DNA of 64,000 nucleotides from Xanthomonas sacchari (GTDB lineage Bacteria; Pseudomonadota; Gammaproteobacteria; Xanthomonadales; Xanthomonadaceae). Under the pieces are notes generated by a model that did no database searches, had not been told where the DNA came from, and saw nothing but the letters and a program-made list of their open reading frames with translations. Positions 1-64,000 of this stretch are shown one piece after another. The stretch spans positions 3,019,001-3,083,000 of the forward strand of contig NZ_CP100647.1 of assembly GCF_024266585.1 (NCBI RefSeq), written 5' to 3'. The translations under genes were made by a program, and so were the position numbers. Positions within the stretch are counted from its first letter, which is position 1. Every line of letters starts with the position of its first letter.

Positions 1-426
1 TCGATGGCGGACGCGCAGGACGTGGCACAGGAGGCATACATGCGCATCGTGACCCTTGAGCGTCAAGACGCGCTGGCGTCGCCGCGGGCCTACCTGTTCC
101 ATGTGGCCTCGAACCTGGCGGTGGACCGGCTGCGCATGCGCAAGGTCCGCGAAAGCGCGGCGGTGGACCTGCCGGAGCAGGACCTGCCGCTGTCGCCGAT
201 TCCGGAGCGGCACGCCACGGCCAGCGAACAACTGCGCCAGCTGACCCGGGCACTGAAGGAACTTCCCGCCAAGACCAGCCGCGCCTTCGTGCTGCACGTG
301 ATCGAAGGCAAGGACTTCGGCATGATCGCCAAGGCGATGAACGTGAGCGAACGGATGGTCCGCTACCATGTGGCCAACGCGCTCGCGCATTGCCGCAAAC
401 GCTTCGACGAAGCGGAGATCCCGTAG
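1..426 (+). CDS. ECF RNA polymerase sigma factor, FecI-like (5' end outside window)
   Basis: Extracytoplasmic-function sigma factor, expected to direct RNA polymerase to the neighbouring iron-uptake receptor gene. The window opens inside the gene: the frame is open from base 1, and the first visible residues (DAQDVAQEAYMR) match the end of sigma region 2.1, so about 25-30 N-terminal residues are missing. Region 2 continues through the FHVASNLAVDR segment. Region 4 covers roughly the last 70 residues, with the helix-turn-helix around FGMIAKAMNVSERMVRYHV. The stop codon shares one base with the start of the fecR-like gene, so the two are translationally coupled. Pairing with FecR and a TonB-dependent receptor is the classic FecI/FecR/FecA arrangement (family knowledge). 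The exact inducer is not visible. Confidence 0.9.
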   Translation, partial: SMADAQDVAQEAYMRIVTLERQDALASPRAYLFHVASNLAVDRLRMRKVRESAAVDLPEQDLPLSPIPERHATASEQLRQLTRALKELPAKTSRAFVLHVIEGKDFGMIAKAMNVSERMVRYHVANALAHCRKRFDEAEIP

Positions 427-1400
427 TGGACAGCGGCATCGACAAGCACATCCTCGACGACGCCGCGCGCTGGTGGACCCTGCTGCGCGAACCCGACAGC
501 AGCGAGGACACCGTCGCGCGCTGGCTGGACTGGACCGCGGCCGACCCGCGGCATCTGCAGGCGTTCGAACGGATCAACGCGCTCGGCGGCGACCTGCGTG
601 CGCTCGATGCCACCGCCCGCGACGAACTCGTGCGCACCTTCGCGCCGCCGCGCTCACGCTCGCGCTGGCGGCCGTTGCAGGTGGCGGCCTGCATCGGCGT
701 GCTGGCGCTCGGCGGCGCCCTGGCGTGGCGGCAGTTGCATGCGCCACCGGTCACCCAGGTCTACGGCAGCGCGATCCGCCACCACCAGGACATCGTGCTG
801 GCGGACGGCTCGAAGATCGCGCTCGGCGGCGCCTCGCGGCTGAGCACGCGGTTCAGCGCCGCGCAGCGCCACGTGGACCTGATCGCCGGCGAGGCCTTCT
901 TCGAAGTGGCGCATCACCCCGGGCGTCCGTTCGTGGTCGATGCCGGCGGCGTGTCGATCCTGGACGTGGGCACCGCCTTCGATGTCAGCCGCGACGGCGA
1001 ACGCGTGGAGGTCGCGGTCACCGAAGGCCGGGTCCGCATCTACGGCGCCGGCCAGGTGCCGGCCGACGGCAGCGGCGGGCTGGAAGCGGTGGCCGGCCAG
1101 CGCGTGACCTACGATCCGGCCCGGCCGACGCTGCAGGTCAGCAAGATCAGCGTGGAGCAGGCCACGGCCTGGCGCGATCATCGGCTGGAGTTCGTCGACA
1201 CGCCGCTGGACACGGTGATCGCCAGGATCAACCGCTACAGCGACCGTCCGCTGCGCCTGGCCGACCCGGACCTGGCGCGACTGAGGTTCACCGGCAGCGT
1301 GGACACCGAAGCGACGGCGCAGTGGACCGCGGCCTTGCCGCAGGTGTTCCCGCTGCAGGTGCGCCAGGGCAAGGACGAGATCGTGCTGAGCCGCCGCTAG
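426..1400 (+). CDS. FecR-type anti-sigma / sigma regulator
   Basis: Inner-membrane regulator that relays the receptor signal to the ECF sigma factor. I chose the GTG at 426 because it overlaps the sigma stop (TAGTG) and gives the usual N-terminus, for 324 aa. Visible parts are a cytoplasmic N-terminal domain (about 1-75, with the WW-T-LR and ARWLDWT motifs typical of the FecR N-terminal region), one membrane segment at about 82-100 (QVAACIGVLALGGALAW), the periplasmic FecR domain (about 105-215, with AGEAFFEVAHHPGRPFVV and the VTEGRVRI strand), and a C-terminal STN-like domain that contacts the receptor (about 255-324). A longer frame begins at 390 inside the sigma gene, but it has no support. 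The order sigma-FecR-receptor indicates a cell-surface signalling cascade. Confidence 0.93.
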   Translation: MDSGIDKHILDDAARWWTLLREPDSSEDTVARWLDWTAADPRHLQAFERINALGGDLRALDATARDELVRTFAPPRSRSRWRPLQVAACIGVLALGGALAWRQLHAPPVTQVYGSAIRHHQDIVLADGSKIALGGASRLSTRFSAAQRHVDLIAGEAFFEVAHHPGRPFVVDAGGVSILDVGTAFDVSRDGERVEVAVTEGRVRIYGAGQVPADGSGGLEAVAGQRVTYDPARPTLQVSKISVEQATAWRDHRLEFVDTPLDTVIARINRYSDRPLRLADPDLARLRFTGSVDTEATAQWTAALPQVFPLQVRQGKDEIVLSRR

Positions 1401-1417
1401 GCGATGCCGTCCCCGCC

Positions 1418-1438
1418 CCGGCCGCCCTGGGCGGCCGG
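1418..1438 (+). other. GC-rich hairpin between fecR and receptor gene
   Basis: Nine-base stem (CCGGCCGCC / GGCGGCCGG) with a three-base loop, 17 bases after the fecR stop and about 80 bases before the receptor start. There is no T-run, so it is not a standard intrinsic terminator. It could lower read-through from the regulatory genes into the receptor gene or protect an mRNA end. A CATAAT sequence at 1488-1493 downstream could be part of a separate receptor promoter. Confidence 0.35.
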
Positions 1439-1520
1439 CGGCGATCGCCTGGCCCAGAGGCACGCCGTCGGCGCTGTCGCGCATGGCATAATTTGCGCTT
1501 CCGCTGGGGGGCGAAGTGCA

Positions 1521-3905
1521 GTGCGTGGGCTGAGGCGACTGATCATCTGTAGCAGCCTGGCGCTGCAAGTCGTACCCTGGAACCCTGCCCTCGCCGCCGC
1601 CCTCGCGTCCGACGCACGGCAAGTCGCCTTCTCGATCCCGCCGCAGCCGCTGTCCACGGCGCTGATCGCGTATGCCAAGCAGGCCAACGTGCAGGTCGTT
1701 ACCGCCAGCCCGACGCTGGCCGGGCTGCACAGCGACGGGGTGCAAGGCGTGCTCGCGCCGGAGACGGCGCTGCAGCGCCTGCTGCAGTCCAGTGGCCTGG
1801 CCTATCGCCTGCTCGACGCGAACACGGTGACGGTCACGCCGGCCGCCACCGAGGCGGTACCGGCCGATGCCCCGGATGGCCACAGCGCCGGCACCCCGCC
1901 CAAGCTGCTGGAACAGATCGACGTCGCGGCGCTGACCGAGCGCACCATGGGCGACGTGCCCGCCTATGCCAGCGACGCGCTGCGCTATGCCGCCGACGCC
2001 ATCGCCGTGCCGCAGTCGGTCAACGTCGTCGCCCCGCACCTGATGGCGTCGCAACAGGTCCGCACCGTCGCCGACGCCCTGCGCAACGTGGCCAGCGTGC
2101 AGCACATCGAAAACCCGTTGCGCGCGCCGTTGTTCAAGATCCGCGGCATCTACACCGGCAACGGCATGACCGACGGGATGCCAAACAGCTTCGTCGGGCT
2201 CGGCGGCTATCCGCCGATGATCGGCGTGGAACGGGTCGAGGTGCTCAAGGGCCCGGAGTCGATCCTCGGCGACAGCAACGGCGGCGACATGAGTGGACTG
2301 ATCAACGTCGTCACCAAGCAGCCGCAGCGCACGCCACAGCGCGCGCTGCGCTATGCCTTCGGCGAACGCGGCGACGTGCAGGCCGGGCTCGACGCCACCG
2401 GGCCGATCGGCGCCACGCCGCTGCGTTATCGCCTCATCGTCTCCGGCCAACATGCCGATGCCACGGCGCAGGGCTACGGCCCGCGCAACGCCGCCTACCT
2501 GGCGCCGTCCATCGCCTGGCAGGGCGACGACAACCGCCTGGTGCTCGGCGTGCAGCGCGTGACCGATCGCCAGCCGGCCGCCGACCACGCGCTGCTGCTG
2601 CGCAACCGCGTGTCGGCGATGACGCCCAGGGGCTTGCGCCTCGGCAATCGGCAGGACCACACCGCCTACCGCACCCAGCGCGCCTACTACCTGTTCGATC
2701 AGCGGCTCAGCGACCGCTGGCAACTGCGCAGCCGCGGCCAGTACGTGACCCAGGCGATCGAGGCGCGCAACTGGGGCATGTTGTCGCCTTCGCCGAAGGG
2801 CGTCGTGCGGGCCTATGCCGAGGCCTATCGCAACACGACGGCGTACTACACCGTCCAGAACGACCTGGTCGGCACGTTCGGCGACGGAGCGCTGACGCAG
2901 ACCGTGACCCTGGGCCTGGATTACACGCGCGCCCGCCTGGGCAGCAGCGACTACTTCATCCGGATGCACCGCCGCCACTACGACGTCTTCGGCGACGAGC
3001 GACTGGGACCGGTGAACTGGCCGCATTCGCGGCGCGGGATCCTGCATTACCCCGGCAGCCCCTGGTCGAGCCGCAGCGGCATCCTGCTGCAGGACCAGAT
3101 CAGCATCGGCGAGCACTGGGACGTGTTGTTGGCGCTGCGCCGCTCGGCCTACGAAATTTCCAACTACGACGCCAAGGGCAAGCTGCGCCAGCTGCGCAGG
3201 CGCCGCTGGGTGCCCAATGTCGGCGTGGTCTACAAGCTGAGTCCGGAGGCGTCGCTGTACGCCAGCAGCATGAACGGCTTCGCGCCGAGCACCGTGCTCG
3301 GCAGGAACGGCCGGCCGCTGCCGCCCGCGCTGTCGCGACAGGTGGAGGCCGGTGCGAAGCTCGATCTGTTCGAACACCGTGCCCGGCTCACCGTCGCGTA
3401 CTACGTGATCACCGTCGACCGCAGTTTCGATCTGGTGCTGGCGCATCCGTCGTACTTCGCCAGGCCGATCGACAGCCAGAGCAACCATGGGCTGGACCTC
3501 GATTTCGTCGGCGCGCCCGCCCCGGGCCTGGAGCTGAGCAGCAGCCTGGCGCTGGCGCGCATCGGCCGCCGCGACGGCACGCCGACCACCGGCGTGCCGC
3601 GCACGCGCTTCACCCTGTGGGGCAGCTACCAGTTCCAGGACAGCCGCTGGAGCGGCTGGGGCGTGGCGGGCGGCATCCTGGCGCGCGACCACACCCTCGG
3701 CCGGCGCCTGGGCGGGGGATACATCAGGATCCCGGGGCAAGCGAGCGTCGATGCGAACGTGTCCTACCGCACCGATGCCTGGGACGTGACCGTGGGCATG
3801 CGCAATGTCTTCAACCGCCGGCTGTATGCCGACGAGTTCGATGAGACCTTCGTGCCGCTGCCCGATGGCCGCAACCTGCTGCTGACCGGCACCTACCGGT
3901 TCTAG
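1521..3905 (+). CDS. TonB-dependent siderophore receptor with N-terminal STN signalling domain
   Basis: Outer-membrane receptor that imports a ferric chelate, using TonB energy, and signals through FecR. I chose the GTG at 1521: it has a purine-rich ribosome site (GGGGGCGAAG) about five bases upstream and begins a signal peptide (RGLRRLIICSSLALQ...LAAA). The frame is open back to 1404, but without a signal sequence. The product is 794 aa, normal for transducer-type receptors. Order of domains: signal peptide (about 1-27), STN domain (about 33-105, with FSIPPQPLSTALIAYAKQANV), plug (about 150-265, with VERVEVLKGPESILGDSNGG), then the beta-barrel ending in the aromatic terminus TYRF that barrel assembly recognises. 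The closest families are FpvA/FoxA/FhuE-type siderophore receptors. The substrate cannot be read from the sequence. Confidence 0.92.
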   Translation: MRGLRRLIICSSLALQVVPWNPALAAALASDARQVAFSIPPQPLSTALIAYAKQANVQVVTASPTLAGLHSDGVQGVLAPETALQRLLQSSGLAYRLLDANTVTVTPAATEAVPADAPDGHSAGTPPKLLEQIDVAALTERTMGDVPAYASDALRYAADAIAVPQSVNVVAPHLMASQQVRTVADALRNVASVQHIENPLRAPLFKIRGIYTGNGMTDGMPNSFVGLGGYPPMIGVERVEVLKGPESILGDSNGGDMSGLINVVTKQPQRTPQRALRYAFGERGDVQAGLDATGPIGATPLRYRLIVSGQHADATAQGYGPRNAAYLAPSIAWQGDDNRLVLGVQRVTDRQPAADHALLLRNRVSAMTPRGLRLGNRQDHTAYRTQRAYYLFDQRLSDRWQLRSRGQYVTQAIEARNWGMLSPSPKGVVRAYAEAYRNTTAYYTVQNDLVGTFGDGALTQTVTLGLDYTRARLGSSDYFIRMHRRHYDVFGDERLGPVNWPHSRRGILHYPGSPWSSRSGILLQDQISIGEHWDVLLALRRSAYEISNYDAKGKLRQLRRRRWVPNVGVVYKLSPEASLYASSMNGFAPSTVLGRNGRPLPPALSRQVEAGAKLDLFEHRARLTVAYYVITVDRSFDLVLAHPSYFARPIDSQSNHGLDLDFVGAPAPGLELSSSLALARIGRRDGTPTTGVPRTRFTLWGSYQFQDSRWSGWGVAGGILARDHTLGRRLGGGYIRIPGQASVDANVSYRTDAWDVTVGMRNVFNRRLYADEFDETFVPLPDGRNLLLTGTYRF

Positions 3906-4023
3906 CGCGCGTCGCGGCCGACGCGCCAGGCGTTGCCTCTCCCACTCGGCGAATCGCTCGCATGCCATGGCCTGGCGCCAGCCTCGCCAGCGGCCGCGTG
4001 CAGACCCGCCCGCCGCGCGACGC

Positions 4024-5073
4024 TCAGGCCTCGGTGGACGCCTGCGGCGCCTCTTCGACCTGGCCGAGTTCGTGCAACAGCGCCGTGGCGTAGCTGCCCG
4101 GCGGCAGCGCGAACCGCAGTTCCAGCGCATCGCCCTGCCCGTCCAGCCAGCGCCACTGCAGGTCCGCCACGCGCAGGCGGGTCGCGCGCCGCTCCTGTTT
4201 CAAGCCCTCGCGCTCCAGGCCTTCGCGCAGGCGCAGCGCGACCGCCTCGTCCAGCGCCGCCAGTTCCAGCGCACGCGCCGCCTCGGTGCTGCGCAGCTCG
4301 CCGGCGCCCCACAGCGGCGCGGACGGATGGATGTCGAAGCGCTGCAGGCGCTCGGCCAGCGCCTCCGACCAGGGTTCCGGACCGAACACGCTGCGGCTGC
4401 CGTCGAGCATCCATACCTCGCCGTCCAGCGCGCCGTCCCAGTTGCCGGCGGCCACGCGTGCGGCCAACACCCGGTTGAACAGTTCCGACCGGGCCGCCGA
4501 CAGCAGCAGCGAGCGCTGCTCGCGCCGCACCCGGCGGCCGCCGAACATCGCCAGCGCGGCGCCGACGTTGCCGCCGTCGCGGCCGAAGCGCTGCTCGCCG
4601 AACCAGTTGGGAATCCCGCGCGCGGCGATCTGCGCCAGCCGCGCCTCGATCGCCGTGCGCTCGCCACGCACCTCGCGCAACACCAGCACGAAGCCGTTGC
4701 CGGCCAGCGCGCCGCGCGGCAGCTTGCGGTTGTGCCAGTGCGCCTCCAGCACCTGCAGGTCCGCGTCCTGCAGGCTCTCCAGCGCCGGCGCCACGCGCTT
4801 GGGCAGATGCACCGAGAAGCGCTGGGTGGTGACCGCGTGGCGGTCCTTCATGCCGGCATAGCCGATCGCCAGTTCCGCGACCCCGGCCCACTGCGCCAGG
4901 CGACGCGCGACGAAGGCGGTATTCATGCCGCGCTTGCGCACGCTCAGCAGCAGGTGCTCGCCCTCGCCGCTGGGCGCGAACGCGGGCAGTTCGTCCACCT
5001 GGAAATCCTCGGCGGTGCTGCGCATGCGCGCCTGCAGCGGCGCGGCGCCGAACGCGCGCGGCAGCTCGCTCAC
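4024..5073 (-). CDS. truD: tRNA pseudouridine(13) synthase TruD
   Basis: Converts uridine 13 of tRNA-Glu (and similar tRNAs) to pseudouridine in the cytoplasm. The length of 349 aa equals that of the E. coli enzyme. The catalytic aspartate lies in the family motif [14 protein letters not shown] near residue 80, and the later [14 protein letters not shown] motif is the TruD signature. Translation starts at a GTG at 5073 that overlaps the ispF stop by four bases (GTGA), so it is coupled to ispF. It is the last gene of the pyrG-to-truD run. A short hairpin without a T-run lies at 3907-3926, just past the convergent receptor gene. Confidence 0.96.
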
Positions 5074-5573
5074 AGCGCCACCAGCAGGGCCACCGCCTGC
5101 GCCGCGATGCCCTCACCGCGGCCGGTGAAGCCGAGCTTTTCGCTGGTGGTGGCCTTGACGCTGACGCAGTCCAGCTCGACCTGCAGCAGCGCCGCCAGGC
5201 GTTCGCGCATCGCCTGCGCCTGCGGGCCGACCTTGGGCCGCTCGCAGATCACGGTGACGTCGGCATTGCCCAGGCGCCAGCCGCGCGCGTGCAGCAGGCC
5301 CACGCAGTGATCGAGGAACTGCGCGCTGTCGGCCCCCTTCCAGCGCGGATCGGACGGCGGGAAGTGCTGGCCGATGTCGCCCAGCGCCAAGGCGCCGAGC
5401 AAGGCGTCGCACAGCGCGTGGATCACCACGTCGCCGTCGCTGTGGGCGAGCACGCCGCGCTCGTGCGCCACGCGCACGCCGCCGAGCATGATGTGGTCGC
5501 CCTCGCCGAAGGCGTGGACGTCGTAACCCTGGCCGATGCGGAAGGAGGGAGGAGCAGAAGCACTGTGTGACAT
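5070..5573 (-). CDS. ispF: 2-C-methyl-D-erythritol 2,4-cyclodiphosphate synthase IspF
   Basis: Fifth enzyme of the MEP isoprenoid pathway: it cyclises CDP-methylerythritol 2-phosphate and releases CMP. The product is 167 aa, normal for the family, starting at ATG 5573 with AGGA upstream. The motifs are intact: GQGYDVHAF (zinc Asp and His), [27 protein letters not shown], and [17 protein letters not shown] near the C-terminus. It lies 40 bases downstream of the conserved hypothetical gene that separates it from ispD, and overlaps truD. A longer frame upstream would add about 73 low-complexity residues and is not needed. Confidence 0.97.
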
Positions 5574-5613
5574 GGGAATCCTGTTCGTGAAAAGCGTCGA
5601 GGCCGCCTGACGG

Positions 5614-6084
5614 TCAGACGCCGGGGTGCAGCGTGCGCATGTAGACCGGCAAGGCCTCGGAAGCCGGCATCGCGTCTTCTTCCACGTCCGCTGCGCCCCA
5701 CCGCGGGTTGCGCCAGTCGGCCTGGACGATGCGCTCGACCAGCGCCGGCAACGGCGTCTGCCGGATGGGCACGCAGAACGGCAGGCGGCCATGCGCCGAG
5801 GACACCAGGCTGAAGCGCAATTGCCGCGCCTGCCCGTCGTGCCAGCAGTAGAACGTCATCGCCGGCGCCCCTTGCGCACGCAGCGTGGCCTGCCGATCGT
5901 CGGCGACCGCCTCCACGAACCGTGCCACGCTCGCGACGTCGATGCCTGCGGATTGCTCCGCGGACGGCGAGAACGCCCACAGGTTGGCGTGGGCCTCGTG
6001 GCCGATGTCCTCGCCATCGACCACGATCGCCTCGCCGCTGGCCTGCTGCAGCCAGGCGAACGCCACGGCATCCTCGAACCGCAT
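5614..6084 (-). CDS. Conserved hypothetical protein between ispD and ispF
   Basis: A soluble 156-aa protein of unknown function. The start ATG at 6084 shares one base with the ispD stop (TGATG), which strongly supports both reading frame and start. The sequence has no signal peptide or membrane segment. It contains an acidic N-terminal half ([19 protein letters not shown]) and a compact C-terminal half with several Trp and Cys residues ([21 protein letters not shown]). I do not recognise a catalytic motif. Placement inside the isoprenoid/cell-division run suggests co-expression with those genes, but gives no specific role. Confidence 0.8.
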
Positions 6085-6782
6085 CAGCCGCTCCGTCGCT
6101 GGGACAGTTCGAACTCGAAACGCGCCAGGTCGGCCGGCGTGGTCACCTTGAAATTGTCTTCGGCGCCTTCCACCAGCAGCGGCCGCAGCCCCAGCAACTC
6201 CATCGCCATGGCGTCGTCGGTGACTTCCACGCCGGCCGCGGCGGCCTGCTCCAGCGCGCGGCTCAGTTGCATGCGCCGGAACAGCTGCGGGGTCAGCGCG
6301 CGCCACAGGCGCGCGCGCGGTTCGGTGCCGTCGATGCCGCCGTCGTCGCCGGCGCGCTTGAGCGTGTCGCGCACCGGCGCGGCCAGGATCGCGCCGACCG
6401 GATCGCCGCGCCCCGCTTCCAGCAGCCGGTCCAGGTCGGCCAGCGCCAGGTTCGGGCGCGCCGCATCGTGCACCAGCACGAAATCGTCCGCCTTCACCGA
6501 CTCGGGCAAGGCGTGCAGTGCGGCCAGCACCGAGCCGGCGCGGCTGCCGGCGCCCAGGCAGGTCAGCACCGGCTTGCCGGCCAGTTCGGTCCAGCCCGGC
6601 CACTGCGCATCGTCGGCGCCCAGCGCGACCATCGCCCCGGCCACGGCCGGATGCGCCAGCAGCGCTTCCAGCGCATGCGCCAGCAAGGGGCGCCCGCCCG
6701 CCTGCAGATACTGCTTGGGGGTAGCGCCGCCGAAACGGGTGCCGCGGCCAGCCGCCGGGACCACGGCCCAGACCGTGGCCAT
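6084..6782 (-). CDS. ispD: 2-C-methyl-D-erythritol 4-phosphate cytidylyltransferase IspD
   Basis: Third step of the MEP pathway: transfers CMP from CTP to methylerythritol 4-phosphate. The product is 232 aa, as expected. The CTP-binding motif is [18 protein letters not shown] at the N-terminus. The metal/substrate motif VHDAARP and the late [12 protein letters not shown] motif are both intact. The start at 6782 overlaps the ftsB stop by one base. It sits upstream of ispF with one small gene in between, so the two MEP genes are most likely on one mRNA. Confidence 0.96.
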
Positions 6783-7141
6783 CAGGGCTGTTCGCCCGGC
6801 GCCGGCGCAACAGGCGCCGGCTGCGCGCCCGCCGCCGTGCCGGCCGGCGTCGACACCGGCGCGTTCTCGACCACGCGGTAGAACTTCTCGCCCGGTTTGA
6901 TCATGCCCAGCTCGCTGCGTGCGCGTTCCTCGATCGCCGCCTCGCCGTCCTTGAGGTCCTTGACCTCGGCGGCGAGCGCGGCGTTGCGTTGCTGCAGTCC
7001 TTCGTTGTCGCGCTTCTGGTGCTCGACCTGGCTTTCGAGCACCAGCACTTCGCCGGAATTCCCCGGACCGAGCCAGAAACGGTACTGCAGCCACGCCAGC
7101 AGTCCCGCCAGCACCAGCAGCAGCCAGCGCCAGTTGCGCAC
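6782..7141 (-). CDS. ftsB: Cell division protein FtsB
   Basis: Bitopic divisome protein that forms the FtsQLB complex and helps to activate septal wall synthesis. The product is 119 aa, with a short cytoplasmic N-terminus, a membrane helix at about 4-21 ([20 protein letters not shown]), and then a periplasmic coiled coil (about 30-75, with [20 protein letters not shown]). It ends with the family block [18 protein letters not shown], followed by a Pro/Ala-rich tail. It begins three bases after the end of eno, the conserved eno-ftsB-ispD order of gammaproteobacteria. Confidence 0.95.
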
Positions 7142-7144
7142 GGC

Positions 7145-8488
<1,344 letters not shown>

Positions 8489-8524
8489 TTATCCCCGGCC
8501 GCCCGTTCCTTGCCAAATGCCGCC

Positions 8525-8872
8525 TCAGCCGAGGCCCACCGCGCCCGGCGGGATCCCGCCGAGGAACAGCAGGATCAAGGCCAGCATCGCCAGCAGCAGG
8601 CCGGCGGCGATGCCGGCCAGGACCCGGCCGCGCCGCAGCGCCCAGCCCAGCGCGGCGGCGATCAATGCCCCCAGCCCGGCAACCGCCAGCACCAGCAGGC
8701 CGCCGACGATCCAGGGCTGCATGGCCAGAATGCCGTGGTCGCCGTCGCCGGGCGCGCCGATCGCGCGGGTGAAGGCGAACAGCACCACGCCCAACGCCGC
8801 CCAGGCCAGCAGCGACAGCAGCAGCGCGCACAGACCCCAGGAGCACCGGCCACGCGCGGTCATCGCGGTCAT
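8525..8872 (-). CDS. Small integral membrane protein, unknown function
   Basis: Predicted 115-aa membrane protein with three hydrophobic segments: about 10-32, 50-75 and 85-108 (the last with LLLAMLALILLFLGGIPPGAVG). The frame lies cleanly between kdsA and eno on the same strand, with 79 and 87 flanking bases. That fits a real gene inside the operon, although no strong ribosome site is visible. I recognise no domain. The start could be either of two nearby methionines (8872 or 8863). Confidence 0.6.
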   Translation of the reverse strand: MTAMTARGRCSWGLCALLLSLLAWAALGVVLFAFTRAIGAPGDGDHGILAMQPWIVGGLLVLAVAGLGALIAAALGWALRRGRVLAGIAAGLLLAMLALILLFLGGIPPGAVGLG

Positions 8873-8951
8873 CCCGACGCGGACGCGGGCACCCGGCAGG
8901 ATGGCGCATCCAGCCAGGCGCAGCGCGCAATCCGCAACGGCAGCGCAGGCC

Positions 8952-9782
8952 TCACGCGAAGCGCGAGAAGCCGTGCTTCTTGGTCACCGCGTCCAGCTCC
9001 ATCAGCGTTTCCAGCAGCGCTTCCATCTGGTCCAGCGGCCACGCGTTGGGGCCGTCGGACAGCGCCTTGGACGGATCCGGATGGGTCTCGGTGAACACGC
9101 CGGCCACGCCCACGGCCACCGCCGCGCGCGCCAGCACCGGCACGAACTCGCGCTGGCCGCCGGAACTGCTGCCCTGCCCGCCCGGCAACTGCACCGAATG
9201 GGTGGCGTCGAACACCACCGGGCATCCGGTCTCGCGCATCACGCTCAGCGAGCGCATGTCGCTGACCAGGTTGTTGTAGCCGAAGCTGGCGCCGCGCTCG
9301 CAGACCATGATCTGCTCGTTGCCGGTGGACTTGGCCTTCTCCACCACCGGCTTCATGTCCCACGGCGACAGGAACTGGCCCTTCTTGATGTTGACCGGCT
9401 TGCCGGCCGCGCACACGTTCTTGATGAAATCGGTCTGCCGCACCAGGAACGCCGGGGTCTGCAGCACGTCCACCACTGCCGCCACCTCGTGCATCGGCGT
9501 GTACTCGTGCACGTCGGTCAGCACCGGCACGCCGATCTGCGTCTTCACCGCTTCCAGCACCTTCAGCCCCTCTTCCAGGCCGGGGCCGCGGAAACTGGTG
9601 CCGGAGGTGCGGTTTGCCTTGTCGAAGCTGGACTTGAAGATGAAGTTGATGCCCAGCCGGCCGGTGATCTCCTTGAGCCTGCCGGCGACGTCGAGCTGCA
9701 GTTGCATCGACTCGATCACGCACGGGCCGGCGATCAGGAACAGCGGCTGGTCCAGGCCGACGTCGAAGCCACACAGTTTCAT
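8952..9782 (-). CDS. kdsA: 3-deoxy-8-phosphooctulonate synthase KdsA
   Basis: Condenses phosphoenolpyruvate with arabinose 5-phosphate to make KDO-8-phosphate for lipopolysaccharide inner core. The product is 276 aa. It shows the family motifs [10 protein letters not shown] at the N-terminus, the KSSFDKANR block, [12 protein letters not shown], the [11 protein letters not shown] block, and [11 protein letters not shown] near the middle. Its neighbours pyrG and eno match the usual pyrG-kdsA-eno order. It is separated from pyrG by a 267-base gap that is largely repeat sequence. Confidence 0.97.
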
Positions 9783-9840
9783 TGGATCACCTATCGGTTG
9801 AGCCCCGCCCAGCGGGGCGCGAGATTGGGGCGAAAGTACT

Positions 9841-10047
9841 CCCCTCTCCCACCGGGAGAAGGGTTAGGGGTGAGGGTCCGAACAACACCTCACGGAATCA
9901 AGCCCCTCTCCCCCCGGGAGAGGGGTTGGGGTGAGGGTCCGGGCGCAGCCTCGGGAACTCGACCACACGAGGCTGCGCCCGTCCCCTCATCCGGCGCTTC
10001 GCGCCACCTTCCCTCAAAAAGGAGGCAGTGGTCCCGAAGGGAGAAGG
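9841..10047. repeat. Intergenic repeat with two 62-base-spaced copies and a 13-base-stem hairpin
   Basis: Two copies of a CTCTCCC-CCGGGAGA-GGGTT-GGGGTGAGGGTCC element start at about 9843 and 9905. They are followed by a perfect 13-base inverted repeat (9941-9953 with 9968-9980, arms GGGCGCAGCCTCG and CGAGGCTGCGCCC). The same element forms the tandem array at 23343-23812. It fills the pyrG-kdsA gap on the transcribed side and could affect termination or mRNA stability there. Confidence 0.85.
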
Positions 10048-10049
10048 AA

Positions 10050-11717
<1,668 letters not shown>

Positions 11718-11795
11718 TCAAAGGCCTCCCGGAAAGCCATAGTTTAACGGGTGAAGCGGATTTGCCCAAGCGCTTTCGCGCAACAGCCGCCCCAC

Positions 11796-11828
11796 AAAAA
11801 AGCGACGCCCCGGGCGACCGGGGCGTCG
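11796..11828 (-). terminator. Rho-independent terminator after the small secreted-protein gene
   Basis: On the minus strand a nine-base stem (CGACGCCCC / GGGGCGTCG, arms 11820-11828 and 11803-11811) with a short loop is followed by a run of six T (11796-11801). It begins 24 bases past the stop of the 84-aa gene. This supports that gene as a separate transcription unit that ends before pyrG. Confidence 0.85.
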
Positions 11829-11851
11829 TGTGCCGGAAAGCGGGCGCAGGC

Positions 11852-12106
11852 TCAGGGCTTGCGCGCTTCCTCTTCCTCTTCCTTCTTCGGCGCGGCCGCA
11901 TCCCTGCCGGCCTTGTGCTCGGCGGCCGCGGCGGCGCGGCGCTTGGCCTTGGCGTCGGCCTCGGCCTTTTCCTTGGCAACCTGCGCCTCGTAGGCAGCGG
12001 CACCGGAGGCGGCCGGATCGGCGCTCTGCGCCTGGGCCATCGCGACCGGCACGGCCACCGCGGCGGCGACCAGGGCGGCCAGGGTCAACAGCTTGCGAAC
12101 GTTCAT
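11852..12106 (-). CDS. Small secreted Ala/Lys/Glu-rich protein
   Basis: An 84-aa protein with a clear signal peptide (KLLTLAALVAAAVAVPVAMAQA, cleavage about residue 26). The mature part is highly charged, Ala/Lys/Glu-rich and probably helical (AQVAKEKAEADAKAKRRAAA), and ends in an acidic run. It starts at ATG 12106 behind a strong AAAGGAG ribosome site and has its own intrinsic terminator, so it is very likely a real monocistronic gene. No family or function is recognised. It could be a periplasmic or envelope-associated protein. Confidence 0.75.
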   Translation of the reverse strand: MNVRKLLTLAALVAAAVAVPVAMAQAQSADPAASGAAAYEAQVAKEKAEADAKAKRRAAAAAEHKAGRDAAAPKKEEEEEARKP

Positions 12107-12271
12107 GGCGGACTCCTTTGGGACGTGCGACGAAGATGTGGGCGACGTCGCGGTTTTTCCAGGGCCAGACTAGCGCAGTGGCGCCGCACCCGCCCTGAAC
12201 ACCGGCGACGTGCAAAAAAGCGCCGCAGACCGCACACTTCCTGATCTGCTTCGCGCCACCTGCTGAGACGC

Positions 12272-14161
12272 ATGAATACCCGCTACAACGCCGCCGACAT
12301 CGAAGTTCTCTCTGGCCTGGACCCGGTCAAGCGCCGGCCCGGCATGTACACCGACACCGCTCGGCCAAACCACCTGGCGCAGGAAGTCATCGACAACGCC
12401 GTGGACGAGGCGCTGGCCGGCCATGCCCGGCACATCGAGGTGACGCTGTACAAGGACGGCAGCTGCGAGGTGTCGGACGACGGCCGCGGCATGCCGGTGG
12501 ACATCCACCCGGAAGAGAAGATCTCCGGCGTCGAACTGATCCTGACCCGGCTGCACGCCGGCGGCAAGTTCAGCGACCGCAACTACACCTTCAGCGGCGG
12601 CCTGCACGGCGTCGGCGTCAGCGTGGTCAATGCGCTGTCCAAGCACGTGGAGCTGTTCATCAAGCGCGAGGGCAACGAGTACCGCATGGCCTTCGCCGAT
12701 GGCCACGCTGCCTCCAAGCTGGAGATCGTCGGCAGCGTCGGCAAGAAGAACACCGGCACGCGCCTGCGCTTCTGGCCGGACCCGAAGTATTTCGACACGC
12801 CGAAGTTCGCGGTGCGCGCGCTGCGCCACCTGCTGCGCGCCAAGGCGGTGCTGTGCCCCGGCCTGACCGTCAAGCTGCACGACGAGGCCACCGGCGAGCA
12901 GGACACCTGGTACTTCGAGGACGGCCTGCGCGACTACCTGCGCGGCGAACTGGCCGAACGCGAGCTGCTGCCGGCCGAGCTGTTCGTCGGCAGCCTGAAG
13001 AAGGACCGCGAGATCGTCGACTGGGCGGTGGCCTGGGTGGTGGACGGCGAGCTGGTGCAGGAGAGCTACGTCAACCTGATCCCGACCGCGCAGCACGGCA
13101 CCCACGTCAACGGCCTGCGCAGCGGCCTCACCGATGCGCTGCGCGAGTTCTGCGACTTCCGCAACCTGCTGCCGCGCGGCGTCAAGCTGGCGCCGGAAGA
13201 CGTGTGGGACCGGGTGGCGTTCGTGCTGTCGCTGAAGATGACCGACCCGCAGTTCAGCGGCCAGACCAAGGAACGCCTGTCCTCGCGCCAGGCCGCCGGC
13301 TTCATCGAGGGCGCCGCACACGACGCCTTCAGCCTGTGGCTGAACCAGAACGTGGAAACCGGCACGCGCATCGCGCAGATCGCCATCGACCGCGCCAGCG
13401 CGCGGCTGAAGACCGAGAAGCAGATCGTACGCAAGAAGGTCACCCAGGGCCCGGCGCTGCCGGGCAAGCTGGCCGACTGCATCAGCCAGGACCTCTCGCG
13501 CACCGAACTGTTCCTGGTCGAAGGCGACTCGGCCGGCGGCAGCGCCAAGCAGGCCCGCGACAAGGATTTCCAGGCGATCCTGCCGTTGCGCGGCAAGATC
13601 CTCAACACCTGGGAAGTGGCCTCCGGCAGCGTGCTGGCCTCGGAGGAAGTGCACAACCTGGCGATCGCGATCGGCTGCGACCCGGGCAAGGAGGAGATCG
13701 ACGGCCTGCGCTACGGCAAGGTGGTGATCCTGGCCGACGCCGACTCCGACGGCCTGCACATCGCCACCCTGCTGACCGCGCTGTTCCTGCGCCATTTCCC
13801 CTCGCTGGTGCGCGCCGGCCACGTGTTCGTGGCGATGCCGCCGCTGTTCCGCGTGGACGTGGGCAAGCAGGTGTTCTACGCGCTGGACGAGGAAGAGAAG
13901 CGCTCGCTGCTGGACAAGATCGAGCGCGAGAAGATCAAGGGCCAGGTCAGCGTCACCCGCTTCAAGGGCCTGGGCGAGATGAATCCGCAGCAGCTGCGCG
14001 AATCCACCATCCATCCGGACACCCGGCGCCTGGTGCAGCTGACCGTGGACGACGGCGACCAGACCCGCTCGCTGATGGACATGCTGCTGGCCAAGAAGCG
14101 TGCCGGCGACCGCAAGCAGTGGCTGGAGACCAAGGGCGACCTGGCGTCGCTGGAGGTCTGA
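12272..14161 (+). CDS. parE: DNA topoisomerase IV subunit B
   Basis: ATPase subunit of topoisomerase IV, which decatenates daughter chromosomes with ParC. Its 629 aa show the GHKL ATPase domain (motifs VDNAVDEALAGH, DDGRGMPVDIHP and GGLHGVGVSVVNAL), a transducer domain, and the TOPRIM domain with EGDSAGGSAKQARD and the metal motif DADSDGLHI. The C-terminal QLRESTIHPDTRRL block is also present. The length fits ParE rather than the longer GyrB. parC is not in the window. It is transcribed divergently from the small secreted-protein gene. Confidence 0.97.
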   Translation: MNTRYNAADIEVLSGLDPVKRRPGMYTDTARPNHLAQEVIDNAVDEALAGHARHIEVTLYKDGSCEVSDDGRGMPVDIHPEEKISGVELILTRLHAGGKFSDRNYTFSGGLHGVGVSVVNALSKHVELFIKREGNEYRMAFADGHAASKLEIVGSVGKKNTGTRLRFWPDPKYFDTPKFAVRALRHLLRAKAVLCPGLTVKLHDEATGEQDTWYFEDGLRDYLRGELAERELLPAELFVGSLKKDREIVDWAVAWVVDGELVQESYVNLIPTAQHGTHVNGLRSGLTDALREFCDFRNLLPRGVKLAPEDVWDRVAFVLSLKMTDPQFSGQTKERLSSRQAAGFIEGAAHDAFSLWLNQNVETGTRIAQIAIDRASARLKTEKQIVRKKVTQGPALPGKLADCISQDLSRTELFLVEGDSAGGSAKQARDKDFQAILPLRGKILNTWEVASGSVLASEEVHNLAIAIGCDPGKEEIDGLRYGKVVILADADSDGLHIATLLTALFLRHFPSLVRAGHVFVAMPPLFRVDVGKQVFYALDEEEKRSLLDKIEREKIKGQVSVTRFKGLGEMNPQQLRESTIHPDTRRLVQLTVDDGDQTRSLMDMLLAKKRAGDRKQWLETKGDLASLEV

Positions 14162-14340
14162 GGCGGCACGCGCGCGTTGACGCTTCCTGTCAGCGCGTGC
14201 GTGGCGATGCCGATGTCGCTTCCCCGGCCGGCTCGGCAAGAACCGTATGGCGTTTACGCTAGCGGGTTGCGCCTGCTCCCGAGAGCATTGTGTGGGAGCG
14301 ACTTCAGGGCACCTCTAACACCGCCGGGACACGTCCTGCA

Positions 14341-14398
14341 GGAGCGGCTTCCGCCGCGACGGGCGCTCCCGGGTAAGCCCGTCGCGGCGGGAGCCGCC
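14341..14398. repeat. REP-like inverted repeat (GGAGCGGCTTC class)
   Basis: Arms of about 22 bases (AGCGGCTTCCGCCGCGACGGGC and its near-perfect complement) surround a 12-base spacer. A partial relative (GTGGGAGCGACTTCAGGG) lies just upstream at 14292. A second full copy of this class is at 53317-53376. It resembles the short palindromic extragenic elements common in Xanthomonas. The remaining 450-base gap between parE and the next gene shows no convincing gene. Confidence 0.85.
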
Positions 14399-14482
14399 AT
14401 ACGAAACAGCCTGATCCGCGGCAAAAGCGGATTATTCGAGGCGCCCTTCCGTCGCGACGCGCAAAGCAGGCAGATGCCCGGG

Positions 14483-14514
14483 CATCGTGCAGTCGGGACA
14501 TCGTGCAGTCGGGA
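14483..14514. repeat. Two tandem copies of a 16-base unit
   Basis: CATCGTGCAGTCGGGA occurs twice in direct succession within the parE to CDP-diacylglycerol pyrophosphatase gap. A third partial match (GGGACTGAAG) follows. No function is evident. Confidence 0.85.
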
Positions 14515-14615
14515 CTGAAGTCCCTCCCACACCATACCCGCTTGCGCTCGGCACGGCCGGTGGTGCCGTAGCGCCCTCTTGACTGCATGCACAGCACTGA
14601 CGGACGCCCAGGCCG

Positions 14616-15449
14616 TCAGCCGTGCGCGGGCGCCGTCGGCACCACCCCCGTGCACGCATGATCCTGCAGCTCCTCCGCACCGACACCATCGCCGGGGAGC
14701 GCGGTGGCGGCCAGCAGCACGAAGCCGGGACGGCCGTCGGCGAAGTCGGCGCCGACCACCGCCAGGGTCTGGTGTGCCATGCGCTGCTGCGGCGGCAAGG
14801 CGCGCGCCAGCAGCGCCAGCGGATTCGCATCGAGCGCCTCGCCCTCCACGCGCATGGCCCGATAGGCGTGGCCGTGCAGCGGCTGCGGCAACGGCGCCCA
14901 GGCCGGGCCGATCGACGCCTGCATCGCCTGCAGCTGGTCACGCACCTGCGGCGCCAGGCAGTCGATGTGGATGTGCAACTGGTCCTGGGAGCGTGCCGAG
15001 GGCGGATTGATCGTGAGGCTGGTCAGATCGCGCGGCAGCGGCCGGCCCAGCGCTTGCGCGACCCGGGTCCGCGCCTGCCAGGCCAGGCCCAGCCAGTTCG
15101 GCGCGCTGGCGGCACGCGCGCGCGGATCCTCGATCCCGCTGACCGGCACGGTCGGGATCAGCAGGTACTGGTAGTCGCCGCGCAGGTCCTTCATCAGGGC
15201 ATAGCGCTGGCCGGGTTCGGCATGCACCTCGCTGCACGGCGCCGGATCGGCGCCGGCCCGCGCTTGCGGCAGGCAGCGGGTGCTCAGCAACCGCCACAGG
15301 CGCTGGCGATCGTGGGCATGCGGATCGTGCGCGGACGGCGCGTCGGCCACCGGCGGCGGCGCGCTGGCGCAGCCGGCCAGCAATGCCGCGAGCGACAGGC
15401 ACGGCAGCAGGCGGGAACGGAAGATGGGCATGCGGAACGGACTGGACAT
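14616..15449 (-). CDS. cdh: CDP-diacylglycerol pyrophosphatase, lipoprotein
   Basis: Predicted membrane-anchored hydrolase that splits CDP-diacylglycerol to phosphatidate and CMP, a phospholipid turnover step. I chose the ATG at 15449 (277 aa); it gives a lipoprotein signal with lipobox LAALLAGC. The mature protein has the Cdh hallmarks: ALMKDLRGDYQYLLIPTVPVSGIEDP, NPPSARSQDQLHIHIDCL (the HIT-like HxHxD core) and a late VLLAATALPGDG segment. E. coli Cdh is a little shorter. A longer frame reaches 15530 but would bury the signal peptide. It diverges from the S10 peptidase gene, and the two starts are about 110 bases apart. Confidence 0.88.
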   Translation of the reverse strand: MSSPFRMPIFRSRLLPCLSLAALLAGCASAPPPVADAPSAHDPHAHDRQRLWRLLSTRCLPQARAGADPAPCSEVHAEPGQRYALMKDLRGDYQYLLIPTVPVSGIEDPRARAASAPNWLGLAWQARTRVAQALGRPLPRDLTSLTINPPSARSQDQLHIHIDCLAPQVRDQLQAMQASIGPAWAPLPQPLHGHAYRAMRVEGEALDANPLALLARALPPQQRMAHQTLAVVGADFADGRPGFVLLAATALPGDGVGAEELQDHACTGVVPTAPAHG

Positions 15450-15556
15450 GGACGAGCCGGCGATTGTAGCCAGCGCCGATGCCTCGCCATCCCGCGGCCG
15501 CGCCGCCGGCGACCATGGCTTTGTGCACATCCGCCGCGCCGGCGCCGCGGCCTAGC

Positions 15557-17098
15557 ATGCCGGTCCCCTCCCTGCGAGCGACTGCCCCCGTGCCGACCTT
15601 CCCCTCCGCCCTGCTGGCCGTGCTGCTGGCTGCGATGCCGATGAGCGCGGCGCTGGCCGCCGATGCCGATGCCGATGCGGCGAATGCCGACAAGGGCGAC
15701 AAGCCCGCCGCCGCCGAACTGGCGCCGCTGCCGGCCGACGCCCAGACCAGCCAATCCACCCAGCTCGATGGCAGGACGCTGCGCTACACGGTCAAGGTCG
15801 GCACGTTGCCGGTGAAGGACAAGCAGGGCAAGGTCGTCGCCGACGTCGTCTATACCGCCTACACCATGGACGGCAAGGACCGCCCGGTCACCTTCGCGCT
15901 CAATGGCGGCCCCGGCGCGGCGTCGGTGTATCTCAACCTGGGCGCGATCGGGCCGAAGGTGGTGGCGTTCGGCAGCGAGGGCGACAGCGCCTCGGCACCG
16001 GCGCAACTGCACGACAACCCCGGCACCTGGCTGGACTTCACCGACCTGGTGTTCATCGACCCGGTCGGCACCGGCTTCAGCCGCTCGCGCGTGGCCGACG
16101 AGCAGGCCAAGAAGCTGTTCTACAACCCGCAGGCCGACATCGAATACCTCTCGCGCACCATCTACGACTGGCTGCTGAAGAACCAGCGCCTGCAATCGCG
16201 CAAGTACCTGGTCGGCGAAAGCTACGGCGGCTTCCGCGGCCCGCGCATCACCCATTACCTGCAGACCAAGCTCGGCGTGGCGATGAACGGCGTGGTCCTG
16301 GTCTCGCCGTATCTGAACCCGACCCTGGACGACAACGGCGACGTCTCGCCGCTGCCGTGGATGCTGACCCTGCCGTCGATCGCCGCCGCGCGCCTGGAGC
16401 GCGAGGGCAAGCTGACCCCGGAGGCGATGCGCCAGGTGATCGACTACACCCGCGGCGACTACGTCACCGCGCTGCTGCGCGGGCGCTCGGACCCGGCCGG
16501 CACCACCCGCATGATCCAGCAGGTGACCGCGATGACCGGTCTGGACCCGGCCTTCGTGCGCCGCGCCGGCGGCCGCCTGGAGACCCAGGCCTACCTGCGC
16601 GAGGTGTTCCGCGACAAGGGCGAACTGGGCAGCCGCTACGACTCCAACGTCACCGCCTTCGACCCGTTCCCCAACGCCCCCGAGCAGCGCGCCAACGACC
16701 CGCTGCTGGACAGCATCATCGCCCCCACCACCACCGCGATGGTCGATTTCGTGACCCGCGTGGTCGGCTGGAAGATCGACGCCCGCTATCAGGCGCTGAA
16801 CTACGACGTGAACCGGCTGTGGGACTGGGACGACGAACTGCGCAAGGGCTCGGTGACGCAACTGCGCCAGGCGGTGGCGATCGACCCGAAGCTGCGCGTG
16901 CTGATCGTGCACGGCTGGAACGACCTGTCGTGCCCGTTCATGGGCTCGGTGCTGACCGTGGACCAGATGCCGGTGATGGGCAACGACCCGACCCGCGTGC
17001 AGGTCAAGAACTACCCCGGCGGCCACATGTTCTACAACCGCGCCGACAGCCAGCGTGCGTTGCGGCAGGATGTTTTGGCGATGTATCGGGCCAATTGA
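15557..17098 (+). CDS. Secreted serine carboxypeptidase-like protein (peptidase family S10)
   Basis: Predicted exported serine peptidase of family S10. The ATG at 15557 gives 513 aa with a signal peptide (SALLAVLLAAMPMSAALA), which upstream starts would obscure. Catalytic triad candidates are Ser in VGESYGGFRGP, Asp in HGWNDLSCP and His in YPGGHMFYNR. The oxyanion region FALNGGPGAASVYL near residue 115 is typical of S10 enzymes. Bacterial members are common in Xanthomonas and act in the periplasm or outside the cell. The substrate is unknown. Downstream lies the 133-base tandem repeat array. Confidence 0.9.
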   Translation: MPVPSLRATAPVPTFPSALLAVLLAAMPMSAALAADADADAANADKGDKPAAAELAPLPADAQTSQSTQLDGRTLRYTVKVGTLPVKDKQGKVVADVVYTAYTMDGKDRPVTFALNGGPGAASVYLNLGAIGPKVVAFGSEGDSASAPAQLHDNPGTWLDFTDLVFIDPVGTGFSRSRVADEQAKKLFYNPQADIEYLSRTIYDWLLKNQRLQSRKYLVGESYGGFRGPRITHYLQTKLGVAMNGVVLVSPYLNPTLDDNGDVSPLPWMLTLPSIAAARLEREGKLTPEAMRQVIDYTRGDYVTALLRGRSDPAGTTRMIQQVTAMTGLDPAFVRRAGGRLETQAYLREVFRDKGELGSRYDSNVTAFDPFPNAPEQRANDPLLDSIIAPTTTAMVDFVTRVVGWKIDARYQALNYDVNRLWDWDDELRKGSVTQLRQAVAIDPKLRVLIVHGWNDLSCPFMGSVLTVDQMPVMGNDPTRVQVKNYPGGHMFYNRADSQRALRQDVLAMYRAN

Positions 17099-17688
17099 TG
17101 GGAATGGGGAATCGGGAGTGGGGAATCGCAGGAGCGACTCCCCGGCATGCGACGCAGTAAGGCGACCTGGTTTGTTCGGAGCGTTGTCGCGATAAGCACG
17201 CGGCATCGCCGTGCCTGGGACGCCGGCGCCTTTACGATTCCGATCTCCCCATTCCCAGTTCCCGGCATCCCTCTGCCGACATCGGTCCTCTGAACGAGAG
17301 CCGCGGAAGCGGCCCTCGTCGCTCTACCAGAAAGGTGAGCCGAGCCAGGCATGCGGCATCGCCATGTCTGGGACGCCAGCGCCTTCACGATTCCCGTTTC
17401 CCCATTCCCGATTCCCCGCCCCTCTGAAAGAGGGCCGCGGAAGCGGCGCTCATCGCACCATCAGAAAGCGAGCCGAGCCAGGCACACGGCATCGCCGTGC
17501 CTGGGACGCCAGCGCCTTTACGATTCCCGTTTCCCCATTCCCGATTCCCCGCCCCTCTGAAAGAGGGCCACGGAAGCGGCGCTCATCGCAGCATCAGAAA
17601 GCGAGCCGAGCCAGGCACACGGCATCGCCATGCCTGGGACGCCAGCGCCTTTACGACTCCCGTTTCCCCATTCCCGACTCCCCGCCCC
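17099..17688. repeat. Tandem array of about 133-base units plus GGGAATCGGG motifs
   Basis: A GGCATCGCC-TGCCTGGGACGCCAGCGCC landmark recurs at 17201, 17354, 17488 and 17620, that is, spacings of 153, 134 and 132 bases. Each unit also holds ACGATTCCCGTTTCCCC and CCTCTGAAAGAGGGCC-CGGAAGCGGC. The last units are almost identical. A GGGAATGGGGAATCGGGAGTGGGG motif at 17099-17126 starts the region. The array fills the gap between the S10 peptidase and pit stop codons. Frames through it are repeat-derived and not genes. Confidence 0.9.
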
Positions 17689-18810
17689 TCACACCCACCC
17701 AAACACCGCGAACGCCCGGAAAATCAGATACGCCACGCCGGCAGCGGCGGGGATGGTCAGGATCCAGGCCCAGACGATGCGCTCGATGACGCCGAAGCGC
17801 AGCGAGCGCGGGTTCTTGGCGAAGCCCACGCCCATGATCGCGGTGGAGATGCTGTGGGTGGTGGACACCGGCATGCCGAAGTGCGCGGCCAGGGTCAGGA
17901 TCGTCGCCGAGCTGGTCTCGGCGGCGAAGCCGTGGATCGGATGCAGCTTGACCATCTTGTGGCCCAGGGTCTTGATGATCTTCCAGCCGCCGGAGGCGGT
18001 GCCGGCGGCCATCACCACCGCGCAGGTCAGCACGATCCAGGTGGCGATGCCCGGCCCCTGATGGGCGTCGGGGTGCAGGAACGCCAGCCACGACGGCAGC
18101 TCGTCCAGGGCGCCGGTGCTCTGCGCGCCGATCAGGGTCATGGCGATGATGCCCATGGTCTTCTGCGCGTCGTTGTGGCCGTGCGCGTAGCCCATGTACG
18201 CGGCCGAGGCGATCTGCGCCTTGCCGAAGAAGGCGTTGACCCAGCGCGGCCGTGCCAGCCGCCCGAGCGGGCCGCCCAGCTTGGCCAGGCCGGCGATCGC
18301 CGCCCACAGCAGCAGCATCACCGCGATGCCGAGCAGGAAGCCGGCGATCGGCGAGGTGACCATCGGCACGAACACCTTCCACAGCAGGCCCTTGTTCTTG
18401 GCCCAGTCGCCGACGTTCTGCGACCAGATCAGCGCGCCCCAGTTGTTGTGCGCGGCGGCCAGGCCGGCGCCGCACAAGCCGCCGATCAGCGCGTGCGAGG
18501 ACGAGGACGGCAGGCCCTTCCACCAGGTGATCAGGTTCCAGACGATGCCGCCGAGCAGCGCGCACAGCACCACCTGCGGGGTCACCGCGACCACCTCGGT
18601 ATTGAGCAGGCCGGAGGCGATGGTCATCGCCACGGCGGTGCCGGTCAGCGCGCCGACCAGGTTCATCGCCGCCGCCAGCATCACTGCCCAGCCAGGGCTG
18701 AGCACCTTGGTGGCGACCACCGTGGCGATCGAGTTGGCGGTGTCGTGGAAGCCGTTGATGAACTCGAACACCAGCGCCGCCAGGATCACGATCAGGACCA
18801 GGGTCAGCAT
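17689..18810 (-). CDS. pit: Low-affinity inorganic phosphate transporter, Pit family
   Basis: Inner-membrane phosphate (metal-phosphate/proton) symporter. The product is 373 aa from ATG 18810 and is strongly hydrophobic, with about ten membrane segments. The two internal Pit repeats are visible, one near the N-terminus (INGFHDTANSIATVVATKVL) and one in the second half (AHGHNDAQKTMGIIAMTLIG). VSTTHSISTAIMGVG near the C-terminus is the conserved TTHS block. It follows the PhoU-like gene by 91 bases on the same strand, the common pairing for this transporter type. Confidence 0.94.
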   Translation of the reverse strand: MLTLVLIVILAALVFEFINGFHDTANSIATVVATKVLSPGWAVMLAAAMNLVGALTGTAVAMTIASGLLNTEVVAVTPQVVLCALLGGIVWNLITWWKGLPSSSSHALIGGLCGAGLAAAHNNWGALIWSQNVGDWAKNKGLLWKVFVPMVTSPIAGFLLGIAVMLLLWAAIAGLAKLGGPLGRLARPRWVNAFFGKAQIASAAYMGYAHGHNDAQKTMGIIAMTLIGAQSTGALDELPSWLAFLHPDAHQGPGIATWIVLTCAVVMAAGTASGGWKIIKTLGHKMVKLHPIHGFAAETSSATILTLAAHFGMPVSTTHSISTAIMGVGFAKNPRSLRFGVIERIVWAWILTIPAAAGVAYLIFRAFAVFGWV

Positions 18811-18901
18811 CGGCGCGCCTCCACGCACGCGGCGGCGGCGGCGGCGGCGCGCGCGCGCAGGGCGCCACGGCCGCGCAGGCAGCAACTCCGCAGCGCGTCC
18901 A

Positions 18902-19528
18902 TCAGGAGTTCTTCAGCACGATCTGGTAGACCACCACGCCGGCCTCGCGGCAGCGGTCGATGGCCTTCTCCAGGATTTCGAAGAACTCCTTGAGCAGGAA
19001 CATCTGCAGGTTGTCCAGGCGCCCGGAGTAGATGTCGCGGTACAGCTCCAGCATCAGCCGGTCGGCCTCGTTCTCCAGCGAGCGCAGCTTGTCGTTGAGC
19101 GCGCTCATCCGGTCCAGGTTCATGTTGCGCAGGTCGTGGACCATCTCCACCACCACCGCCGCGGCCTGCTCCAGCATCGCCGCGCGCGGGGCGAAGTCGA
19201 TGTGCTCCAGGTGCTGGATCGCCAGCGAGTAGCGGTCGGCGAACTTCTCCACCTGCTTGGGAATCTTGTACAGCGCCGAGCCCAGCGCCTCGATGTCCTC
19301 GCGCTCGATGGGCGTCATGAAGCTGTCCACCAGCGCCTGGCCGATCTTGTCGGAGGCCGCGCGCTCGCGCAGGCGCGCCAGCTTGAAGCCGTCCAGCGCC
19401 GGCTGCCGGTCGGACTCGCGCATCATCGCGTGCAGGGCCTTGGTGCTGTCGTAGGCGGCCTGCGCCGCCTCGTCGAGCAGGGTGTAGAACTGCTTGCCGG
19501 AACCGAAGATGGTCTGCAACGAAAACAT
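18902..19528 (-). CDS. PhoU-like DUF47 protein, Pit accessory
   Basis: A 208-aa, mostly helical cytoplasmic protein of the DUF47/YkaA (Pit accessory) family, thought to act with the adjacent phosphate transporter. I chose ATG 19528 (MFSLQTIFGSGKQFYTLL), the usual family N-terminus; the frame continues upstream without support. Family-typical features are the N-terminal FYTLLDEAAQAA helix, the IEREDIEALGSALYKIPKQVE motif and the C-terminal EFFEILEKAIDRCREAG helix. It is placed directly upstream of pit, so co-expression is likely. Confidence 0.92.
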   Translation of the reverse strand: MFSLQTIFGSGKQFYTLLDEAAQAAYDSTKALHAMMRESDRQPALDGFKLARLRERAASDKIGQALVDSFMTPIEREDIEALGSALYKIPKQVEKFADRYSLAIQHLEHIDFAPRAAMLEQAAAVVVEMVHDLRNMNLDRMSALNDKLRSLENEADRLMLELYRDIYSGRLDNLQMFLLKEFFEILEKAIDRCREAGVVVYQIVLKNS

Positions 19529-19787
19529 GCAACGCGCTTCCCGCCGTCGCGGGAAGGACGGCACTGGGGCGGAATTATGACTGTTTGCTGACACCTGCGG
19601 GTAGTCGCGGTGCCGCGGCAGGCCCGGGCGCCGTCGGCGCGGCGTGGACGCGGCCCCGGTCCGGGTTTGCTACCATCGCTGCCGCGCCCTCCGCGGGCGC
19701 ACCCTATGGACGATCACCCTAGCCCCCCTCCCCCGCGCCGCGACGGCGCCCATGTCCCCGCTTTCCTTGGCGCCAAGGAGCGCGCGC

Positions 19788-21131
19788 ATGCTTGAACTGT
19801 TGATCGTGGCAGCCCTGGTGCTGCTGAACGGTTTCTTCGCGATGTCCGAGATGTCGCTGATGACCTCGCGCAAGAGCCGCCTGAAGCAGATGGCGCAGAC
19901 CAGCACGCGCGCGGCCAAGGCGCTGGCGCTGGCCGAGAACCCCGAGCACTTCCTGTCCACCGTGCAGATCGGCATCACCGCGATCGGCATCCTGACCGGC
20001 GTGTTCGGCGGCGAGGCCATCGGCGTGGCGATCGCCGCCAAGCTGCAGGCGCTGTTCCCGGCGCTGGCGGCCAATTTCACCCTGTTCGGCGATCCGCAGC
20101 CGTGGTCGGCGCTGATCGGCAAGACCCTGGCGATCGTGCTGATCACTTTCCTGACGCTGATCTTCGGCGAACTGGTGCCCAAACGCCTGGCGCTGACCCG
20201 CTCGGAGGTCATCGCCGGCTTCGTCGCCATCCCCATGGGCTGGCTGGCCAGGATCGCCGCGCCGTTCGTGTGGGTGCTGTCGCGCTCGACCCGGCTGGTG
20301 CTGCGCCTGCTCGGCCTGGGCAAGCAGGAATCGGCCTCGGTGACCGAAGAGGAGATCCGCATGCTGGTGGCCGAGAGCCACGAGGCCGGCGTGATCGACG
20401 TGCACGAGCGCGACATGATGAACCGGGTCATGCGCCTGGGCGACCGCACCGCCGACAGCCTGATGACCCCGCGCAACCGCATCGCCTGGCTCGACGCCAA
20501 CGCCGAGCCGCAGCGCAACCTGCAGGTGATGCGCGAACACGAATTCTCGCGCTACCCGGTGTACCGCGGCAGCGACCAGGACATCGCCGGCGTGCTGGAG
20601 GTGAAATCGCTGGTCACGCGCATGGACGGCGATGCCACCCAGCTCTTCCAGAACCTGCGCGACACCCTGTTCGTGTCCGAGTCCACCCACGCGATGAAGC
20701 TGCTGGAGATCTTCCGCGAGGAGCAGCAGTCGATGGCACTGGTGGTGGACGAGTACGGCGAGATCCAGGGCCTGGTGACGATCAGCGACCTGATGGGCGC
20801 GGTGGTCGGGCGCCTGCAGTCGGCCGACACCGCCGACGAGGACGCGCTGGTGGTGACCCGCGCCGACGGCTCGCTGCTGATCGACGGTTCGCTGGCCATC
20901 GAGGACCTGCGCGAACTGCTGGGCGGCGCCGAGCTGCCCAGCGCCGAGGAAGGCGACTACAACACCCTGGCCGGCCTGTGCATCTACTACTTCGGGCGCA
21001 TCCCGCACGCCGGCGAGTTCTTCGACTGGGCCGGCTGGCGCATCGAGATCGTCGACCTGGACGGCGCGCGCGTGGACAAGCTGCTGTTGCGCAAGCTGCA
21101 GGACGAGAACAGCGATGACATCACCGGGTAA
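19788..21131 (+). CDS. CNNM/CorC-type membrane protein with CBS domains (hemolysin-C family)
   Basis: Predicted divalent-cation transport or efflux protein. I chose the ATG at 19788 (447 aa), which has an AAGGAG ribosome site; the frame extends back to 19644. Order of domains: DUF21/CNNM membrane domain (about 1-190, opening with LLNGFFAMSEMSL and containing the family motif GELVPKRLAL), a CBS pair (about 215-330, with DSLMTPRNRIAWLD and ALVVDEYGEIQGLVTISDLMG), and a CorC_HlyC domain at the C-terminus (about 350-440). The last 17 bases overlap the exoD-like gene. The old name hemolysin does not mean it is a toxin. Confidence 0.93.
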   Translation: MLELLIVAALVLLNGFFAMSEMSLMTSRKSRLKQMAQTSTRAAKALALAENPEHFLSTVQIGITAIGILTGVFGGEAIGVAIAAKLQALFPALAANFTLFGDPQPWSALIGKTLAIVLITFLTLIFGELVPKRLALTRSEVIAGFVAIPMGWLARIAAPFVWVLSRSTRLVLRLLGLGKQESASVTEEEIRMLVAESHEAGVIDVHERDMMNRVMRLGDRTADSLMTPRNRIAWLDANAEPQRNLQVMREHEFSRYPVYRGSDQDIAGVLEVKSLVTRMDGDATQLFQNLRDTLFVSESTHAMKLLEIFREEQQSMALVVDEYGEIQGLVTISDLMGAVVGRLQSADTADEDALVVTRADGSLLIDGSLAIEDLRELLGGAELPSAEEGDYNTLAGLCIYYFGRIPHAGEFFDWAGWRIEIVDLDGARVDKLLLRKLQDENSDDITG

Positions 21132-21777
21132 GGCGCCCGGCGACGAGGACCAGGACCGGGGCCACGGCTACAGCGCCGAGGGCATCCGCACCCTGCTCGA
21201 CACCTTCGTCCTCGGCGACCCCGAGGAACACCTGCGGCTGCGGCTGATCCTCGCCGACCTGCAACAGAGCGCGTTCGGCGTGTTCCTGTTCGTGGCGATC
21301 CTGCCCGCGTTCCTGCCGGTGCCGGGCCTGGCCGGCGGCATCAGCGGGCCGCTGGTGACGCTGATCGGCGTGCAGATGCTGATCGGCCTGCGCAAGCCGT
21401 GGCTGCCGCGCTTCATCGGCGAACGCGGGCCGCGCCGCCGCACCATGCAGCGCTTCGTCGGCCGCATCGCGCCGTGGCTGCGGCGCCTGGACCGGCTGCT
21501 CAAGCCGCGCCTGCCGATGCTGGTCGACAGACTGCCGGCGCGTGCGTTCAGCGGCCTGCTGCTGATCGTGCTGGGGATCCTGCTGTCGCTGCCGATCCCG
21601 TTCACCAACTACGCCTTCGGCGCGATGCTGCTGCTGTTCGCGCTGGCCTTGCTGGAGCGCGACGGCGGGCTGATGCTGCTGTCGTGGCTGGGCAGCGTCG
21701 CCGTGGCGCTGAGCCTGGGATTGGCCTCGGACCAGGTGGTGGACCTGGGCCGGGAATGGATGCAGAAGCTGCGCTGA
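21115..21777 (+). CDS. ExoD family exopolysaccharide synthesis protein
   Basis: A 220-aa inner-membrane protein of the ExoD family, first linked to exopolysaccharide production and alkali tolerance in rhizobia; its biochemical role is unknown. The N-terminal soluble part (about 1-50) leads into several hydrophobic segments (GVFLFVAILPAFLPVPGLAGG near 55-75, FSGLLLIVLGILLSLPIPFTN near 145, and a C-terminal pair). The SLPIPFTN motif is typical. Its start lies inside the end of the CNNM gene (17-base overlap), implying translation from one mRNA. Confidence 0.88.
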   Translation: MTSPGKAPGDEDQDRGHGYSAEGIRTLLDTFVLGDPEEHLRLRLILADLQQSAFGVFLFVAILPAFLPVPGLAGGISGPLVTLIGVQMLIGLRKPWLPRFIGERGPRRRTMQRFVGRIAPWLRRLDRLLKPRLPMLVDRLPARAFSGLLLIVLGILLSLPIPFTNYAFGAMLLLFALALLERDGGLMLLSWLGSVAVALSLGLASDQVVDLGREWMQKLR

Positions 21778-21811
21778 TCGCCGCGCGGCAGCGCAGCGTT
21801 CCGCTGCCGGC

Positions 21812-22003
21812 TCACTTCACCAGGGACAGCTCCGCCTCGCTGGCGAACACGTTGCGCATGTGCGACGGGCGCGGCGACGCGCCCTGGCTTGCCCGTTCCG
21901 TCGCCTGGCCGCGCACGCGCTCCAGACATTTGCTCAGCTGTTGCAAGGCCGCTTCCAGTCCACATTCGTGCACCGGTGCCGTCGTCGAAGGCTGTGCGTT
22001 CAT
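21812..22003 (-). CDS. Short hypothetical protein
   Basis: A possible 63-aa soluble protein. The ATG at 22003 has an AGGGGAT ribosome site seven bases upstream. The sequence ECGLEAALQQLSKCLERV could form an amphipathic helix, and the rest is Ala/Ser-rich. No family is recognised and no membrane or signal sequence is visible. The frame extends back to 22117, which adds nothing recognisable. It may be a real small gene, but the evidence is limited to start context and amphipathic pattern. Confidence 0.45.
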   Translation of the reverse strand: MNAQPSTTAPVHECGLEAALQQLSKCLERVRGQATERASQGASPRPSHMRNVFASEAELSLVK

Positions 22004-22203
22004 TGCCGATCCCCTGTTTGCGTCGTTGATACGCCCATGTGCTGGGCCGAACGCCATGCTCAATGCGCGTCGCGAGACGATCACATACCCGCCAAAATCA
22101 AAACATCGTGAAAGCACGGCACAGCGTGATGCGCATCAACGTAAATGTGGCGATTGCCACCTGCGCGCGTCTGCGCTCGTAGACACACGCGCACGCCTGC
22201 GCA

Positions 22204-23202
22204 TCACGCCGCGGCGGCGACCTGCGTCCAGGCCGCGGCCGCGAGTTCGAACGAGCGCAAGCGCGCCGCGTGATCGTGGATGTTCGCGGTCAGCAGCAGC
22301 TCGTCCGGACGGTGCCGCGCGACGAAGTCGGACAGCCCGCGTGCGACCGTCTCGGCATCGCCGAGCACCGTGCAGGCCAGCGCCCGCTCCACGCCCAGCT
22401 TCTCGTGCGGCGCCCAGAACGCCTCGATGTCGTCGATCGGCGGCGGGATCAGCCCGGGGCGGCCACGACGCAGGTTGACGAAGCTCTGCTGCTGGGTGGT
22501 GAACAGGCGTCGCGCCTCGGCGGTGGACGCGGCGGCGACCACGTTCAAGGCCAGCACCGCGTACGGCGCCTGCAGCCGCGCCGAGGCGCGGAACTCGCGG
22601 CGATACACCGCCAGCGCCTCGTCCATCGCATCCGGGGCGAAATGCGAGGCGAAGGCGAACGGCAGGCCCATCGCCGCGGCCAGGCGCGCGCTGAACAGGC
22701 TGGAGCCGAGCAGCCACACCGGCACCTCGATGCCGGCGCCGGGCACGGCGCGCACCAGTTGCCCGTCCACCGCCGGCTCGAAATAGCGCAGCAGTTCGGC
22801 GACGTCCTGCGGGAACTGGTCGGCGCTGTCGAAGTAGCGCCGCAACGCGCGCGCGGTAGCCTGGTCGGTGCCGGGCGCGCGGCCCAGGCCCAGGTCGATG
22901 CGCCCGGGATACAACGAGGCCAGGGTGCCGAACTGCTCGGCGACCTGCAGCGGCGCATGGTTGGGCAGCATGATGCCGCCGGCGCCGACGCGGATGCGCT
23001 TGGTGCCGCCGGCCACATGCCCGATCAGCACCGCGGTGGCGGCGCTGGCGATGCCCGGCATGTTGTGATGCTCGGCCAGCCAGTAGCGGTGGTAGCCCCA
23101 GCGTTCGGCGTGCTGGGCCAGGTCCAGCATGTTGGCGAAGGCGGCGGTGGCGTCGCTGCCTTCGCAGACCGGCGCGAGGTCGAGGATGGAGATCGGCATC
23201 AT
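22204..23202 (-). CDS. LLM-class flavin-dependent oxidoreductase (luciferase-like monooxygenase, YhbW type)
   Basis: A 332-aa TIM-barrel flavoprotein of the bacterial luciferase superfamily. The family-typical N-terminus [12 protein letters not shown] is followed by [21 protein letters not shown], with the conserved [40 protein letters not shown] is the characteristic block (residues about 90-125), cited here by its key parts. The late [12 protein letters not shown] segment completes the barrel. Substrate and reaction are not known. It starts at ATG 23202 next to a tandem repeat array, with no obvious operon partner. Confidence 0.9.
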
Positions 23203-23342
23203 GGCGAAACAGGTTCCTGCAGGCGATGCCGTCGATGTGGGGGCGCGCGGCGTCGATTGCAGGGCGCGCGGCCGGAACGCTGATTTGCGCTGGGCGTGGT
23301 GCGCGGTGGGAGGGCTGGGGAGGACGGTTGGCTGGCTGTCGG

Positions 23343-23812
23343 ACCCTCACCCCACCCCCTCTCCCGGGGGGAGAGGGGCTTTGGCCTTTCCCTTCTCCCC
23401 TCGGGAGAAGGTGCCCCGAAGGGGCGGATGAGGGTGCGGGCGAAGCCTCGTATCGCCAGATCGGCGCGAGCGCTGCGCGCTCCGTACCCTCACCCCAACC
23501 CCTCTCCCGGGGGAGAGGGGCTTTGGCGTCTCCCTTCTCCCCTCGGGAGAAGGTGCCCCGCAGGGGCGGATGAGGGTACGGGCGAAGCCTCGTATCGTCA
23601 GATCGGCGCGAGCGCTGCGCGCTCCGTACCCTCACCCCAACCCCTCTCCCGGGGGGAGAGGGGCTTTGGCGTCTCCCTTCTCCCCTCGGGAGAAGGTGCC
23701 CCGAAGGGGCGGATGAGGGTGCGGGCGAAGCCTCGTATCGTCAGATCGGCGCGAGCGCTGCGCGCCCTTACCCTCCCCCCTCTCCCGAGGGGAGAGGGGC
23801 TTTGGCCTGCTG
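23343..23812. repeat. Tandem array of about 142-base units, 3.3 copies
   Basis: The landmark ACCCTCACCCC(A)AC recurs at 23343, 23486 and 23628, and a shortened form at 23770, with spacings of 143, 142 and 142 bases. Each unit holds a CTCTCCCGGGGG-GAGAGG palindrome, a CTTCTCCCCTCGGGAGAAGG palindrome, GTGCCCCGAAGGGGCGGATGAGGGT and a TCAGATCGGCGCGAGCGCTG spacer. Units are nearly identical, which suggests recent duplication. The palindromic part also occurs in the pyrG-kdsA gap. Frames inside are repeat shadows. The rest of the gap (23203-23342) shows nothing else. Confidence 0.92.
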
Positions 23813-23877
23813 CTACCACGCCAGTTGCACGGAACCCTGGCTACGCTGACGCCCCCTGCCCTTGCCTGGTCACCCCC

Positions 23878-24684
23878 ATGTCGCTGATTCCGCCGCCCGC
23901 CCCCGTTCCCGCCCTGCCGTTGCGCGACCGCGTGGTACTGGTCACCGGCGGTGCCCAGGGCATCGGCCGCGGCGTGGTGCAAGCGGTGCTGGGCGCTGGT
24001 GGGCGGGTCGCCTTCTGCGATCTCGACGCCGACGCCGGACGCGCCTGCGTGGCCGAACTCGACGCCGGCGAGCGCCTGCTGTTCCGCCGCGTCGACGTGG
24101 CCGCCGAGGCCAACGTGCGCCGCTTCGTCGATGCCGCACTGGCCCGGTTCGGCCGCATCGACGGGCTGGTCAACAACGCCGGCATCGCCGATCCGCATAC
24201 AGGACCGCTGGAACGGCTGTCGCTGCGCGAATGGAACCGGCGGCTGGGAGCGAGCCTGGGCGGCGCCTTCCTGTGCAGCAAGCACGCGCTGCCGGCACTG
24301 CGCGACAGCCCCGGCGGCGGCGCCATCGTCAACATCGCCTCCAGCCGCGCGCAGCAGTCCGAAGCGGATACCGAGGCCTACGCCGCGTCCAAGGGCGGGC
24401 TGGTGGCGTTCACCCATGCACTGGCGATCAGCGCCGGTCCGGACGTGCGGGTCAACTGCATCAGCCCGGGCTGGATCGCCACCGACGCCTGGCGCAAGCC
24501 GACCGCGCGGCGCGCCCCCAAACTGTCGCGGCAGGACCATGCGCAGCACCCGGCCGGGCGGGTCGGCACGCCGCCGGACATCGGCGCGCTGGCGGTCTAT
24601 CTGCTGTCGGCGCAGGCCGGCTTCATTACCGGCCAGGACTTCGTGGTCGACGGCGGGATGACGCGCAAGATGCAGTACGCCTGA
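23878..24684 (+). CDS. SDR-family NAD(P)-dependent oxidoreductase
   Basis: A 268-aa classical short-chain dehydrogenase. The cofactor motif is VTGGAQGIGRG (about residues 23-33), followed by an acidic residue after strand 2 (FCDLDAD) that favours NAD. NNAG appears at about 99-102, catalytic Ser in IVNIASSRAQQ, YAASK for the Tyr/Lys pair, and a C-terminal GQDFVVDGG. The start is ATG 23878, just past the tandem repeat array; the frame is open further upstream only through repeats. The substrate is unknown. No operon partner lies on this strand. Confidence 0.9.
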   Translation: MSLIPPPAPVPALPLRDRVVLVTGGAQGIGRGVVQAVLGAGGRVAFCDLDADAGRACVAELDAGERLLFRRVDVAAEANVRRFVDAALARFGRIDGLVNNAGIADPHTGPLERLSLREWNRRLGASLGGAFLCSKHALPALRDSPGGGAIVNIASSRAQQSEADTEAYAASKGGLVAFTHALAISAGPDVRVNCISPGWIATDAWRKPTARRAPKLSRQDHAQHPAGRVGTPPDIGALAVYLLSAQAGFITGQDFVVDGGMTRKMQYA

Positions 24685-24690
24685 CGGCGT

Positions 24691-24812
24691 GGGGATTGGG
24701 GAATCGGGAATGGGGAGTCGTTGGAGCGGCTGGTGCCTCACCTGACGGGCCGAGTGCACCATCTGGCAGCAAACCGCCTTTGCCAATCCCCAATCCCGAC
24801 TCCCGAATCCCC
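24691..24812. repeat. Inverted pair of GGGGAATCGGG-type motifs between convergent genes
   Basis: GGGGATTGGGGAATCGGGAA at 24691-24710 is mirrored by AATCCCCAATCCCGACTCCC-type sequence at 24784-24812, giving inverted arms with about 65 bases between. The stretch lies between the convergent SDR and trhO genes and could fold into a hairpin on either transcript. The same motif follows the S10 peptidase gene (17099) and the porin gene (43139). Confidence 0.75.
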
Positions 24813-24822
24813 GCCGCGGCAA

Positions 24823-25578
24823 TCAATCGCTGGCCGACGCCACGACGTCCACCAGCGGCCGCAACTGCGGATCCAGCGCCACGCGTTCGTCGAAAACGAA
24901 GCAGCGGCCGTCGTAGCCCTCGCCGCCCACTTCCTCGAAGTAGCCGAGGATGCCGCCGTCCAGCTGCAGCACGTTGTCCATGCCGTCGGCGCGCATCCAC
25001 AGCGCCGCCTTTTCGCAGCGGATGCCGCCGGTGCAGAAGCTGACCACGGTGGCGTCGGCCAGCGCCGCGCGATGCGGGGCCAGCGCCTCCGGCAGCTCGG
25101 TGAACTTGACGATCGGCAGGGTCAGCGCGCCGGCGAAGGTGCCATGGACCACTTCCTGCGCATTGCGCGTGTCCAGCAGCACCACGCGCTTGCCCGCGTC
25201 GTCGTGGCCCTGGCGCAGCCAGCGCCGCAGCGTGGCCGGCGCCACCGCCGGCGCGCGCGCCGCCGCCAAGGGCGAGGCGGCGTCGCGGCGGAAGCTGATG
25301 ATCTCCGGCTTGACCTTGACCTTCAGCCGCGCGAACGGCTGCTGTGCGCTGGGGCTGGTCTTGACGCGCAGATCGGCGAAACGCGGATCGGCGCGCAGTT
25401 GCGCGTAGAAACCGTCGATCGCCGCCGGCGCGCCGGCCAGGAACAGGTTGATGCCCTCGCCCGCCACCAGGATGGTGCCGCGCAGCTCGCCGTCCTGCGC
25501 CCAGGCGTGCAATTGCGCGGCGAGCGCGTCGGGATCGGCGATGGCGACGAAGTGGTAGGCGGCGGTGTTGGCGATCAT
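24823..25578 (-). CDS. trhO: tRNA uridine(34) hydroxylase TrhO (rhodanese-related)
   Basis: Oxygen-dependent tRNA hydroxylase (formerly YceA) that makes 5-hydroxyuridine at wobble position 34. The 251 aa carry an N-terminal ferredoxin-like domain (AAYHFVAIADPDALAAQL... GTILVAGEGINLFLAG), a linker with KVKPEIISF, and a C-terminal rhodanese domain. The rhodanese active-site Cys lies in SFCTGGIRCEKAALWM. It is shorter than the E. coli protein because the extra C-terminal zinc region is absent, as in many proteobacteria. The start is ATG 25578. It is convergent with the SDR gene. Confidence 0.93.
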   Translation of the reverse strand: MIANTAAYHFVAIADPDALAAQLHAWAQDGELRGTILVAGEGINLFLAGAPAAIDGFYAQLRADPRFADLRVKTSPSAQQPFARLKVKVKPEIISFRRDAASPLAAARAPAVAPATLRRWLRQGHDDAGKRVVLLDTRNAQEVVHGTFAGALTLPIVKFTELPEALAPHRAALADATVVSFCTGGIRCEKAALWMRADGMDNVLQLDGGILGYFEEVGGEGYDGRCFVFDERVALDPQLRPLVDVVASASD

Positions 25579-25694
25579 CGGCCCATTTTAGAGCCTGCGA
25601 CCTATGACCGCTGCAGGGATACCGATCGCCCCTTGCGCGCACGGGTGCGTCGGGGCGGCGTGTTGATGCCTCGCCCCAAGCATCAACGCCGCTG

Positions 25695-26060
25695 CTAACC
25701 GCGCAGCAGCAGGAACGGCAGCAGCACCAGCGAGGCCACCAGCAGCATGCCCAGCAGCGTCGCCAGCACGAACAGCGGGCGCTGCCGCAGCAGGCTGGCG
25801 AAGGTCTCGGCGCTGCCGTCACGCAGCGCCGCGGCGCGCTCGGCGCGGGCGCGTTCGCCGCGCCTGGCCTGGTACTCGGCCAGCAACGCCTTGGCCCGCG
25901 GCTGCTCAGCGTCCTCGCGCAACCAGATGCCGCCGGCGGAGATGCCGAAGGTGCCGGCGCGGGTTTCGTAGTAGCCGATGCCGGCGGCGTCGAGCAGCGC
26001 GCAGACCTCGGCGCGTTCGTCGTCGGGCACGTGGCGCAGATTGAGCAGCAGTTTGGCCAT
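25695..26060 (-). CDS. DUF6164-like small membrane-anchored protein
   Basis: A 121-aa protein with a soluble ferredoxin-like N-terminal domain (LLNLRHVPDDERAEVCALLDAAGIGYYETR, given here by its key parts) followed by GISAGGIWLREDAEQ, a basic linker, and a C-terminal membrane helix (about 97-119, VLATLLGMLLVASLVLLPFLLL). I recognise the pattern as the DUF6164 family of Xanthomonadaceae; the function is unknown. The start is ATG 26060. It diverges from the FKBP lipoprotein gene, with 66 bases between starts. Confidence 0.8.
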   Translation of the reverse strand: MAKLLLNLRHVPDDERAEVCALLDAAGIGYYETRAGTFGISAGGIWLREDAEQPRAKALLAEYQARRGERARAERAAALRDGSAETFASLLRQRPLFVLATLLGMLLVASLVLLPFLLLRG

Positions 26061-26126
26061 GCGCCGATGATAGCCGCTGCGGCGATGCGCTACCCTTGCA
26101 CGCCCTGCCCGCCGTGGACCTCCCGC

Positions 26127-26570
26127 ATGCGCCGAATCCTGCTGCTGTTGAGCCTGTCGTTGCCGGCCTGGCTCCTCGGCGGCTGCACGCCGCCGGGGCC
26201 GCCGCCCGGCGGCAGCATCGCCGCGTTCCAGGCCACCGACGAGCGCGTCGGCGACGGCGCGGAAGCCCGTCCCGGCAGCCGCGTCACCGTGCACTACACC
26301 GGCTGGCTGTACGACGAGCACGCCAAGGACAAGCGCGGCGAGAAGTTCGATACCTCCGCCGACCACGGCCAGCCCTTCAGCTTCGTGCTCGGCGCCGGCC
26401 AGGTGATCCGCGGCTGGGACGAGGGCGTGGCCGGCATGCGCGTGGGCGGCAAGCGCCTGCTGATGCTGCCGTCGGACTACGGCTACGGCGCCAGCGGCGC
26501 CGGCGGGGTGATCCCACCGGGCGCCTCGCTGGTGTTCGAGGTCGAACTGCTCGATGTCCAGCCGCGTTGA
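26127..26570 (+). CDS. FKBP-type peptidyl-prolyl isomerase, lipoprotein
   Basis: Periplasmic-side proline isomerase of the FKBP type, anchored by lipid. The 147 aa start at ATG 26127 with a lipoprotein signal (lipobox WLLGGC). The FKBP domain (about 45-145) keeps the binding-pocket residues in VTVHYTGWLYD, FDTSADHGQPFSFVLGAGQVI, GWDEGVAGMRVGGKR and GYGASGAGGVIPPGASLVFEVELLDV. A frame reaching back to 26031 has no signal. It runs into the flavoprotein gene 13 bases downstream on the same strand. Confidence 0.93.
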   Translation: MRRILLLLSLSLPAWLLGGCTPPGPPPGGSIAAFQATDERVGDGAEARPGSRVTVHYTGWLYDEHAKDKRGEKFDTSADHGQPFSFVLGAGQVIRGWDEGVAGMRVGGKRLLMLPSDYGYGASGAGGVIPPGASLVFEVELLDVQPR

Positions 26571-26583
26571 GCCGCACCCGCCG

Positions 26584-27843
26584 ATGTCCGCCAGCAAGCA
26601 CGCCGCGCCGCTGCGCGGCCGCCTCGCCATCGTCGGCGGCGGCCCGGCCGGGCTGATCGCCGCCGAGACCGCACGCGCCGCCGGCGCCGAGGTCGATGTG
26701 TACGAGGCCAAGGGCTCGGTCGGACGCAAGTTCCTGATCGCCGGCAAGGGCGGCCTCAACCTCACCCACTCCGATCCGTTCGAGCGCTTCGTCGCGCGCT
26801 ACCGCGAGCGCGCGACGGCGGTCGGCGACTGGCTGGCCGACTTCGATGCCGACGCGCTGCGCGGCTGGGCGCAGGCGCAGGGCGTGGAGACCTACGTCGG
26901 CAGTTCCGGGCGGGTGTTCCCGCTGGACCGCAAGGCGGCGCCGCTGCTGCGCGGCTGGGTGCGGCGGCTGAAGGACGCCGGCGTGCGCTTCCACGTGCAG
27001 CAGCGCTGGCTGGGCTGGGACGCGGACGGCGCGCTGCGCTTCGCCGGCGCCGACGGTGAGCAGCGCGTGCAGGCCGATGCCTGCGTGCTGGCGCTGGGCG
27101 GCGGCAGTTGGCCGCAGCTCGGCTCCGACGGCGCCTGGCAGGACACGCTGCGCGCGCGCGGCGTGGACCTGGCGCCGCTGCAGCCGGCCAACTGCGGCTT
27201 CGACGTGGACTGGAGCGTGCATTTCCGCGAACGCCACGCCGGCGCGCCGCTGAAGCCGGTGGTCGCGCACTGGCACGATGCGCAGGGCCGCGCGCAGTCG
27301 CTGCAGGGCGAATGCGTGGTCGGCGAGCACGGTATCGAGGGCAGCCTGATCTATGCGCTGGCCGCGGACCTGCGCGAGGCCATCGCCGCACACGGACCGA
27401 CCACGCTGTGGCTGGACCTGGCTCCCGGCCGGGACCTGCCGCGGCTGCAGGCCGAGCTGGGCAAGCCGCGCGGCGGCCGCAGCTTCGGCGAGCACCTGCG
27501 CCGCCAGGCCGGCATCGACGGGGTCAAGGCGGCGCTGCTGTTCGAGATCCTCGGCAAGCAGGCCGGCCAGGACCCGGCGCAGGCCGCGGCCACGCTCAAG
27601 CGCCTGCCGCTGACGCTGTTGCGCCCGCGCCCGCTGGCAGAGTCGATCAGCAGCGCCGGCGGCGTGCGCCTGGAGGCGCTGGATGCGCAACTGATGCTGC
27701 GGGCGCTGCCCGGCACCTTCTGCGCCGGCGAAATGCTCGACTGGGAAGCGCCGACCGGCGGCTACCTGCTCACCGCGTGCTTCGCCAGCGGCGTGCGCGC
27801 CGGGCGCGGCGCGGTGGCCTGGCTGCAGCGCGCCACCGCCTGA
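26584..27843 (+). CDS. NAD(P)/FAD-dependent oxidoreductase, HI0933-like (TIGR03862 type)
   Basis: A 419-aa flavoprotein of the HI0933/YhiN family. The N-terminal Rossmann motif is IVGGGPAGLIAAETARAAGA, and the family motif GRKFLIAGKGGLNLTHSDPF follows near residue 50. A second dinucleotide motif (ACVLALGGGSWPQLGSDG) is near 170, and the C-terminal FCAGEMLDWEAPTGGYLL closes the fold. The substrate is not known for this family; some members are dehydrogenases of steroid-like or reduced cyclic compounds. I chose ATG 26584; an in-frame ATG at 26554 would overlap the FKBP gene. Confidence 0.9.
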   Translation: MSASKHAAPLRGRLAIVGGGPAGLIAAETARAAGAEVDVYEAKGSVGRKFLIAGKGGLNLTHSDPFERFVARYRERATAVGDWLADFDADALRGWAQAQGVETYVGSSGRVFPLDRKAAPLLRGWVRRLKDAGVRFHVQQRWLGWDADGALRFAGADGEQRVQADACVLALGGGSWPQLGSDGAWQDTLRARGVDLAPLQPANCGFDVDWSVHFRERHAGAPLKPVVAHWHDAQGRAQSLQGECVVGEHGIEGSLIYALAADLREAIAAHGPTTLWLDLAPGRDLPRLQAELGKPRGGRSFGEHLRRQAGIDGVKAALLFEILGKQAGQDPAQAAATLKRLPLTLLRPRPLAESISSAGGVRLEALDAQLMLRALPGTFCAGEMLDWEAPTGGYLLTACFASGVRAGRGAVAWLQRATA

Positions 27844-27985
27844 GCGACGCCGGCGCGGCGGTTGGCCGGAACGGCCAGTGACCTTCGGGCCTGTCGACGC
27901 TGTGGCCGCAGGTCGTATCCCTGCAGGGCCGTGGCGACCGCGGCTGGCTCGCGGTGCGCAGCGCATCTCCCGCCTGGAGCGACGC

Positions 27986-28428
27986 ATGCGTCCATCGATC
28001 CGCTTCCTCGCGCTCGGCATCGCCGCCAGCGCCCTCGCCGCCACTGCCGCGCCAGGTTCCGGCCAGACGAGGCGGCAGGTGGAGCACGGCCTGTTGCCGG
28101 CCGTCGTCGCCCAGGACCAGGCCGGCGCACGGCTGACGCTGCGCGAACAGATGCGCGCGCTGCACGTGCCGGGCGGCGCTTCGTCGGCAACTTCGCCATC
28201 GCCGAGCTGGGCACGTTCCAGATCCGCGAAGCGCATGGGCGCCTGCTGGTGGAGTTGCGCAAGGACCAGGCGTACCCGCTGATTCCCGCGTCGGAACATG
28301 CGTTCTTCCTGAGCGCGCAGGACATCGTCATCCGCTTCGATACGCCCGGCGATGCCGACCAGGGCACGCTCGACGCCGGCGACGCGCACTTCGCGTTCCG
28401 CCGCGTCGCCGCGGACGCCACGCGGTAG
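27986..28428 (+). pseudogene. Remnant of a beta-lactamase-family serine hydrolase (large internal deletion plus frameshift)
   Basis: The frame from ATG 27986 encodes a signal peptide (RFLALGIAASALAATAAPG) and the N-terminal helix of a class C beta-lactamase-like serine hydrolase (LREQMRALHVPG), then runs out of phase to an early end at 28282. The +1 frame from about 28170 encodes RRFVGNFAIAELGTFQI through to 28428, which looks like the C-terminal beta domain (DUF3471 type) of such proteins. The SxxK active site and most of the catalytic domain (probably about 300 residues) are missing at the junction. It is therefore a decayed gene and not a small functional protein. The call rests on pattern recognition. 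Confidence 0.7.
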
Positions 28429-28502
28429 CCGCGGCGCGGCACGTCGGCGTCGGGCGCCGTCGCCGCAGGCACCGACATCGGGATGGCGTCAGCGGACCGC
28501 GC

Positions 28503-30689
28503 TCAAAGCGTGGCGATCTGCACCCGCGCCTGCGGATCGCGCTTGGCCACGTACATCGCCTCGTCGGCGCGCTGGGTGAGCAGGACCGGATCGAAGCCGG
28601 GCCCGGCCTGCACGGCGATGCCGATGCTCGGCTGCAGCGGCAGCGGCCGGCCGCTGACCACGCAGCCCTCCGCGCACGCGTCCATGATCCGCGCCGCGGC
28701 GGCCAGCACTTCGCGCCTGGCGTCGGCCAGCCCTTCCAGCAGGACCACGAACTCGTCGCCGCCCAGCCGGGCAATGCTGTCCTGCCCGCGCAGGCAGCCC
28801 TGCAGCAAGCGCGCGAAATGCACCAGCAGCGCATCGCCGACGTGATGGCCGAAGCGGTCGTTGACGCTCTTGAAGTCGTTCAGATCCAGGAACATCACCG
28901 CCACCTGGCCCTGGCCGCGGCGCTCGTTCATGCGCCGCCGCAGCGTCTGGTTCCAGGCCATCCGGTTCGGCAGCCCGGTCAGTTCGTCGCGCAGTGCGCG
29001 CTCCTCCAGCAACCGCGCCAGCCGGGTCTGCCCGGTGATGTCGCTGATCATCAGGTGCAGGCCGACCCGCTGCGGCGCCAGCGCCACGTCCGGGATCAGG
29101 CTGAAGTGCATGATCCGCAAGGTGTCGGCGGCATCGCACAGCTCGGCGTCGAACTGCGCCGGCATGCCCTGCAGCGCCGACGACAGGTGCGGTTGCAGCA
29201 GGGCCAACTGCTGCGGATCCAGCACCTCGTGCAGACGACGGCCGACGATGCGCTCCGGCGCCAGCGCGAACCATTCCGCGTACGGCCGGTTGACGAACTG
29301 GTAGCGCAGGTCGCGGTCGAGGTAGGCGATCAGCGCCGGCGCGTTGTCGGCGATGGTGCGCAGTTGCGCCTCGCTGTCGCGCAGGCGATGTTCGGCCAGG
29401 TGCTGCTCGGTGATGTCCTGGATGTGGGTGACGAAATGCAACGGGCGGCGCTGTTCGTCGCGCACCAGCGAGACCGACAGGCGCGCACGCACGCTGCTGC
29501 CGTCGCGGTGGCGGTAGCGCTTTTCGATGCGGTACTCGTTGGCGCGATCGGCGATCAACGCCGCCACCAGTTCCATATCCTCGGCCGGATCGTCCGGGTG
29601 GGTGATGTCCTGGAAACGCAGCGCCAGCAGCTCCGCACGGCTGTAGCCCAGCATCGCGCACAAGGCGTCGTTGACGTCCAGCCAGCGCCCCTCCAGCGAC
29701 ACCAGCGCCATGCCGTGCGCGGCCGCCGAGAAGGCGCCGGAGAAGCGCTGCCCGGCCAGCAGCGCCGCGTGCGACGCCGCCCGTTCGGCGCTGACGTCGC
29801 GCATCACGCAGACCGCGCCCAGGCCACGCGCATCGCCGCCGTACAACCGCTCCGCGTTGCACAGCACGCTGCGCGACGGTTGTCCCTTGGCGGCGATCAC
29901 GATTTCCGCATCGCGCACCGATTCCCCGCGCCAGGCGCGCACCAGCGGCACCTCGTCGCTGGTCAGCAGGCGCTGGCCGCTGGCATCGAACAGGTCGAAG
30001 TACTGCGGCCATTGCGCCGGCGGCAAGGCGCGCGGATCGGCGCCGTGCCACTGTCGCGCGACCTGGTTGAATTCGCCCAGCGTGCCGTCGGCCAGGCACG
30101 ACACCACGCCGTCGGGCATGGTTTCCAGCAACAGGCTCAGGGTCTTGGCCTGGTCGTGGGCGATGCGCGCGTCGCGGCGCGCCTCCAGATGCGCGGTGAC
30201 CTGCCTGGCCAGCCGCTGCAGGCCCTCGCGCTGGCGCGCGTCCAGTTGCCGCGGGTGCAGGTCGATCACGCACAGGGTGCCGTAGATGTGGCCCCGGTCG
30301 CCGAGCAACGGCATGCCGGCATAGAAGCGGATGTGCGGCGCGCCGAGCACCAGCGGGTTGCGGGCGAAGCGCGGGTCCATGGTCGCGTCGGTCACTTCCA
30401 GCAGCTGCGGCGACAGCAGCGCGTGGGCGCAGAACGCCAGCTCGCGTGGATAGGTGGTGTTGTCGGCCGGCAGGCCGCAACTGGCCTTGAGCCATTGCCG
30501 GCGTTCGTCGATCAGCGAGACCGCTGCGATCGGCGCCTCGCACAGTTGGCTGGTCAGCCAGATCAGGTCGTCGAAGACCGCCTCCGGCGCGGTGTCCAGC
30601 ATCCCCAGTTGCGCCAGCGCGCGAAGCCGTTCGGCCTCGTCGTCGGGCAACGGCGCGGGAAGGACGTCGGGGACCGAGGGCTGGTTCAT
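28503..30689 (-). CDS. GAF-PAS-PAS-PAS-GGDEF diguanylate cyclase
   Basis: A 728-aa signalling enzyme predicted to make cyclic di-GMP. Order of domains: GAF (about 20-170, LGMLDTAPEAVFDDL... FYAGMPLLG), three PAS-type sensor regions (about 180-295, 305-430 with FQDITHPDD and a PAC motif, and 440-560), and a GGDEF domain (about 565-728). The active-site motif is an intact GGDEF near residue 643. Five residues before it is RGQD, a complete RxxD inhibitory I-site. No membrane segment is visible, so it is cytoplasmic. No EAL domain follows. ATG 30689 was chosen as the start of the conserved N-terminus. Confidence 0.94.
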   Translation of the reverse strand: MNQPSVPDVLPAPLPDDEAERLRALAQLGMLDTAPEAVFDDLIWLTSQLCEAPIAAVSLIDERRQWLKASCGLPADNTTYPRELAFCAHALLSPQLLEVTDATMDPRFARNPLVLGAPHIRFYAGMPLLGDRGHIYGTLCVIDLHPRQLDARQREGLQRLARQVTAHLEARRDARIAHDQAKTLSLLLETMPDGVVSCLADGTLGEFNQVARQWHGADPRALPPAQWPQYFDLFDASGQRLLTSDEVPLVRAWRGESVRDAEIVIAAKGQPSRSVLCNAERLYGGDARGLGAVCVMRDVSAERAASHAALLAGQRFSGAFSAAAHGMALVSLEGRWLDVNDALCAMLGYSRAELLALRFQDITHPDDPAEDMELVAALIADRANEYRIEKRYRHRDGSSVRARLSVSLVRDEQRRPLHFVTHIQDITEQHLAEHRLRDSEAQLRTIADNAPALIAYLDRDLRYQFVNRPYAEWFALAPERIVGRRLHEVLDPQQLALLQPHLSSALQGMPAQFDAELCDAADTLRIMHFSLIPDVALAPQRVGLHLMISDITGQTRLARLLEERALRDELTGLPNRMAWNQTLRRRMNERRGQGQVAVMFLDLNDFKSVNDRFGHHVGDALLVHFARLLQGCLRGQDSIARLGGDEFVVLLEGLADARREVLAAAARIMDACAEGCVVSGRPLPLQPSIGIAVQAGPGFDPVLLTQRADEAMYVAKRDPQARVQIATL

Positions 30690-30817
30690 GCGCAGGACGC
30701 TGAGGAGGAACCGGCACGATAGCGGGCGGCGGCAGCGATGGCGAGCATGCGCCGCGGATGCGGCAGCGCAAAAAAGCCGCGGCCGCCGCATCGGCGCGAT
30801 GTTGTGGGATACCGACC

Positions 30818-31315
30818 TCAGCGTGGCGCCGTCGCGCCGGGCTTCTCCATGAACACGCAGTCCAGGGCGATCCCGCTGGGATGCGGATAGCGCCCCTCGC
30901 GCACCACCGCATAGCCCTGCGCTCGGTAGAACGGCACCGCATTGAGCGCCGCCGCCACATGGATGCGCGGGCAGGCGTCCAGGCGCTGCTCCAGCGCCTG
31001 CAGCAGGCGCCGGCCGAGGCCGCCACCGCGCAGCGCCGGGTCGACGAACAGGGCGTCGATCTCGGCACCGGCCAGGTCGGCGATGCCGAACCCGAGCACG
31101 CGACCGGCGGCATCCTCGGCGACGAGGTCGCCGCCGGCAGCGACCAGGGCACGGTACCCGGCCGGCGCCGGCGCCGCCGACCAGCGCGCGATCACCTCCG
31201 GCGGGTAATGGCTGCTGCAGACCTCGCGCACGCAGCGGGTGCGCAACGCCCACAGCGTCGGAATGTCCTCGTGCAGCCCAGGCCGCAACCGCACCGGCAG
31301 CGCCGTGTCGCTCAT
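30818..31315 (-). CDS. GNAT-family N-acetyltransferase
   Basis: A 165-aa acetyltransferase of the GNAT fold. The acetyl-CoA binding segment DALFVDPALRGGGLGRRLL (about 95-115) carries the R/Q-x-x-G-x-G/A motif, and the C-terminal AVPFYRAQGYAVVREGRY is the usual strand-helix end. The start ATG at 31315 overlaps the stop of the glutamate-synthase-like gene by four bases, so it is translated from that mRNA. The substrate is unknown. The overlap suggests that the two proteins function together. Confidence 0.9.
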   Translation of the reverse strand: MSDTALPVRLRPGLHEDIPTLWALRTRCVREVCSSHYPPEVIARWSAAPAPAGYRALVAAGGDLVAEDAAGRVLGFGIADLAGAEIDALFVDPALRGGGLGRRLLQALEQRLDACPRIHVAAALNAVPFYRAQGYAVVREGRYPHPSGIALDCVFMEKPGATAPR

Positions 31316-32934
31316 TCCGATTTGCTGTCGCGCAGGCGCCGGATCCGCTCCGGCGGCTGGAACGAATCGCTGCGCGCATCGCCCCAGTAGTCGTGGAAGA
31401 CCGCGTGGTCGGGCACCGTGCGTAGCAGCTCGCCCGGCTCCAGGTAGCGGTACAGCGAGGCCAGCGAGCGGATCTCCACCTGCGAGATGCGGCGCAGGAT
31501 GTGTTCCGGCCCCAGTTGCGAAGGATGCGTCAGCCCGGCGGCGCTGAGCAGTTCGCGCAGCGCCTTGAGCGTGTTGGCGTGGTAGTGCGCGACCCGGGTG
31601 GCCTTGTCGGTGGGGTCCAGATGCTGCCAGCGGCGACGGTCCTGGGTGGCGATGCCGGTGGGGCAGCGGTCGCTGTGGCAGCTCAGCGACTGGATGCAGC
31701 CCAGCGCGAACATGAAGCCGCGCGCGGCGTTGCACCAGTCCGCGCCCAGCGCCAGGGTGCGGGCGATGTCGAAGGCGCTGGTGATCTTGCCGGCGGCGCC
31801 GAGCTTGATGCGCTCGCGGATGTCCAGCCCGACCAGGGTGTTGTGCACCAACAACAAGGCCTCGTGCATCGGCACGCCAACGTGGTCGATGAATTCCGCC
31901 GGCGCCGCGCCGGTGCCGCCCTCGGCGCCGTCGACGACGATGAAATCCGGGTACAGGCCGCTTTCCTGCATCGCCTTGGCGATGGCGAACCACTCCCAGG
32001 GGTGGCCGATCGCCAGCTTGAAGCCGGTGGGCTTGCCGCCGGACAGTTCGCGCAGCCGGGCCACGAACTGCAGCAGTTCCAGCGGCGTGGAGAACGCCGA
32101 ATGCCGCGACGGCGACACGCAGTCGCGGCCCATGGCCACGCCACGGGTGGCGGCGATCTCGGCGCTGACCTTGGCCGCCGGCAGCACCCCACCGTGGCCC
32201 GGCTTGGCGCCTTGCGAGAGCTTGATCTCGATCATCTTGACCTGCTCCAGCGTGGCGTTGGCGACGAAGCGCTGCGGGTCGAAGCGCCCGTCCTCGTCGC
32301 GGCAGCCGAAGTAGCCCGAGCCGATCTCCCACACCAGGTCGCCGCCGCACTCGCGGTGGTAGGGCGAGATCGAGCCCTCGCCGGTGTCGTGGTAGAAGCC
32401 GCCCTGGCGCGCGCCGGCGTTGAGCGCGCGGATGGCGTTGGCCGACAGCGCGCCGAAGCTCATCGCCGAGATGTTGAACACGCTGGCCGCGTACGGCTGC
32501 GCGCAGTCCGCGCCGATGGTGACCCGGAAATCGTGGTCGGCGATCTCGCTGGTGGCCAGCGAATGGTTGATCCATTCGTAATCCGGCGCGTAGGTGCTGC
32601 GCTGGGTGCCGAACGGCACCACGTCCATCACGTTCTTGGCGCGCTGGTAGACCAGGGCGCGCTGCTGCCGCGAGAACGGCGCCTCTTCGATGTCGCTCTG
32701 CAGGAAGTACTGGCGCATCTCCGGGCCGACCGATTCCAGGCCGTAGCGGAAATGCGCCAGGATCGGATAGTTGCGGCGCAGGGTGCTGTGGGTCTGCAGC
32801 AGGTCCACGGTGCCCAGTCCCGCCAGGATCGCGAAGGCCGCCACGGCCCAGCCCCACAGCGGCCAGATCGCGCACAGGGCGATGGACAGCGCCAGCAGCA
32901 CGCAACTGGCGATATAGGCTAGGTAACGGTGCAT
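31312..32934 (-). CDS. FMN-binding glutamate synthase family protein (membrane-anchored)
   Basis: A 540-aa protein related to the FMN/iron-sulfur domain of glutamate synthase, without the amidotransferase domain. The N-terminus has a pair of membrane helices (about 5-45, IASCVLLALSIALCAIW and WAVAAFAILAGLG). The catalytic barrel has SFGALSANAIRALNAGA, KLSQGAKPGHGG, VDGAEGGTGAAP, and the cysteine cluster CIQSLSCHSDRCPTG for a 3Fe-4S centre. Members of this family are widespread in proteobacteria and their reaction is unsettled. I chose ATG 32934. It is followed by an overlapping acetyltransferase gene. Confidence 0.92.
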   Translation of the reverse strand: MHRYLAYIASCVLLALSIALCAIWPLWGWAVAAFAILAGLGTVDLLQTHSTLRRNYPILAHFRYGLESVGPEMRQYFLQSDIEEAPFSRQQRALVYQRAKNVMDVVPFGTQRSTYAPDYEWINHSLATSEIADHDFRVTIGADCAQPYAASVFNISAMSFGALSANAIRALNAGARQGGFYHDTGEGSISPYHRECGGDLVWEIGSGYFGCRDEDGRFDPQRFVANATLEQVKMIEIKLSQGAKPGHGGVLPAAKVSAEIAATRGVAMGRDCVSPSRHSAFSTPLELLQFVARLRELSGGKPTGFKLAIGHPWEWFAIAKAMQESGLYPDFIVVDGAEGGTGAAPAEFIDHVGVPMHEALLLVHNTLVGLDIRERIKLGAAGKITSAFDIARTLALGADWCNAARGFMFALGCIQSLSCHSDRCPTGIATQDRRRWQHLDPTDKATRVAHYHANTLKALRELLSAAGLTHPSQLGPEHILRRISQVEIRSLASLYRYLEPGELLRTVPDHAVFHDYWGDARSDSFQPPERIRRLRDSKSE

Positions 32935-33093
32935 CGCGTTCCTCGCAGGAGTCGGAATCCGGCGAGTGTAGAGGGTGTCGCGGGTCGGGCGCGGCAGTGG
33001 CGGCGAGGTCCGCTCCGCCCGGGTACAGCTTGCCGATGCTCGCCTCCCGCGCCACACCGCCGCGCGAACGGCCAGCCGCTCCCGGCGGCGTGC

Positions 33094-34383
33094 CTAGAGG
33101 CGGTCGTCCACCGCCGCGCGCGGCCACACCGACTTGACGTCGTAGACCACCAGGCCGGGCTTGCCGAGCGCGCGGATCTGCGCCGCGTCCAGGTCGCGGT
33201 AGGCCGCGTGCGCCACCGCCAGCACCACCGCGTCGTAGCGGCCGGGCACCGGTTCCGGCGACAGGTCGACGCCGTGCGCCTGCGCCGCCTGCGGATCGGC
33301 CCACGGATCGCAGGCATCGACGCGGGCGCCGGCGGCGGCCAGTGCCTGCACCAGTTCCAGCGCGCGGCTGTTGCGCAGGTCCGGGCAGTTCTCCTTGAAG
33401 GTGACGCCGAGCACCAGCACCGCGGCCTCGGCCATCGCCACACCCTTGCCGGCCAGCAGCGCCTGCACCCGCGCGGCGACGTGGGCGCCGACCCGGTTGT
33501 TGACCTGGCGCGCGGTGTGGATCAGGTCCGGGTGGTAGCCCACGCTCTCGGACTTGTGCAGCAGGTAGTACGGATCCACGCCGATGCAGTGGCCGCCGAC
33601 CAGGCCCGGCCGGAACGGCAGGAAGTTCCACTTGGTGCCGGCGGCGTCCAGCACGTCCTGGGTGTCGATGCCGAGCCGGTCGAAGATCAATGCCAGCTCG
33701 TTGACCAGGGCGATGTTGACGTCGCGCTGGATGTTCTCCACCACCTTGGCCGCCTCGGCCACGCGGATCGACGGTGCGCGCCAGGTGCCGGCGGCGATGA
33801 TGCCGGCGTACAGCGCATCCACCGCGTCGGCGGCGGCCGGGTTCGAGCCGGAGGTGATCTTGCGGATGTCGGCCAGGCGCCGCTGGCGGTCGCCGGGGTT
33901 GACCCGCTCCGGGCTGTAGCCGCAATGGAAATCGACGTCGCAGCGCAATCCCGAGCCCTGCTCCAGCAGCGGCACGCACACCTCTTCGGTGGTGCCCGGA
34001 TAGACGGTGGACTCGTAGATCACCAGGTCGCCGCGCTTGAGCACGCCGGCCAGCAGTTCGCTGGCCTGGCGCAGCGGCTGCAGGTCCGGCTGTTCGTGCG
34101 CATCGATCGGGGTCGGCACGGTGACGATGTACACGTTGCGGTCGCGCAGCGCCGCAGCGTCGTCGCTGTAGCGCAGGTGCACGCCGGCGCGCAGCTCCTC
34201 GGCCTCCAGTTCCAGGGTCTGGTCGTGCCCGGCGCGCAGTTGCGCCACGCGCTGCGCGTCGATGTCGTAGCCGAGCGTGTCGTGGCGGGCGCCGAACGCC
34301 ACCGCCAGCGGCAAGCCGACGTAGCCCAGGCCGATCACGGCGATGCGCGGCGGCGCGGAATCGAGCACAGGGGCAACGGGCAT
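33094..34383 (-). CDS. Nucleotide-sugar dehydrogenase (TviB/WbpO-like, UDP-HexNAc 6-dehydrogenase)
   Basis: A 429-aa enzyme of the UDP-glucose/GDP-mannose dehydrogenase family. The NAD-binding motif IAVIGLGYVGLPLAVAFG is at about 14-31, the VPTPID block follows, and the catalytic Cys is in GGHCIGVDPYYL (near residue 270). KENCPDLRNSRA marks the C-terminal UDP-binding domain. The sequence resembles UDP-N-acetylgalactosamine/glucosamine dehydrogenases of the Vi-antigen TviB type more than UDP-glucose dehydrogenase (inference). It would supply an acidic sugar for a surface polysaccharide. No glycan genes flank it. Confidence 0.88.
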   Translation of the reverse strand: MPVAPVLDSAPPRIAVIGLGYVGLPLAVAFGARHDTLGYDIDAQRVAQLRAGHDQTLELEAEELRAGVHLRYSDDAAALRDRNVYIVTVPTPIDAHEQPDLQPLRQASELLAGVLKRGDLVIYESTVYPGTTEEVCVPLLEQGSGLRCDVDFHCGYSPERVNPGDRQRRLADIRKITSGSNPAAADAVDALYAGIIAAGTWRAPSIRVAEAAKVVENIQRDVNIALVNELALIFDRLGIDTQDVLDAAGTKWNFLPFRPGLVGGHCIGVDPYYLLHKSESVGYHPDLIHTARQVNNRVGAHVAARVQALLAGKGVAMAEAAVLVLGVTFKENCPDLRNSRALELVQALAAAGARVDACDPWADPQAAQAHGVDLSPEPVPGRYDAVVLAVAHAAYRDLDAAQIRALGKPGLVVYDVKSVWPRAAVDDRL

Positions 34384-34748
34384 GCCAGTCCTTTACGGGC
34401 GCCGGCAGCGGCGGCCGTCGGCGCGTGATGGTGGAAGTCGGGGCGCCCGCGCACGCGGACGCCGCCCATGGTAAGGCGTGCGAGCGGCGCAGACCAAGCC
34501 GATCCGCGGAACAGCGCGCTCGCGCGCGTGGTGCGTCTTCACGCGCGGCGATGGCCGCCTTCACGACGCCATGCGTGAAAGTCGGCGGTGGGCATCACGC
34601 TTTGTGGCGACACCCGCAAGGGTTTTGTCATGCACACCACATGAGCACCACCTCGCCTTTACGCGCCACCGCCTAGGGTGGTGCAGCGGTCGTTGCCAGG
34701 GGGGCACCACCCGCCTCCCTCTATCCCTCTCACTCAAGGAGAACTCGC
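34384..34748. other. 365-base gap with likely promoters, nothing else recognised
   Basis: Lies between the divergent sugar dehydrogenase and 107-aa genes. A CACCACC/GGTGGTG inverted pair around 34643-34683 could form a hairpin. No RNA gene or conserved riboswitch was recognised. The 34735-34743 segment contains the AAGGAGA ribosome site of the next gene. Confidence 0.4.
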
Positions 34749-35072
34749 GTGAGTCACGCTCCGAGCCTGCTCGTGGATGTCGAAGCCGAATTGGCGCATT
34801 GGAAAGCGCTGCACGCGGCGGGCCAATTGGGGTCGCAGTCGTTCAGCGAGCATGCGCGCCTGATCAAGATGGCCTGCGACGTGTTCCTGCAATTGCCGCG
34901 CGAATCCAACGACGTGCGACTGCAGCGCCTGCGTCAGCGCTACGACGCCGAGCATCCCTGGCCGCGCATCGCCTGGAGCGATGCCGAAACCCTGGTCGTG
35001 GCCTGCTGGGCACGCTTCGACGGGTCCGAGCAGCGCGACCACAATCCCGATCCGGCGCATACCCCCGCCTGA
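34749..35072 (+). CDS. Hypothetical protein
   Basis: A 107-aa soluble protein starting at GTG 34749 behind a strong AAGGAGA site at spacing of about seven bases. The sequence is helical and rich in conserved-looking aromatic residues (AHWKALHAAGQLGSQSFSEHARL and YDAEHPWPRIAWSDAETLV). No signal peptide, membrane segment or known motif is visible. It is followed after 16 bases by a small hydrophilic gene, so the two are probably co-transcribed. I do not recognise the family. Confidence 0.7.
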   Translation: MSHAPSLLVDVEAELAHWKALHAAGQLGSQSFSEHARLIKMACDVFLQLPRESNDVRLQRLRQRYDAEHPWPRIAWSDAETLVVACWARFDGSEQRDHNPDPAHTPA

Positions 35073-35088
35073 TCCACGAGGTCCCGCC

Positions 35089-35262
35089 ATGGCAACGCCC
35101 AACCGCGACAACGCCCACGATTCGCAGCAGCGCAGCCACACGCCCGACAAGCTGCGCAACGACGACGCGCAGTGGAAAGAGCGCGACCAACCGGACAGCG
35201 ATCCCAAGCACGACCACGCCGATCCCGAGCACGACTATCCGCGTCCGGACGGCAGCGAATGA
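35089..35262 (+). CDS. Small hydrophilic protein
   Basis: A 57-aa, very hydrophilic protein (Asp 12, with many Asn, Gln, His, Pro and Lys), without a single hydrophobic stretch (PDKLRNDDAQWKERDQPDS). It begins at ATG 35089, 16 bases after the preceding gene, and GAGGT upstream can serve as ribosome site. The composition suggests a disordered protein; such proteins are sometimes stress-induced, but nothing here proves this. It is too short for domain assignment. Confidence 0.6.
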   Translation: MATPNRDNAHDSQQRSHTPDKLRNDDAQWKERDQPDSDPKHDHADPEHDYPRPDGSE

Positions 35263-35370
35263 GCGAGCAGGCGATCCGCGAGGCCCCCGCTGCGGCAGAT
35301 CAGGGTCGCCGCAGCGCCCCGCGCGCTCCCCCTCACCTGCGCGCGGGCAGCGGACAAAGCCCCGCGGCGG

Positions 35371-36351
35371 TCAACGCAGGCTCGATCCGCGCACGATGCA
35401 GCGGCCGCTGAGCACCACCTTGCGGGTCGGCAGCGCAGGCGCGTTCATCCGCTCCAGCAGCAGCGACATCGCGGTGCGGCCCATCTCTTCCACCGGCTGT
35501 TCGATCACGGTGATGCCGGGTTCGACCAGGTCGGTCCAGCTTTCGTTGTCGAAGCCGGCCAGCGCCAGGTCCTGCGGAATGCGCAGGCCGGCACCGCGCG
35601 CCGCCTTCAGCGCGCCCATCAGCAGCAGGCTGTTGCTGGCCACCAGCGCGTCCGGCCGCGGCGCCTGCGCCAGCCAGGCCTGGACCTCGGCGATCGCCGC
35701 TTCGGCGCTCGGCGTCACCTCGCGGTAGTCCGGCGCCAGGCCGTGCCCGCGCACCGCCTCCAGATAGCCGTCGCGGCGCTCGGCGGCGGTGCTGCTGGTC
35801 TTGCCGAACAGACCGCCGATGCGGCGCGCGCCACGGGCGACCAGATGATCGACCAGCGCGGCCATCGCCGCGGCATTGTCCAGCACCACGCTGTCGTGCG
35901 CGCCGCCCTTGCCGGCGCGGTCCAGCAGCACCACCGGATGGTCGAAGGCCAACTTGCCCAGTTGGCTCTGGGTGGTGCGGGTGGGGGCGAAGATCAGCCC
36001 GCTGACCCGTTCCTCCTGCATCAGTTGCAGATACAACGCCTCGCGCTGCGGGTCTTCGTCGGTATTGCAGAGGATCACGCGCATGCCGGCGCGGTAGGCC
36101 ACGTCCTCGACCGCGCGGATCGCGGCGGTGAAGAACGGATTGCGGATGTCGGCGACGATCAGGCCGATCACGCCGGAATGCTGTGAGCGCAGCCGCCGCG
36201 CCATCAGGTTGGGGCGGTAGCCGGTTTCGCGCACCGCCGCCTCCACCCGCGCCCGCACTTCCTCGCTGACCGGGCCCTGGCCCAGGGCCCGCGATACCGT
36301 CGAGGTCGAGACGCCAGCGACCCGGGCCACGTCATGGATGCTGACGCTCAC
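35371..36351 (-). CDS. fruR: LacI-family transcriptional regulator, fructose repressor FruR
   Basis: A 326-aa LacI/GalR-type repressor, predicted to control the divergent fruBKA operon in response to a fructose phosphate. The N-terminal helix-turn-helix and hinge (SIHDVARVAGVSTSTVSRAL) are followed by the periplasmic-binding-like effector domain (GVIGLIVADIRNPFF... LALAGFDNESWTDLVEPGITVIEQP). I chose GTG 36351; an in-frame ATG at 36423 would add 24 residues that LacI proteins lack. A near-copy of the FruR operator covers the 14 bases just before this GTG, which suggests autoregulation. The effector is inferred from the adjacent operon. Confidence 0.9.
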   Translation of the reverse strand: MSVSIHDVARVAGVSTSTVSRALGQGPVSEEVRARVEAAVRETGYRPNLMARRLRSQHSGVIGLIVADIRNPFFTAAIRAVEDVAYRAGMRVILCNTDEDPQREALYLQLMQEERVSGLIFAPTRTTQSQLGKLAFDHPVVLLDRAGKGGAHDSVVLDNAAAMAALVDHLVARGARRIGGLFGKTSSTAAERRDGYLEAVRGHGLAPDYREVTPSAEAAIAEVQAWLAQAPRPDALVASNSLLLMGALKAARGAGLRIPQDLALAGFDNESWTDLVEPGITVIEQPVEEMGRTAMSLLLERMNAPALPTRKVVLSGRCIVRGSSLR

Positions 36352-36365
36352 TGGCAACGTTCCCG
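36352..36365. promoter_or_regulatory. Second FruR-like operator, adjoining fruR start
   Basis: TGGCAACGTTCCCG matches 12 of 14 positions of the perfect palindrome at 36461. It lies immediately upstream of the fruR GTG start codon. It could mediate autoregulation of fruR, or act as an auxiliary site for looping with the main operator 109 bases away. Confidence 0.6.
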
Positions 36366-36460
36366 CATCATTTTCATTTCGACCCCCTGTCGGCTGGCGT
36401 TTGCCGATGGTAACACCGGGCATTTCCGAAGGATTTGTGCACTGCACATTGACGATTGAC

Positions 36461-36474
36461 TGGGAACGTTCCCA
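36461..36474. promoter_or_regulatory. Predicted FruR operator before fruB
   Basis: TGGGAACGTTCCCA is a perfect 14-base palindrome centred on CG, the form expected for LacI-family operators. It lies 39 bases upstream of the fruB GTG and between divergent fruR and fruB. This position suits repression of fruBKA-oprB. The assignment of FruR is by position and symmetry only. Confidence 0.75.
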
Positions 36475-36513
36475 CACTGCGCGCCACTCGCCGCCCACCC
36501 TCAAGGATTCCGC

Positions 36514-39027
36514 GTGTCCCAGACGCCCTCCTCCCCCCTGGTTTCCAGCGATCTGGTCCGGGTCGATGTCCAGGCCCGCGACAAGGCCGACGCGATCGCC
36601 CAGGCGGCGCAGTTGCTGGTCGCCGCCGGCTGCGTGCCGCCGGCCTACGAGGCCAGCATGCTGCGCCGCGAAGCGCTGGCCAACACCTTCCTGGGCCACG
36701 GCGTGGCGATCCCGCACTGCACCGGCGAAGACCGCCACCTGGTGCGCCGCGACGGCATCGCGGTGCTGCAGCTGCGCGACGGCGTGGAGTGGAACCCGGG
36801 CCAGACCACGCACCTGGTGGTCGCCATCGCCGCCCAGTCCGACACCCATATCGCCCTGCTGCGGCGGCTGACCCGGTTGATCCAGGACCAGCCGCGGCTG
36901 GAGGCGCTGTTCGCCAGCGACGACCCGCAGGCGATCGTCGCCGCGCTGAGCGAGGATGCGGCCCCGGCCGCGCCCACCGCGCCGGCCAGCGACCTGGCCG
37001 AGCGCTTCGACTGGACCGTGCGCTATCCCACCGGCCTGCACGCGCGTCCGGCCACGCGCTGGGTGGAAACCGCGCGCGGCTTCGCCGCCCGCATCCAGGT
37101 GCGCGCCGGCGACCAGGTCGGCGACGCCAAGAACCTGGTGTCGCTGCTGCAACTGGGCCTGCACGCCGGCGACAGCGTGACCATTTCGGCCGAAGGCCAG
37201 GATGCCGCCGCGGCGCTGGCGCGGCTGCGCAGCGTGATCGACGCCCTGACCGCGCAGGAGCAGGCCGACGCCGAGGCCGCCGCGCAACGCCGCGCCGCAC
37301 CGCTCGCCGGCTGGACCCCGCCGCAGGCGCAACCGGCCATCGTCGGCATCGGTGCCAGCCCGGGCCTGGCGATCGGCGTGGTGCACAAGCTGGCCGGCCA
37401 CGAGGTCGCGGTGGCGGACACGCCGGTGCCGCTGAGTGACGGCGGCGCCCTGCTGCACGACGCCTTGCAGCGCACCCGCGCGCAACTGCAAGCCATCGAG
37501 GACGACACCCGGCGCCGCCTCGGCGCCGGCGACGCGGCGATCTTCCGCGCCCAGGCCGAACTGCTCAACGACACCGACCTGATCACCCTGGCCTGCCAGC
37601 TGATGGTCGAGGGCCACGGCGTCGCCTGGTCCTGGCAGCAGTCGGTCGAGCGCCTGGCCAACAGGCTCTCGGCGCTGGGCAACGCCGTGCTCGCCGGCCG
37701 CGCCAGCGACCTGCGCGATGTCGGCCGCCGGGTGCTGGCGCAGCTGGATCCGAGCCTGGCCGGCGGCAGCCTGGAGCAGTTGCCGACCGCGCCGTGCATC
37801 CTGCTCGCGCACGACCTGTCGCCGTCGGACACCGCCCACCTCGACACCAGCCGCGTGCTCGGCCTGGCCACCGCGGTGGGCGGCCCGACCTCGCATACCG
37901 CGATCCTCTCGCGCACCCTCGGCCTGCCGGCGCTGGTCGCCGGCGGCGCCGACCTGCTGGATCTGGAGGATGGCGCCACGGTCATCGTCGACGGCACGAG
38001 CGGCCGCCTGTACCTGGCGCCGTCGGAGGCCGACCTGGCCTCGGCCCGCGCCTACATCGAGGAACAGCAGCAGTTGCGCGCGCGCGAGGCCGAGCAGCGC
38101 AACCAGCCGGCGCAGACCGAGGACGGCCATCGCCTGGAGATCGGCGCCAACGTCAACCTGCCCGAGCAGGTCGCCGCGGCGCTGGCGCAAGGCGCCGAGA
38201 GCGTGGGCCTGATGCGCACCGAATTCCTGTTCCTGGAGCGCGGCAGCACCCCCAGCGAGGACGAGCAGTACGCCACCTACGCGGCGATGGCGCAGGCGCT
38301 GGACGGCCGCGCGCTGATCGTGCGCGCGCTGGACATCGGCGGCGACAAGCAGGTCGCGCACCTGAACCTGCCGCGCGAGGAAAACCCGTTCCTGGGCGTG
38401 CGCGGCGCGCGCCTGCTGCTGCGCCGCGCCGACCTGCTGCAACCGCAACTGCGCGCGCTGTACCGCGCGGCCAAGGACGGCGCGCGCCTGGCGATCATGT
38501 TCCCGATGATCACCTCGGTCGCGGAACTGCTGACGCTGCGCGCCGAATGCGAGCGCCTGCGTGCGGAACTGCAGGCGCCGGAGGTGCCGCTGGGCATCAT
38601 GATCGAAGTGCCGGCGGCGGCGATCCAGGCCGACGCGCTGGCCAGGCATGCGGATTTCTTCTCGATCGGCACCAACGACCTGACCCAGTACACCCTGGCC
38701 ATCGACCGGCAGAACCCCGACCTGGCCGCCGAGGCCGACAGCCTGCATCCGGCGGTGCTGCGGCTGATCCGCACCACCGTCGAGGGCGCGGCGCGCCACG
38801 GCCGCTGGGTCGGCGTGTGCGGCGGGCTGGCCGGCGATGCGTTCGGCGCGGCGCTGCTGGCCGGGCTGGGCGTGCACGAGCTGTCGATGACCCCGAACGA
38901 CATCCCGGCGGTGAAGGCGCGCCTGCGCGGCAGCCGCCTGGACGCGCTGCAGGCGCTGGCGCAGCGCGCGCTGGACTGCGAGAGCGCGGCGGACGTGCGC
39001 GCGCTCGACGGCGGAGCCGGCGCATGA
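36514..39027 (+). CDS. fruB: Fructose PTS multiphosphoryl transfer protein, EIIA-HPr-EI fusion
   Basis: Carries phosphate from phosphoenolpyruvate to the fructose permease FruA. The 837-aa fusion has EIIA-fructose (about 10-155, active His68 in GVAIPHC), HPr (about 165-250, His176 in GLHARPATRW) and enzyme I (about 270-837, His461 in GGPTSHTAIL, with the Cys769 of GVCGGLAGD near the C-terminus). All three histidines are intact. It starts at GTG 36514 with AAGGA upstream. The ATGA overlap with fruK and fruA downstream marks one operon under the operator at 36461. Confidence 0.97.
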   Translation: MSQTPSSPLVSSDLVRVDVQARDKADAIAQAAQLLVAAGCVPPAYEASMLRREALANTFLGHGVAIPHCTGEDRHLVRRDGIAVLQLRDGVEWNPGQTTHLVVAIAAQSDTHIALLRRLTRLIQDQPRLEALFASDDPQAIVAALSEDAAPAAPTAPASDLAERFDWTVRYPTGLHARPATRWVETARGFAARIQVRAGDQVGDAKNLVSLLQLGLHAGDSVTISAEGQDAAAALARLRSVIDALTAQEQADAEAAAQRRAAPLAGWTPPQAQPAIVGIGASPGLAIGVVHKLAGHEVAVADTPVPLSDGGALLHDALQRTRAQLQAIEDDTRRRLGAGDAAIFRAQAELLNDTDLITLACQLMVEGHGVAWSWQQSVERLANRLSALGNAVLAGRASDLRDVGRRVLAQLDPSLAGGSLEQLPTAPCILLAHDLSPSDTAHLDTSRVLGLATAVGGPTSHTAILSRTLGLPALVAGGADLLDLEDGATVIVDGTSGRLYLAPSEADLASARAYIEEQQQLRAREAEQRNQPAQTEDGHRLEIGANVNLPEQVAAALAQGAESVGLMRTEFLFLERGSTPSEDEQYATYAAMAQALDGRALIVRALDIGGDKQVAHLNLPREENPFLGVRGARLLLRRADLLQPQLRALYRAAKDGARLAIMFPMITSVAELLTLRAECERLRAELQAPEVPLGIMIEVPAAAIQADALARHADFFSIGTNDLTQYTLAIDRQNPDLAAEADSLHPAVLRLIRTTVEGAARHGRWVGVCGGLAGDAFGAALLAGLGVHELSMTPNDIPAVKARLRGSRLDALQALAQRALDCESAADVRALDGGAGA

Positions 39028-39977
39028 GCGTCGATGCCGTCACCGTCACCCTGAATCCGGCGATCGACCTGACCGTGGCGATCGACCGGCTGCAACCGGG
39101 CCAGGTACACCGTGCGCGCAGCGCCCACGCCATCGCCGGCGGCAAGGGCATCAACGTCGCCGCCTGCCTGGCCGACGCCGGCCTGCGCTGCGCCGCGCTC
39201 GGCGCGCTCGGCGCGGACAACGCGCAGGCGTTCGAGGCGCTGTTCGCCGCCCGCGGCATCGACGACCGCTGCCTGCGCGTGCCCGGCGACACCCGCACCA
39301 ACCTCAAGCTGGTCGCCGCCGACAGCGGCGCCACCACCGACATCAACCTGCCCGGCCTGGCGCTGGACCAGGCGCAGCTCGACACCATCGGCGCGCGCCT
39401 GGCCGACCTGCTGCGCCCCGGCCTGCCGGTGGTGCTCTGCGGCAGCCTGCCGGGCGGCCTGGCCACGGATACCTGGCGGCACCTGCAGGCGCAGGCCGCG
39501 GCCGCCGGCGCGCGGGTGCTGCTGGACACCAGCGGTGCGCCGCTGCACGCCGCACTGGACGCCCCGCGCGCGCAACTGCCGTTCGCGATCAAGCCCAACC
39601 GCCACGAACTGGAGGAGTGGGCCGGCGCGCCGCTGGCCAGCACCGCCGAATTGCTCGGCGCCGCGCGCGCCCTGCTGGCGCGCGGCATCGGCCTGGTCGC
39701 GGTGTCGCTGGGCAGCGACGGCGCGCTGTTCGTGCGCGGCGAGCAGGCGCTGCTGGCGCAGCCGCCGCAGGTGACCGGCGGCAGCAGCGTCGGCGCCGGC
39801 GACGCGATGGTCGCCGGCCTGGTGGCGGCATTGCGCGCCGACGCCGACCTGGCTACCTGCGCGCGCCAGGCTACCGCCTTCGCCGTGGCCACGCTGGGCA
39901 GCGGCGTCGCCCGCCGCCTGCCGCGCGAGCGCCTGGCCGAGCTGGCCGCCGCGGTCGGCCTCGAGACCCTGTCATGA
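39024..39977 (+). CDS. fruK: 1-phosphofructokinase
   Basis: Phosphorylates fructose 1-phosphate, the product of the fructose PTS, to fructose 1,6-bisphosphate. The 317-aa PfkB/ribokinase-type kinase opens with TVTLNPAIDLTV and has GGKGINVAACLADAG. The C-terminal catalytic block GGSSVGAGDAMVAG includes the Asp base. It starts at ATG 39024, overlapping the fruB stop by four bases. It is followed by fruA 55 bases later on the same strand. Confidence 0.97.
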   Translation: MSVDAVTVTLNPAIDLTVAIDRLQPGQVHRARSAHAIAGGKGINVAACLADAGLRCAALGALGADNAQAFEALFAARGIDDRCLRVPGDTRTNLKLVAADSGATTDINLPGLALDQAQLDTIGARLADLLRPGLPVVLCGSLPGGLATDTWRHLQAQAAAAGARVLLDTSGAPLHAALDAPRAQLPFAIKPNRHELEEWAGAPLASTAELLGAARALLARGIGLVAVSLGSDGALFVRGEQALLAQPPQVTGGSSVGAGDAMVAGLVAALRADADLATCARQATAFAVATLGSGVARRLPRERLAELAAAVGLETLS

Positions 39978-40032
39978 CTTCCGCCGCGTCGCCGCTGTGC
40001 GCCGCGCCCTCTTGCGCTCATCGGGAGCCCGC

Positions 40033-41769
40033 ATGAATCCGATTCTCGTGGTGATCGCCGCCGGCGATCGCAGTACCGAAGCCGTCCTCGCCGCCGAGGC
40101 GCTGCGCCATGCCGCCACGCTGCGGGGCGCGGTGTTGCAGGCCGAGGTGCGCACGCCGCAGGGCGTGATCGCCCCGCTGGACCTGGCCGCGGCGCCCGCC
40201 GCCGCGCCGCTGCTGCTGGTCGGCGACGGCGACGCCGATGCCGCCCGCTTCGGCGGCCGCAGCGTGCAGCGCAGCGCGCTGGACGCGGTGCTGGCCGACG
40301 CCGGCGCGGTGCTGGCGCCGCTGCTGGCCGCGGCGGCGTCCGACGCCGCCGTGGGCGCCACGGCCGCCAGCGATGGCAGCGGCGGCGGCAGCAGCAAGCG
40401 CATCGTCGCCATCACCTCCTGCCCCACCGGCATCGCCCATACCTTCATGGCCGCCGAGGGCCTGCAGCAGGCGGCCAAGGCATTGGGCCACCAGATCCGG
40501 GTGGAAACCCAGGGCTCGGTCGGCGCGCAGGACGCGCTCAGCGCCGAGGAGATCGCCGCCGCCGACCTGGTGCTGATCGCCGCCGACCGCGAGGTCGACC
40601 TGGGCCGCTTCGGCGGCAAGCGCCTGTTCAAGAGCGGCACCAAGCCGGCGATCAACGACGGCCCGGCACTGATCCGCAAGGCCCTGGCCGAGGCCAGCGT
40701 GCACGCCGCCGGCAACGGCGGCGGCGCCCCGGCCAAGGCCCAGGGCGGGCGCTCCGCGGGGCCGTACAAGCACCTGATGACCGGCGTGTCGTTCATGCTG
40801 CCGTTCGTCACCGCCGGCGGCCTGCTGATCGCACTGGCGTTCGCGCTCGGCGGCATCTACGCCTTCGACGACGCGCACAAGGGCACCCTGGCCTGGTCGC
40901 TGTTCCAGATCGGCGCCAAGGCCGGCTTCACCCTGATGGTGCCTGCGCTAGCCGGCTACATCGCCTACTCCATCGCCGACCGCCCCGGCATCGCCCCGGG
41001 CATGATCGGCGGCATGGTCGCGGCCAACCTCGGCGCCGGCTTCATCGGCGGCATCCTGGCCGGCTTCATCGCCGGCTACGGCGTGGCCGCGCTGAACCGG
41101 GCGATCAAGCTGCCGCGCACGTTGGAAGGCCTGAAGCCGGTGCTGATCCTGCCGGTGCTGGGCACGTTGCTGGTCGGCCTGTCCATGCTCTACGTGGTCG
41201 GCCAGCCGGTGGCCGAGCTGCTGGCCTGGCTGACCGAATGGCTGCGCGGCATGCAGGGCAGCAGCGCGGTGCTGCTGGGCCTGCTGCTGGGCGCGATGAT
41301 GGCCTTCGACATGGGCGGGCCGGTCAACAAGGCCGCCTACGCCTTCTCCACCGGCCTGATCGCCAGCCAGGTGTACACGCCGATGGCCGCGGCGATGGTC
41401 GCCGGCATGACCCCGCCGCTGGGCATCGCCCTGGCCACCTGGGTGTTCCGCAACCGCTTCACCCAGGACGAGCGCGGCAGCAGCGCCGCCACCGGCGTGC
41501 TCGGCCTGGCCTTCGTCACCGAAGGCGCGATCCCGTACGCCGCACGCGACCCGCTGCGCACCATCCCCGCGCTGATGCTCGGCTCGGCGCTGGCCGGCGC
41601 GATCTCGATGGCCGCCGGCGCCGAGCTGAAGGTGCCGCACGGCGGCGTGTTCGTGCTGCCGATCCCCAATGCGGTCACCCACCTGGGCATGTACCTGGTG
41701 GCGCTGCTCGCCGGCACCGTGGTCACCGCGGTCGCGCTGCGGGTGCTCAAGAAGCCGGTCGTCGCCTAG
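40033..41769 (+). CDS. fruA: Fructose PTS EIIBC component
   Basis: Membrane permease that imports fructose and phosphorylates it at carbon 1. I chose ATG 40033 (578 aa) with GGGAG upstream; the frame is open from 39997. Domains: an N-terminal EIIB-like duplicated domain without an active Cys (about 1-105), EIIB with the phosphocysteine Cys130 in ITSCPTGIAHTFMAAEGL, and the EIIC membrane domain (about 245-575) with about nine segments (GVSFMLPFVTAGGLLIAL... ). It is the third gene of fruBKA and is followed by the porin gene. Confidence 0.96.
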   Translation: MNPILVVIAAGDRSTEAVLAAEALRHAATLRGAVLQAEVRTPQGVIAPLDLAAAPAAAPLLLVGDGDADAARFGGRSVQRSALDAVLADAGAVLAPLLAAAASDAAVGATAASDGSGGGSSKRIVAITSCPTGIAHTFMAAEGLQQAAKALGHQIRVETQGSVGAQDALSAEEIAAADLVLIAADREVDLGRFGGKRLFKSGTKPAINDGPALIRKALAEASVHAAGNGGGAPAKAQGGRSAGPYKHLMTGVSFMLPFVTAGGLLIALAFALGGIYAFDDAHKGTLAWSLFQIGAKAGFTLMVPALAGYIAYSIADRPGIAPGMIGGMVAANLGAGFIGGILAGFIAGYGVAALNRAIKLPRTLEGLKPVLILPVLGTLLVGLSMLYVVGQPVAELLAWLTEWLRGMQGSSAVLLGLLLGAMMAFDMGGPVNKAAYAFSTGLIASQVYTPMAAAMVAGMTPPLGIALATWVFRNRFTQDERGSSAATGVLGLAFVTEGAIPYAARDPLRTIPALMLGSALAGAISMAAGAELKVPHGGVFVLPIPNAVTHLGMYLVALLAGTVVTAVALRVLKKPVVA

Positions 41770-41861
41770 TCCCGTCCATGCGCCGGCGCGTCGCCCTGGC
41801 GATGCCCCTCCCCGCCGCCGTGGGCGGCGCGCCGGCCTTCCCTTGCTGAGGAGTCCCACCC

Positions 41862-43136
41862 ATGTCCCATTCCCTCGTCTCGCGCCTGCCCTTCGCCCTC
41901 GCCCCACTGGCGCTCGCCCTCGCCGCGCCGCTGGCCCACGCCCAGGACGCCAGCGACGCGTTCACGCCCAAGCTCGCCTACACCGGCGAGGCCGCGGTCT
42001 CGCTGGACGGCGGCAAGCACCAGGGCAGCGCCTATGCCGGACAGCTGATGTTCGGCACCGACGTGGACCTGCAACGGCTGATGGGCTGGAACGGCGCCAC
42101 GCTGAAGGTCTACGGCATCAACCGCCACGGCACCAACCTGGCCAACGGCAACATCGGCAACAGCACCTCGGTGCAGGAAATCTACGGCGGCCAGGGCACG
42201 CGCCTGGCCAACTTCACCATCGACCAGAAGCTGTTCAACGACCGCCTGGAACTGGAAGCCGGCCGCAGCGTGGCCAACATCCACTTCCTGGGATCGGAGC
42301 TGTGCGGCTACTTCCAGGGCAACTCGGCCTGCGGCAACCCGACCTTCGTGTTCCGCACCAGCAACTTCACCTATTGGCCGGTGTCCAGTTGGGCCGCGCA
42401 CGCCAAGGCCTGGGTGACGCCGAACGTCTACGTCCACGTCGGCGCCTACGAGGTCAACCCGATCCAGGCCGAGCGCGGCCAGCACGGCCTGAACTGGAGC
42501 ACCAACGACCGCACCGGGGTGATCGTGCCCTACGCGATCGGCTACAGCACCCAGGCCAGCGGCGCGCGCCTGCCGGCGCTGTACGAGCTGGGCGGCTGGC
42601 AGGACAACTCCGATTACCGCGATCCGCTCAACGACCGCAACGGCAACCCGTCGCGGCTGAGCGGGCTGGACTACGCCACCCGCAACGGCCGCTCCGGCGC
42701 GTTCTTCCGCTTCGAACAGCAGGTCACCCGCCCCGACCCGGACAGCAACCGCGGCCTGGTGCTGTTCGGCTCGGTGCTCAAGGGCACCTCCGGGCAGTTG
42801 ATCGAAGACCACTTCCTGGAACTGGGCCTGGTCCAGCGCGGCACCTTCGCCAGCCGCCCGAACGACAACATCGCCTTCGTCGTCACCCAGCAGCACTACA
42901 GCGACGACGCCCTGGAGGACCTGCGCCTGGCCCGCGCCGCGGCCGGCGGCAGCGGCACCCCGCACCGCGCGCAGACCATGATGGAACTGAGCTACGGCAT
43001 CGAGGTGACCCCGAAACTGCGCATCGCCCCGAACCTGCACTACATCGTGCATCCGGACCAGTTCAACGAGCCCTCGCGCACCCGCGACCTGCCCAATGCC
43101 CTGGTGGCCGGCTTGCGGCTGGATTGGGCGCTTTGA
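41862..43136 (+). CDS. oprB: Carbohydrate-selective outer-membrane porin OprB family
   Basis: A 424-aa porin with a signal peptide (PLALALAAPLAHA, cleavage about residue 27), predicted to pass sugars through the outer membrane. The barrel shows strand-rich sequence, the OprB motifs GRSVANIHFLGSELCGYFQ and GYFQGNSACGNP, and a C-terminal LRLDWAL end. Two Cys residues in this loop could form a disulfide. It begins 92 bases after fruA on the same strand with GAGG upstream, so it probably belongs to the fructose regulon. Confidence 0.92.
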   Translation: MSHSLVSRLPFALAPLALALAAPLAHAQDASDAFTPKLAYTGEAAVSLDGGKHQGSAYAGQLMFGTDVDLQRLMGWNGATLKVYGINRHGTNLANGNIGNSTSVQEIYGGQGTRLANFTIDQKLFNDRLELEAGRSVANIHFLGSELCGYFQGNSACGNPTFVFRTSNFTYWPVSSWAAHAKAWVTPNVYVHVGAYEVNPIQAERGQHGLNWSTNDRTGVIVPYAIGYSTQASGARLPALYELGGWQDNSDYRDPLNDRNGNPSRLSGLDYATRNGRSGAFFRFEQQVTRPDPDSNRGLVLFGSVLKGTSGQLIEDHFLELGLVQRGTFASRPNDNIAFVVTQQHYSDDALEDLRLARAAAGGSGTPHRAQTMMELSYGIEVTPKLRIAPNLHYIVHPDQFNEPSRTRDLPNALVAGLRLDWAL

Positions 43137-43996
43137 GGCTGGGAATCGGGAATCGGGAGGGGGGAATCGTAAAAGCGGGGCACCGCGGCTGAGGTGATTC
43201 GGCCGCCTTGAGGTGCATGTCTCGGCGAACGTTGTGATTTGCCGAGGCGCCCGCTGGATGTCCCGGCGGCGACCCCCGTGTTGCCGCAGGTTCGCCGTCG
43301 GCTGCGGGCAGGCGCCATCGCGAGAGGGCCTGGCGCCCGGCCGCATCCGCTTGCCAGGTACGACTCGGGCCGCTTCCGCGGGGAAACCGGGCACAGCGCC
43401 GGCGCCAGCCGGGGCGAACGCGCGTGGAGCGCAGGTGCGGCACGCTCGACCGCATTGCCGGCGGCGCAACCGTCCCCACGCGCCGCTGACCGCGGGCCAG
43501 GACCAGCCGCCGTGCGCAGGCCACTGGCTGGCCGCCCACACGCACGCAAGCACGCACGCAGTCCAGCGGAACCCAGAACGCACGAGGCCCCGGCATGCCG
43601 GGGCCTCGTGCGTTTCCTTCCCTGTGATTCCGATCGCAGTGAACCTGCGCCGGTCCGTTGGCGCCTGCGGGAACGAAAAGTGGCCGGCGAATCGAGATCC
43701 GTTCGATTCCGTGCGAACCCGTCTCCCTGGCGCGGGAGCGGTGACGTTGCCGACAGGTGCATGGTGCCTGGGCACGCGGGCCGTGACGATCGGCCGACAC
43801 CGCGTCCGCGTGTAGGACTTTTCCGACATGGGCGCAGCGACGCCTCCACCCGGCGCCTGCGGGGCCGTGGATGACAAGGCCTCGTCGCCTGCCGCACAAT
43901 CGTCATCGACGCTACATTAACGAATCCCATCGTAGCGCCTTCGCGACCGCCGATTACGACGGTTTTCCCACATCCCCGTTGCAAGCATTCCGCGCC
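43137..43996. other. 860-base gap with one strong palindrome, no gene recognised
   Basis: Begins with GGGAATCGGGAATCGGGAGG, a repeat motif seen after other genes. The middle is GC-rich and holds no frame with protein-like composition. The palindrome at 43577-43614 lies near the centre. The last 180 bases before 43997 probably contain the promoter of the two-component system; an AT-rich CTACATTAACGAATC at 43911-43925 is the best -10 neighbourhood. Confidence 0.5.
43577..43614 (+). terminator. 38-base perfect palindrome, probable intrinsic terminator
   Basis: Both arms of 19 bases (AACGCACGAGGCCCCGGCA) are exactly complementary with no spacer. After folding, the hairpin would have a very stable GC stem. 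On the plus strand it is followed by TTTCCTTCC, a weak T-rich tail, so termination of plus-strand transcripts is more likely than of minus-strand ones. No gene ends within 440 bases upstream, which leaves its client transcript open. Confidence 0.6.
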
Positions 43997-44704
43997 ATGC
44001 GCATTCTGGTCGCCGAAGACGATACGTCCATTGCCGTTGCGTTGCGCGACTCGCTCGCCGAGTGCGGCCACGTGGTGGATCATGTCAGCGATGGCGCCGC
44101 CGCCGAACGCGCGCTCGGTAGCGAAAGCTATCAATTGCTGGTCCTCGATCTGGGCCTGCCGCGTCGCGACGGGTTGCAGGTGCTGCAACGCCTGCGCGCG
44201 CGCCGCGACGAGATCCCGGTCCTGGTGGTGACCGCGCGCGACGCGGTGGAAGACCGCATCCACGCGCTCGACCAGGGCGCCGACGACTACCTGATCAAGC
44301 CCTTCGAACTGTCCGAGTTCCTCGCCCGCACCCGCGCGCTCCTGCGCCGCAGCAGCAGCGGCGGCGTGCCGGAACTGGTGCTGGGCCAGTTGCGCATCAA
44401 CCTGGCCGGGCGCCGGGTGTGGCTGCAGGACCAGCCGCTGGACCTGACCGCGCGCGAGTTCGCCCTGCTGGAAACCCTCCTGCTGCGCAGCGGGCGCGTG
44501 GTCAGCCGCAGCCAGCTGACCGAGGCGCTGTGCGACTGGCAACACGAAATCACCGACAACGGCCTGGACATCTCCATGCACCGCCTGCGGCGCAAGCTGC
44601 ATGGCGCCGGCGTCGGCATCCGCACCATCCGCGGCCTGGGCTATCTGCTGGAGGAGTCGCGCGCCGCCTCACCGGCCGCCGACCACGCACAGATCCCGCA
44701 GTGA
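43997..44704 (+). CDS. OmpR/PhoB-family response regulator
   Basis: A 235-aa two-component regulator (QseB/PmrA-like). The receiver domain (about 1-115) opens with MRILVAEDD; the phospho-acceptor is Asp51 in LVLDLGLPRRDG and the conserved Lys is in YLIKPFE. The winged helix DNA-binding domain (about 130-225) includes LTAREFALLETLLLRSGRVVSR and the VDISMHRLRRKL-type helix. ATG 43997 begins the conserved N-terminus; the frame is open further upstream. Its stop overlaps the histidine kinase start (GTGA). It likely controls the exporter genes that follow. Confidence 0.95.
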   Translation: MRILVAEDDTSIAVALRDSLAECGHVVDHVSDGAAAERALGSESYQLLVLDLGLPRRDGLQVLQRLRARRDEIPVLVVTARDAVEDRIHALDQGADDYLIKPFELSEFLARTRALLRRSSSGGVPELVLGQLRINLAGRRVWLQDQPLDLTAREFALLETLLLRSGRVVSRSQLTEALCDWQHEITDNGLDISMHRLRRKLHGAGVGIRTIRGLGYLLEESRAASPAADHAQIPQ

Positions 44705-46122
44705 GCGCGACCGCGGCCGCGCAGTCGCCGGCATACCGCCATCCCAGCCTGCGCCGGCGATTGCTGGCGTTCCTGCTGATCCCGACCATGCTGCTGATGC
44801 TGGTGGTCTCGGCGCTGTTCTACCTGCTGATGCTCAAGTACACCAATCACGTCCACGACATGGACCTGAAGGAGGACACGCAGGGCCTGGCCAACGCGGT
44901 CAACGACCCCGGCGAGCGCATGCCGCTGACCCTGCAGGCGCGGCAACTGCTGGAGTACAGCAGCGACGGCCGGGTGTTCTTCAAGCTGGACAGCCGCCGC
45001 CACGGGGTGATCAGCGGCAGCACCCAGCCGATTCCCGCGCACCCGGATCCGGCCGAGGTCGGCCGGGTGATGCTCTACGACGACCACATGGACAACGGCG
45101 TGCCGGTGCGCGTGGCCAGCCTGTTGCTGCCCTCGGCGCTGGAGCCGGGCGACTGGCTGACCGTGTCGGTGGCCGAGACCCTGGACGATCGCCACCGCCG
45201 CGCCCGCGAGATCCTGATGCTGATGCTGCCGACCGAACTGCTGCTCACCTGCTCCCTGCTGGTGCTGGTCTGGCACGGCGTGCGGGTCGGCCTGCGCATG
45301 CTGGAGCCGGCGGTGCGCCGGCTCGACGACAGCCAGCGCGACCTCAGCCCGGTGTCCGGCCCGGACATCCCGGTGGAGATCCTGCCGCTGACCCAGGCCA
45401 TCGACGGCCTGCTCGGCCGCCTCAAGCACATGATGGCGCTGCAGGAGCGCTTCCTCGCCGACGCCGCGCACCAGTTGCGCACGCCGCTGGCCGGGCTGAG
45501 CATGCACGTGCAACGCGCCCAGGCCAGCCATCGCCCGGAGGACACCGCGCAGGCGATGCAGCACATCCGCCAGCTGACCGACCGCGCCACCCGCACCTCC
45601 ACCCAGTTGCTGGCGCTGACCCGCACCCAGGCGCCGCGCGAGAGCATCCGTCCGCTGCTGCCGCTGGACCTGGCGCAATGGCTGCCGCAGGCGCTGGCCG
45701 AGCGCATCCCCGACGCGCTGCACGCCGGCGTGGACCTGGGCTACGACGCCGGCGACGACGACGCGGCGGCCTGGGTGGCCGCCGACAGCTATACGCTGCG
45801 CGAGCTGCTCGACAACCTGCTGGACAATGCCTTCCGCCATGCCGCCGGCCGCGTGGTCACGGTCAGCCTGCGGCGCGATGCGCTGTCCGTGCGCCTGGCC
45901 GTGGACGACGCCGGCAACGGCATCGACGATGCCCTGCTGCCGCGTCTGGGCGAGCGCTTCTTCCGCGCCCCGGACGCGCCCGAAGGCGGCACCGGCCTGG
46001 GCCTGGCGATCGTCGCCAACATCGCCGCCCGCCACCACGCCACGCTGCGCTATCGGCGCTCGGCGCTGGGCGGCTTGCGCGCGGAACTGGACCTGCCGGC
46101 CGGCGCGGAGCCGCAGGCATGA
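44701..46122 (+). CDS. Sensor histidine kinase
   Basis: A 473-aa membrane kinase paired with the preceding regulator. It starts at GTG 44701, overlapping the regulator's stop. Membrane helix 1 is at about 20-45 (LLAFLLIPTMLLMLVVSALFYLLML). A periplasmic sensor region follows (about 46-165, with NHVHDMDLKEDTQGLAN), then helix 2 (about 172-192), a HAMP-like linker, the dimerisation helix with His257 in DAAHQLRTPLAG, and the HATPase domain (DNLLDNAFRHAAG, GNGIDD, EGGTGLGLAIVANI). The arrangement resembles the QseC/TctE family. The signal is unknown. It overlaps the next gene by four bases. Confidence 0.93.
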   Translation: MSATAAAQSPAYRHPSLRRRLLAFLLIPTMLLMLVVSALFYLLMLKYTNHVHDMDLKEDTQGLANAVNDPGERMPLTLQARQLLEYSSDGRVFFKLDSRRHGVISGSTQPIPAHPDPAEVGRVMLYDDHMDNGVPVRVASLLLPSALEPGDWLTVSVAETLDDRHRRAREILMLMLPTELLLTCSLLVLVWHGVRVGLRMLEPAVRRLDDSQRDLSPVSGPDIPVEILPLTQAIDGLLGRLKHMMALQERFLADAAHQLRTPLAGLSMHVQRAQASHRPEDTAQAMQHIRQLTDRATRTSTQLLALTRTQAPRESIRPLLPLDLAQWLPQALAERIPDALHAGVDLGYDAGDDDAAAWVAADSYTLRELLDNLLDNAFRHAAGRVVTVSLRRDALSVRLAVDDAGNGIDDALLPRLGERFFRAPDAPEGGTGLGLAIVANIAARHHATLRYRRSALGGLRAELDLPAGAEPQA

Positions 46123-47537
46123 GCCGCCTACGCCCCCGCCCGGCCGCGCTGCTGGCGCTGGCCGCCGCGCTCGCGCTGGGCGGCTGCGCCAGCCAGCGCA
46201 TCCCCGACCTGCGCCAGCCGTCGCTGCCCGCACAGTGGAGCAGCGCGACGCCGCAGGCGGCCGTGCCGCGCCCGCCGGGCAGCGCCTGGTGGCAGGATTT
46301 CCACGATCCGCAGCTCGACGCGCTGGTCGCGCAGGCGCTGCGGGACGATCTCGAGGTCGGCCAGGCGCTGGCGCGGCTGCGCGCGGCGCGGCGGCTGGAC
46401 GCGGTCGCCGACGCGACACTTCGGCCGCAGCTACGCGCGCGCACCGAGGACCCGATCGACCCGGACGCCAGCGCCTCGTTCCTGGTCGTGGGCGTCGATT
46501 CGGAATGGGAACTGCCGCTGTTCGGCCGCGGCGAAGCCACCAACCGCATGGCCCGCGGCGACCTGCAGAGCGCCCAGGCCAACCTGGCGCAGGTGCGCGC
46601 GGCGACGATCTCCGACGTGGCGCACAACTGGATCGACCTGCGCCACGCGCAGCAGGCCGAACGCCTGCTGCAGGACATCGCCAGCGCGCGCCAGCGCCAG
46701 GCCAGCCTGCAGCAGACCCTGGTCGACCTGCATCTGGCCACGCCGGCCAGCGCCGCGCAGGCGCAGGCCGCGGCGCTGCAGGCGCAGAGCGCGGTGAACG
46801 AACCGCGCGACGCCGCCGCCGCGGCCGCGCGGCGCCTGGCGGTGCTGCTGGGCCGCGACACGCCCGACCCGGCATGGAGTACGGCCGCGGCCACCACCGC
46901 GCCGGGGCAACTGCAGATCGCCGCGGTCGACAGCGTGCCGGCCGACCTGCTGCGGCGGCGCCCGGACATCGCCGCGCACGAGGCCGAGGTGATCAGCGCC
47001 GCCGGCGCCCTGGGCATCGCCCGCGCCGACCGCTACGGCAGCATCGGCCTGGGCGGCGCGATCCGCTGGTCGACCAGCCTGCTGACCCATCGCCGCACCG
47101 CCACCCACGGCATCGCCTCGTTCGGCCCGGTGATCGACATCCCGCTGTTCGACTGGGGCATCCGCCAGGCCAAGGCCAAGGCACGCGGCGACCTGCTGGA
47201 AGCGGCGACCCTGGCCTACCGGCAGACCGTGCTGGCGGCGGTCAACGAGGTCGAGGACGCCTTGACCGCGCTCGAACAGCAGCGGCGCAACGTCGAGACG
47301 CAGCAGCAGGTGCTGCAGGCACAGCAGCAGGCCAGCGACGTCGCGCAACAGCGCCGGCAGTTGGGCCTGGGCAGCGACCTGGAGGTTGCCACGCAGCAGG
47401 CCGCGCGCGACCAGGCCGACCTGGAACTGCTGGACGCGCAGCGCCAGCGCGACCTGGCCTACGTCGCCCTGCACACCGCACTGGGCAGCGCCACCGCGCC
47501 GATCCCGGGTAGCGAGCGCGAAGGCGCGCAGCCCTGA
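46119..47537 (+). CDS. Outer-membrane efflux lipoprotein (TolC/NodT type)
   Basis: A 472-aa outer-membrane factor that would form the exit duct of a tripartite exporter. Lipobox ALALGGC puts the lipid at Cys23. The body has two long coiled-coil repeats, as in NodT/OprM (VNEPRDAAAAAARRLAVLLGR in the first half and VNEVEDALTALEQQRRNVETQ in the second). The RRPDIAAHEAEVISAAGALGIARA motif of the family is present. It is coupled to the kinase (ATGA) and to the permease (TGATG), an unusual fusion of sensing and export genes in one mRNA. Confidence 0.93.
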   Translation: MSRLRPRPAALLALAAALALGGCASQRIPDLRQPSLPAQWSSATPQAAVPRPPGSAWWQDFHDPQLDALVAQALRDDLEVGQALARLRAARRLDAVADATLRPQLRARTEDPIDPDASASFLVVGVDSEWELPLFGRGEATNRMARGDLQSAQANLAQVRAATISDVAHNWIDLRHAQQAERLLQDIASARQRQASLQQTLVDLHLATPASAAQAQAAALQAQSAVNEPRDAAAAAARRLAVLLGRDTPDPAWSTAAATTAPGQLQIAAVDSVPADLLRRRPDIAAHEAEVISAAGALGIARADRYGSIGLGGAIRWSTSLLTHRRTATHGIASFGPVIDIPLFDWGIRQAKAKARGDLLEAATLAYRQTVLAAVNEVEDALTALEQQRRNVETQQQVLQAQQQASDVAQQRRQLGLGSDLEVATQQAARDQADLELLDAQRQRDLAYVALHTALGSATAPIPGSEREGAQP

Positions 47538-48670
47538 TGGTCGCGCTGGCCCGCCAGACCCTGCGCTACGAGTGGCGCCGCTTCCTGCCGGTGGTGGTGT
47601 CGGTGGGCTTCGCCAGCCTGTTGCTGCTGCTGCAGACCGCGCTGGTGCTGGGCATCTTCGGCAGCGCCAGCGTCTACGTCTCCGGCTCCGATGCCGACCT
47701 GTGGCTGGGCTATCCCGGCACGCAGAGCGTGGACCAGGGCCGCGCCATCGACCCGGACGCGGCCGCGCCGCTGTACCTGGACCCGCGGGTGGCGCAGATC
47801 GAACCGTTCATCTGGTTCGACGGCGACTGGCGCGGCCCCGGCGACACCGGTGCCGTCTCGGTCTACATCTCCGGCATCGACACCCGCGACGGCGGGCTGA
47901 TGTTCTCGCGCCTGCTCAGCCCGGCCCTGCGCGCGGCGCTGCGCGAGCCGGACACCGTGGTGGTGGACCGCGCGGAACTGGACAAGCTGGGCGTCGCCGT
48001 CGGCAGCAGCGCGCGCATCAACGGCCACCGCGTGCGGGTGATCGGGGTCGGCCGCGGCCTGCGCGCGCTGGGCGGGGTCAACGTGCTGGCCTCGCTGGAC
48101 ACCGCGCGCGCGCTCAACAGCGACACCGCGCATCCGGACTGGCCGACCTACATGGTGGCCAAGCTGCGCCCCGGCGCCGACCCGCAGGCGGTGGCGCAGG
48201 CGATCGACAGCGCGGTCACGCGGCCGCGCGTGGAAGCCTGGAGCGCCGACGATTTCGCCCGGCGCAGCATCCTGTTCTGGATGTTCGACACCGGCGCCGG
48301 CTCCGGCGTGCTGTTCCTGGGCGGCATCGTGCTGCTGGTCGGCGTGGCCATCACCAGCCAGACCCTGCTGGGCACCGTGCTCGGCGCCGCGCGCGAGTAC
48401 GCCACGCTCAACGCGCTGGGCGTGAGCATGCGCAACCTGCGCTGGGTGGTGCTGGAACAGGCGGCCTGGGTCGGCGCGCTGGGCCTGATCGGCGCCAGCG
48501 CGCTGGGCGCGGCGCTGGTCGCGCTGGCCCGCGCGCACGACGTGCCGGTGGCGTTCAACGCCGGCGGCTGGGGGCTGTGCGTGTGCGCGGTGATGCTGCT
48601 GACCGTGGTCTCGGCCCTGGCCGCGCTGCGCGGGCTGCGCCGCGCCGATCCGGCGTTGCTGCTGCGATGA
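47537..48670 (+). CDS. ABC transporter permease, FtsX-like (DevC/MacB type)
   Basis: A 377-aa permease. The N-terminal membrane helix (about 15-40, VVVSVGFASLLLLLQTALVLG) is followed by a large periplasmic domain (about 45-250, with SGSDADLWLGYPG) and three C-terminal helices (about 255-375, ending with the FtsX region VAITSQTLLGTVLGAAREYATLNALG). This is the topology of MacB-like and DevC-like exporters. The SADLWL-type motif after helix 1 resembles DevC of glycolipid export systems (inference). The start shares one base with the OMF stop, and it overlaps the ATPase by four bases. Confidence 0.9.
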   Translation: MVALARQTLRYEWRRFLPVVVSVGFASLLLLLQTALVLGIFGSASVYVSGSDADLWLGYPGTQSVDQGRAIDPDAAAPLYLDPRVAQIEPFIWFDGDWRGPGDTGAVSVYISGIDTRDGGLMFSRLLSPALRAALREPDTVVVDRAELDKLGVAVGSSARINGHRVRVIGVGRGLRALGGVNVLASLDTARALNSDTAHPDWPTYMVAKLRPGADPQAVAQAIDSAVTRPRVEAWSADDFARRSILFWMFDTGAGSGVLFLGGIVLLVGVAITSQTLLGTVLGAAREYATLNALGVSMRNLRWVVLEQAAWVGALGLIGASALGAALVALARAHDVPVAFNAGGWGLCVCAVMLLTVVSALAALRGLRRADPALLLR

Positions 48671-49431
48671 GCCGCATCGTCGCCTCCGCCGCGCTGCACC
48701 CGGCCGCCGCCACCCTCAGCGGCAGCGGGCTGTGCAAGAGCTTCGTCTCCGGCAGCCTGCGCACGCCGGTGCTGCGCGACGTGGAACTGCAGGTGTGGCC
48801 GGGCGAACTGACCCTGATCTCCGGCCCGTCCGGCTGCGGCAAGAGCACCCTGCTGTCGATCCTCAGCGGCCTGCAGCGCGCCGATGCCGGCCAGGTGCTG
48901 GCGCTGGGCGAGGAACTGGGCGCGCTCGGCGCCAGCGCGCTGGAACAGTTCCGCCTGCGCCACACCGGCTTCATCTTCCAGGGCTTCAATCTCTTTCCGG
49001 CGCTGTGCGCGCTGGACCAGGTGCGGCTGCCGCTGCAGTACATGGGCCTGGCGCCCGCCGAGGTGCGCAGCCGCGCCGAGGAAGCGCTGGCCGAGGTCGG
49101 CATCGCCCACCGCCAGCACCTGCGCCCGGCCGAACTGTCCGGCGGCGAGAAGCAGCGCGTGGCGATCGCCCGCGCGCTGGCCAAGCACCCGGCGCTGCTG
49201 TTCGCCGACGAACCGACCAGCGCGCTGGACGCCGGCAACGGCCAGATCGTGATCGACCTGCTGCACCGCATCGCACGCCGCCACAACACCATGGTGCTGT
49301 GCGTGAGCCACGACCCGCGCCTGATCCGCCACGCCGACCGCGTGCTGTCGATGGAGGACGGCCGCATCCTCGACGACCGCCGCGTGAACGCGCCGCCCTC
49401 GCCCCTGCCCTCACGGAATCCCGACCCATGA
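48667..49431 (+). CDS. ABC transporter ATP-binding protein (MacB/DevA type)
   Basis: A 254-aa ATPase. Walker A is SGPSGCGKST, followed by the Q-loop (GFIFQGFNLFPALCALDQV), the signature LSGGEKQRVAIARAL, and Walker B with LLFADEPTSALDAGNG and the switch His in VSHDPR. The N-terminal extension of about 20 residues precedes the first strand. It overlaps the permease by four bases and the adaptor by four bases, so it powers the same exporter. It belongs to the family of LolD/MacB/DevA ATPases whose permeases do not channel substrate through the membrane. Confidence 0.95.
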   Translation: MSRIVASAALHPAAATLSGSGLCKSFVSGSLRTPVLRDVELQVWPGELTLISGPSGCGKSTLLSILSGLQRADAGQVLALGEELGALGASALEQFRLRHTGFIFQGFNLFPALCALDQVRLPLQYMGLAPAEVRSRAEEALAEVGIAHRQHLRPAELSGGEKQRVAIARALAKHPALLFADEPTSALDAGNGQIVIDLLHRIARRHNTMVLCVSHDPRLIRHADRVLSMEDGRILDDRRVNAPPSPLPSRNPDP

Positions 49432-50330
49432 AAGCGTTCGCCGCCGCGCCCCTGCTGAGCCTGCTGCTGGCCGCATGCGCGCCCTCGGACCGCACGCCGG
49501 CCGCCGCGCCGGCTGCCGCCCCCGCCGCCTATTTGGCAGTGGCGCGCGGCCGCATCGACGTGGAAGGCGGCGTGCTCAAGCTCGGCCTGCCGGTCGCCGC
49601 GACCCTGCGCGAGGTGCCGGTGCACGAAGGCGACGCAGTGCAAAAAGGCGCCCTGCTGGTCGCCGGCGACGACCGCGCCGCCGCGGTCGAGCTGGACATC
49701 GCCCGCACCCGCGCGCAGGCCGCGGCCACCCACCTGAAGCAACTGCAGCAGCGCCTGCAAAGCGCCCAGCAGAAGCAACGGCGGCTGGCCGAGGCCGCAC
49801 GCCTGGGCGCCGGCGACGGCCAGAGCGCCGACGACGCCAGCGACGCGGTGCAGAGCGTGGTCGACGCCCTGGACACCGCGCGCAGCGACGCGGCCCTGGC
49901 AGACGCACAGGTGCGCGCGGCCGAGCTGCAGCGCGCGCAGTACCGGCTGCAGGCGCCGGTGGCCGGCCGCGTGCTGCAGCTGTCGGCCGCGGTCGGCGCG
50001 CGCAGCGACGCCAACGCGCCGCTGCTGACCCTGCTGCCGGATGCGCCGCGCCTGGTCCGCGCCGAATTGAACGAAAGCTATGCCGGCAGCGTCACCCCGG
50101 GCATGGCCGCGGAGGTGATCAGCGACGACGGCCGCCAGACCGTGCTCGGCGAGGCGGTGGTGCGCTGGCTGGCGCCGGCCTACGGTCCCACCCAGTTGCA
50201 CGACGACGCCACGCCCGCCGGCAACGACCGCAGCGTGGCCTGCGTGCTGGCCTTCACCCAGCCCTCGACCCTGCGCCTGGGCCAGCGCGTGCTGGTACGC
50301 TTCCGCAACCCGGCCGCGGCCAAGCGCTGA
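49428..50330 (+). CDS. Membrane fusion (adaptor) lipoprotein, HlyD/DevB type
   Basis: A 300-aa periplasmic adaptor. Lipobox LLLAAC puts the lipid at Cys17. The barrel-lipoyl segments are at about 45-75 (VEGGVLKLGLPVAATLREVPVHEGDAVQKGA, given by its key positions) and 170-200 (RLQAPVAGRVLQLSAAVGARS). Between them lies an alpha hairpin (about 85-165, with LKQLQQRLQSAQQKQRR). The C-terminal beta-barrel holds VTPGMAAEVISDDG. It completes the exporter: OMF, permease, ATPase, adaptor. A 93-base gap follows before the hydrolase. Confidence 0.9.
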   Translation: MKAFAAAPLLSLLLAACAPSDRTPAAAPAAAPAAYLAVARGRIDVEGGVLKLGLPVAATLREVPVHEGDAVQKGALLVAGDDRAAAVELDIARTRAQAAATHLKQLQQRLQSAQQKQRRLAEAARLGAGDGQSADDASDAVQSVVDALDTARSDAALADAQVRAAELQRAQYRLQAPVAGRVLQLSAAVGARSDANAPLLTLLPDAPRLVRAELNESYAGSVTPGMAAEVISDDGRQTVLGEAVVRWLAPAYGPTQLHDDATPAGNDRSVACVLAFTQPSTLRLGQRVLVRFRNPAAAKR

Positions 50331-50423
50331 ACATCGCACGCCGCGGCCGCGGCGAAAGGCTGCTGAAACGCGCAGCGGCCACCCTGCACGGATTAACGAG
50401 ACTGCGCAGCCGCGTCCATTCCG

Positions 50424-51251
50424 ATGATCCAATCTGCCGAGTTCCACTTCGAGGGCGGCCGCAACGGCGTGCTGCTGATCCATGGCCTGACCGGCACGCC
50501 CAGCGAGATGCGCCTGCTCGGCAAGAGCCTGAACCGCGAAGGCTTCAGCGTCTACGGCGTGCAACTGGCCGGCCACTGCGGCGACGAGGACGACCTGCTG
50601 GCCACCGGCTGGCGCGACTGGTACGCCAGCGTCGAGGCCGCCGCGGCCCGGATCCGGCCCCAGGTCGACCGGCTGTTCGTGGCCGGGCTGTCGATGGGCG
50701 CACTGCTGGCGCTGCGCCTGGCGCAGGAGCGTCCGCAGTGGGTGGACGGGGTCGGCGTGCTCGGCGCCACCTTCCGCTACGACGGCTGGAACATCCCCAA
50801 GCGCGCGCGGCTGGCGTTCCTGCTGCCCTGGTTCAAGCGCCTGGGCATCGGCAAGCGCCGCATGTTCCTGGAAGAGCCGCCGTACGGCCTGCGCGACGAG
50901 CGCATCCGCGCCCAGGTCAGCAGCGCCATGCTCGGCGGCGACAGCAGCGCCGCCGGCCTGCCCGGCAACCCCTGGCATGCTCTGGCCGAGATGTACCTGC
51001 TCTCGCGCGACGTGCGCCGCAACCTGCCCAAGGTGGTCGCGCCGTGCCTGGTCGCGCACGCGACCGAGGACGACATCGCCGACCTGCGCAACGCGCGGCT
51101 GGTGATCGCCAACGTCTCCGGGCCGACCGAACTGCTGCTGCTGCACGACAGCTACCACATGATCACCCTGGACCGCGAACGGCGCGTGCTCGGCGCGCGC
51201 CTGGCGCGGTTCTTCGCCGCCCTGTCCGCGCCGCAGCAGGCCGCCGCCTGA
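50424..51251 (+). CDS. Alpha/beta hydrolase (carboxylesterase/thioesterase-like)
   Basis: A 275-aa serine hydrolase with the fold of Est30-type carboxylesterases and monoacylglycerol lipases. The oxyanion motif is LLIHGLTGTPSEM, the nucleophile lies in AGLSMGALLAL (G-x-S-x-G), the acid in HATEDDIAD and the His in HDSYHMITLD. The N-terminus is soluble (no signal peptide), so it is cytoplasmic. Its stop shares one base with the next membrane-protein gene. In this setting it could release or remodel an acyl chain, but esterase activity on another substrate is equally possible. Confidence 0.85.
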   Translation: MIQSAEFHFEGGRNGVLLIHGLTGTPSEMRLLGKSLNREGFSVYGVQLAGHCGDEDDLLATGWRDWYASVEAAAARIRPQVDRLFVAGLSMGALLALRLAQERPQWVDGVGVLGATFRYDGWNIPKRARLAFLLPWFKRLGIGKRRMFLEEPPYGLRDERIRAQVSSAMLGGDSSAAGLPGNPWHALAEMYLLSRDVRRNLPKVVAPCLVAHATEDDIADLRNARLVIANVSGPTELLLLHDSYHMITLDRERRVLGARLARFFAALSAPQQAAA

Positions 51252-51613
51252 TGGCGATGACCGGCCCGGTGGTGGCGATCTGGCTGGCGACGGTGGCGCT
51301 GGACACCGCCGGCCAACTCGCCTTCAAGTACGTCGCCAGCCACCCGCAGGGCAGCGGCATGGCACGCTGGCGGAACATGGCCGCGCAGCCGCAGCTGTGG
51401 CTGGGCGTGGGCTGCTACGTGTTCGAGTTCCTGGCCTGGACCGCGTTCCTGTCGCTGGTGCCGCTGGGCCGCGGCGTGCTGCTGGGCTCGATCAACATCG
51501 TGGCGATCATGCTGGCCGGGCGCTGGCTGTTCGGCGAACGCCTCGGGCGCATGCAGGTGGCCGGCATCTGCCTGGTCAGCGCCGGCGTGGCGGTGGTGGG
51601 GTTGGGCTCGTGA
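51251..51613 (+). CDS. Small four-helix membrane protein (DMT/ArnE-like)
   Basis: A 120-aa integral membrane protein with four predicted helices, the size and pattern of SMR/ArnE-type proteins of the drug-metabolite transporter superfamily. Key segments are AIWLATVALDTAGQLAFKYVAS at the N-terminus (with the buried Asp and Gln of this family), PLGRGVLLGSINIVAIMLAGRWLFGERL, and a final helix. These proteins usually work as hetero- or homodimers, and a partner gene overlaps directly downstream. A flippase role for a lipid-linked substrate is inferred from ArnE/ArnF. Confidence 0.8.
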   Translation: MAMTGPVVAIWLATVALDTAGQLAFKYVASHPQGSGMARWRNMAAQPQLWLGVGCYVFEFLAWTAFLSLVPLGRGVLLGSINIVAIMLAGRWLFGERLGRMQVAGICLVSAGVAVVGLGS

Positions 51614-52008
51614 GCCGGCCGCCGCTGCATCGCTACGCGGTGGGTTTCGCCCTACTGCTGAGCTTCGACACCCTGGCCCAGATCGGCTTCAAGCTGGCCG
51701 GCACCCATGCGTTCCCGCCGCAGGCCGAACTGGCCTGGGTGCTGCGCCTGTTGGGCAGCCCATGGCTGTACGCCGCGCTGCTGGGCTACGTCGGCGCGTT
51801 CTTCACCTGGATGAAGCTGCTCGAGCACGCGCCGATCGGCCCGGCCTTCGCCGCCTCGCACCTGGAAGTGGTCAGCGTGATGCTGCTGTCGGCCTGGTGG
51901 TTCAACGAACACATCGGCCTGCTGCAGGCGCTGGGCGCGGCGTTGATCGTCGGCGGCATCGTCTGCCTGGCGATCGGCGAACGCGCGGACCCTGCCGATG
52001 CGCATTGA
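51610..52008 (+). CDS. Small four-helix membrane protein (DMT/ArnF-like partner)
   Basis: A 132-aa four-helix membrane protein and probable dimer partner of the preceding one. GTG 51610 overlaps its stop (GTGA). Sequence landmarks are FALLLSFDTLAQIGFKLAGTHAF at the N-terminus, LEHAPIGPAFAASHLEVVSVMLLSAWWF and a C-terminal GAALIVGGIVCLAIGER. Both proteins share the D-T-x-x-Q-x-x-F-K motif in helix 1. It overlaps the aminotransferase gene by 11 bases. The pairing strongly suggests a heterodimeric exporter or flippase. Confidence 0.8.
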   Translation: MSRPPLHRYAVGFALLLSFDTLAQIGFKLAGTHAFPPQAELAWVLRLLGSPWLYAALLGYVGAFFTWMKLLEHAPIGPAFAASHLEVVSVMLLSAWWFNEHIGLLQALGAALIVGGIVCLAIGERADPADAH

Positions 52009-53251
52009 GATCCCGCCGACCGCCGGCCTGCCGCTGCAGTGGCGCGACCTGTGGCCAGGCCGCCCGCGCACGCGCCTGGCCAGCGCGCTCGGCCTGCCGC
52101 AGGCGCTGCTGACCTGCTCGGGCACCGCCGCGCTGATCGTGGCCCTGCGCACCCTGGCCGCGGCCAGCCGACGCCGGCAGGTGCTGGTCTCGGCCTACAC
52201 CTGCCCGCTGGTGGCGCTGGCGGTGGCGCACTGCGGCCTGCAACTGGTGCTGTGCGATCTGCTGCCCGGCTCGCTGGACCTGGACCCGGCGCAGCTGGCG
52301 CAACGCTGCGGCAGCGACACCCTGGCGATCATCGCCACCCATCTGGGCGGACGCCTGACCGACCTGGCGCCGCTGCGCCGCGCCGCCGAGGGCTGCGGCG
52401 CGCTGCTGATCGAGGACGCGGCGCAGGCGCTGGGCGGCGTGCACGCCGACGGCCGCCCGGCCGGCCTGGGCGGAGATATCGGCTTCTGCAGCCTGGCCGC
52501 CGGCAAGGGCCTGACCCTCTACGAAGGCGGGCTGTTGATGTCGCGGCATGCGCCGCTGCAGCGCGACCTCGCCGACACCGCCGCGCGCCTGGGCCAGCGC
52601 GACTGGCGCTGGGAGTTGCGGCGCAGCCTCGAACTGCTCGGCTACGCCGCGCTGTACCGGCCGCAGCCGTTGCGCTGGGCCTACGGCCTGCCGGTGCGCC
52701 GCGCGCTGCGCCGCGGCGACCGCGTGGGCGCGGCCGGCGACCGCTTCGGCACCGCCATCGCCCAGCATGCCGTCGGCGCCTGGCGCGAAGGCGTAGGCGT
52801 GCGCGCCAGCGCGCGCTGGCCGGCGTTCCTGGCGCAGATCCGCGAACAGGGCCGGCGCCGCAGCGCGCGCCTGGCCGGCATCCCCGGCCTGAGCGTGATC
52901 GCCGACTCCCCCGGCGCCCAGGGCAGCTGGCCGATCCTGATGGTGCTGCTGCCCAATGCGGCCGCACGCGAAGCGGTGTTGGCCGCACTATGGCCGCGCG
53001 GGCTGGGCGTGGCGGTGCCGTTCGTGCATGCCCTGCCCGACTACGACTACCTGGACGGCATCGTCGCGCGCACGCCGATGCCCAACGCCAGCGACTTCGC
53101 CGCGCGCTGCCTGAGCATCAGCAACAGCCCCTGGCTGGACGAGGCACGCTTCGAGAGCATCGTGGCCACCCTGCAGGCGGCCTGCGCCGGGACGGTCGGG
53201 CCGGCGCCGCTGGACCTAGACCTGGTGCACGCCGCTGCGCCGAGCGCCTGA
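51998..53251 (+). CDS. DegT/DnrJ/EryC1-family PLP aminotransferase
   Basis: A 417-aa PLP enzyme of the sugar-aminotransferase fold (family knowledge). The N-terminus has GTAALIVALRTLAAAS, the cofactor region LLIEDAAQALGGVHADG and the catalytic Lys in the SLAAGKGLTLYEGG block, where K replaces the typical position of the family. The late FCSLAAGK and the C-terminal PFVHALPDYDYLDG fit too. The start overlaps the membrane gene. Such enzymes usually aminate keto sugars, but the substrate here is not known. It ends the plus-strand run that began at the response regulator. Confidence 0.85.
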   Translation: MRIEIPPTAGLPLQWRDLWPGRPRTRLASALGLPQALLTCSGTAALIVALRTLAAASRRRQVLVSAYTCPLVALAVAHCGLQLVLCDLLPGSLDLDPAQLAQRCGSDTLAIIATHLGGRLTDLAPLRRAAEGCGALLIEDAAQALGGVHADGRPAGLGGDIGFCSLAAGKGLTLYEGGLLMSRHAPLQRDLADTAARLGQRDWRWELRRSLELLGYAALYRPQPLRWAYGLPVRRALRRGDRVGAAGDRFGTAIAQHAVGAWREGVGVRASARWPAFLAQIREQGRRRSARLAGIPGLSVIADSPGAQGSWPILMVLLPNAAAREAVLAALWPRGLGVAVPFVHALPDYDYLDGIVARTPMPNASDFAARCLSISNSPWLDEARFESIVATLQAACAGTVGPAPLDLDLVHAAAPSA

Positions 53252-53316
53252 CCCGCGACGGGGCGGCATTCGCCAGCACGCGCAACCGGTAACGACGGGA
53301 AGCGTCCTCTGTTGTA

Positions 53317-53376
53317 GGAGCGGCTTCAGCCGCGACAGACATGACCGGTAACGCCCGTCGCGGCTGAAGCCGCTCC
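53317..53376. repeat. REP-like inverted repeat (GGAGCGGCTTC class)
   Basis: Perfect 20-base arms (GGAGCGGCTTCAGCCGCGAC and its complement at 53357-53376) surround a 20-base spacer. It is the second copy of the class found at 14341-14398. It lies in the 322-base gap between the convergent DegT aminotransferase and arginase-fold genes; the remainder shows no gene. Confidence 0.9.
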
Positions 53377-53573
53377 CACGGCACGACCTGCGCTCTCGCT
53401 TGGTTGTCACAAAAGCAGCCCACCGGAGGTGTCCGGCAGTCCGCCTCCGCGATCCATGCGCCCCATCGAACGACCGTAGCGGCCATCGGCCGCAAGCGAA
53501 CCGCGCGAGGCTTGCATCCCGGCGCCTGTCGCTGCCACGACGCCCAGGAGGCACCGCCTTGGCACCGGTCGGG

Positions 53574-54452
53574 TTAGCCGACGCTGGCCGCGTCCAATGC
53601 CGCCAGCAACCGCAGGTTCAAGGCGTGCTGCTGCGCCTGCCACGCCGCCAGATCCGCCGGCGACGGCTCCGGCTGCGCGTCCAGCGCCGCCAGCTTGCGC
53701 TTCCACCACTGCGGGTAATGGGCAAGCGAGACCTCGCCGGTGATGTCGCTGCCGCACACCTGTCCGCGCAGCGCGTCGATCGCCTGCAGCAGCTGCGGCA
53801 CGCGCAGTTGGCCCTGGTCCCAGTTGGTGCGCACGTCCTGCGGATCCAGCACGTCCTTGTCCAGCGACAGGTAGGTCGGCATCGGCGTGCGTCGCAGGTG
53901 GTCGACGAAGGCGTCGCTCAGTTCGCTGACGCTGGCGAAGCCGCGTACCGCCCGGCCCAGGCCCAGCCGCCGCGCCCAGCCCACATCGACGCCGCTGCAC
54001 CAGTAGCGCAGCTTGCCGCGGTACAGCGGCAACAGATGGTTCTCCCAGGCATGGCCGGAGCCGACGTCGCCGGAGGTGATGCCGGCCACCTCGACCTGCG
54101 CCACCTGCGGCAGCGCGGCGATGCGCCGCACCCACGAACCGCAGTGCACCCCGAACGGGAAGCGCATGTTGTCCGGATGGTTGTCGAACACCACCACCCG
54201 CAGCGGCGCCTGCGCGCGCTGCGCCAGGCGCACGATCAGCGGCAGGCTCAAGTGGTGGAAATCGCCGCTGCCCAACAGCACCGTGCCGTACTGCGCCGGC
54301 AGCGCCTGGTCGAGCGCGGCGCCGAAGCGGCGCAGCCGCGCCATCGAACAGGCGAAGCGCAGGCCGTCGCACCAGTCGCGCAGCGGCAGGCGCACGGCGT
54401 CGGGCACCGCACCCAGCGACGCGTCGAGATCGAGCAGGACCGGCGTGCGCAT
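53574..54452 (-). CDS. Arginase/agmatinase-fold protein
   Basis: A 292-aa protein of the arginase (ureohydrolase) fold. All six expected metal ligands can be matched: His in GSGDFHHLS, Asp/His/Asp in VVFDNHPDN, and Asp/Asp in LSLDKDVLDP. The motifs differ from classical arginases (DNHPD instead of DAHxD), so the substrate may not be arginine or agmatine. A GSDITGEVS block follows near residue 245. ATG 54452 is one base past the stop of the acyltransferase-like gene on the same strand, so the two are coupled. It could act on a guanidino group, but this is not proven. Confidence 0.78.
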   Translation of the reverse strand: MRTPVLLDLDASLGAVPDAVRLPLRDWCDGLRFACSMARLRRFGAALDQALPAQYGTVLLGSGDFHHLSLPLIVRLAQRAQAPLRVVVFDNHPDNMRFPFGVHCGSWVRRIAALPQVAQVEVAGITSGDVGSGHAWENHLLPLYRGKLRYWCSGVDVGWARRLGLGRAVRGFASVSELSDAFVDHLRRTPMPTYLSLDKDVLDPQDVRTNWDQGQLRVPQLLQAIDALRGQVCGSDITGEVSLAHYPQWWKRKLAALDAQPEPSPADLAAWQAQQHALNLRLLAALDAASVG

Positions 54453-54453
54453 C

Positions 54454-55521
54454 TCAGTCCTCCTCGGCGGCATCGGCGGCCGGCCCGACGTCGTCGGATT
54501 CGAACAGCGGCCGCAGCCGCCGCAGCACGGCGCGCAGCAGCGGATTGCGCAGGTACACCGCATGCCAGGTGTAGGTGAAGCTGGCGCCGAGTTGCGCCTT
54601 CACTTCCGGATCGGTCCAGCCGGCGACATAGGCCGTCAGGCCATGGCGGCAGGCGTAGTCGAGGTTCTCGATCCAGCTCAGCGCGTACAGGTTGTGCTCG
54701 CGCGCATCCGGGTAGTGCAGGCCGATGTACTTGTCCAGCAGCCGGCCCTCATGCACGTAGCACAGGTTCCAGCCGATGATGCGGCCCTGGTGCCGGTACA
54801 CGAACACCTGCCCGCCCGAGTCGGCGTCGGTCAGCAGCGCATCGAAGAAGGGCGCGGTAAGCAGGTCGAAATGGATCTCGCTCTGCGCATACACCTCCTG
54901 GTACAGCGCATAGCAGTGCGCGCGCAGCGCCGGATCGGCGAAGGCCGGGCCGGTCGGCAGCACCTCGATCTCCAGCTCGGCGCGCGAGCGCAGCTTGCGG
55001 CGGATGTTGCGCCGGCGCCCGCGCGAGAGCCGCGCCAGGTACTCGTCGGTGGAGGCGAAGTCGATCGGCACCCAGGCCAGCGCCTGCCCGCGCAGCAGCA
55101 CGTAGCCAGTGCGCTCGCAGGCGTCCAGGAACGCCTGCGCCCAGGCGTTGTCGGTGGCATCGAGCAGCGGCGAGCGCTGCGGCACGTCCTTGACGATCAT
55201 CAGCGCCCGGCGCCGGCCCAGTTGCGCGCGCCACTGCCGCGGCAACTGCGCCGGATCGGCCGCGCGCGGCAGCCAGGCGTATTCGCTGACGGTGCTGCCG
55301 ACGAAGCTGGTGCGCGGCCGCAGCAGGCGCTGCCACAGGCGCTGCAGCGGCAGCCGCGCCACCCGCGCGCGCAGCGCCGGCTCGGCGGTGGTGAGCAGGT
55401 CGAAATCGGCCTCGAAGGCCGGCACCCCGTGCTCCAGGGGCTGGATCAGGAAGCCGGACGGTGGGTGCTGCAGGAACTGCCGCTGCAAGGCCTGCGGCTC
55501 GAGTTGGTTGACGAAAGGCAT
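54454..55521 (-). CDS. GNAT/FemAB-type (BioF2-like) acyltransferase
   Basis: A 355-aa protein of the FemAB/BioF2-like acyltransferase superfamily. The hallmark is LSRGRRRNIRRKLRSR near residue 195, followed by a second acetyltransferase-like half with GGQVFVYRHQGRIIGWNLCYV, a DKYIGLHYPDAREHN motif, and an acidic C-terminus (ESDDVGPAADAAEED). Members transfer acyl or amino-acyl groups to amines, but the substrates of this one are unknown. It starts at ATG 55521 and diverges from the ACP gene over 112 bases. It is coupled to the arginase-fold gene downstream. Confidence 0.82.
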   Translation of the reverse strand: MPFVNQLEPQALQRQFLQHPPSGFLIQPLEHGVPAFEADFDLLTTAEPALRARVARLPLQRLWQRLLRPRTSFVGSTVSEYAWLPRAADPAQLPRQWRAQLGRRRALMIVKDVPQRSPLLDATDNAWAQAFLDACERTGYVLLRGQALAWVPIDFASTDEYLARLSRGRRRNIRRKLRSRAELEIEVLPTGPAFADPALRAHCYALYQEVYAQSEIHFDLLTAPFFDALLTDADSGGQVFVYRHQGRIIGWNLCYVHEGRLLDKYIGLHYPDAREHNLYALSWIENLDYACRHGLTAYVAGWTDPEVKAQLGASFTYTWHAVYLRNPLLRAVLRRLRPLFESDDVGPAADAAEED

Positions 55522-55633
55522 CTGCAAGATTGATCGTCTAGCGTGGAGAATGGATGCTGCGGCCCAGGCCGCAGCGTGCGATCCACCGGCGGCGGGTGCC
55601 GCACGGTGGCCCTTCATTTCGCGGAGCACTGCC

Positions 55634-55909
55634 ATGACCCCGTCCATCGAGTCGCAAATCCACAGCATCGTCGCCAAGCATGGCGAGATCGACCCGGCGC
55701 GCCTGACCCCCGATGCCAAGCTGCAGGACCTGGGCGTGGATTCGCTCGAGGCCATCGAAATCCTGTTCGACATCGAAGAGCACTTCGACATCACCTTCCC
55801 GCAGCGCGACCCGAACCTGGACGACGGTTCGCTCGGCAAGCTGGTGCAGGCGGTCGAGGACGCCCTGGCGGCCAAGGCGGCGACCGGCGCGGCGCAACCG
55901 GCGCACTGA
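55634..55909 (+). CDS. Acyl carrier protein (dedicated)
   Basis: A 91-aa acyl carrier protein. The phosphopantetheine site is Ser in GVDSLEAIEIL (near residue 38), with the acidic helix around it (DIEEHFDITFPQRDPNLDD). The extension after the core (AAKAATGAAQPAH) is longer than in the fatty-acid-synthase ACP. ATG 55634 lies behind GCGGAG. A ketoacyl synthase gene follows after six bases, so the pair forms a mini acyl-assembly unit. No acyltransferase or ketoreductase lies nearby, so chains are probably supplied from primary fatty-acid metabolism. Confidence 0.93.
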   Translation: MTPSIESQIHSIVAKHGEIDPARLTPDAKLQDLGVDSLEAIEILFDIEEHFDITFPQRDPNLDDGSLGKLVQAVEDALAAKAATGAAQPAH

Positions 55910-55915
55910 CGCATC

Positions 55916-57151
55916 ATGGGCGCCTCTCCGCACGCGCGGCGCGTCGTCATCACCGGCATGGGCGCGGTCAGCGCGCTCGGCCTCGGCGCCGAGGCGCTGT
56001 GGAGCGCGATGCGCGCCGGCCGCAGCGGCATCGCCGCCCTGCCCTCGCCCGATCCGCTCAGCACCCTGAAGATGCGCGTGGCCGCGACCCTGCCCGGGTT
56101 CGCGCCCGACGCCACGCAGACCGGCGGCATCGCCCCCGGCCAGCTCGACCGCATGACCCAGATGGCCCTGGTCGCCGCCGGCGAGGCGGTCGCCCAGTCC
56201 GGCCTGCGCGTGGATGCCGCACTCGGCGCGCGCTGCGCGGTGGTGGTCGGCACCGGCGTCGGCGCCGAACTCAGCCGCGACGAGCAATCGCGCCGGCTGT
56301 ACCGCGACCAGGCCGAACGCCTGCATCCGCTGACCATCGTGCGCAGCATGGCCAACGCCCCGGCCAGCCAGATCAGCATCGCCTTCGGCCTGCGCGGCCC
56401 GGCCTTCGCCGTGTCCAGCGCCTGCGCCTCGGCCAACCACGCCCTCGCCCAGGCCGCGCTGATGGTCCGCCACGGCCTGGCCGACGTGGCCATCGCCGGC
56501 GGCAGCGAAGCCTGCCTGAGCCTGCCGCTGATCCGCGCCTGGGAAGCGATGCGGGTGGTCAGCGACGACACCTGCCGGCCGTTCTGCGCGCAGCGCAGCG
56601 GCCTGGTGCTGGGCGAAGGCGCCGGGATGTTCGTCCTGGAAACCGCCGAGCACGCGGCCGCCCGCGGCGCGCGGCCGCTGGCGGAACTGGCGGGGTTCGG
56701 CATGAGTTCCGATGCCGGCGACATCGTCGCGCCCAGCGTCGACGGCGCTGCCACGGCGATGCGTTTGGCCCTGCAGGATGCCGGCCTGGCCCCGGAACAG
56801 ATCGACTACATCAACGCCCACGGCACCGGCACGCAGGCCAACGACCGCTGCGAGACCCAGGCGCTGCGCCAGGTGTTCGGCGCGCACGCCCAGGCGCTGG
56901 CGGTCAGCTCGACCAAGGCGGTGCACGGCCACGCGCTCGGCGCGGCCGGCGCGCTGGAACTGGTGGCGGCGCTCGGCGCGCTGCGCGAGCAGTTGGTCCC
57001 GCCCACGGCCAACTTCCTCGATGCCGATCCGGAATGCGATCTGGACTACGTGCCCAATCAGGCGCGCGCCCGCAAGGTGCAGGCGGTGCTGAGCAATTCC
57101 TTCGCCTTCGGCGGACTCAATGCGGTGATCGCGCTGCGCGCGGCGGGCTGA
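55916..57151 (+). CDS. Beta-ketoacyl-ACP synthase (KAS II-like)
   Basis: A 411-aa condensing enzyme. Catalytic Cys lies in VSSACASANHAL (near residue 170), the first His in INAHGTGTQAND and the second in TKAVHGHALGAAG; all are present, so it should condense malonyl units rather than only decarboxylate. The GFGMSSDAGDIVAP and LSNSFAFGGLNA blocks are standard. It follows the ACP by six bases. This gene is distinct from a housekeeping fabF, which would normally sit with fabG/acpP. Its convergent partner is the class III aminotransferase. Confidence 0.92.
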   Translation: MGASPHARRVVITGMGAVSALGLGAEALWSAMRAGRSGIAALPSPDPLSTLKMRVAATLPGFAPDATQTGGIAPGQLDRMTQMALVAAGEAVAQSGLRVDAALGARCAVVVGTGVGAELSRDEQSRRLYRDQAERLHPLTIVRSMANAPASQISIAFGLRGPAFAVSSACASANHALAQAALMVRHGLADVAIAGGSEACLSLPLIRAWEAMRVVSDDTCRPFCAQRSGLVLGEGAGMFVLETAEHAAARGARPLAELAGFGMSSDAGDIVAPSVDGAATAMRLALQDAGLAPEQIDYINAHGTGTQANDRCETQALRQVFGAHAQALAVSSTKAVHGHALGAAGALELVAALGALREQLVPPTANFLDADPECDLDYVPNQARARKVQAVLSNSFAFGGLNAVIALRAAG

Positions 57152-57216
57152 CGCGCCCGCCGCCGCGGCGAACGGCGGGAGGCAACGCGAACCGCGCGCG
57201 TCGTCTCCCGCCCGGC

Positions 57217-58689
57217 TCATGCGACCTGCTTGGCGCGGGTCAGCAACTGGTCCAGCAAGGACAGGCCCAGGTCGATCTCTTCATGGCTGATGTGCAGCGA
57301 CGGCGCCAGGGTGATCACGTTCTTGTAGTAACCGCCCACGTCCAGGATCAGGCCGATGCGCTTGCCGTTGTGGCGCAACTCGCCTTCCAGGCCCATGTCG
57401 ACCATGGTGTCGAGCAGCTTGCGGTTCGGCGTGAAGCCGTCCGCCTGGCAGATTTCCGCGCGCAGGGCCAGGCCCAGGCCGTCGACGTCGCCGATTTCCG
57501 GATGGCGCTTCTGCAGATCGCGCAGGCCGTCCAGGAAGTGCGCGCCCTTGGCCATCACCATGGACTCGTAGTCGGTCTCGGCCAGCATGCGCATGGTCTC
57601 CAGGCCGACCGCGGTGCCCAGCGGATTGGAGGCGAAGGTGGAGTGGGTCGAACCCGGCGGGAACACGGTCGGGTTGATCAGTTCCTCGCGCGCCCAGATG
57701 CCGGCCAGCGGATTGAGGCCGTTGGTCAGCGCCTTGCCGAACACCAGCACGTCCGGGGTCACGCCGAAATGCTCGATCGCCCACAGCTTGCCGGTGCGGA
57801 AGAAGCCCATCTGGATTTCGTCGACCACCAGCAGGATGCCGTACTTGTCCAGCACCCGCTTCAGACCGGTGAAGAAGTTCGGCGGCGGGATCACGTAGCC
57901 GCCGGTGCCCTGGATCGGCTCGACGTAGAACGCCGCGTACTCGCACTGCCCGGCCTTGGGATCCCACACGCCGTTGTACTCGGTCTCGAACAGGCGCTCG
58001 AACTTGGCCACGCACTGCTCGCCGTACTCTTCCTTGGACATGCCCTTGGGGCCGCGGAAGTGGTACGGGAATTCGATGAACTGGGCGCGGTCGAAATGGC
58101 CGAAGCGTCGGCGGTAGCGGTACGACGAGGTGATCGCCGAGGCGCCGAGGGTGCGGCCGTGGTAGCCGCCTTCGAAGGCGAACACCAGGCTCTTGCCGGC
58201 GCTGGCGTTGCGCACCAGCTTCAGCGAGTCTTCCACCGACTGCGCGCCGCCGACGTTGAAGTGCACGCGGCCCTTGCGGCCCCACTTGCGCTCGGCGTCG
58301 ACCGCGATGGTCTTGGCCAGCTCGATCTTGGTCGGGTGCAGGTACTGGCTGGCGACCTGCGGCAGGGTCTCGATCTGGCGGGTCAGCGCCTGGTTCAGGC
58401 GCGGATTGGCGTAGCCGAAGTTGACCGCCGAGTACCACATCTGCAGGTCCAGGTACGGCACCTCTTCGGTGTCGTACAGGTAGCTGCCGTCGCAACGGCC
58501 GAAGATGCGCGGCGGCTCGCTGTAGTGCACGGTGTCGCCGTAGGAGCAGTACTGGGACTCGTCGGCCAGCATCTGCGCATCGCTCAGCGCGCGCTGGTGG
58601 TCGGCACCGGTGCGCAGCAGCGCCTCCGGATCGGGCGCGGCATCGCCATGCAGCGGTGCGAGCGAGGAAAGCGAAACATTCCGGTTCAT
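57217..58689 (-). CDS. Class III PLP aminotransferase
   Basis: A 490-aa aminotransferase (fold type I, class III). Key parts are NVGGAQSVEDSLKLVRNA, GGYHGRTLGASAITSSY, the cofactor Asp in LLVVDEIQMGFFRTG and the PLP-binding Lys in VFGKALTNGLNPLAG. GSTHSTFASNPLG completes the active site. The N-terminus is longer than in most members (about 60 residues before the first conserved strand). Related enzymes use ornithine, diaminobutyrate or beta-amino acids, and the substrate here is unknown. It starts at ATG 58689, six bases downstream of the HAD phosphatase stop on the same strand. Confidence 0.9.
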   Translation of the reverse strand: MNRNVSLSSLAPLHGDAAPDPEALLRTGADHQRALSDAQMLADESQYCSYGDTVHYSEPPRIFGRCDGSYLYDTEEVPYLDLQMWYSAVNFGYANPRLNQALTRQIETLPQVASQYLHPTKIELAKTIAVDAERKWGRKGRVHFNVGGAQSVEDSLKLVRNASAGKSLVFAFEGGYHGRTLGASAITSSYRYRRRFGHFDRAQFIEFPYHFRGPKGMSKEEYGEQCVAKFERLFETEYNGVWDPKAGQCEYAAFYVEPIQGTGGYVIPPPNFFTGLKRVLDKYGILLVVDEIQMGFFRTGKLWAIEHFGVTPDVLVFGKALTNGLNPLAGIWAREELINPTVFPPGSTHSTFASNPLGTAVGLETMRMLAETDYESMVMAKGAHFLDGLRDLQKRHPEIGDVDGLGLALRAEICQADGFTPNRKLLDTMVDMGLEGELRHNGKRIGLILDVGGYYKNVITLAPSLHISHEEIDLGLSLLDQLLTRAKQVA

Positions 58690-58694
58690 CGGGA

Positions 58695-59387
58695 TCAGGC
58701 TCGTTGGGTGACGGGAAGCGGGAAGGACACGGCGGCCGTGGCCGGCACGGCCAGGTCGGGCAGCAGGGCGATGGCGTCGTCGAAACCGGTGATCGCGCAA
58801 TGGGCGATCCCGTTGGCGCGGCAATGGCGCAGCAGACCGTCCTTGGCGAACACCAGGTCGGCCTTGCCGGCCAGGCAGAAATCGGAGCGGCCGTCGCCGA
58901 TCAGCAAGGTCGCGCGCTCGGGCGGCTGCTGCGCCATGACCGCGCACTTGCAGGTGCCGCTGGGGCAGTCCGGCCGCGCATGCGGCGAGGCCATGCGCCA
59001 CTGCCCGGCGTCGGTGCGCAGCAGGCGGTTGGCGATGATCGGCAGATGGTGCAGGCCGTGGCGGGCCAGGATCCGGGCGATGCCGTAGTCCAGGCCGTCG
59101 CTGACGATGCTCAGCGGGATGCCCAGGCGCTCGGCCTGCGCCACGAAGCGCACGAAGGCCGGATCGATCCGCACCGCATCCAGCACCCGGTGCAGCGCAT
59201 CGACGTCGCCGTCGAGCAGCGCGACCTGCTTGCTCATGCACTCGCGGGCGCCGATCCGACCGGCGACCCAGTCGTCCTCCAGCGCCTGCCAACCGGGGCG
59301 CCCGAGGTGCTCGAGCAGGCTGTCGGTCACGTCCTGCAGGGACACGGTACCGTCAAAATCGCAAAGAATGTTCCATTGGGCGCGCAA
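58695..59387 (-). CDS. HAD-IB-type phosphatase (MtnX/SerB-like)
   Basis: A 230-aa HAD phosphatase, MtnX-like. Nucleophile motif I is ILCDFDGTVSLQDV, motif II has IVSDGLDYG, and motif IV is IGDGRSDFCLAGKAD. A Cys-rich DCPSGTCKCAV insertion lies in the cap region. I chose the TTG at 59387 because it follows a GGAGAG site and starts 11 residues before motif I; no in-frame ATG fits closely, and the frame from 59507 would add about 40 low-complexity residues. It is transcribed just upstream of the aminotransferase, so both probably act on one phosphorylated intermediate. Confidence 0.85.
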   Translation of the reverse strand: MRAQWNILCDFDGTVSLQDVTDSLLEHLGRPGWQALEDDWVAGRIGARECMSKQVALLDGDVDALHRVLDAVRIDPAFVRFVAQAERLGIPLSIVSDGLDYGIARILARHGLHHLPIIANRLLRTDAGQWRMASPHARPDCPSGTCKCAVMAQQPPERATLLIGDGRSDFCLAGKADLVFAKDGLLRHCRANGIAHCAITGFDDAIALLPDLAVPATAAVSFPLPVTQRA

Positions 59388-59968
59388 GGTGGCTCTCCGG
59401 CTGATGGGGGCAGAGCCTAGGCACGCTGTCTTTCGCACTCCTTTCGGCCAGGTGAAAGAAAGCGGAGCGTTCACGTTGGGCGTGGTAGGCCGGCGCATAC
59501 CCGGCACTGGCGCGTGGCAGCGGTAGCCCGGGATCAGGACGCGAAGACGCTCGCGTCCGCCCCCTGGGAGCGGCCTTCATTTCAGAGCATGCCGCGGCGC
59601 AGTTGCGCGTGTTTACGGCAAGGAAGCTCGCAAACGTGGACATCCGTCCAGGACGGAGCGACGCCGTGCCCGCCCGGGCACGCCATTCCCCATCGGGACA
59701 TAAACGACCTCCCTTCCACCGCCGAAGGCGCCTCACCGCGTGCGGCAGGGCGGCCCATGTCTGTCAGGGAAGCAAGCAGCAACGCCGGGCCCGGCTCCAT
59801 TGCGCCTTGGCGCCAGCACCGCATCCGCATGCGGCGACGGATGCGCCCCCGGGCACAGCTTCAAGAAGCGCCACACCGCCGGCGTCGACCGGCCGGTATG
59901 GCGGGCCGACCGGTGGCTTGCACACGGCGCAGCGGTCGAGATCCGCCGCTGGGGCGATCGCCCTCCCC
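59388..59968. other. 581-base gap with promoter for the phosphatase-aminotransferase pair, no gene recognised
   Basis: No frame has protein-like composition. The GGAGAG ribosome site at 59392-59397 on the minus strand belongs to the HAD phosphatase gene. The rest holds neither repeat motifs of the types above nor a recognisable RNA. Confidence 0.5.
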
Positions 59969-60955
59969 TCAGCGATTGACGTCCACCACCAAGCGTCCGC
60001 GCACCTTGCCGTCGAGCAGATCGCGTGCCGCGCCGATGGCCTCACCCAGGCCGATGTCGCGGGTGATGGCGTCGAGCTGTGACAGGTCCAGATCCTTCGC
60101 CAGCCGCGACCATGCCTCGATGCGCTCGTGCCTGGGACGGGTGACGCTGTTGATCCCGAGCAGGCTGACCCCGCGCAGGATAAAGGGCGCGACGGTGGCG
60201 GGAAATTCCATGCCCTGCGCCAGACCGCATGCCGCCACTGCGCCATCGGCGCGCGTACCGGCGCATACGTTGGCCAGGGTGTGGCTTCCGACCGAATCGA
60301 TCGCTGCGGCCCAGCGCTCGGCCTGCAACGGCTTGCCTGGGTGCGACAGCGTCGCGCGGTCGACGATCTCCTGCGCGCCAAGCGCCTTCAGATACTCCGC
60401 TTCCTGCGGACGGCCGGTGGAGGCGATCACACGGTAACCGCGGCGCGCCAGCAGGGAAATGGCGAAGCTGCCGACGCCGCCGTTGGCGCCGGTGACCAGC
60501 ACCTCGCCATGCTCGGGACGCAGGCCGTGGCGCTCCAATGCGAGCAGGCACAGCATGGCCGTGTAGCCGGCCGTCCCGATCGCCATCGCCTGGCGGGCAC
60601 TCAGTGCCTGCGGCAAGGGAATCAACCAATCGCCGTCCACGCGTGCGCGCTGGGCCAGGCCGCCCCAGTGCTTCTCGCCCACGCCCCAGCCGTTGAGCAG
60701 CACCGCATCGCCGGCGCGGTAGGCCGGATCGTCGCTGTGCAGCACGGTGCCGGCCAGGTCGATGCCCGGCACCATCGGGAAGCGGCGCACGACGCCGCCC
60801 CCTTGGCCGGTGATGGCCAATGCATCCTTGAAGTTGAGCGTGCTGTACGCGACCTCGACGGTGACCGCACCCGGCGGCAGGGCCGCTTCATCCAGCGGCT
60901 GCAGTGCGGCGCGATAGCCGGCATCGTCCTTGTCGATGAGGATGGCGTTGAACAT
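59969..60955 (-). CDS. Acryloyl-CoA reductase/quinone oxidoreductase, AcuI/YhdH family
   Basis: A 328-aa zinc-free medium-chain dehydrogenase. The N-terminal YSTLNFKDALAITGQGGGV, the cofactor motif VLVTGANGGVGSFAISLL near residue 155 and RPQEAEYLKALGAQEIVD are typical of YhdH/AcuI. The family reduces acryloyl-CoA and similar enoyl compounds with NADPH (established for AcuI). Its start is ATG 60955; it lies 34 bases downstream of the TetR gene, so it is likely under its control. A detoxification role against reactive electrophiles is inferred. Confidence 0.93.
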   Translation of the reverse strand: MFNAILIDKDDAGYRAALQPLDEAALPPGAVTVEVAYSTLNFKDALAITGQGGGVVRRFPMVPGIDLAGTVLHSDDPAYRAGDAVLLNGWGVGEKHWGGLAQRARVDGDWLIPLPQALSARQAMAIGTAGYTAMLCLLALERHGLRPEHGEVLVTGANGGVGSFAISLLARRGYRVIASTGRPQEAEYLKALGAQEIVDRATLSHPGKPLQAERWAAAIDSVGSHTLANVCAGTRADGAVAACGLAQGMEFPATVAPFILRGVSLLGINSVTRPRHERIEAWSRLAKDLDLSQLDAITRDIGLGEAIGAARDLLDGKVRGRLVVDVNR

Positions 60956-60989
60956 GAGCACTCCTTGATGAAAGAGGAAGAAGGCCGAT

Positions 60990-61628
60990 CTAACGCGGCA
61001 GGCAGGCGAAGTAGCCCTGTGCGAATACCTGCATCGGCGCGACGCTGCACGCCAGCCGTGCACGCAGCACCGCGCCCTCCCAGCCGATCCAGAAATACGC
61101 GGCAAGGGCATCGGCGTCGGCATGCGCGGCCAGCACGCCCTCCGCCTGCGCCGAACGCAGACAGTCGGCCACCCGCTGCTGCCAGCCCAGCAGCACGGCA
61201 TCCAGACGCGCGCGGAAGTCGCCGGGCAGCGTCGTCACTTCCTGAGCGAGGTTGCCGACCAGGCAGCCACGCTGGAACTCGAAGCGTTCCATGCCCTCCT
61301 GGGCGTCCTCGACGAAGCTTTGCAGACGCTGCAAGGCAGGCACCTCGTCGGCTTGCAGATGACGATCGAGCTTGCGCAGGAAATAGGCGTCGTACGCCTC
61401 GAGCACCGCTAGGCCGAACGCGTTCTTGCTGCTGAAGTAGTGATAGAACGATCCCTTCGGCACCTTGACGCGGGACAGCACGGCGTCGATCCCGGTGGCT
61501 GCATAACCCTGGCTGGTCAGCACTTCCATACCGGCGCGCAACAGCAGGTCGCGCGTGTCCTGCAGCGCGCGTTCCGACCGTGGCGGCCGCCCGCGGCGAG
61601 GCTGCACTGACGCGACTGGAAGCTCCAT
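60990..61628 (-). CDS. TetR-family transcriptional repressor
   Basis: A 212-aa repressor. The N-terminal helix-turn-helix is ATGIDAVLSRVKVPKGSFYHYFSSKNAF (about 44-71, cited by its key parts). The C-terminal ligand-binding domain includes FEFQRGCLVGNLAQEV with a Cys, as in NemR/AcuR-type electrophile sensors. It precedes the reductase gene and probably represses both. An inverted TAGAC...GTCT operator lies 11 bases upstream of its start. The inducer is not known, but the Cys and the reductase suggest an electrophile. Confidence 0.92.
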   Translation of the reverse strand: MELPVASVQPRRGRPPRSERALQDTRDLLLRAGMEVLTSQGYAATGIDAVLSRVKVPKGSFYHYFSSKNAFGLAVLEAYDAYFLRKLDRHLQADEVPALQRLQSFVEDAQEGMERFEFQRGCLVGNLAQEVTTLPGDFRARLDAVLLGWQQRVADCLRSAQAEGVLAAHADADALAAYFWIGWEGAVLRARLACSVAPMQVFAQGYFACLPR

Positions 61629-61638
61629 GCCCGGATAT

Positions 61639-61652
61639 TAGACCGACCGTCT
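61639..61652. promoter_or_regulatory. Putative TetR-type operator
   Basis: TAGACCGACCGTCT contains inverted AGAC/GTCT ends around CGACC, the TAGACCG-class sequence typical of NemR/AcuR-like operators. It lies 11 bases upstream of the TetR start and overlaps the likely leader, so it would suit autorepression of the TetR-reductase pair. Confidence 0.55.
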
Positions 61653-61971
61653 CAATAAATACAGGGCCAAGGGTACGCTGACGTACCGGTCGGGGATGCC
61701 AGTGCGCAGCACATAACGATTCCGCCGAGTGCGCTTTGCTCGTCTACGCACGGCCTGCCGCGCTTGGGCGAAGGCGGCACTGCGGGATCAAGGGTTGGAT
61801 GCGCTTGCATGGCGCTGTGCCGATGTCTTCACGGCGAGCCATCGCCGCACAGGGGCGGCTCAACAGACGTGTTCAAACAGCTTTTTTAGCCGCTCTTAGT
61901 GGGCTGCACAAAGACCGCACAGTAGCGAAGGCGATCGGAGCCGCCTGAGCACTCAAACTCTTACGCACCGA
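61653..61971. other. 319-base gap, nothing recognised
   Basis: Lies between the TetR promoter and the tRNA gene. A 70-codon plus-strand frame (61736-61948) has no ribosome site and a composition that looks non-coding. No RNA motif or repeat was recognised. Confidence 0.5.
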
Positions 61972-62058
61972 TGGTGCCCGGAGCCGGAATCGAACCGGCA
62001 TGGGGTCGCCCCCGGCGGATTTTAAGTCCGATGCGTCTACCAGTTTCGCCATCCGGGC
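61972..62058 (-). tRNA. tRNA-Leu (UAA anticodon)
   Basis: An 87-nt tRNA with encoded CCA end. The acceptor arms GCCCGGA and TCCGGGC pair. The D-loop has the GGTAGACGC region and the anticodon loop reads ACTTAAAATCC with TAA as anticodon. A long variable arm of leucine type and the GGTTCGATTCC T-loop complete it. Structure and length agree with tRNA-Leu. It reads leucine UUA/UUG codons. Confidence 0.97.
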
Positions 62059-62239
62059 TTGCTGGGGCGTAGCGTGCCTGATCGCGCGGCGCTTGTGAAC
62101 TGCGGGGCGATACCGATCCGCCACGCTGCGCGACTAGGGACATGGCCTGTCGACATCGCCCCCTCACAACTCCACCGGAAAGTCCCCAGCGCCGCCACGG
62201 CGGCACCGGGGATGCCACCGGCAAGGGAACCCGCGGCGC

Positions 62240-63646
62240 TCAGATCGCGCGCGAATAGCGCGCCGGCTGGTCGGGCTGGCGCAGGTAGCGGTCGAAGCAC
62301 ATGGCGATCAACCGCAGCAGCGGGCGACCACGGGCGGTGGCCTGGACCACGCCGTCGCGGTAGTCGGCCAGGCCGTCCGCGCACAGCGGCGCCAGCGCGC
62401 GCAGTTCCTCGCGGAAGTAGCTGGCGAAGTCGATGCCGTGGCGCCGCGCCAGCGCTGCCACGTCCACCCGCACCTGGCACATCAGTTGCTGGATCAGCTC
62501 GGCGCGCACGGCGTCGTCGGCGCTGAGGTGCAGGCCGCGCAGTACCGGGCTGTCGCCGGCATCCACCGCCGCTTCCCAGGCAGGCAGGTCGCGCTGGTTC
62601 TGGCTGTAGCTGGCGCCGATACGGCTGATCGCGCTGACGCCCAGGCCGAGCAGGTCGGTGTCGGCGTGGGTGGTGTAGCCCATGAAGTTGCGGTGCAGGC
62701 CGCCCTGCCGCTGCGCGCGCGCCAGGTCGTCCTGCGGCAGCGCGAAGTGGTCCATGCCGATGTACCGGTAACCGGCCGCCGACAGCCTGCGCACCGCCAG
62801 GCCGAGCAGCGCCAGCTTCTGTTCGGCGTCGGGCAGGTCGGCCTCGGCGATGCGCCGCTGCGCCTTGAACAGCTGCGGCATGTGCGCGTAGCCGTAGACC
62901 GCCAGGCGGTCCGGGCGCGCCGCGATCACCGTCTCCAGGGTCTGCGCGAACCCGGTCGGGGTCTGCCGCGGCAGGCCGTAGATCAGGTCCACGTTGACCG
63001 AGCGCAGGCCGTGCACGCGGCAGGCGCGCAGGATGTCCAGGGTCTCGTGCACGCCCTGGCGGCGGTTGATCGCCTGCTGCACCAGCGGGTCGAAGTCCTG
63101 GATGCCGAGGCTGGCGCGGTTGAAGCCCAGGGCGGCCAGCGCGGCGATGTCCTGCGGCGTCACCGTGCGCGGGTCCAGTTCGATGGACATCTCGCGGTCC
63201 GGCGCCTGGCTGAAGCGGAACAGGCCGCGCAGGCCCTGCACCAGTTCGCCCAACAGCTCCGGCGCGAGGAAGTTGGGCGTACCGCCGCCCAGGTGCAGTT
63301 GCACGACCTCGCGCTCGCCTTCGAAACAGGCGGCCATCATCGCCGCCTCGCGCAGCAGCCGCTGCACGTAGGCGTGGCCGCGCTGCGGGTCGCGGGTAAT
63401 GACCCGGTGACAGCCACAGTAGAAGCACGGATTTCGGCAGAACGGCACGTGCACGTACAGCGACAGCGGCCGCCGCGGATCGCTGGCCTGCACCGCGGCG
63501 AACAATTGCGCCGGGCCGAAGCCGGTCTGGAAATGCGGCGCGGTCGGGTACGAGGTGTAGCGCGGGCCGGGACGGTCGTAGCGGCGCAGCAGGTCGGCGT
63601 CGAAGGTCCAGGCGGCGGAGGGATCGGGCGCGGAGAGGAGGTCCAT
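62240..63646 (-). CDS. hemN: Oxygen-independent coproporphyrinogen III oxidase HemN
   Basis: A 468-aa radical SAM enzyme that decarboxylates coproporphyrinogen III in heme synthesis without oxygen. The cluster motif is CRNPCFYCGC (near residue 67), followed by QLHLGGGTPNFL, MSIELDPRTVT, NVDLIYGLPRQT and GYTTHADTDLLGLG; these are HemN-specific. It starts at ATG 63646. An FNR-type box TTGAC-N4-ATCAA lies 35-48 bases upstream, consistent with induction at low oxygen. A truncated haemoglobin gene is its upstream neighbour. Confidence 0.97.
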   Translation of the reverse strand: MDLLSAPDPSAAWTFDADLLRRYDRPGPRYTSYPTAPHFQTGFGPAQLFAAVQASDPRRPLSLYVHVPFCRNPCFYCGCHRVITRDPQRGHAYVQRLLREAAMMAACFEGEREVVQLHLGGGTPNFLAPELLGELVQGLRGLFRFSQAPDREMSIELDPRTVTPQDIAALAALGFNRASLGIQDFDPLVQQAINRRQGVHETLDILRACRVHGLRSVNVDLIYGLPRQTPTGFAQTLETVIAARPDRLAVYGYAHMPQLFKAQRRIAEADLPDAEQKLALLGLAVRRLSAAGYRYIGMDHFALPQDDLARAQRQGGLHRNFMGYTTHADTDLLGLGVSAISRIGASYSQNQRDLPAWEAAVDAGDSPVLRGLHLSADDAVRAELIQQLMCQVRVDVAALARRHGIDFASYFREELRALAPLCADGLADYRDGVVQATARGRPLLRLIAMCFDRYLRQPDQPARYSRAI

Positions 63647-63680
63647 GCGCCGAGCATGCGCGGCACCCGGCGCGGCCGCC

Positions 63681-63694
63681 TTGACCTGGATCAA
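63681..63694 (-). promoter_or_regulatory. FNR/Anr-type box before hemN
   Basis: TTGACCTGGATCAA has both half-sites (TTGAC and ATCAA) with the usual four-base spacing, with one mismatch to the consensus TTGAT. It is 35 bases upstream of the hemN start and overlaps the last codons of the truncated haemoglobin gene. This fits an anaerobic activator site. Confidence 0.75.
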
Positions 63695-64000
63695 TCCGCG
63701 CACCCGGCCGACGGCAGCGGCGACACCGGCTCGAACGGCCGCCAGCGCATCTGGTGGCGGCGCCAGAAGGTCTCGGCGATGCGCTGGGCGATAGCGTCGG
63801 CCAACAGCCGCATCGGCGCGTTCGGCAGCTCGGCGGTGGTGGCGCGGAACAGGCCCAGCCAGCGCTGGAACAGCAGTACGCTGAGTTCGCGCATGGCCAT
63901 GTGCCGTGGCATCGGCGCACCGCGGAAACGTCGCGTCCCGCGCAGCATCGCCGACCAGAAATCGCACAGTTGCTGCTGGTGCGCATCCCAGTCCTCGATG
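63691..64000 (-). CDS. Group III truncated haemoglobin (5' end outside window)
   Basis: The last 102 residues of a small haem protein. The pattern DFWSAMLRGTRRFRGAPMPRH is the group III truncated-globin motif (Trp, then the HM helix region), and it continues with LFQRWLGLFRATTAE and ADAIAQRIAETFW. The gene runs off the window end, so the N-terminal helices are missing. Such globins bind O2 or NO, and the adjacent hemN with an FNR box suggests a joint response to low oxygen or nitrosative stress. The proximal His lies at the edge of the window. Confidence 0.85.
   Translation of the reverse strand, partial: IEDWDAHQQQLCDFWSAMLRGTRRFRGAPMPRHMAMRELSVLLFQRWLGLFRATTAELPNAPMRLLADAIAQRIAETFWRRHQMRWRPFEPVSPLPSAGCAD

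Follow-up and report, generated by a model that had tools for sequence, protein, structure and literature searches.

A co-inherited gene island in Xanthomonas sacchari tentatively linked to an exported amine-bearing lipid

Ten genes lie between positions 50,424 and 59,387 of the window, by which we mean the whole 64,000-nt stretch of Xanthomonas sacchari DNA analysed here. The first four are on the forward strand: abh, an alpha/beta hydrolase of the Hydrolase_4 family (50424..51251; Pfam Hydrolase_4 1.5e-21) whose GLSMG motif is at least 95% conserved across 65 sequences; two small EamA-type membrane proteins, SMR1 (51251..51613) and SMR2 (51610..52008); and DegT, a DegT/DnrJ/EryC1-type PLP aminotransferase (51998..53251; Pfam DegT 1.1e-36). 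The reverse strand then carries ARG, an arginase-fold hydrolase (53574..54452; Pfam Arginase 6.7e-9), and, one base away, FEM, a FemAB-like/GNAT transferase (54454..55521; Pfam FemAB_like 1.3e-13, Acetyltransf_6 1.7e-11). These are followed on the forward strand by an acyl carrier protein, ACP (55634..55909; Pfam PP-binding 1e-10), and a FabF-like KAS (55916..57151; NCBIfam NF005589 416.6 bits, above the cut-off of 387), and on the reverse strand by AT3, a class III PLP-dependent enzyme (57217..58689; Pfam Aminotran_3 1.8e-76), and HAD, an MtnX-like HAD-IB phosphatase with a TTG start (58695..59387; NCBIfam TIGR01489 98.5 bits, above the cut-off of 81.55) whose CDFDGT motif is at least 95% conserved across 89 sequences. 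All ten reading frames are intact, without internal stops, and Pfam returns for each protein the family that an earlier note on this DNA had named; the strand switches it placed near 53.5, 55.5 and 57.2 kb are real.

The boundary drawn in that note has to be moved, as the island extends back to about 43,997; the added stretch (43,997-50,330) encodes, all on the forward strand, a two-component system together with a tripartite ABC exporter. A response regulator of OmpR/PmrA/TctD type (43997..44704; Pfam Response_reg and Trans_reg_C), also present in the annotation of the X. sacchari R1 copy, scores 228.6 bits on the NCBIfam TctD model and 224.6 bits on PmrA, below the cut-off for both. Next comes a sensor histidine kinase (44698..46122, start codon uncertain; Pfam 2CSK_N, HisKA and HATPase_c over 44752-46122) with NCBIfam QseC/PmrB scores below cut-off. 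The exporter genes are a TolC/NodT-type outer membrane channel (46119..47537; Pfam OEP; TIGR01845 outer_NodT 225.2 bits, above cut-off), an FtsX/MacB-type permease (47537..48670; Pfam FtsX, MacB_PCD), an ABC ATPase nearest DevA and LolD (48667..49431; Pfam ABC_tran) and a HlyD-type periplasmic adaptor (49428..50330; Pfam HlyD_3 over 49461-50330), annotated HlyD in X. sacchari R1. This adaptor, ATPase, FtsX permease and TolC-type channel are the parts of the DevBCA-TolC glycolipid exporter and of MacAB-TolC, but the ATPase reaches only 219.4 bits on its best-scoring model, TIGR02982 DevA (cut-off 295.8), and is also below cut-off on LolD.

The regulator, kinase, TolC, FtsX, ATPase and HlyD families recur beside the cluster in part of the relatives (the FtsX family in 48 of 101 clustered loci), and in the window's lineage the two-component system and exporter belong to the island. 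The earlier note had likewise counted the SMR pair and the exporter as part of the system. Between 43,500 and 60,000, promoter-like sites number one (0.5 expected) and terminator-like sites three (5.3 expected). The sole RNA found in a scan of 42,000-62,500 is a tRNA at 61,975-62,058, and PADLOC gave no defence-system match for ten proteins.

The genes form one co-inherited set. Among 198 genomes of the family, AT3 occurs in 25 and FEM in 24, all within those 25, and the two genes start at most 6 kb apart in 20 of the 24 (hypergeometric 5e-30, a value that ignores relatedness). Across 398 genomes of the phylum, ARG is present in 16, the same 16 that carry a strong FEM, and all are among the 26 AT3 carriers. 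The 198-genome counts bear out the co-occurrence that the earlier note had proposed to check across Xanthomonadaceae. Chance proximity of unrelated genes, or membership in a cluster for housekeeping fatty acids or aryl polyenes, would suit the four strand runs in the window; however, the corresponding genes form a single operon elsewhere, including on plasmids, alpha-, beta- and gammaproteobacteria all contain the set, and the remaining KAS genes found in the genome are located away from it. Because of the co-inheritance counts, chance neighbourhood is refuted, and we give this pair of explanations almost no credence.

Within this set, some genes are far more tightly bound than others. Pair counts were made over 70 long non-redundant loci, all but one of which (L220) were found via AT3. 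SMR1 and SMR2 occur together in 48 loci and never singly. FEM and ARG are both present in 51 of the 53 loci having either, with each found alone once. HAD and AT3 coincide in 64 loci, HAD standing alone in one and AT3 in five, and KAS and ACP coincide in 33, with ACP alone in one and KAS alone in none. DegT is found in 36 loci, 35 of which also have SMR1, and FtsX of the island type in only 32. The recurring core is HAD-AT3, FEM-ARG, abh and the SMR pair, with KAS/ACP and DegT as optional modules. Some relatives have a desaturase (five of the 70 loci) or a cyclopropane (CFA) synthase (six) in place of KAS; KAS is found with a CFA synthase in no locus and with a desaturase in one.

We also searched 25 genomes whole, mostly ones picked for FEM and ARG having gone unseen near AT3. 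Twelve, some of them incomplete bins, have AT3 without ARG (E <= 1e-15); ten of these also have no FEM at E <= 1e-15, and two have a weak FEM. The AT3 and FEM/ARG halves can thus occur separately, and one linear pathway leaves this unaccounted for. These genomes count against the amine-bearing lipid reading given below, as do the five long loci with AT3 and no HAD nearby and the low count of the island-type FtsX.

On plasmids of Agrobacterium, Rhizobium and Sinorhizobium, the island genes appear as one-strand operons in the order HAD-AT3-arginase-EamA-(desaturase)-abh-GNAT-EamA, one of which continues into TolC-FtsX-ABC-adaptor. As annotated, these operons have neither KAS/ACP nor DegT. In a quick AT3 tree, Bartonella and Tokpelaia rows group with Wohlfahrtiimonas and Frischella (support 89, below the threshold of 95) and apart from Agrobacterium/Rhizobium, which suggests transfer. 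One AT3 row in this tree (L202), 55% identical, on a very long branch and with no HAD match nearby, may be a paralogue.

The desaturase or cyclopropane synthase that shares the operon in some relatives tips the balance towards a lipid product. Co-inheritance in family and phylum, the strict gene pairs, the plasmid operons (in one of the seven annotated stretches inspected, from Agrobacterium, with EptA and diacylglycerol kinase genes as neighbours), the invariant metal ligands of ARG, and DevA and LolD as the nearest ATPase models are consistent with our best reading, which we hold tentatively and at somewhat less than an even chance: that the island as a whole is a regulated, horizontally moving system making and exporting an amine-bearing lipid. 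No island protein reaches the cut-offs for PmrA/PmrB or ArnE/ArnF, which counts against it.

A rival reading is that the product is secreted as a natural product, whether an amphiphilic antibiotic, a metal carrier or a signal, and is not a structural lipid of the envelope, with the two-component system and tripartite exporter serving its release. Patchy occurrence and plasmid carriage would suit such a product, as would a dedicated exporter of TolC, ABC and adaptor parts, and pumps of the MacB type can transport secondary metabolites. Moreover, in seven long loci HAD-AT3 and the exporter ATPase are the only ones present of the genes tested. Among genomes with such loci, three from Dyella (G199, G200, G202) lack both FEM and ARG altogether at E <= 1e-15. 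Yet the strictly paired SMRs distantly resemble the ArnE/ArnF lipid flippases (below cut-off), the desaturases and CFA synthases found as partners are enzymes that act on lipids, and neither the island nor the plasmid-stretch operons contain a peptide synthetase or TonB receptor. We regard a secreted product as possible but doubtful.

For the amine-bearing lipid, the earlier note had proposed that KAS extends a fatty-acyl chain, that an aminotransferase aminates it or a sugar, and that the acyltransferase joins the parts for export. Lipid-type enzymes combined with membrane transport do fit. KAS/ACP does not hold up as the centre, as KAS is missing from 37 and ACP from 36 of the 70 long loci and both from the plasmid operons, nor does DegT, limited to 36 loci, as a core aminotransferase.

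The claim that this is no housekeeping fatty-acid set stands. The genome's three other KAS genes, which by sequence and neighbours we take to be FabF, FabB and a xanthomonadin-type enzyme, lie elsewhere and are 41, 37 and 38% identical to the island KAS, respectively, so that we rejected its assignment as housekeeping FabF or FabB and, with the presumed xanthomonadin KAS a separate gene, as part of an aryl-polyene set. ACP and a FabF-like KAS are shared with aryl polyene/xanthomonadin clusters, but the island has no chain-length factor, ligase or dehydratase; the known aryl polyene cluster that the note had considered as a source of the pair is not its home. In relatives, the island KAS sits with AT3 and mostly with FEM. 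Its C170, H302, K334 and H339 presumably correspond to the FabF active site.

The Arn system offers another comparison, sharing with the island a DegT-type aminotransferase, a small EamA/SMR-type pair and a nearby two-component system. If lipid A or a surface polymer were decorated with an amino sugar in Arn fashion, DegT would make that sugar as ArnB does, and SMR1/SMR2 would flip it in carrier-linked form as ArnE/ArnF do. DegT scores best on sugar-aminotransferase models (in every case below cut-off), it nearly always accompanies the SMR pair (35 of its 36 long loci), a UppP gene adjoins the Roseomonas cluster, and EptA adjoins an Agrobacterium one. However, both SMRs, above the Pfam cut-off for EamA, score just 21-29 bits on the ArnE and ArnF models (cut-offs 92 and 99), and no glycosyltransferase of ArnC/ArnT type was found by Pfam among the 16 island proteins or is annotated in the plasmid-stretch operons, where annotation is incomplete. 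DegT is missing from 34 of the 70 long loci and from the Agrobacterium, Rhizobium and Sinorhizobium operons, and ACP, KAS, desaturase and CFA synthase would be left unaccounted for. An Arn-like role is, in our judgement, improbable.

ARG retains the ureohydrolase metal site. D64, H66, H67, D90, H92, D94, H103, D198 and D200 are invariant in 23/23 sequences, matching the binuclear metal ligands (GD.H, D.H.D, D.D), and the Pfam Arginase match is likewise 23/23. Its predicted structure has an AlphaFold pLDDT of 90.2, and a sequence search of its profile against solved structures returned arginases, agmatinases and related amidinohydrolases (E 7e-6 to 0.02). The nearest solved relatives of AT3 go by the names 4-aminobutyrate aminotransferase and alanine/serine racemase. 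Both this metal site and these relatives would suit a side branch of arginine/ornithine metabolism in which ARG and AT3 act on free small molecules (arginine-type to ornithine-type to semialdehyde). Against it, the ARG position taken to correspond to the Asn with which arginase binds arginine is Met in 20 and Val in 3 of 23 rows, AT3 has T460 in 114/114 family rows versus Arg in two aligned solved relatives, and the transport and acyl genes would go unexplained. We consider this branch very unlikely.

Returning to the amine-bearing lipid, we infer a product and a reaction order as predictions, agreeing with the earlier note that the gene set does not allow the product itself to be named. HAD and AT3 would start from a phosphorylated keto precursor and yield an amino compound, either backbone or head group; one candidate route, in which AT3 aminates dihydroxyacetone phosphate and HAD dephosphorylates the result to serinol, fits a phosphatase-transaminase pair. 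FEM may then join an acyl (or aminoacyl) group onto this compound, and ARG, its metal site intact, may hydrolyse a guanidine, amidine or amide on the conjugate, leaving an amine. The putative roles of the remaining parts are ester trimming for abh, chain tailoring for KAS-ACP in the window and for the desaturase or cyclopropane synthase in some relatives, flipping across the inner membrane for the SMR pair, and carriage through or into the outer membrane for the DevA/MacB-type exporter. The two-component pair probably turns the system on under some envelope stress.

None of the six lipid, sugar and polyene systems tested matches this combination of a class III PLP enzyme, MtnX-like phosphatase, FemAB-like transferase, arginase-fold hydrolase and SMR pair; the island's PLP enzymes, being class III and DegT, include no serine palmitoyltransferase (alpha-oxoamine synthase), the enzyme looked for as a sign of sphingolipid/ceramide synthesis. 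Within the parts of the open-access literature covered by our search terms, we found no cluster of this kind described. The chemistry could still be a variant of a known aminolipid. A system of more than ten genes, spread over alpha-, beta- and gammaproteobacteria and carried on plasmids next to a sensor and exporter of its own, likely matters for envelope building or defence. Were its product a lipid, this could belong to a new class of lipids, open to study through a compact set of genes. Because the plasmid operon is short, the question is testable.

The proposed product, an amino-acid-bearing lipid, recalls ornithine lipids (OlsB/OlsA) and the aminoacyl lipids of MprF, but FEM shows no resemblance to the OlsB family and little to MprF. 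Profile comparisons used frames taken from stop to stop. FEM gave P 0.57 against 15 of 25 rows of the OlsB family PF13444 (P 0.25 for the ten rows longer than 450 aa, compared apart) and P 0.022 against the last 330 residues of an MprF set made up of 12 near-identical rows of one genus. None of 24 FEM members matches PF09924, the MprF family, or PF13444, under filters that drop most matches above E 0.1. By sequence, solved structures yielded nothing meaningful (best E 0.38); the AlphaFold model of FEM has a pLDDT of 90.1.

A possible likeness is to the arginyl/leucyl-tRNA-protein transferases, ATE/Bpt (PF04377). All FEM rows together gave P 8e-5 against 22 of 25 ATE rows (three longer than 360 aa dropped), which come from the window's order and may thereby favour the match. 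Xanthomonas-type FEM aligns over ~130-140 columns (P 9.5e-5), and PF04377 matches weakly in 7 of the 24 members (best E 0.0025). By contrast, the Pfam families of FEM are FemAB_like and Acetyltransf_6, and Pseudomonas/Agrobacterium-type FEM, which does co-occur with ARG, shows no likeness (P 0.17), nor do five FemAB_like proteins from ARG-less genomes (P 0.089). Because of these two negative comparisons, we keep the likeness for one bold version of the amine-bearing lipid only, which we think improbable. Here, FEM would be a tRNA-dependent transferase that places arginine on the HAD-AT3 amino lipid, and ARG would remove urea from the lipid-bound arginine to give an ornithyl lipid with two charges, which the SMR pair would flip and the exporter deliver to the outer membrane. 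Three observations argue for it: the near-obligate FEM-ARG pairing, the resemblance of the Xanthomonas-type FEM profile to ATE, and the loss from ARG of the contact presumed to bind free arginine. The ARG-paired Pseudomonas/Agrobacterium-type FEM, with no such resemblance, argues against it. If true, it would yield ornithine-bearing lipids without an ornithine-specific enzyme. The genome also carries PF09924 and PF13444 genes elsewhere.

All ten genes that an earlier note assigned to this locus are intact reading frames with the strand switches it described, and Pfam bears out their named families: Hydrolase_4 (the alpha/beta hydrolase abh), two EamA (the small membrane proteins SMR1 and SMR2) and DegT (a PLP aminotransferase), all within 50424-53251 (+); Arginase (ARG, 53574-54452, -); FemAB_like/Acetyltransf_6 (FEM, 54454-55521, -); KAS and a PP-binding ACP (55634-57151, +); Aminotran_3 (AT3, 57217-58689, -); and HAD (58695-59387, -). 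KAS is FabF-like and HAD is MtnX-like, each above its NCBIfam subfamily cut-off. The island exceeds this span, with six more plus-strand genes upstream: a response regulator (43,997-44,704, +), followed, to 50,330 on the same strand, by a sensor kinase, a TolC/NodT channel, an FtsX/MacB-type permease, an ABC ATPase and an HlyD-type adaptor. When mechanically called reading frames from 100 fetched loci and the window were clustered, 48 of the 101 loci had the permease family, 36 that of the kinase and 34 that of the outer membrane channel. The window is part (3,019,001-3,083,000) of a 4.89-Mb genome. X. sacchari R1 carries the same island in the same order (AT3 99.6% and ARG 97% identical), adjoining fructose PTS genes as in the window, with the permease absent from its incomplete gene table; AT3 is present in 19 of 20 genomes of the genus. 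Between DegT and ARG, window positions 53300-53380 hold two inverted, nearly identical copies of ~23 bases each.

The earlier note proposed asking whether these genes co-occur in other genomes, and co-occurrence was found. Among 198 family genomes, AT3 is matched in 25 (E <= 1e-60) and the FEM profile in 24 (E <= 1e-25), every one within those 25. The sole AT3 genome without a FEM match, G002, retains KAS, ACP, SMR and abh; neither FEM nor ARG was found there at E <= 1e-15. AT3 and FEM lie within 6 kb of one another in 20 of the 24 genomes. They are ~104 kb apart in G025 and on separate contigs in G068, G095 and G142, and the link therefore exceeds shared position. Across 398 phylum genomes, AT3 is found in 26 (E <= 1e-100), ARG in 16, all within those 26 (E <= 1e-20), and FEM in 24 (E <= 1e-25), of which the 16 strong matches (E <= 1e-60) fall in exactly the 16 ARG genomes. 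Seven of the eight weak FEM matches (1e-31 to 1e-43) are in AT3 genomes, the exception being G362, which has no AT3; no ARG was detected in any of the eight at E <= 1e-20, and we treat these matches as more distant FemAB_like proteins. Hypergeometric values for co-occurrence with AT3, which assume independent genomes though the genomes are related, are 5e-30 for family FEM, 5e-33 for phylum FEM including weak matches and 4e-22 for phylum ARG. G452, from a genus grouping with Pseudomonas in the AT3 tree, has two FEM genes and a single ARG match: one FEM lies with ARG on contig 22 (L250) and the other near AT3 on contig 52.

For gene content, 120 loci were considered; removing near-copies (AT3 >= 97% identical) and those lacking a usable AT3 row left 91, of which 70 are long (each >= 19 kb). 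Genes in these 70 were scored at set score thresholds. In these counts, which miss genes more than ~10 kb away, AT3 is present in 69 loci (uninformative, as AT3 was the route by which every locus except L220 was found), HAD in 65, abh in 55, FEM and ARG in 52 each, SMR1 and SMR2 in 48 each, DegT in 36, ACP in 34, the permease in 32, the outer membrane channel in 26, the response regulator in 23, the sensor kinase in 22, MipA in 9, CFA synthase in 6 and a desaturase in 5. KAS, which the earlier note placed at the heart of the system, does not hold that position at large (33 of 70). Pairwise counts (both, first only, second only) are 51, 1, 1 for FEM/ARG; 48, 0, 0 for SMR1/SMR2; 33, 0, 1 for KAS/ACP; 64, 1, 5 for HAD/AT3; 35, 1, 13 for DegT/SMR1; 0, 33, 6 for KAS/CFA synthase; and 1, 32, 4 for KAS/desaturase.

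The island can split into two halves, as in Dyella sp. OK004, where the exporter/HAD-AT3/two-component half is sited apart from the KAS-ACP/FEM-ARG/DegT-SMR2-SMR1-abh half. When 25 genomes, picked mostly for FEM or ARG unseen near AT3, were searched whole, FEM (E <= 1e-80) and ARG were both found in the same 13; in the remaining 12, AT3 is present but ARG was not found, and two of these show a weak FEM match. Three loci (L162 5067-5921; L163 13593-14525; L166 11239-12045) have, within several kb of the second-half FEM or KAS, a gene for a secreted-looking protein of unknown family; it may be a chance neighbour.

Plasmids carry one-strand operons. Agrobacterium fabrum pAt2788a and Rhizobium acidisoli pRapFH23a share one order, response regulator-sensor kinase-HAD-AT3-arginase-EamA-desaturase-abh-GNAT-EamA-CFA synthase, with MipA/OmpV next on the opposite strand; pAt2788a then has EptA and diacylglycerol kinase genes. 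Sinorhizobium sp. B11 has this order minus CFA synthase. The shortest core-plus-exporter form seen, on a 74-kb Agrobacterium salinitolerans plasmid, is HAD-AT3-arginase-EamA-abh-GNAT-EamA-TolC-FtsX-ABC-adaptor, without KAS, ACP, DegT or desaturase; a two-component pair lies upstream on the opposite strand and an IS66-type gene downstream. In Roseomonas mucosa, the place of AT3 is held by another class III enzyme (L220 7484-8827), HemL-like by NCBIfam, 24% identical and below the NCBIfam GntE cut-off (401 bits against 525), which apparently replaces AT3 in the same role. Identity with the window's proteins is 48-64% for the R. mucosa DegT, SMR1, SMR2, HAD and abh; its ARG (36%) and FEM (32% over 120 residues) have diverged further. 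AT3 is also carried on Bartonella plasmids, the single one examined reading AT3-GNAT-ARG. In the AT3 tree, Bartonella, Tokpelaia, Frischella and Wohlfahrtiimonas (L082, L093, L091, L080) cluster despite the alpha-/gammaproteobacterial split. Several of these genera inhabit insects, suggesting gene transfer in animal hosts.

FemAB_like is matched in all 24 FEM members and PF04377, the C-terminal part of arginyl-tRNA-protein transferase, weakly in seven (best E 0.0025); neither PF09924 nor PF13444 matched any of the 24. PF02388 FemAB gave a below-cut-off match (E 0.0089) in one of three Agrobacterium/Roseomonas/Sinorhizobium FEM proteins. Profile comparison gave P 8.2e-5 against ATE/Bpt (129 columns) and 0.022 against the MprF C-terminal part, a weak contrast because the ATE set was drawn from the window's order and the MprF set from its genus; values were 0.57 against the PF13444 set and 0.14-0.21 against three unrelated profiles. 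Divided by type, the ATE/Bpt comparison gave 9.5e-5 for Xanthomonas FEM (21 rows), 0.17 for Pseudomonas/Agrobacterium FEM (8 rows) and 0.089 for five FemAB_like proteins from ARG-less genomes.

In AT3, a lysine aligns with that of solved relatives. Where the two solved relatives aligned across this segment have arginine (IR..PP), however, all 114 aligned rows of the AT3 family, Roseomonas excluded, carry threonine (T460), suggesting an unusual substrate. The metal ligands of ARG are invariant (23/23), as is a histidine (23/23) that we take to be at arginase's proton shuttle position; the residue neighbouring the D.H.D motif, which in arginase presumably binds free arginine, is methionine or valine. 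KAS has C170, H302, K334 and H339. The structure predictions for FEM (pLDDT 90.1) and ARG (90.2) are of high confidence.

The favoured reading is that the product is an amine-bearing lipid. The lipid part of this reading follows from chain-tailoring partners that vary by lineage (KAS-ACP, desaturase, CFA synthase), from the strict SMR pair, from the DevA/LolD-like ATPase and from envelope genes adjoining the operon on one plasmid; the amine part follows from two PLP enzymes and a hydrolase of amine-releasing type. The main rival is that the product is a secreted amphiphile. Any order of steps in the proposed pathway would be inferred. The island fits none of six known systems tested for membership, and searches confined to a library of open-access papers found no description of it. 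As far as tested, the KAS/ACP pair is not of an aryl-polyene cluster, an origin the earlier note had allowed for: the further KAS genes detected in the genome lie apart and are 37-41% identical. One KAS stretch, taken for xanthomonadin-type, occurs twice, close to either end of the 4.89-Mb contig (G000 contig 1, 4,334-4,924, L005; 4,885,637-4,886,227, L004), with equal score and identical flanking frames; this looks less like a genuine duplication than an uncut overlap in a circular assembly.
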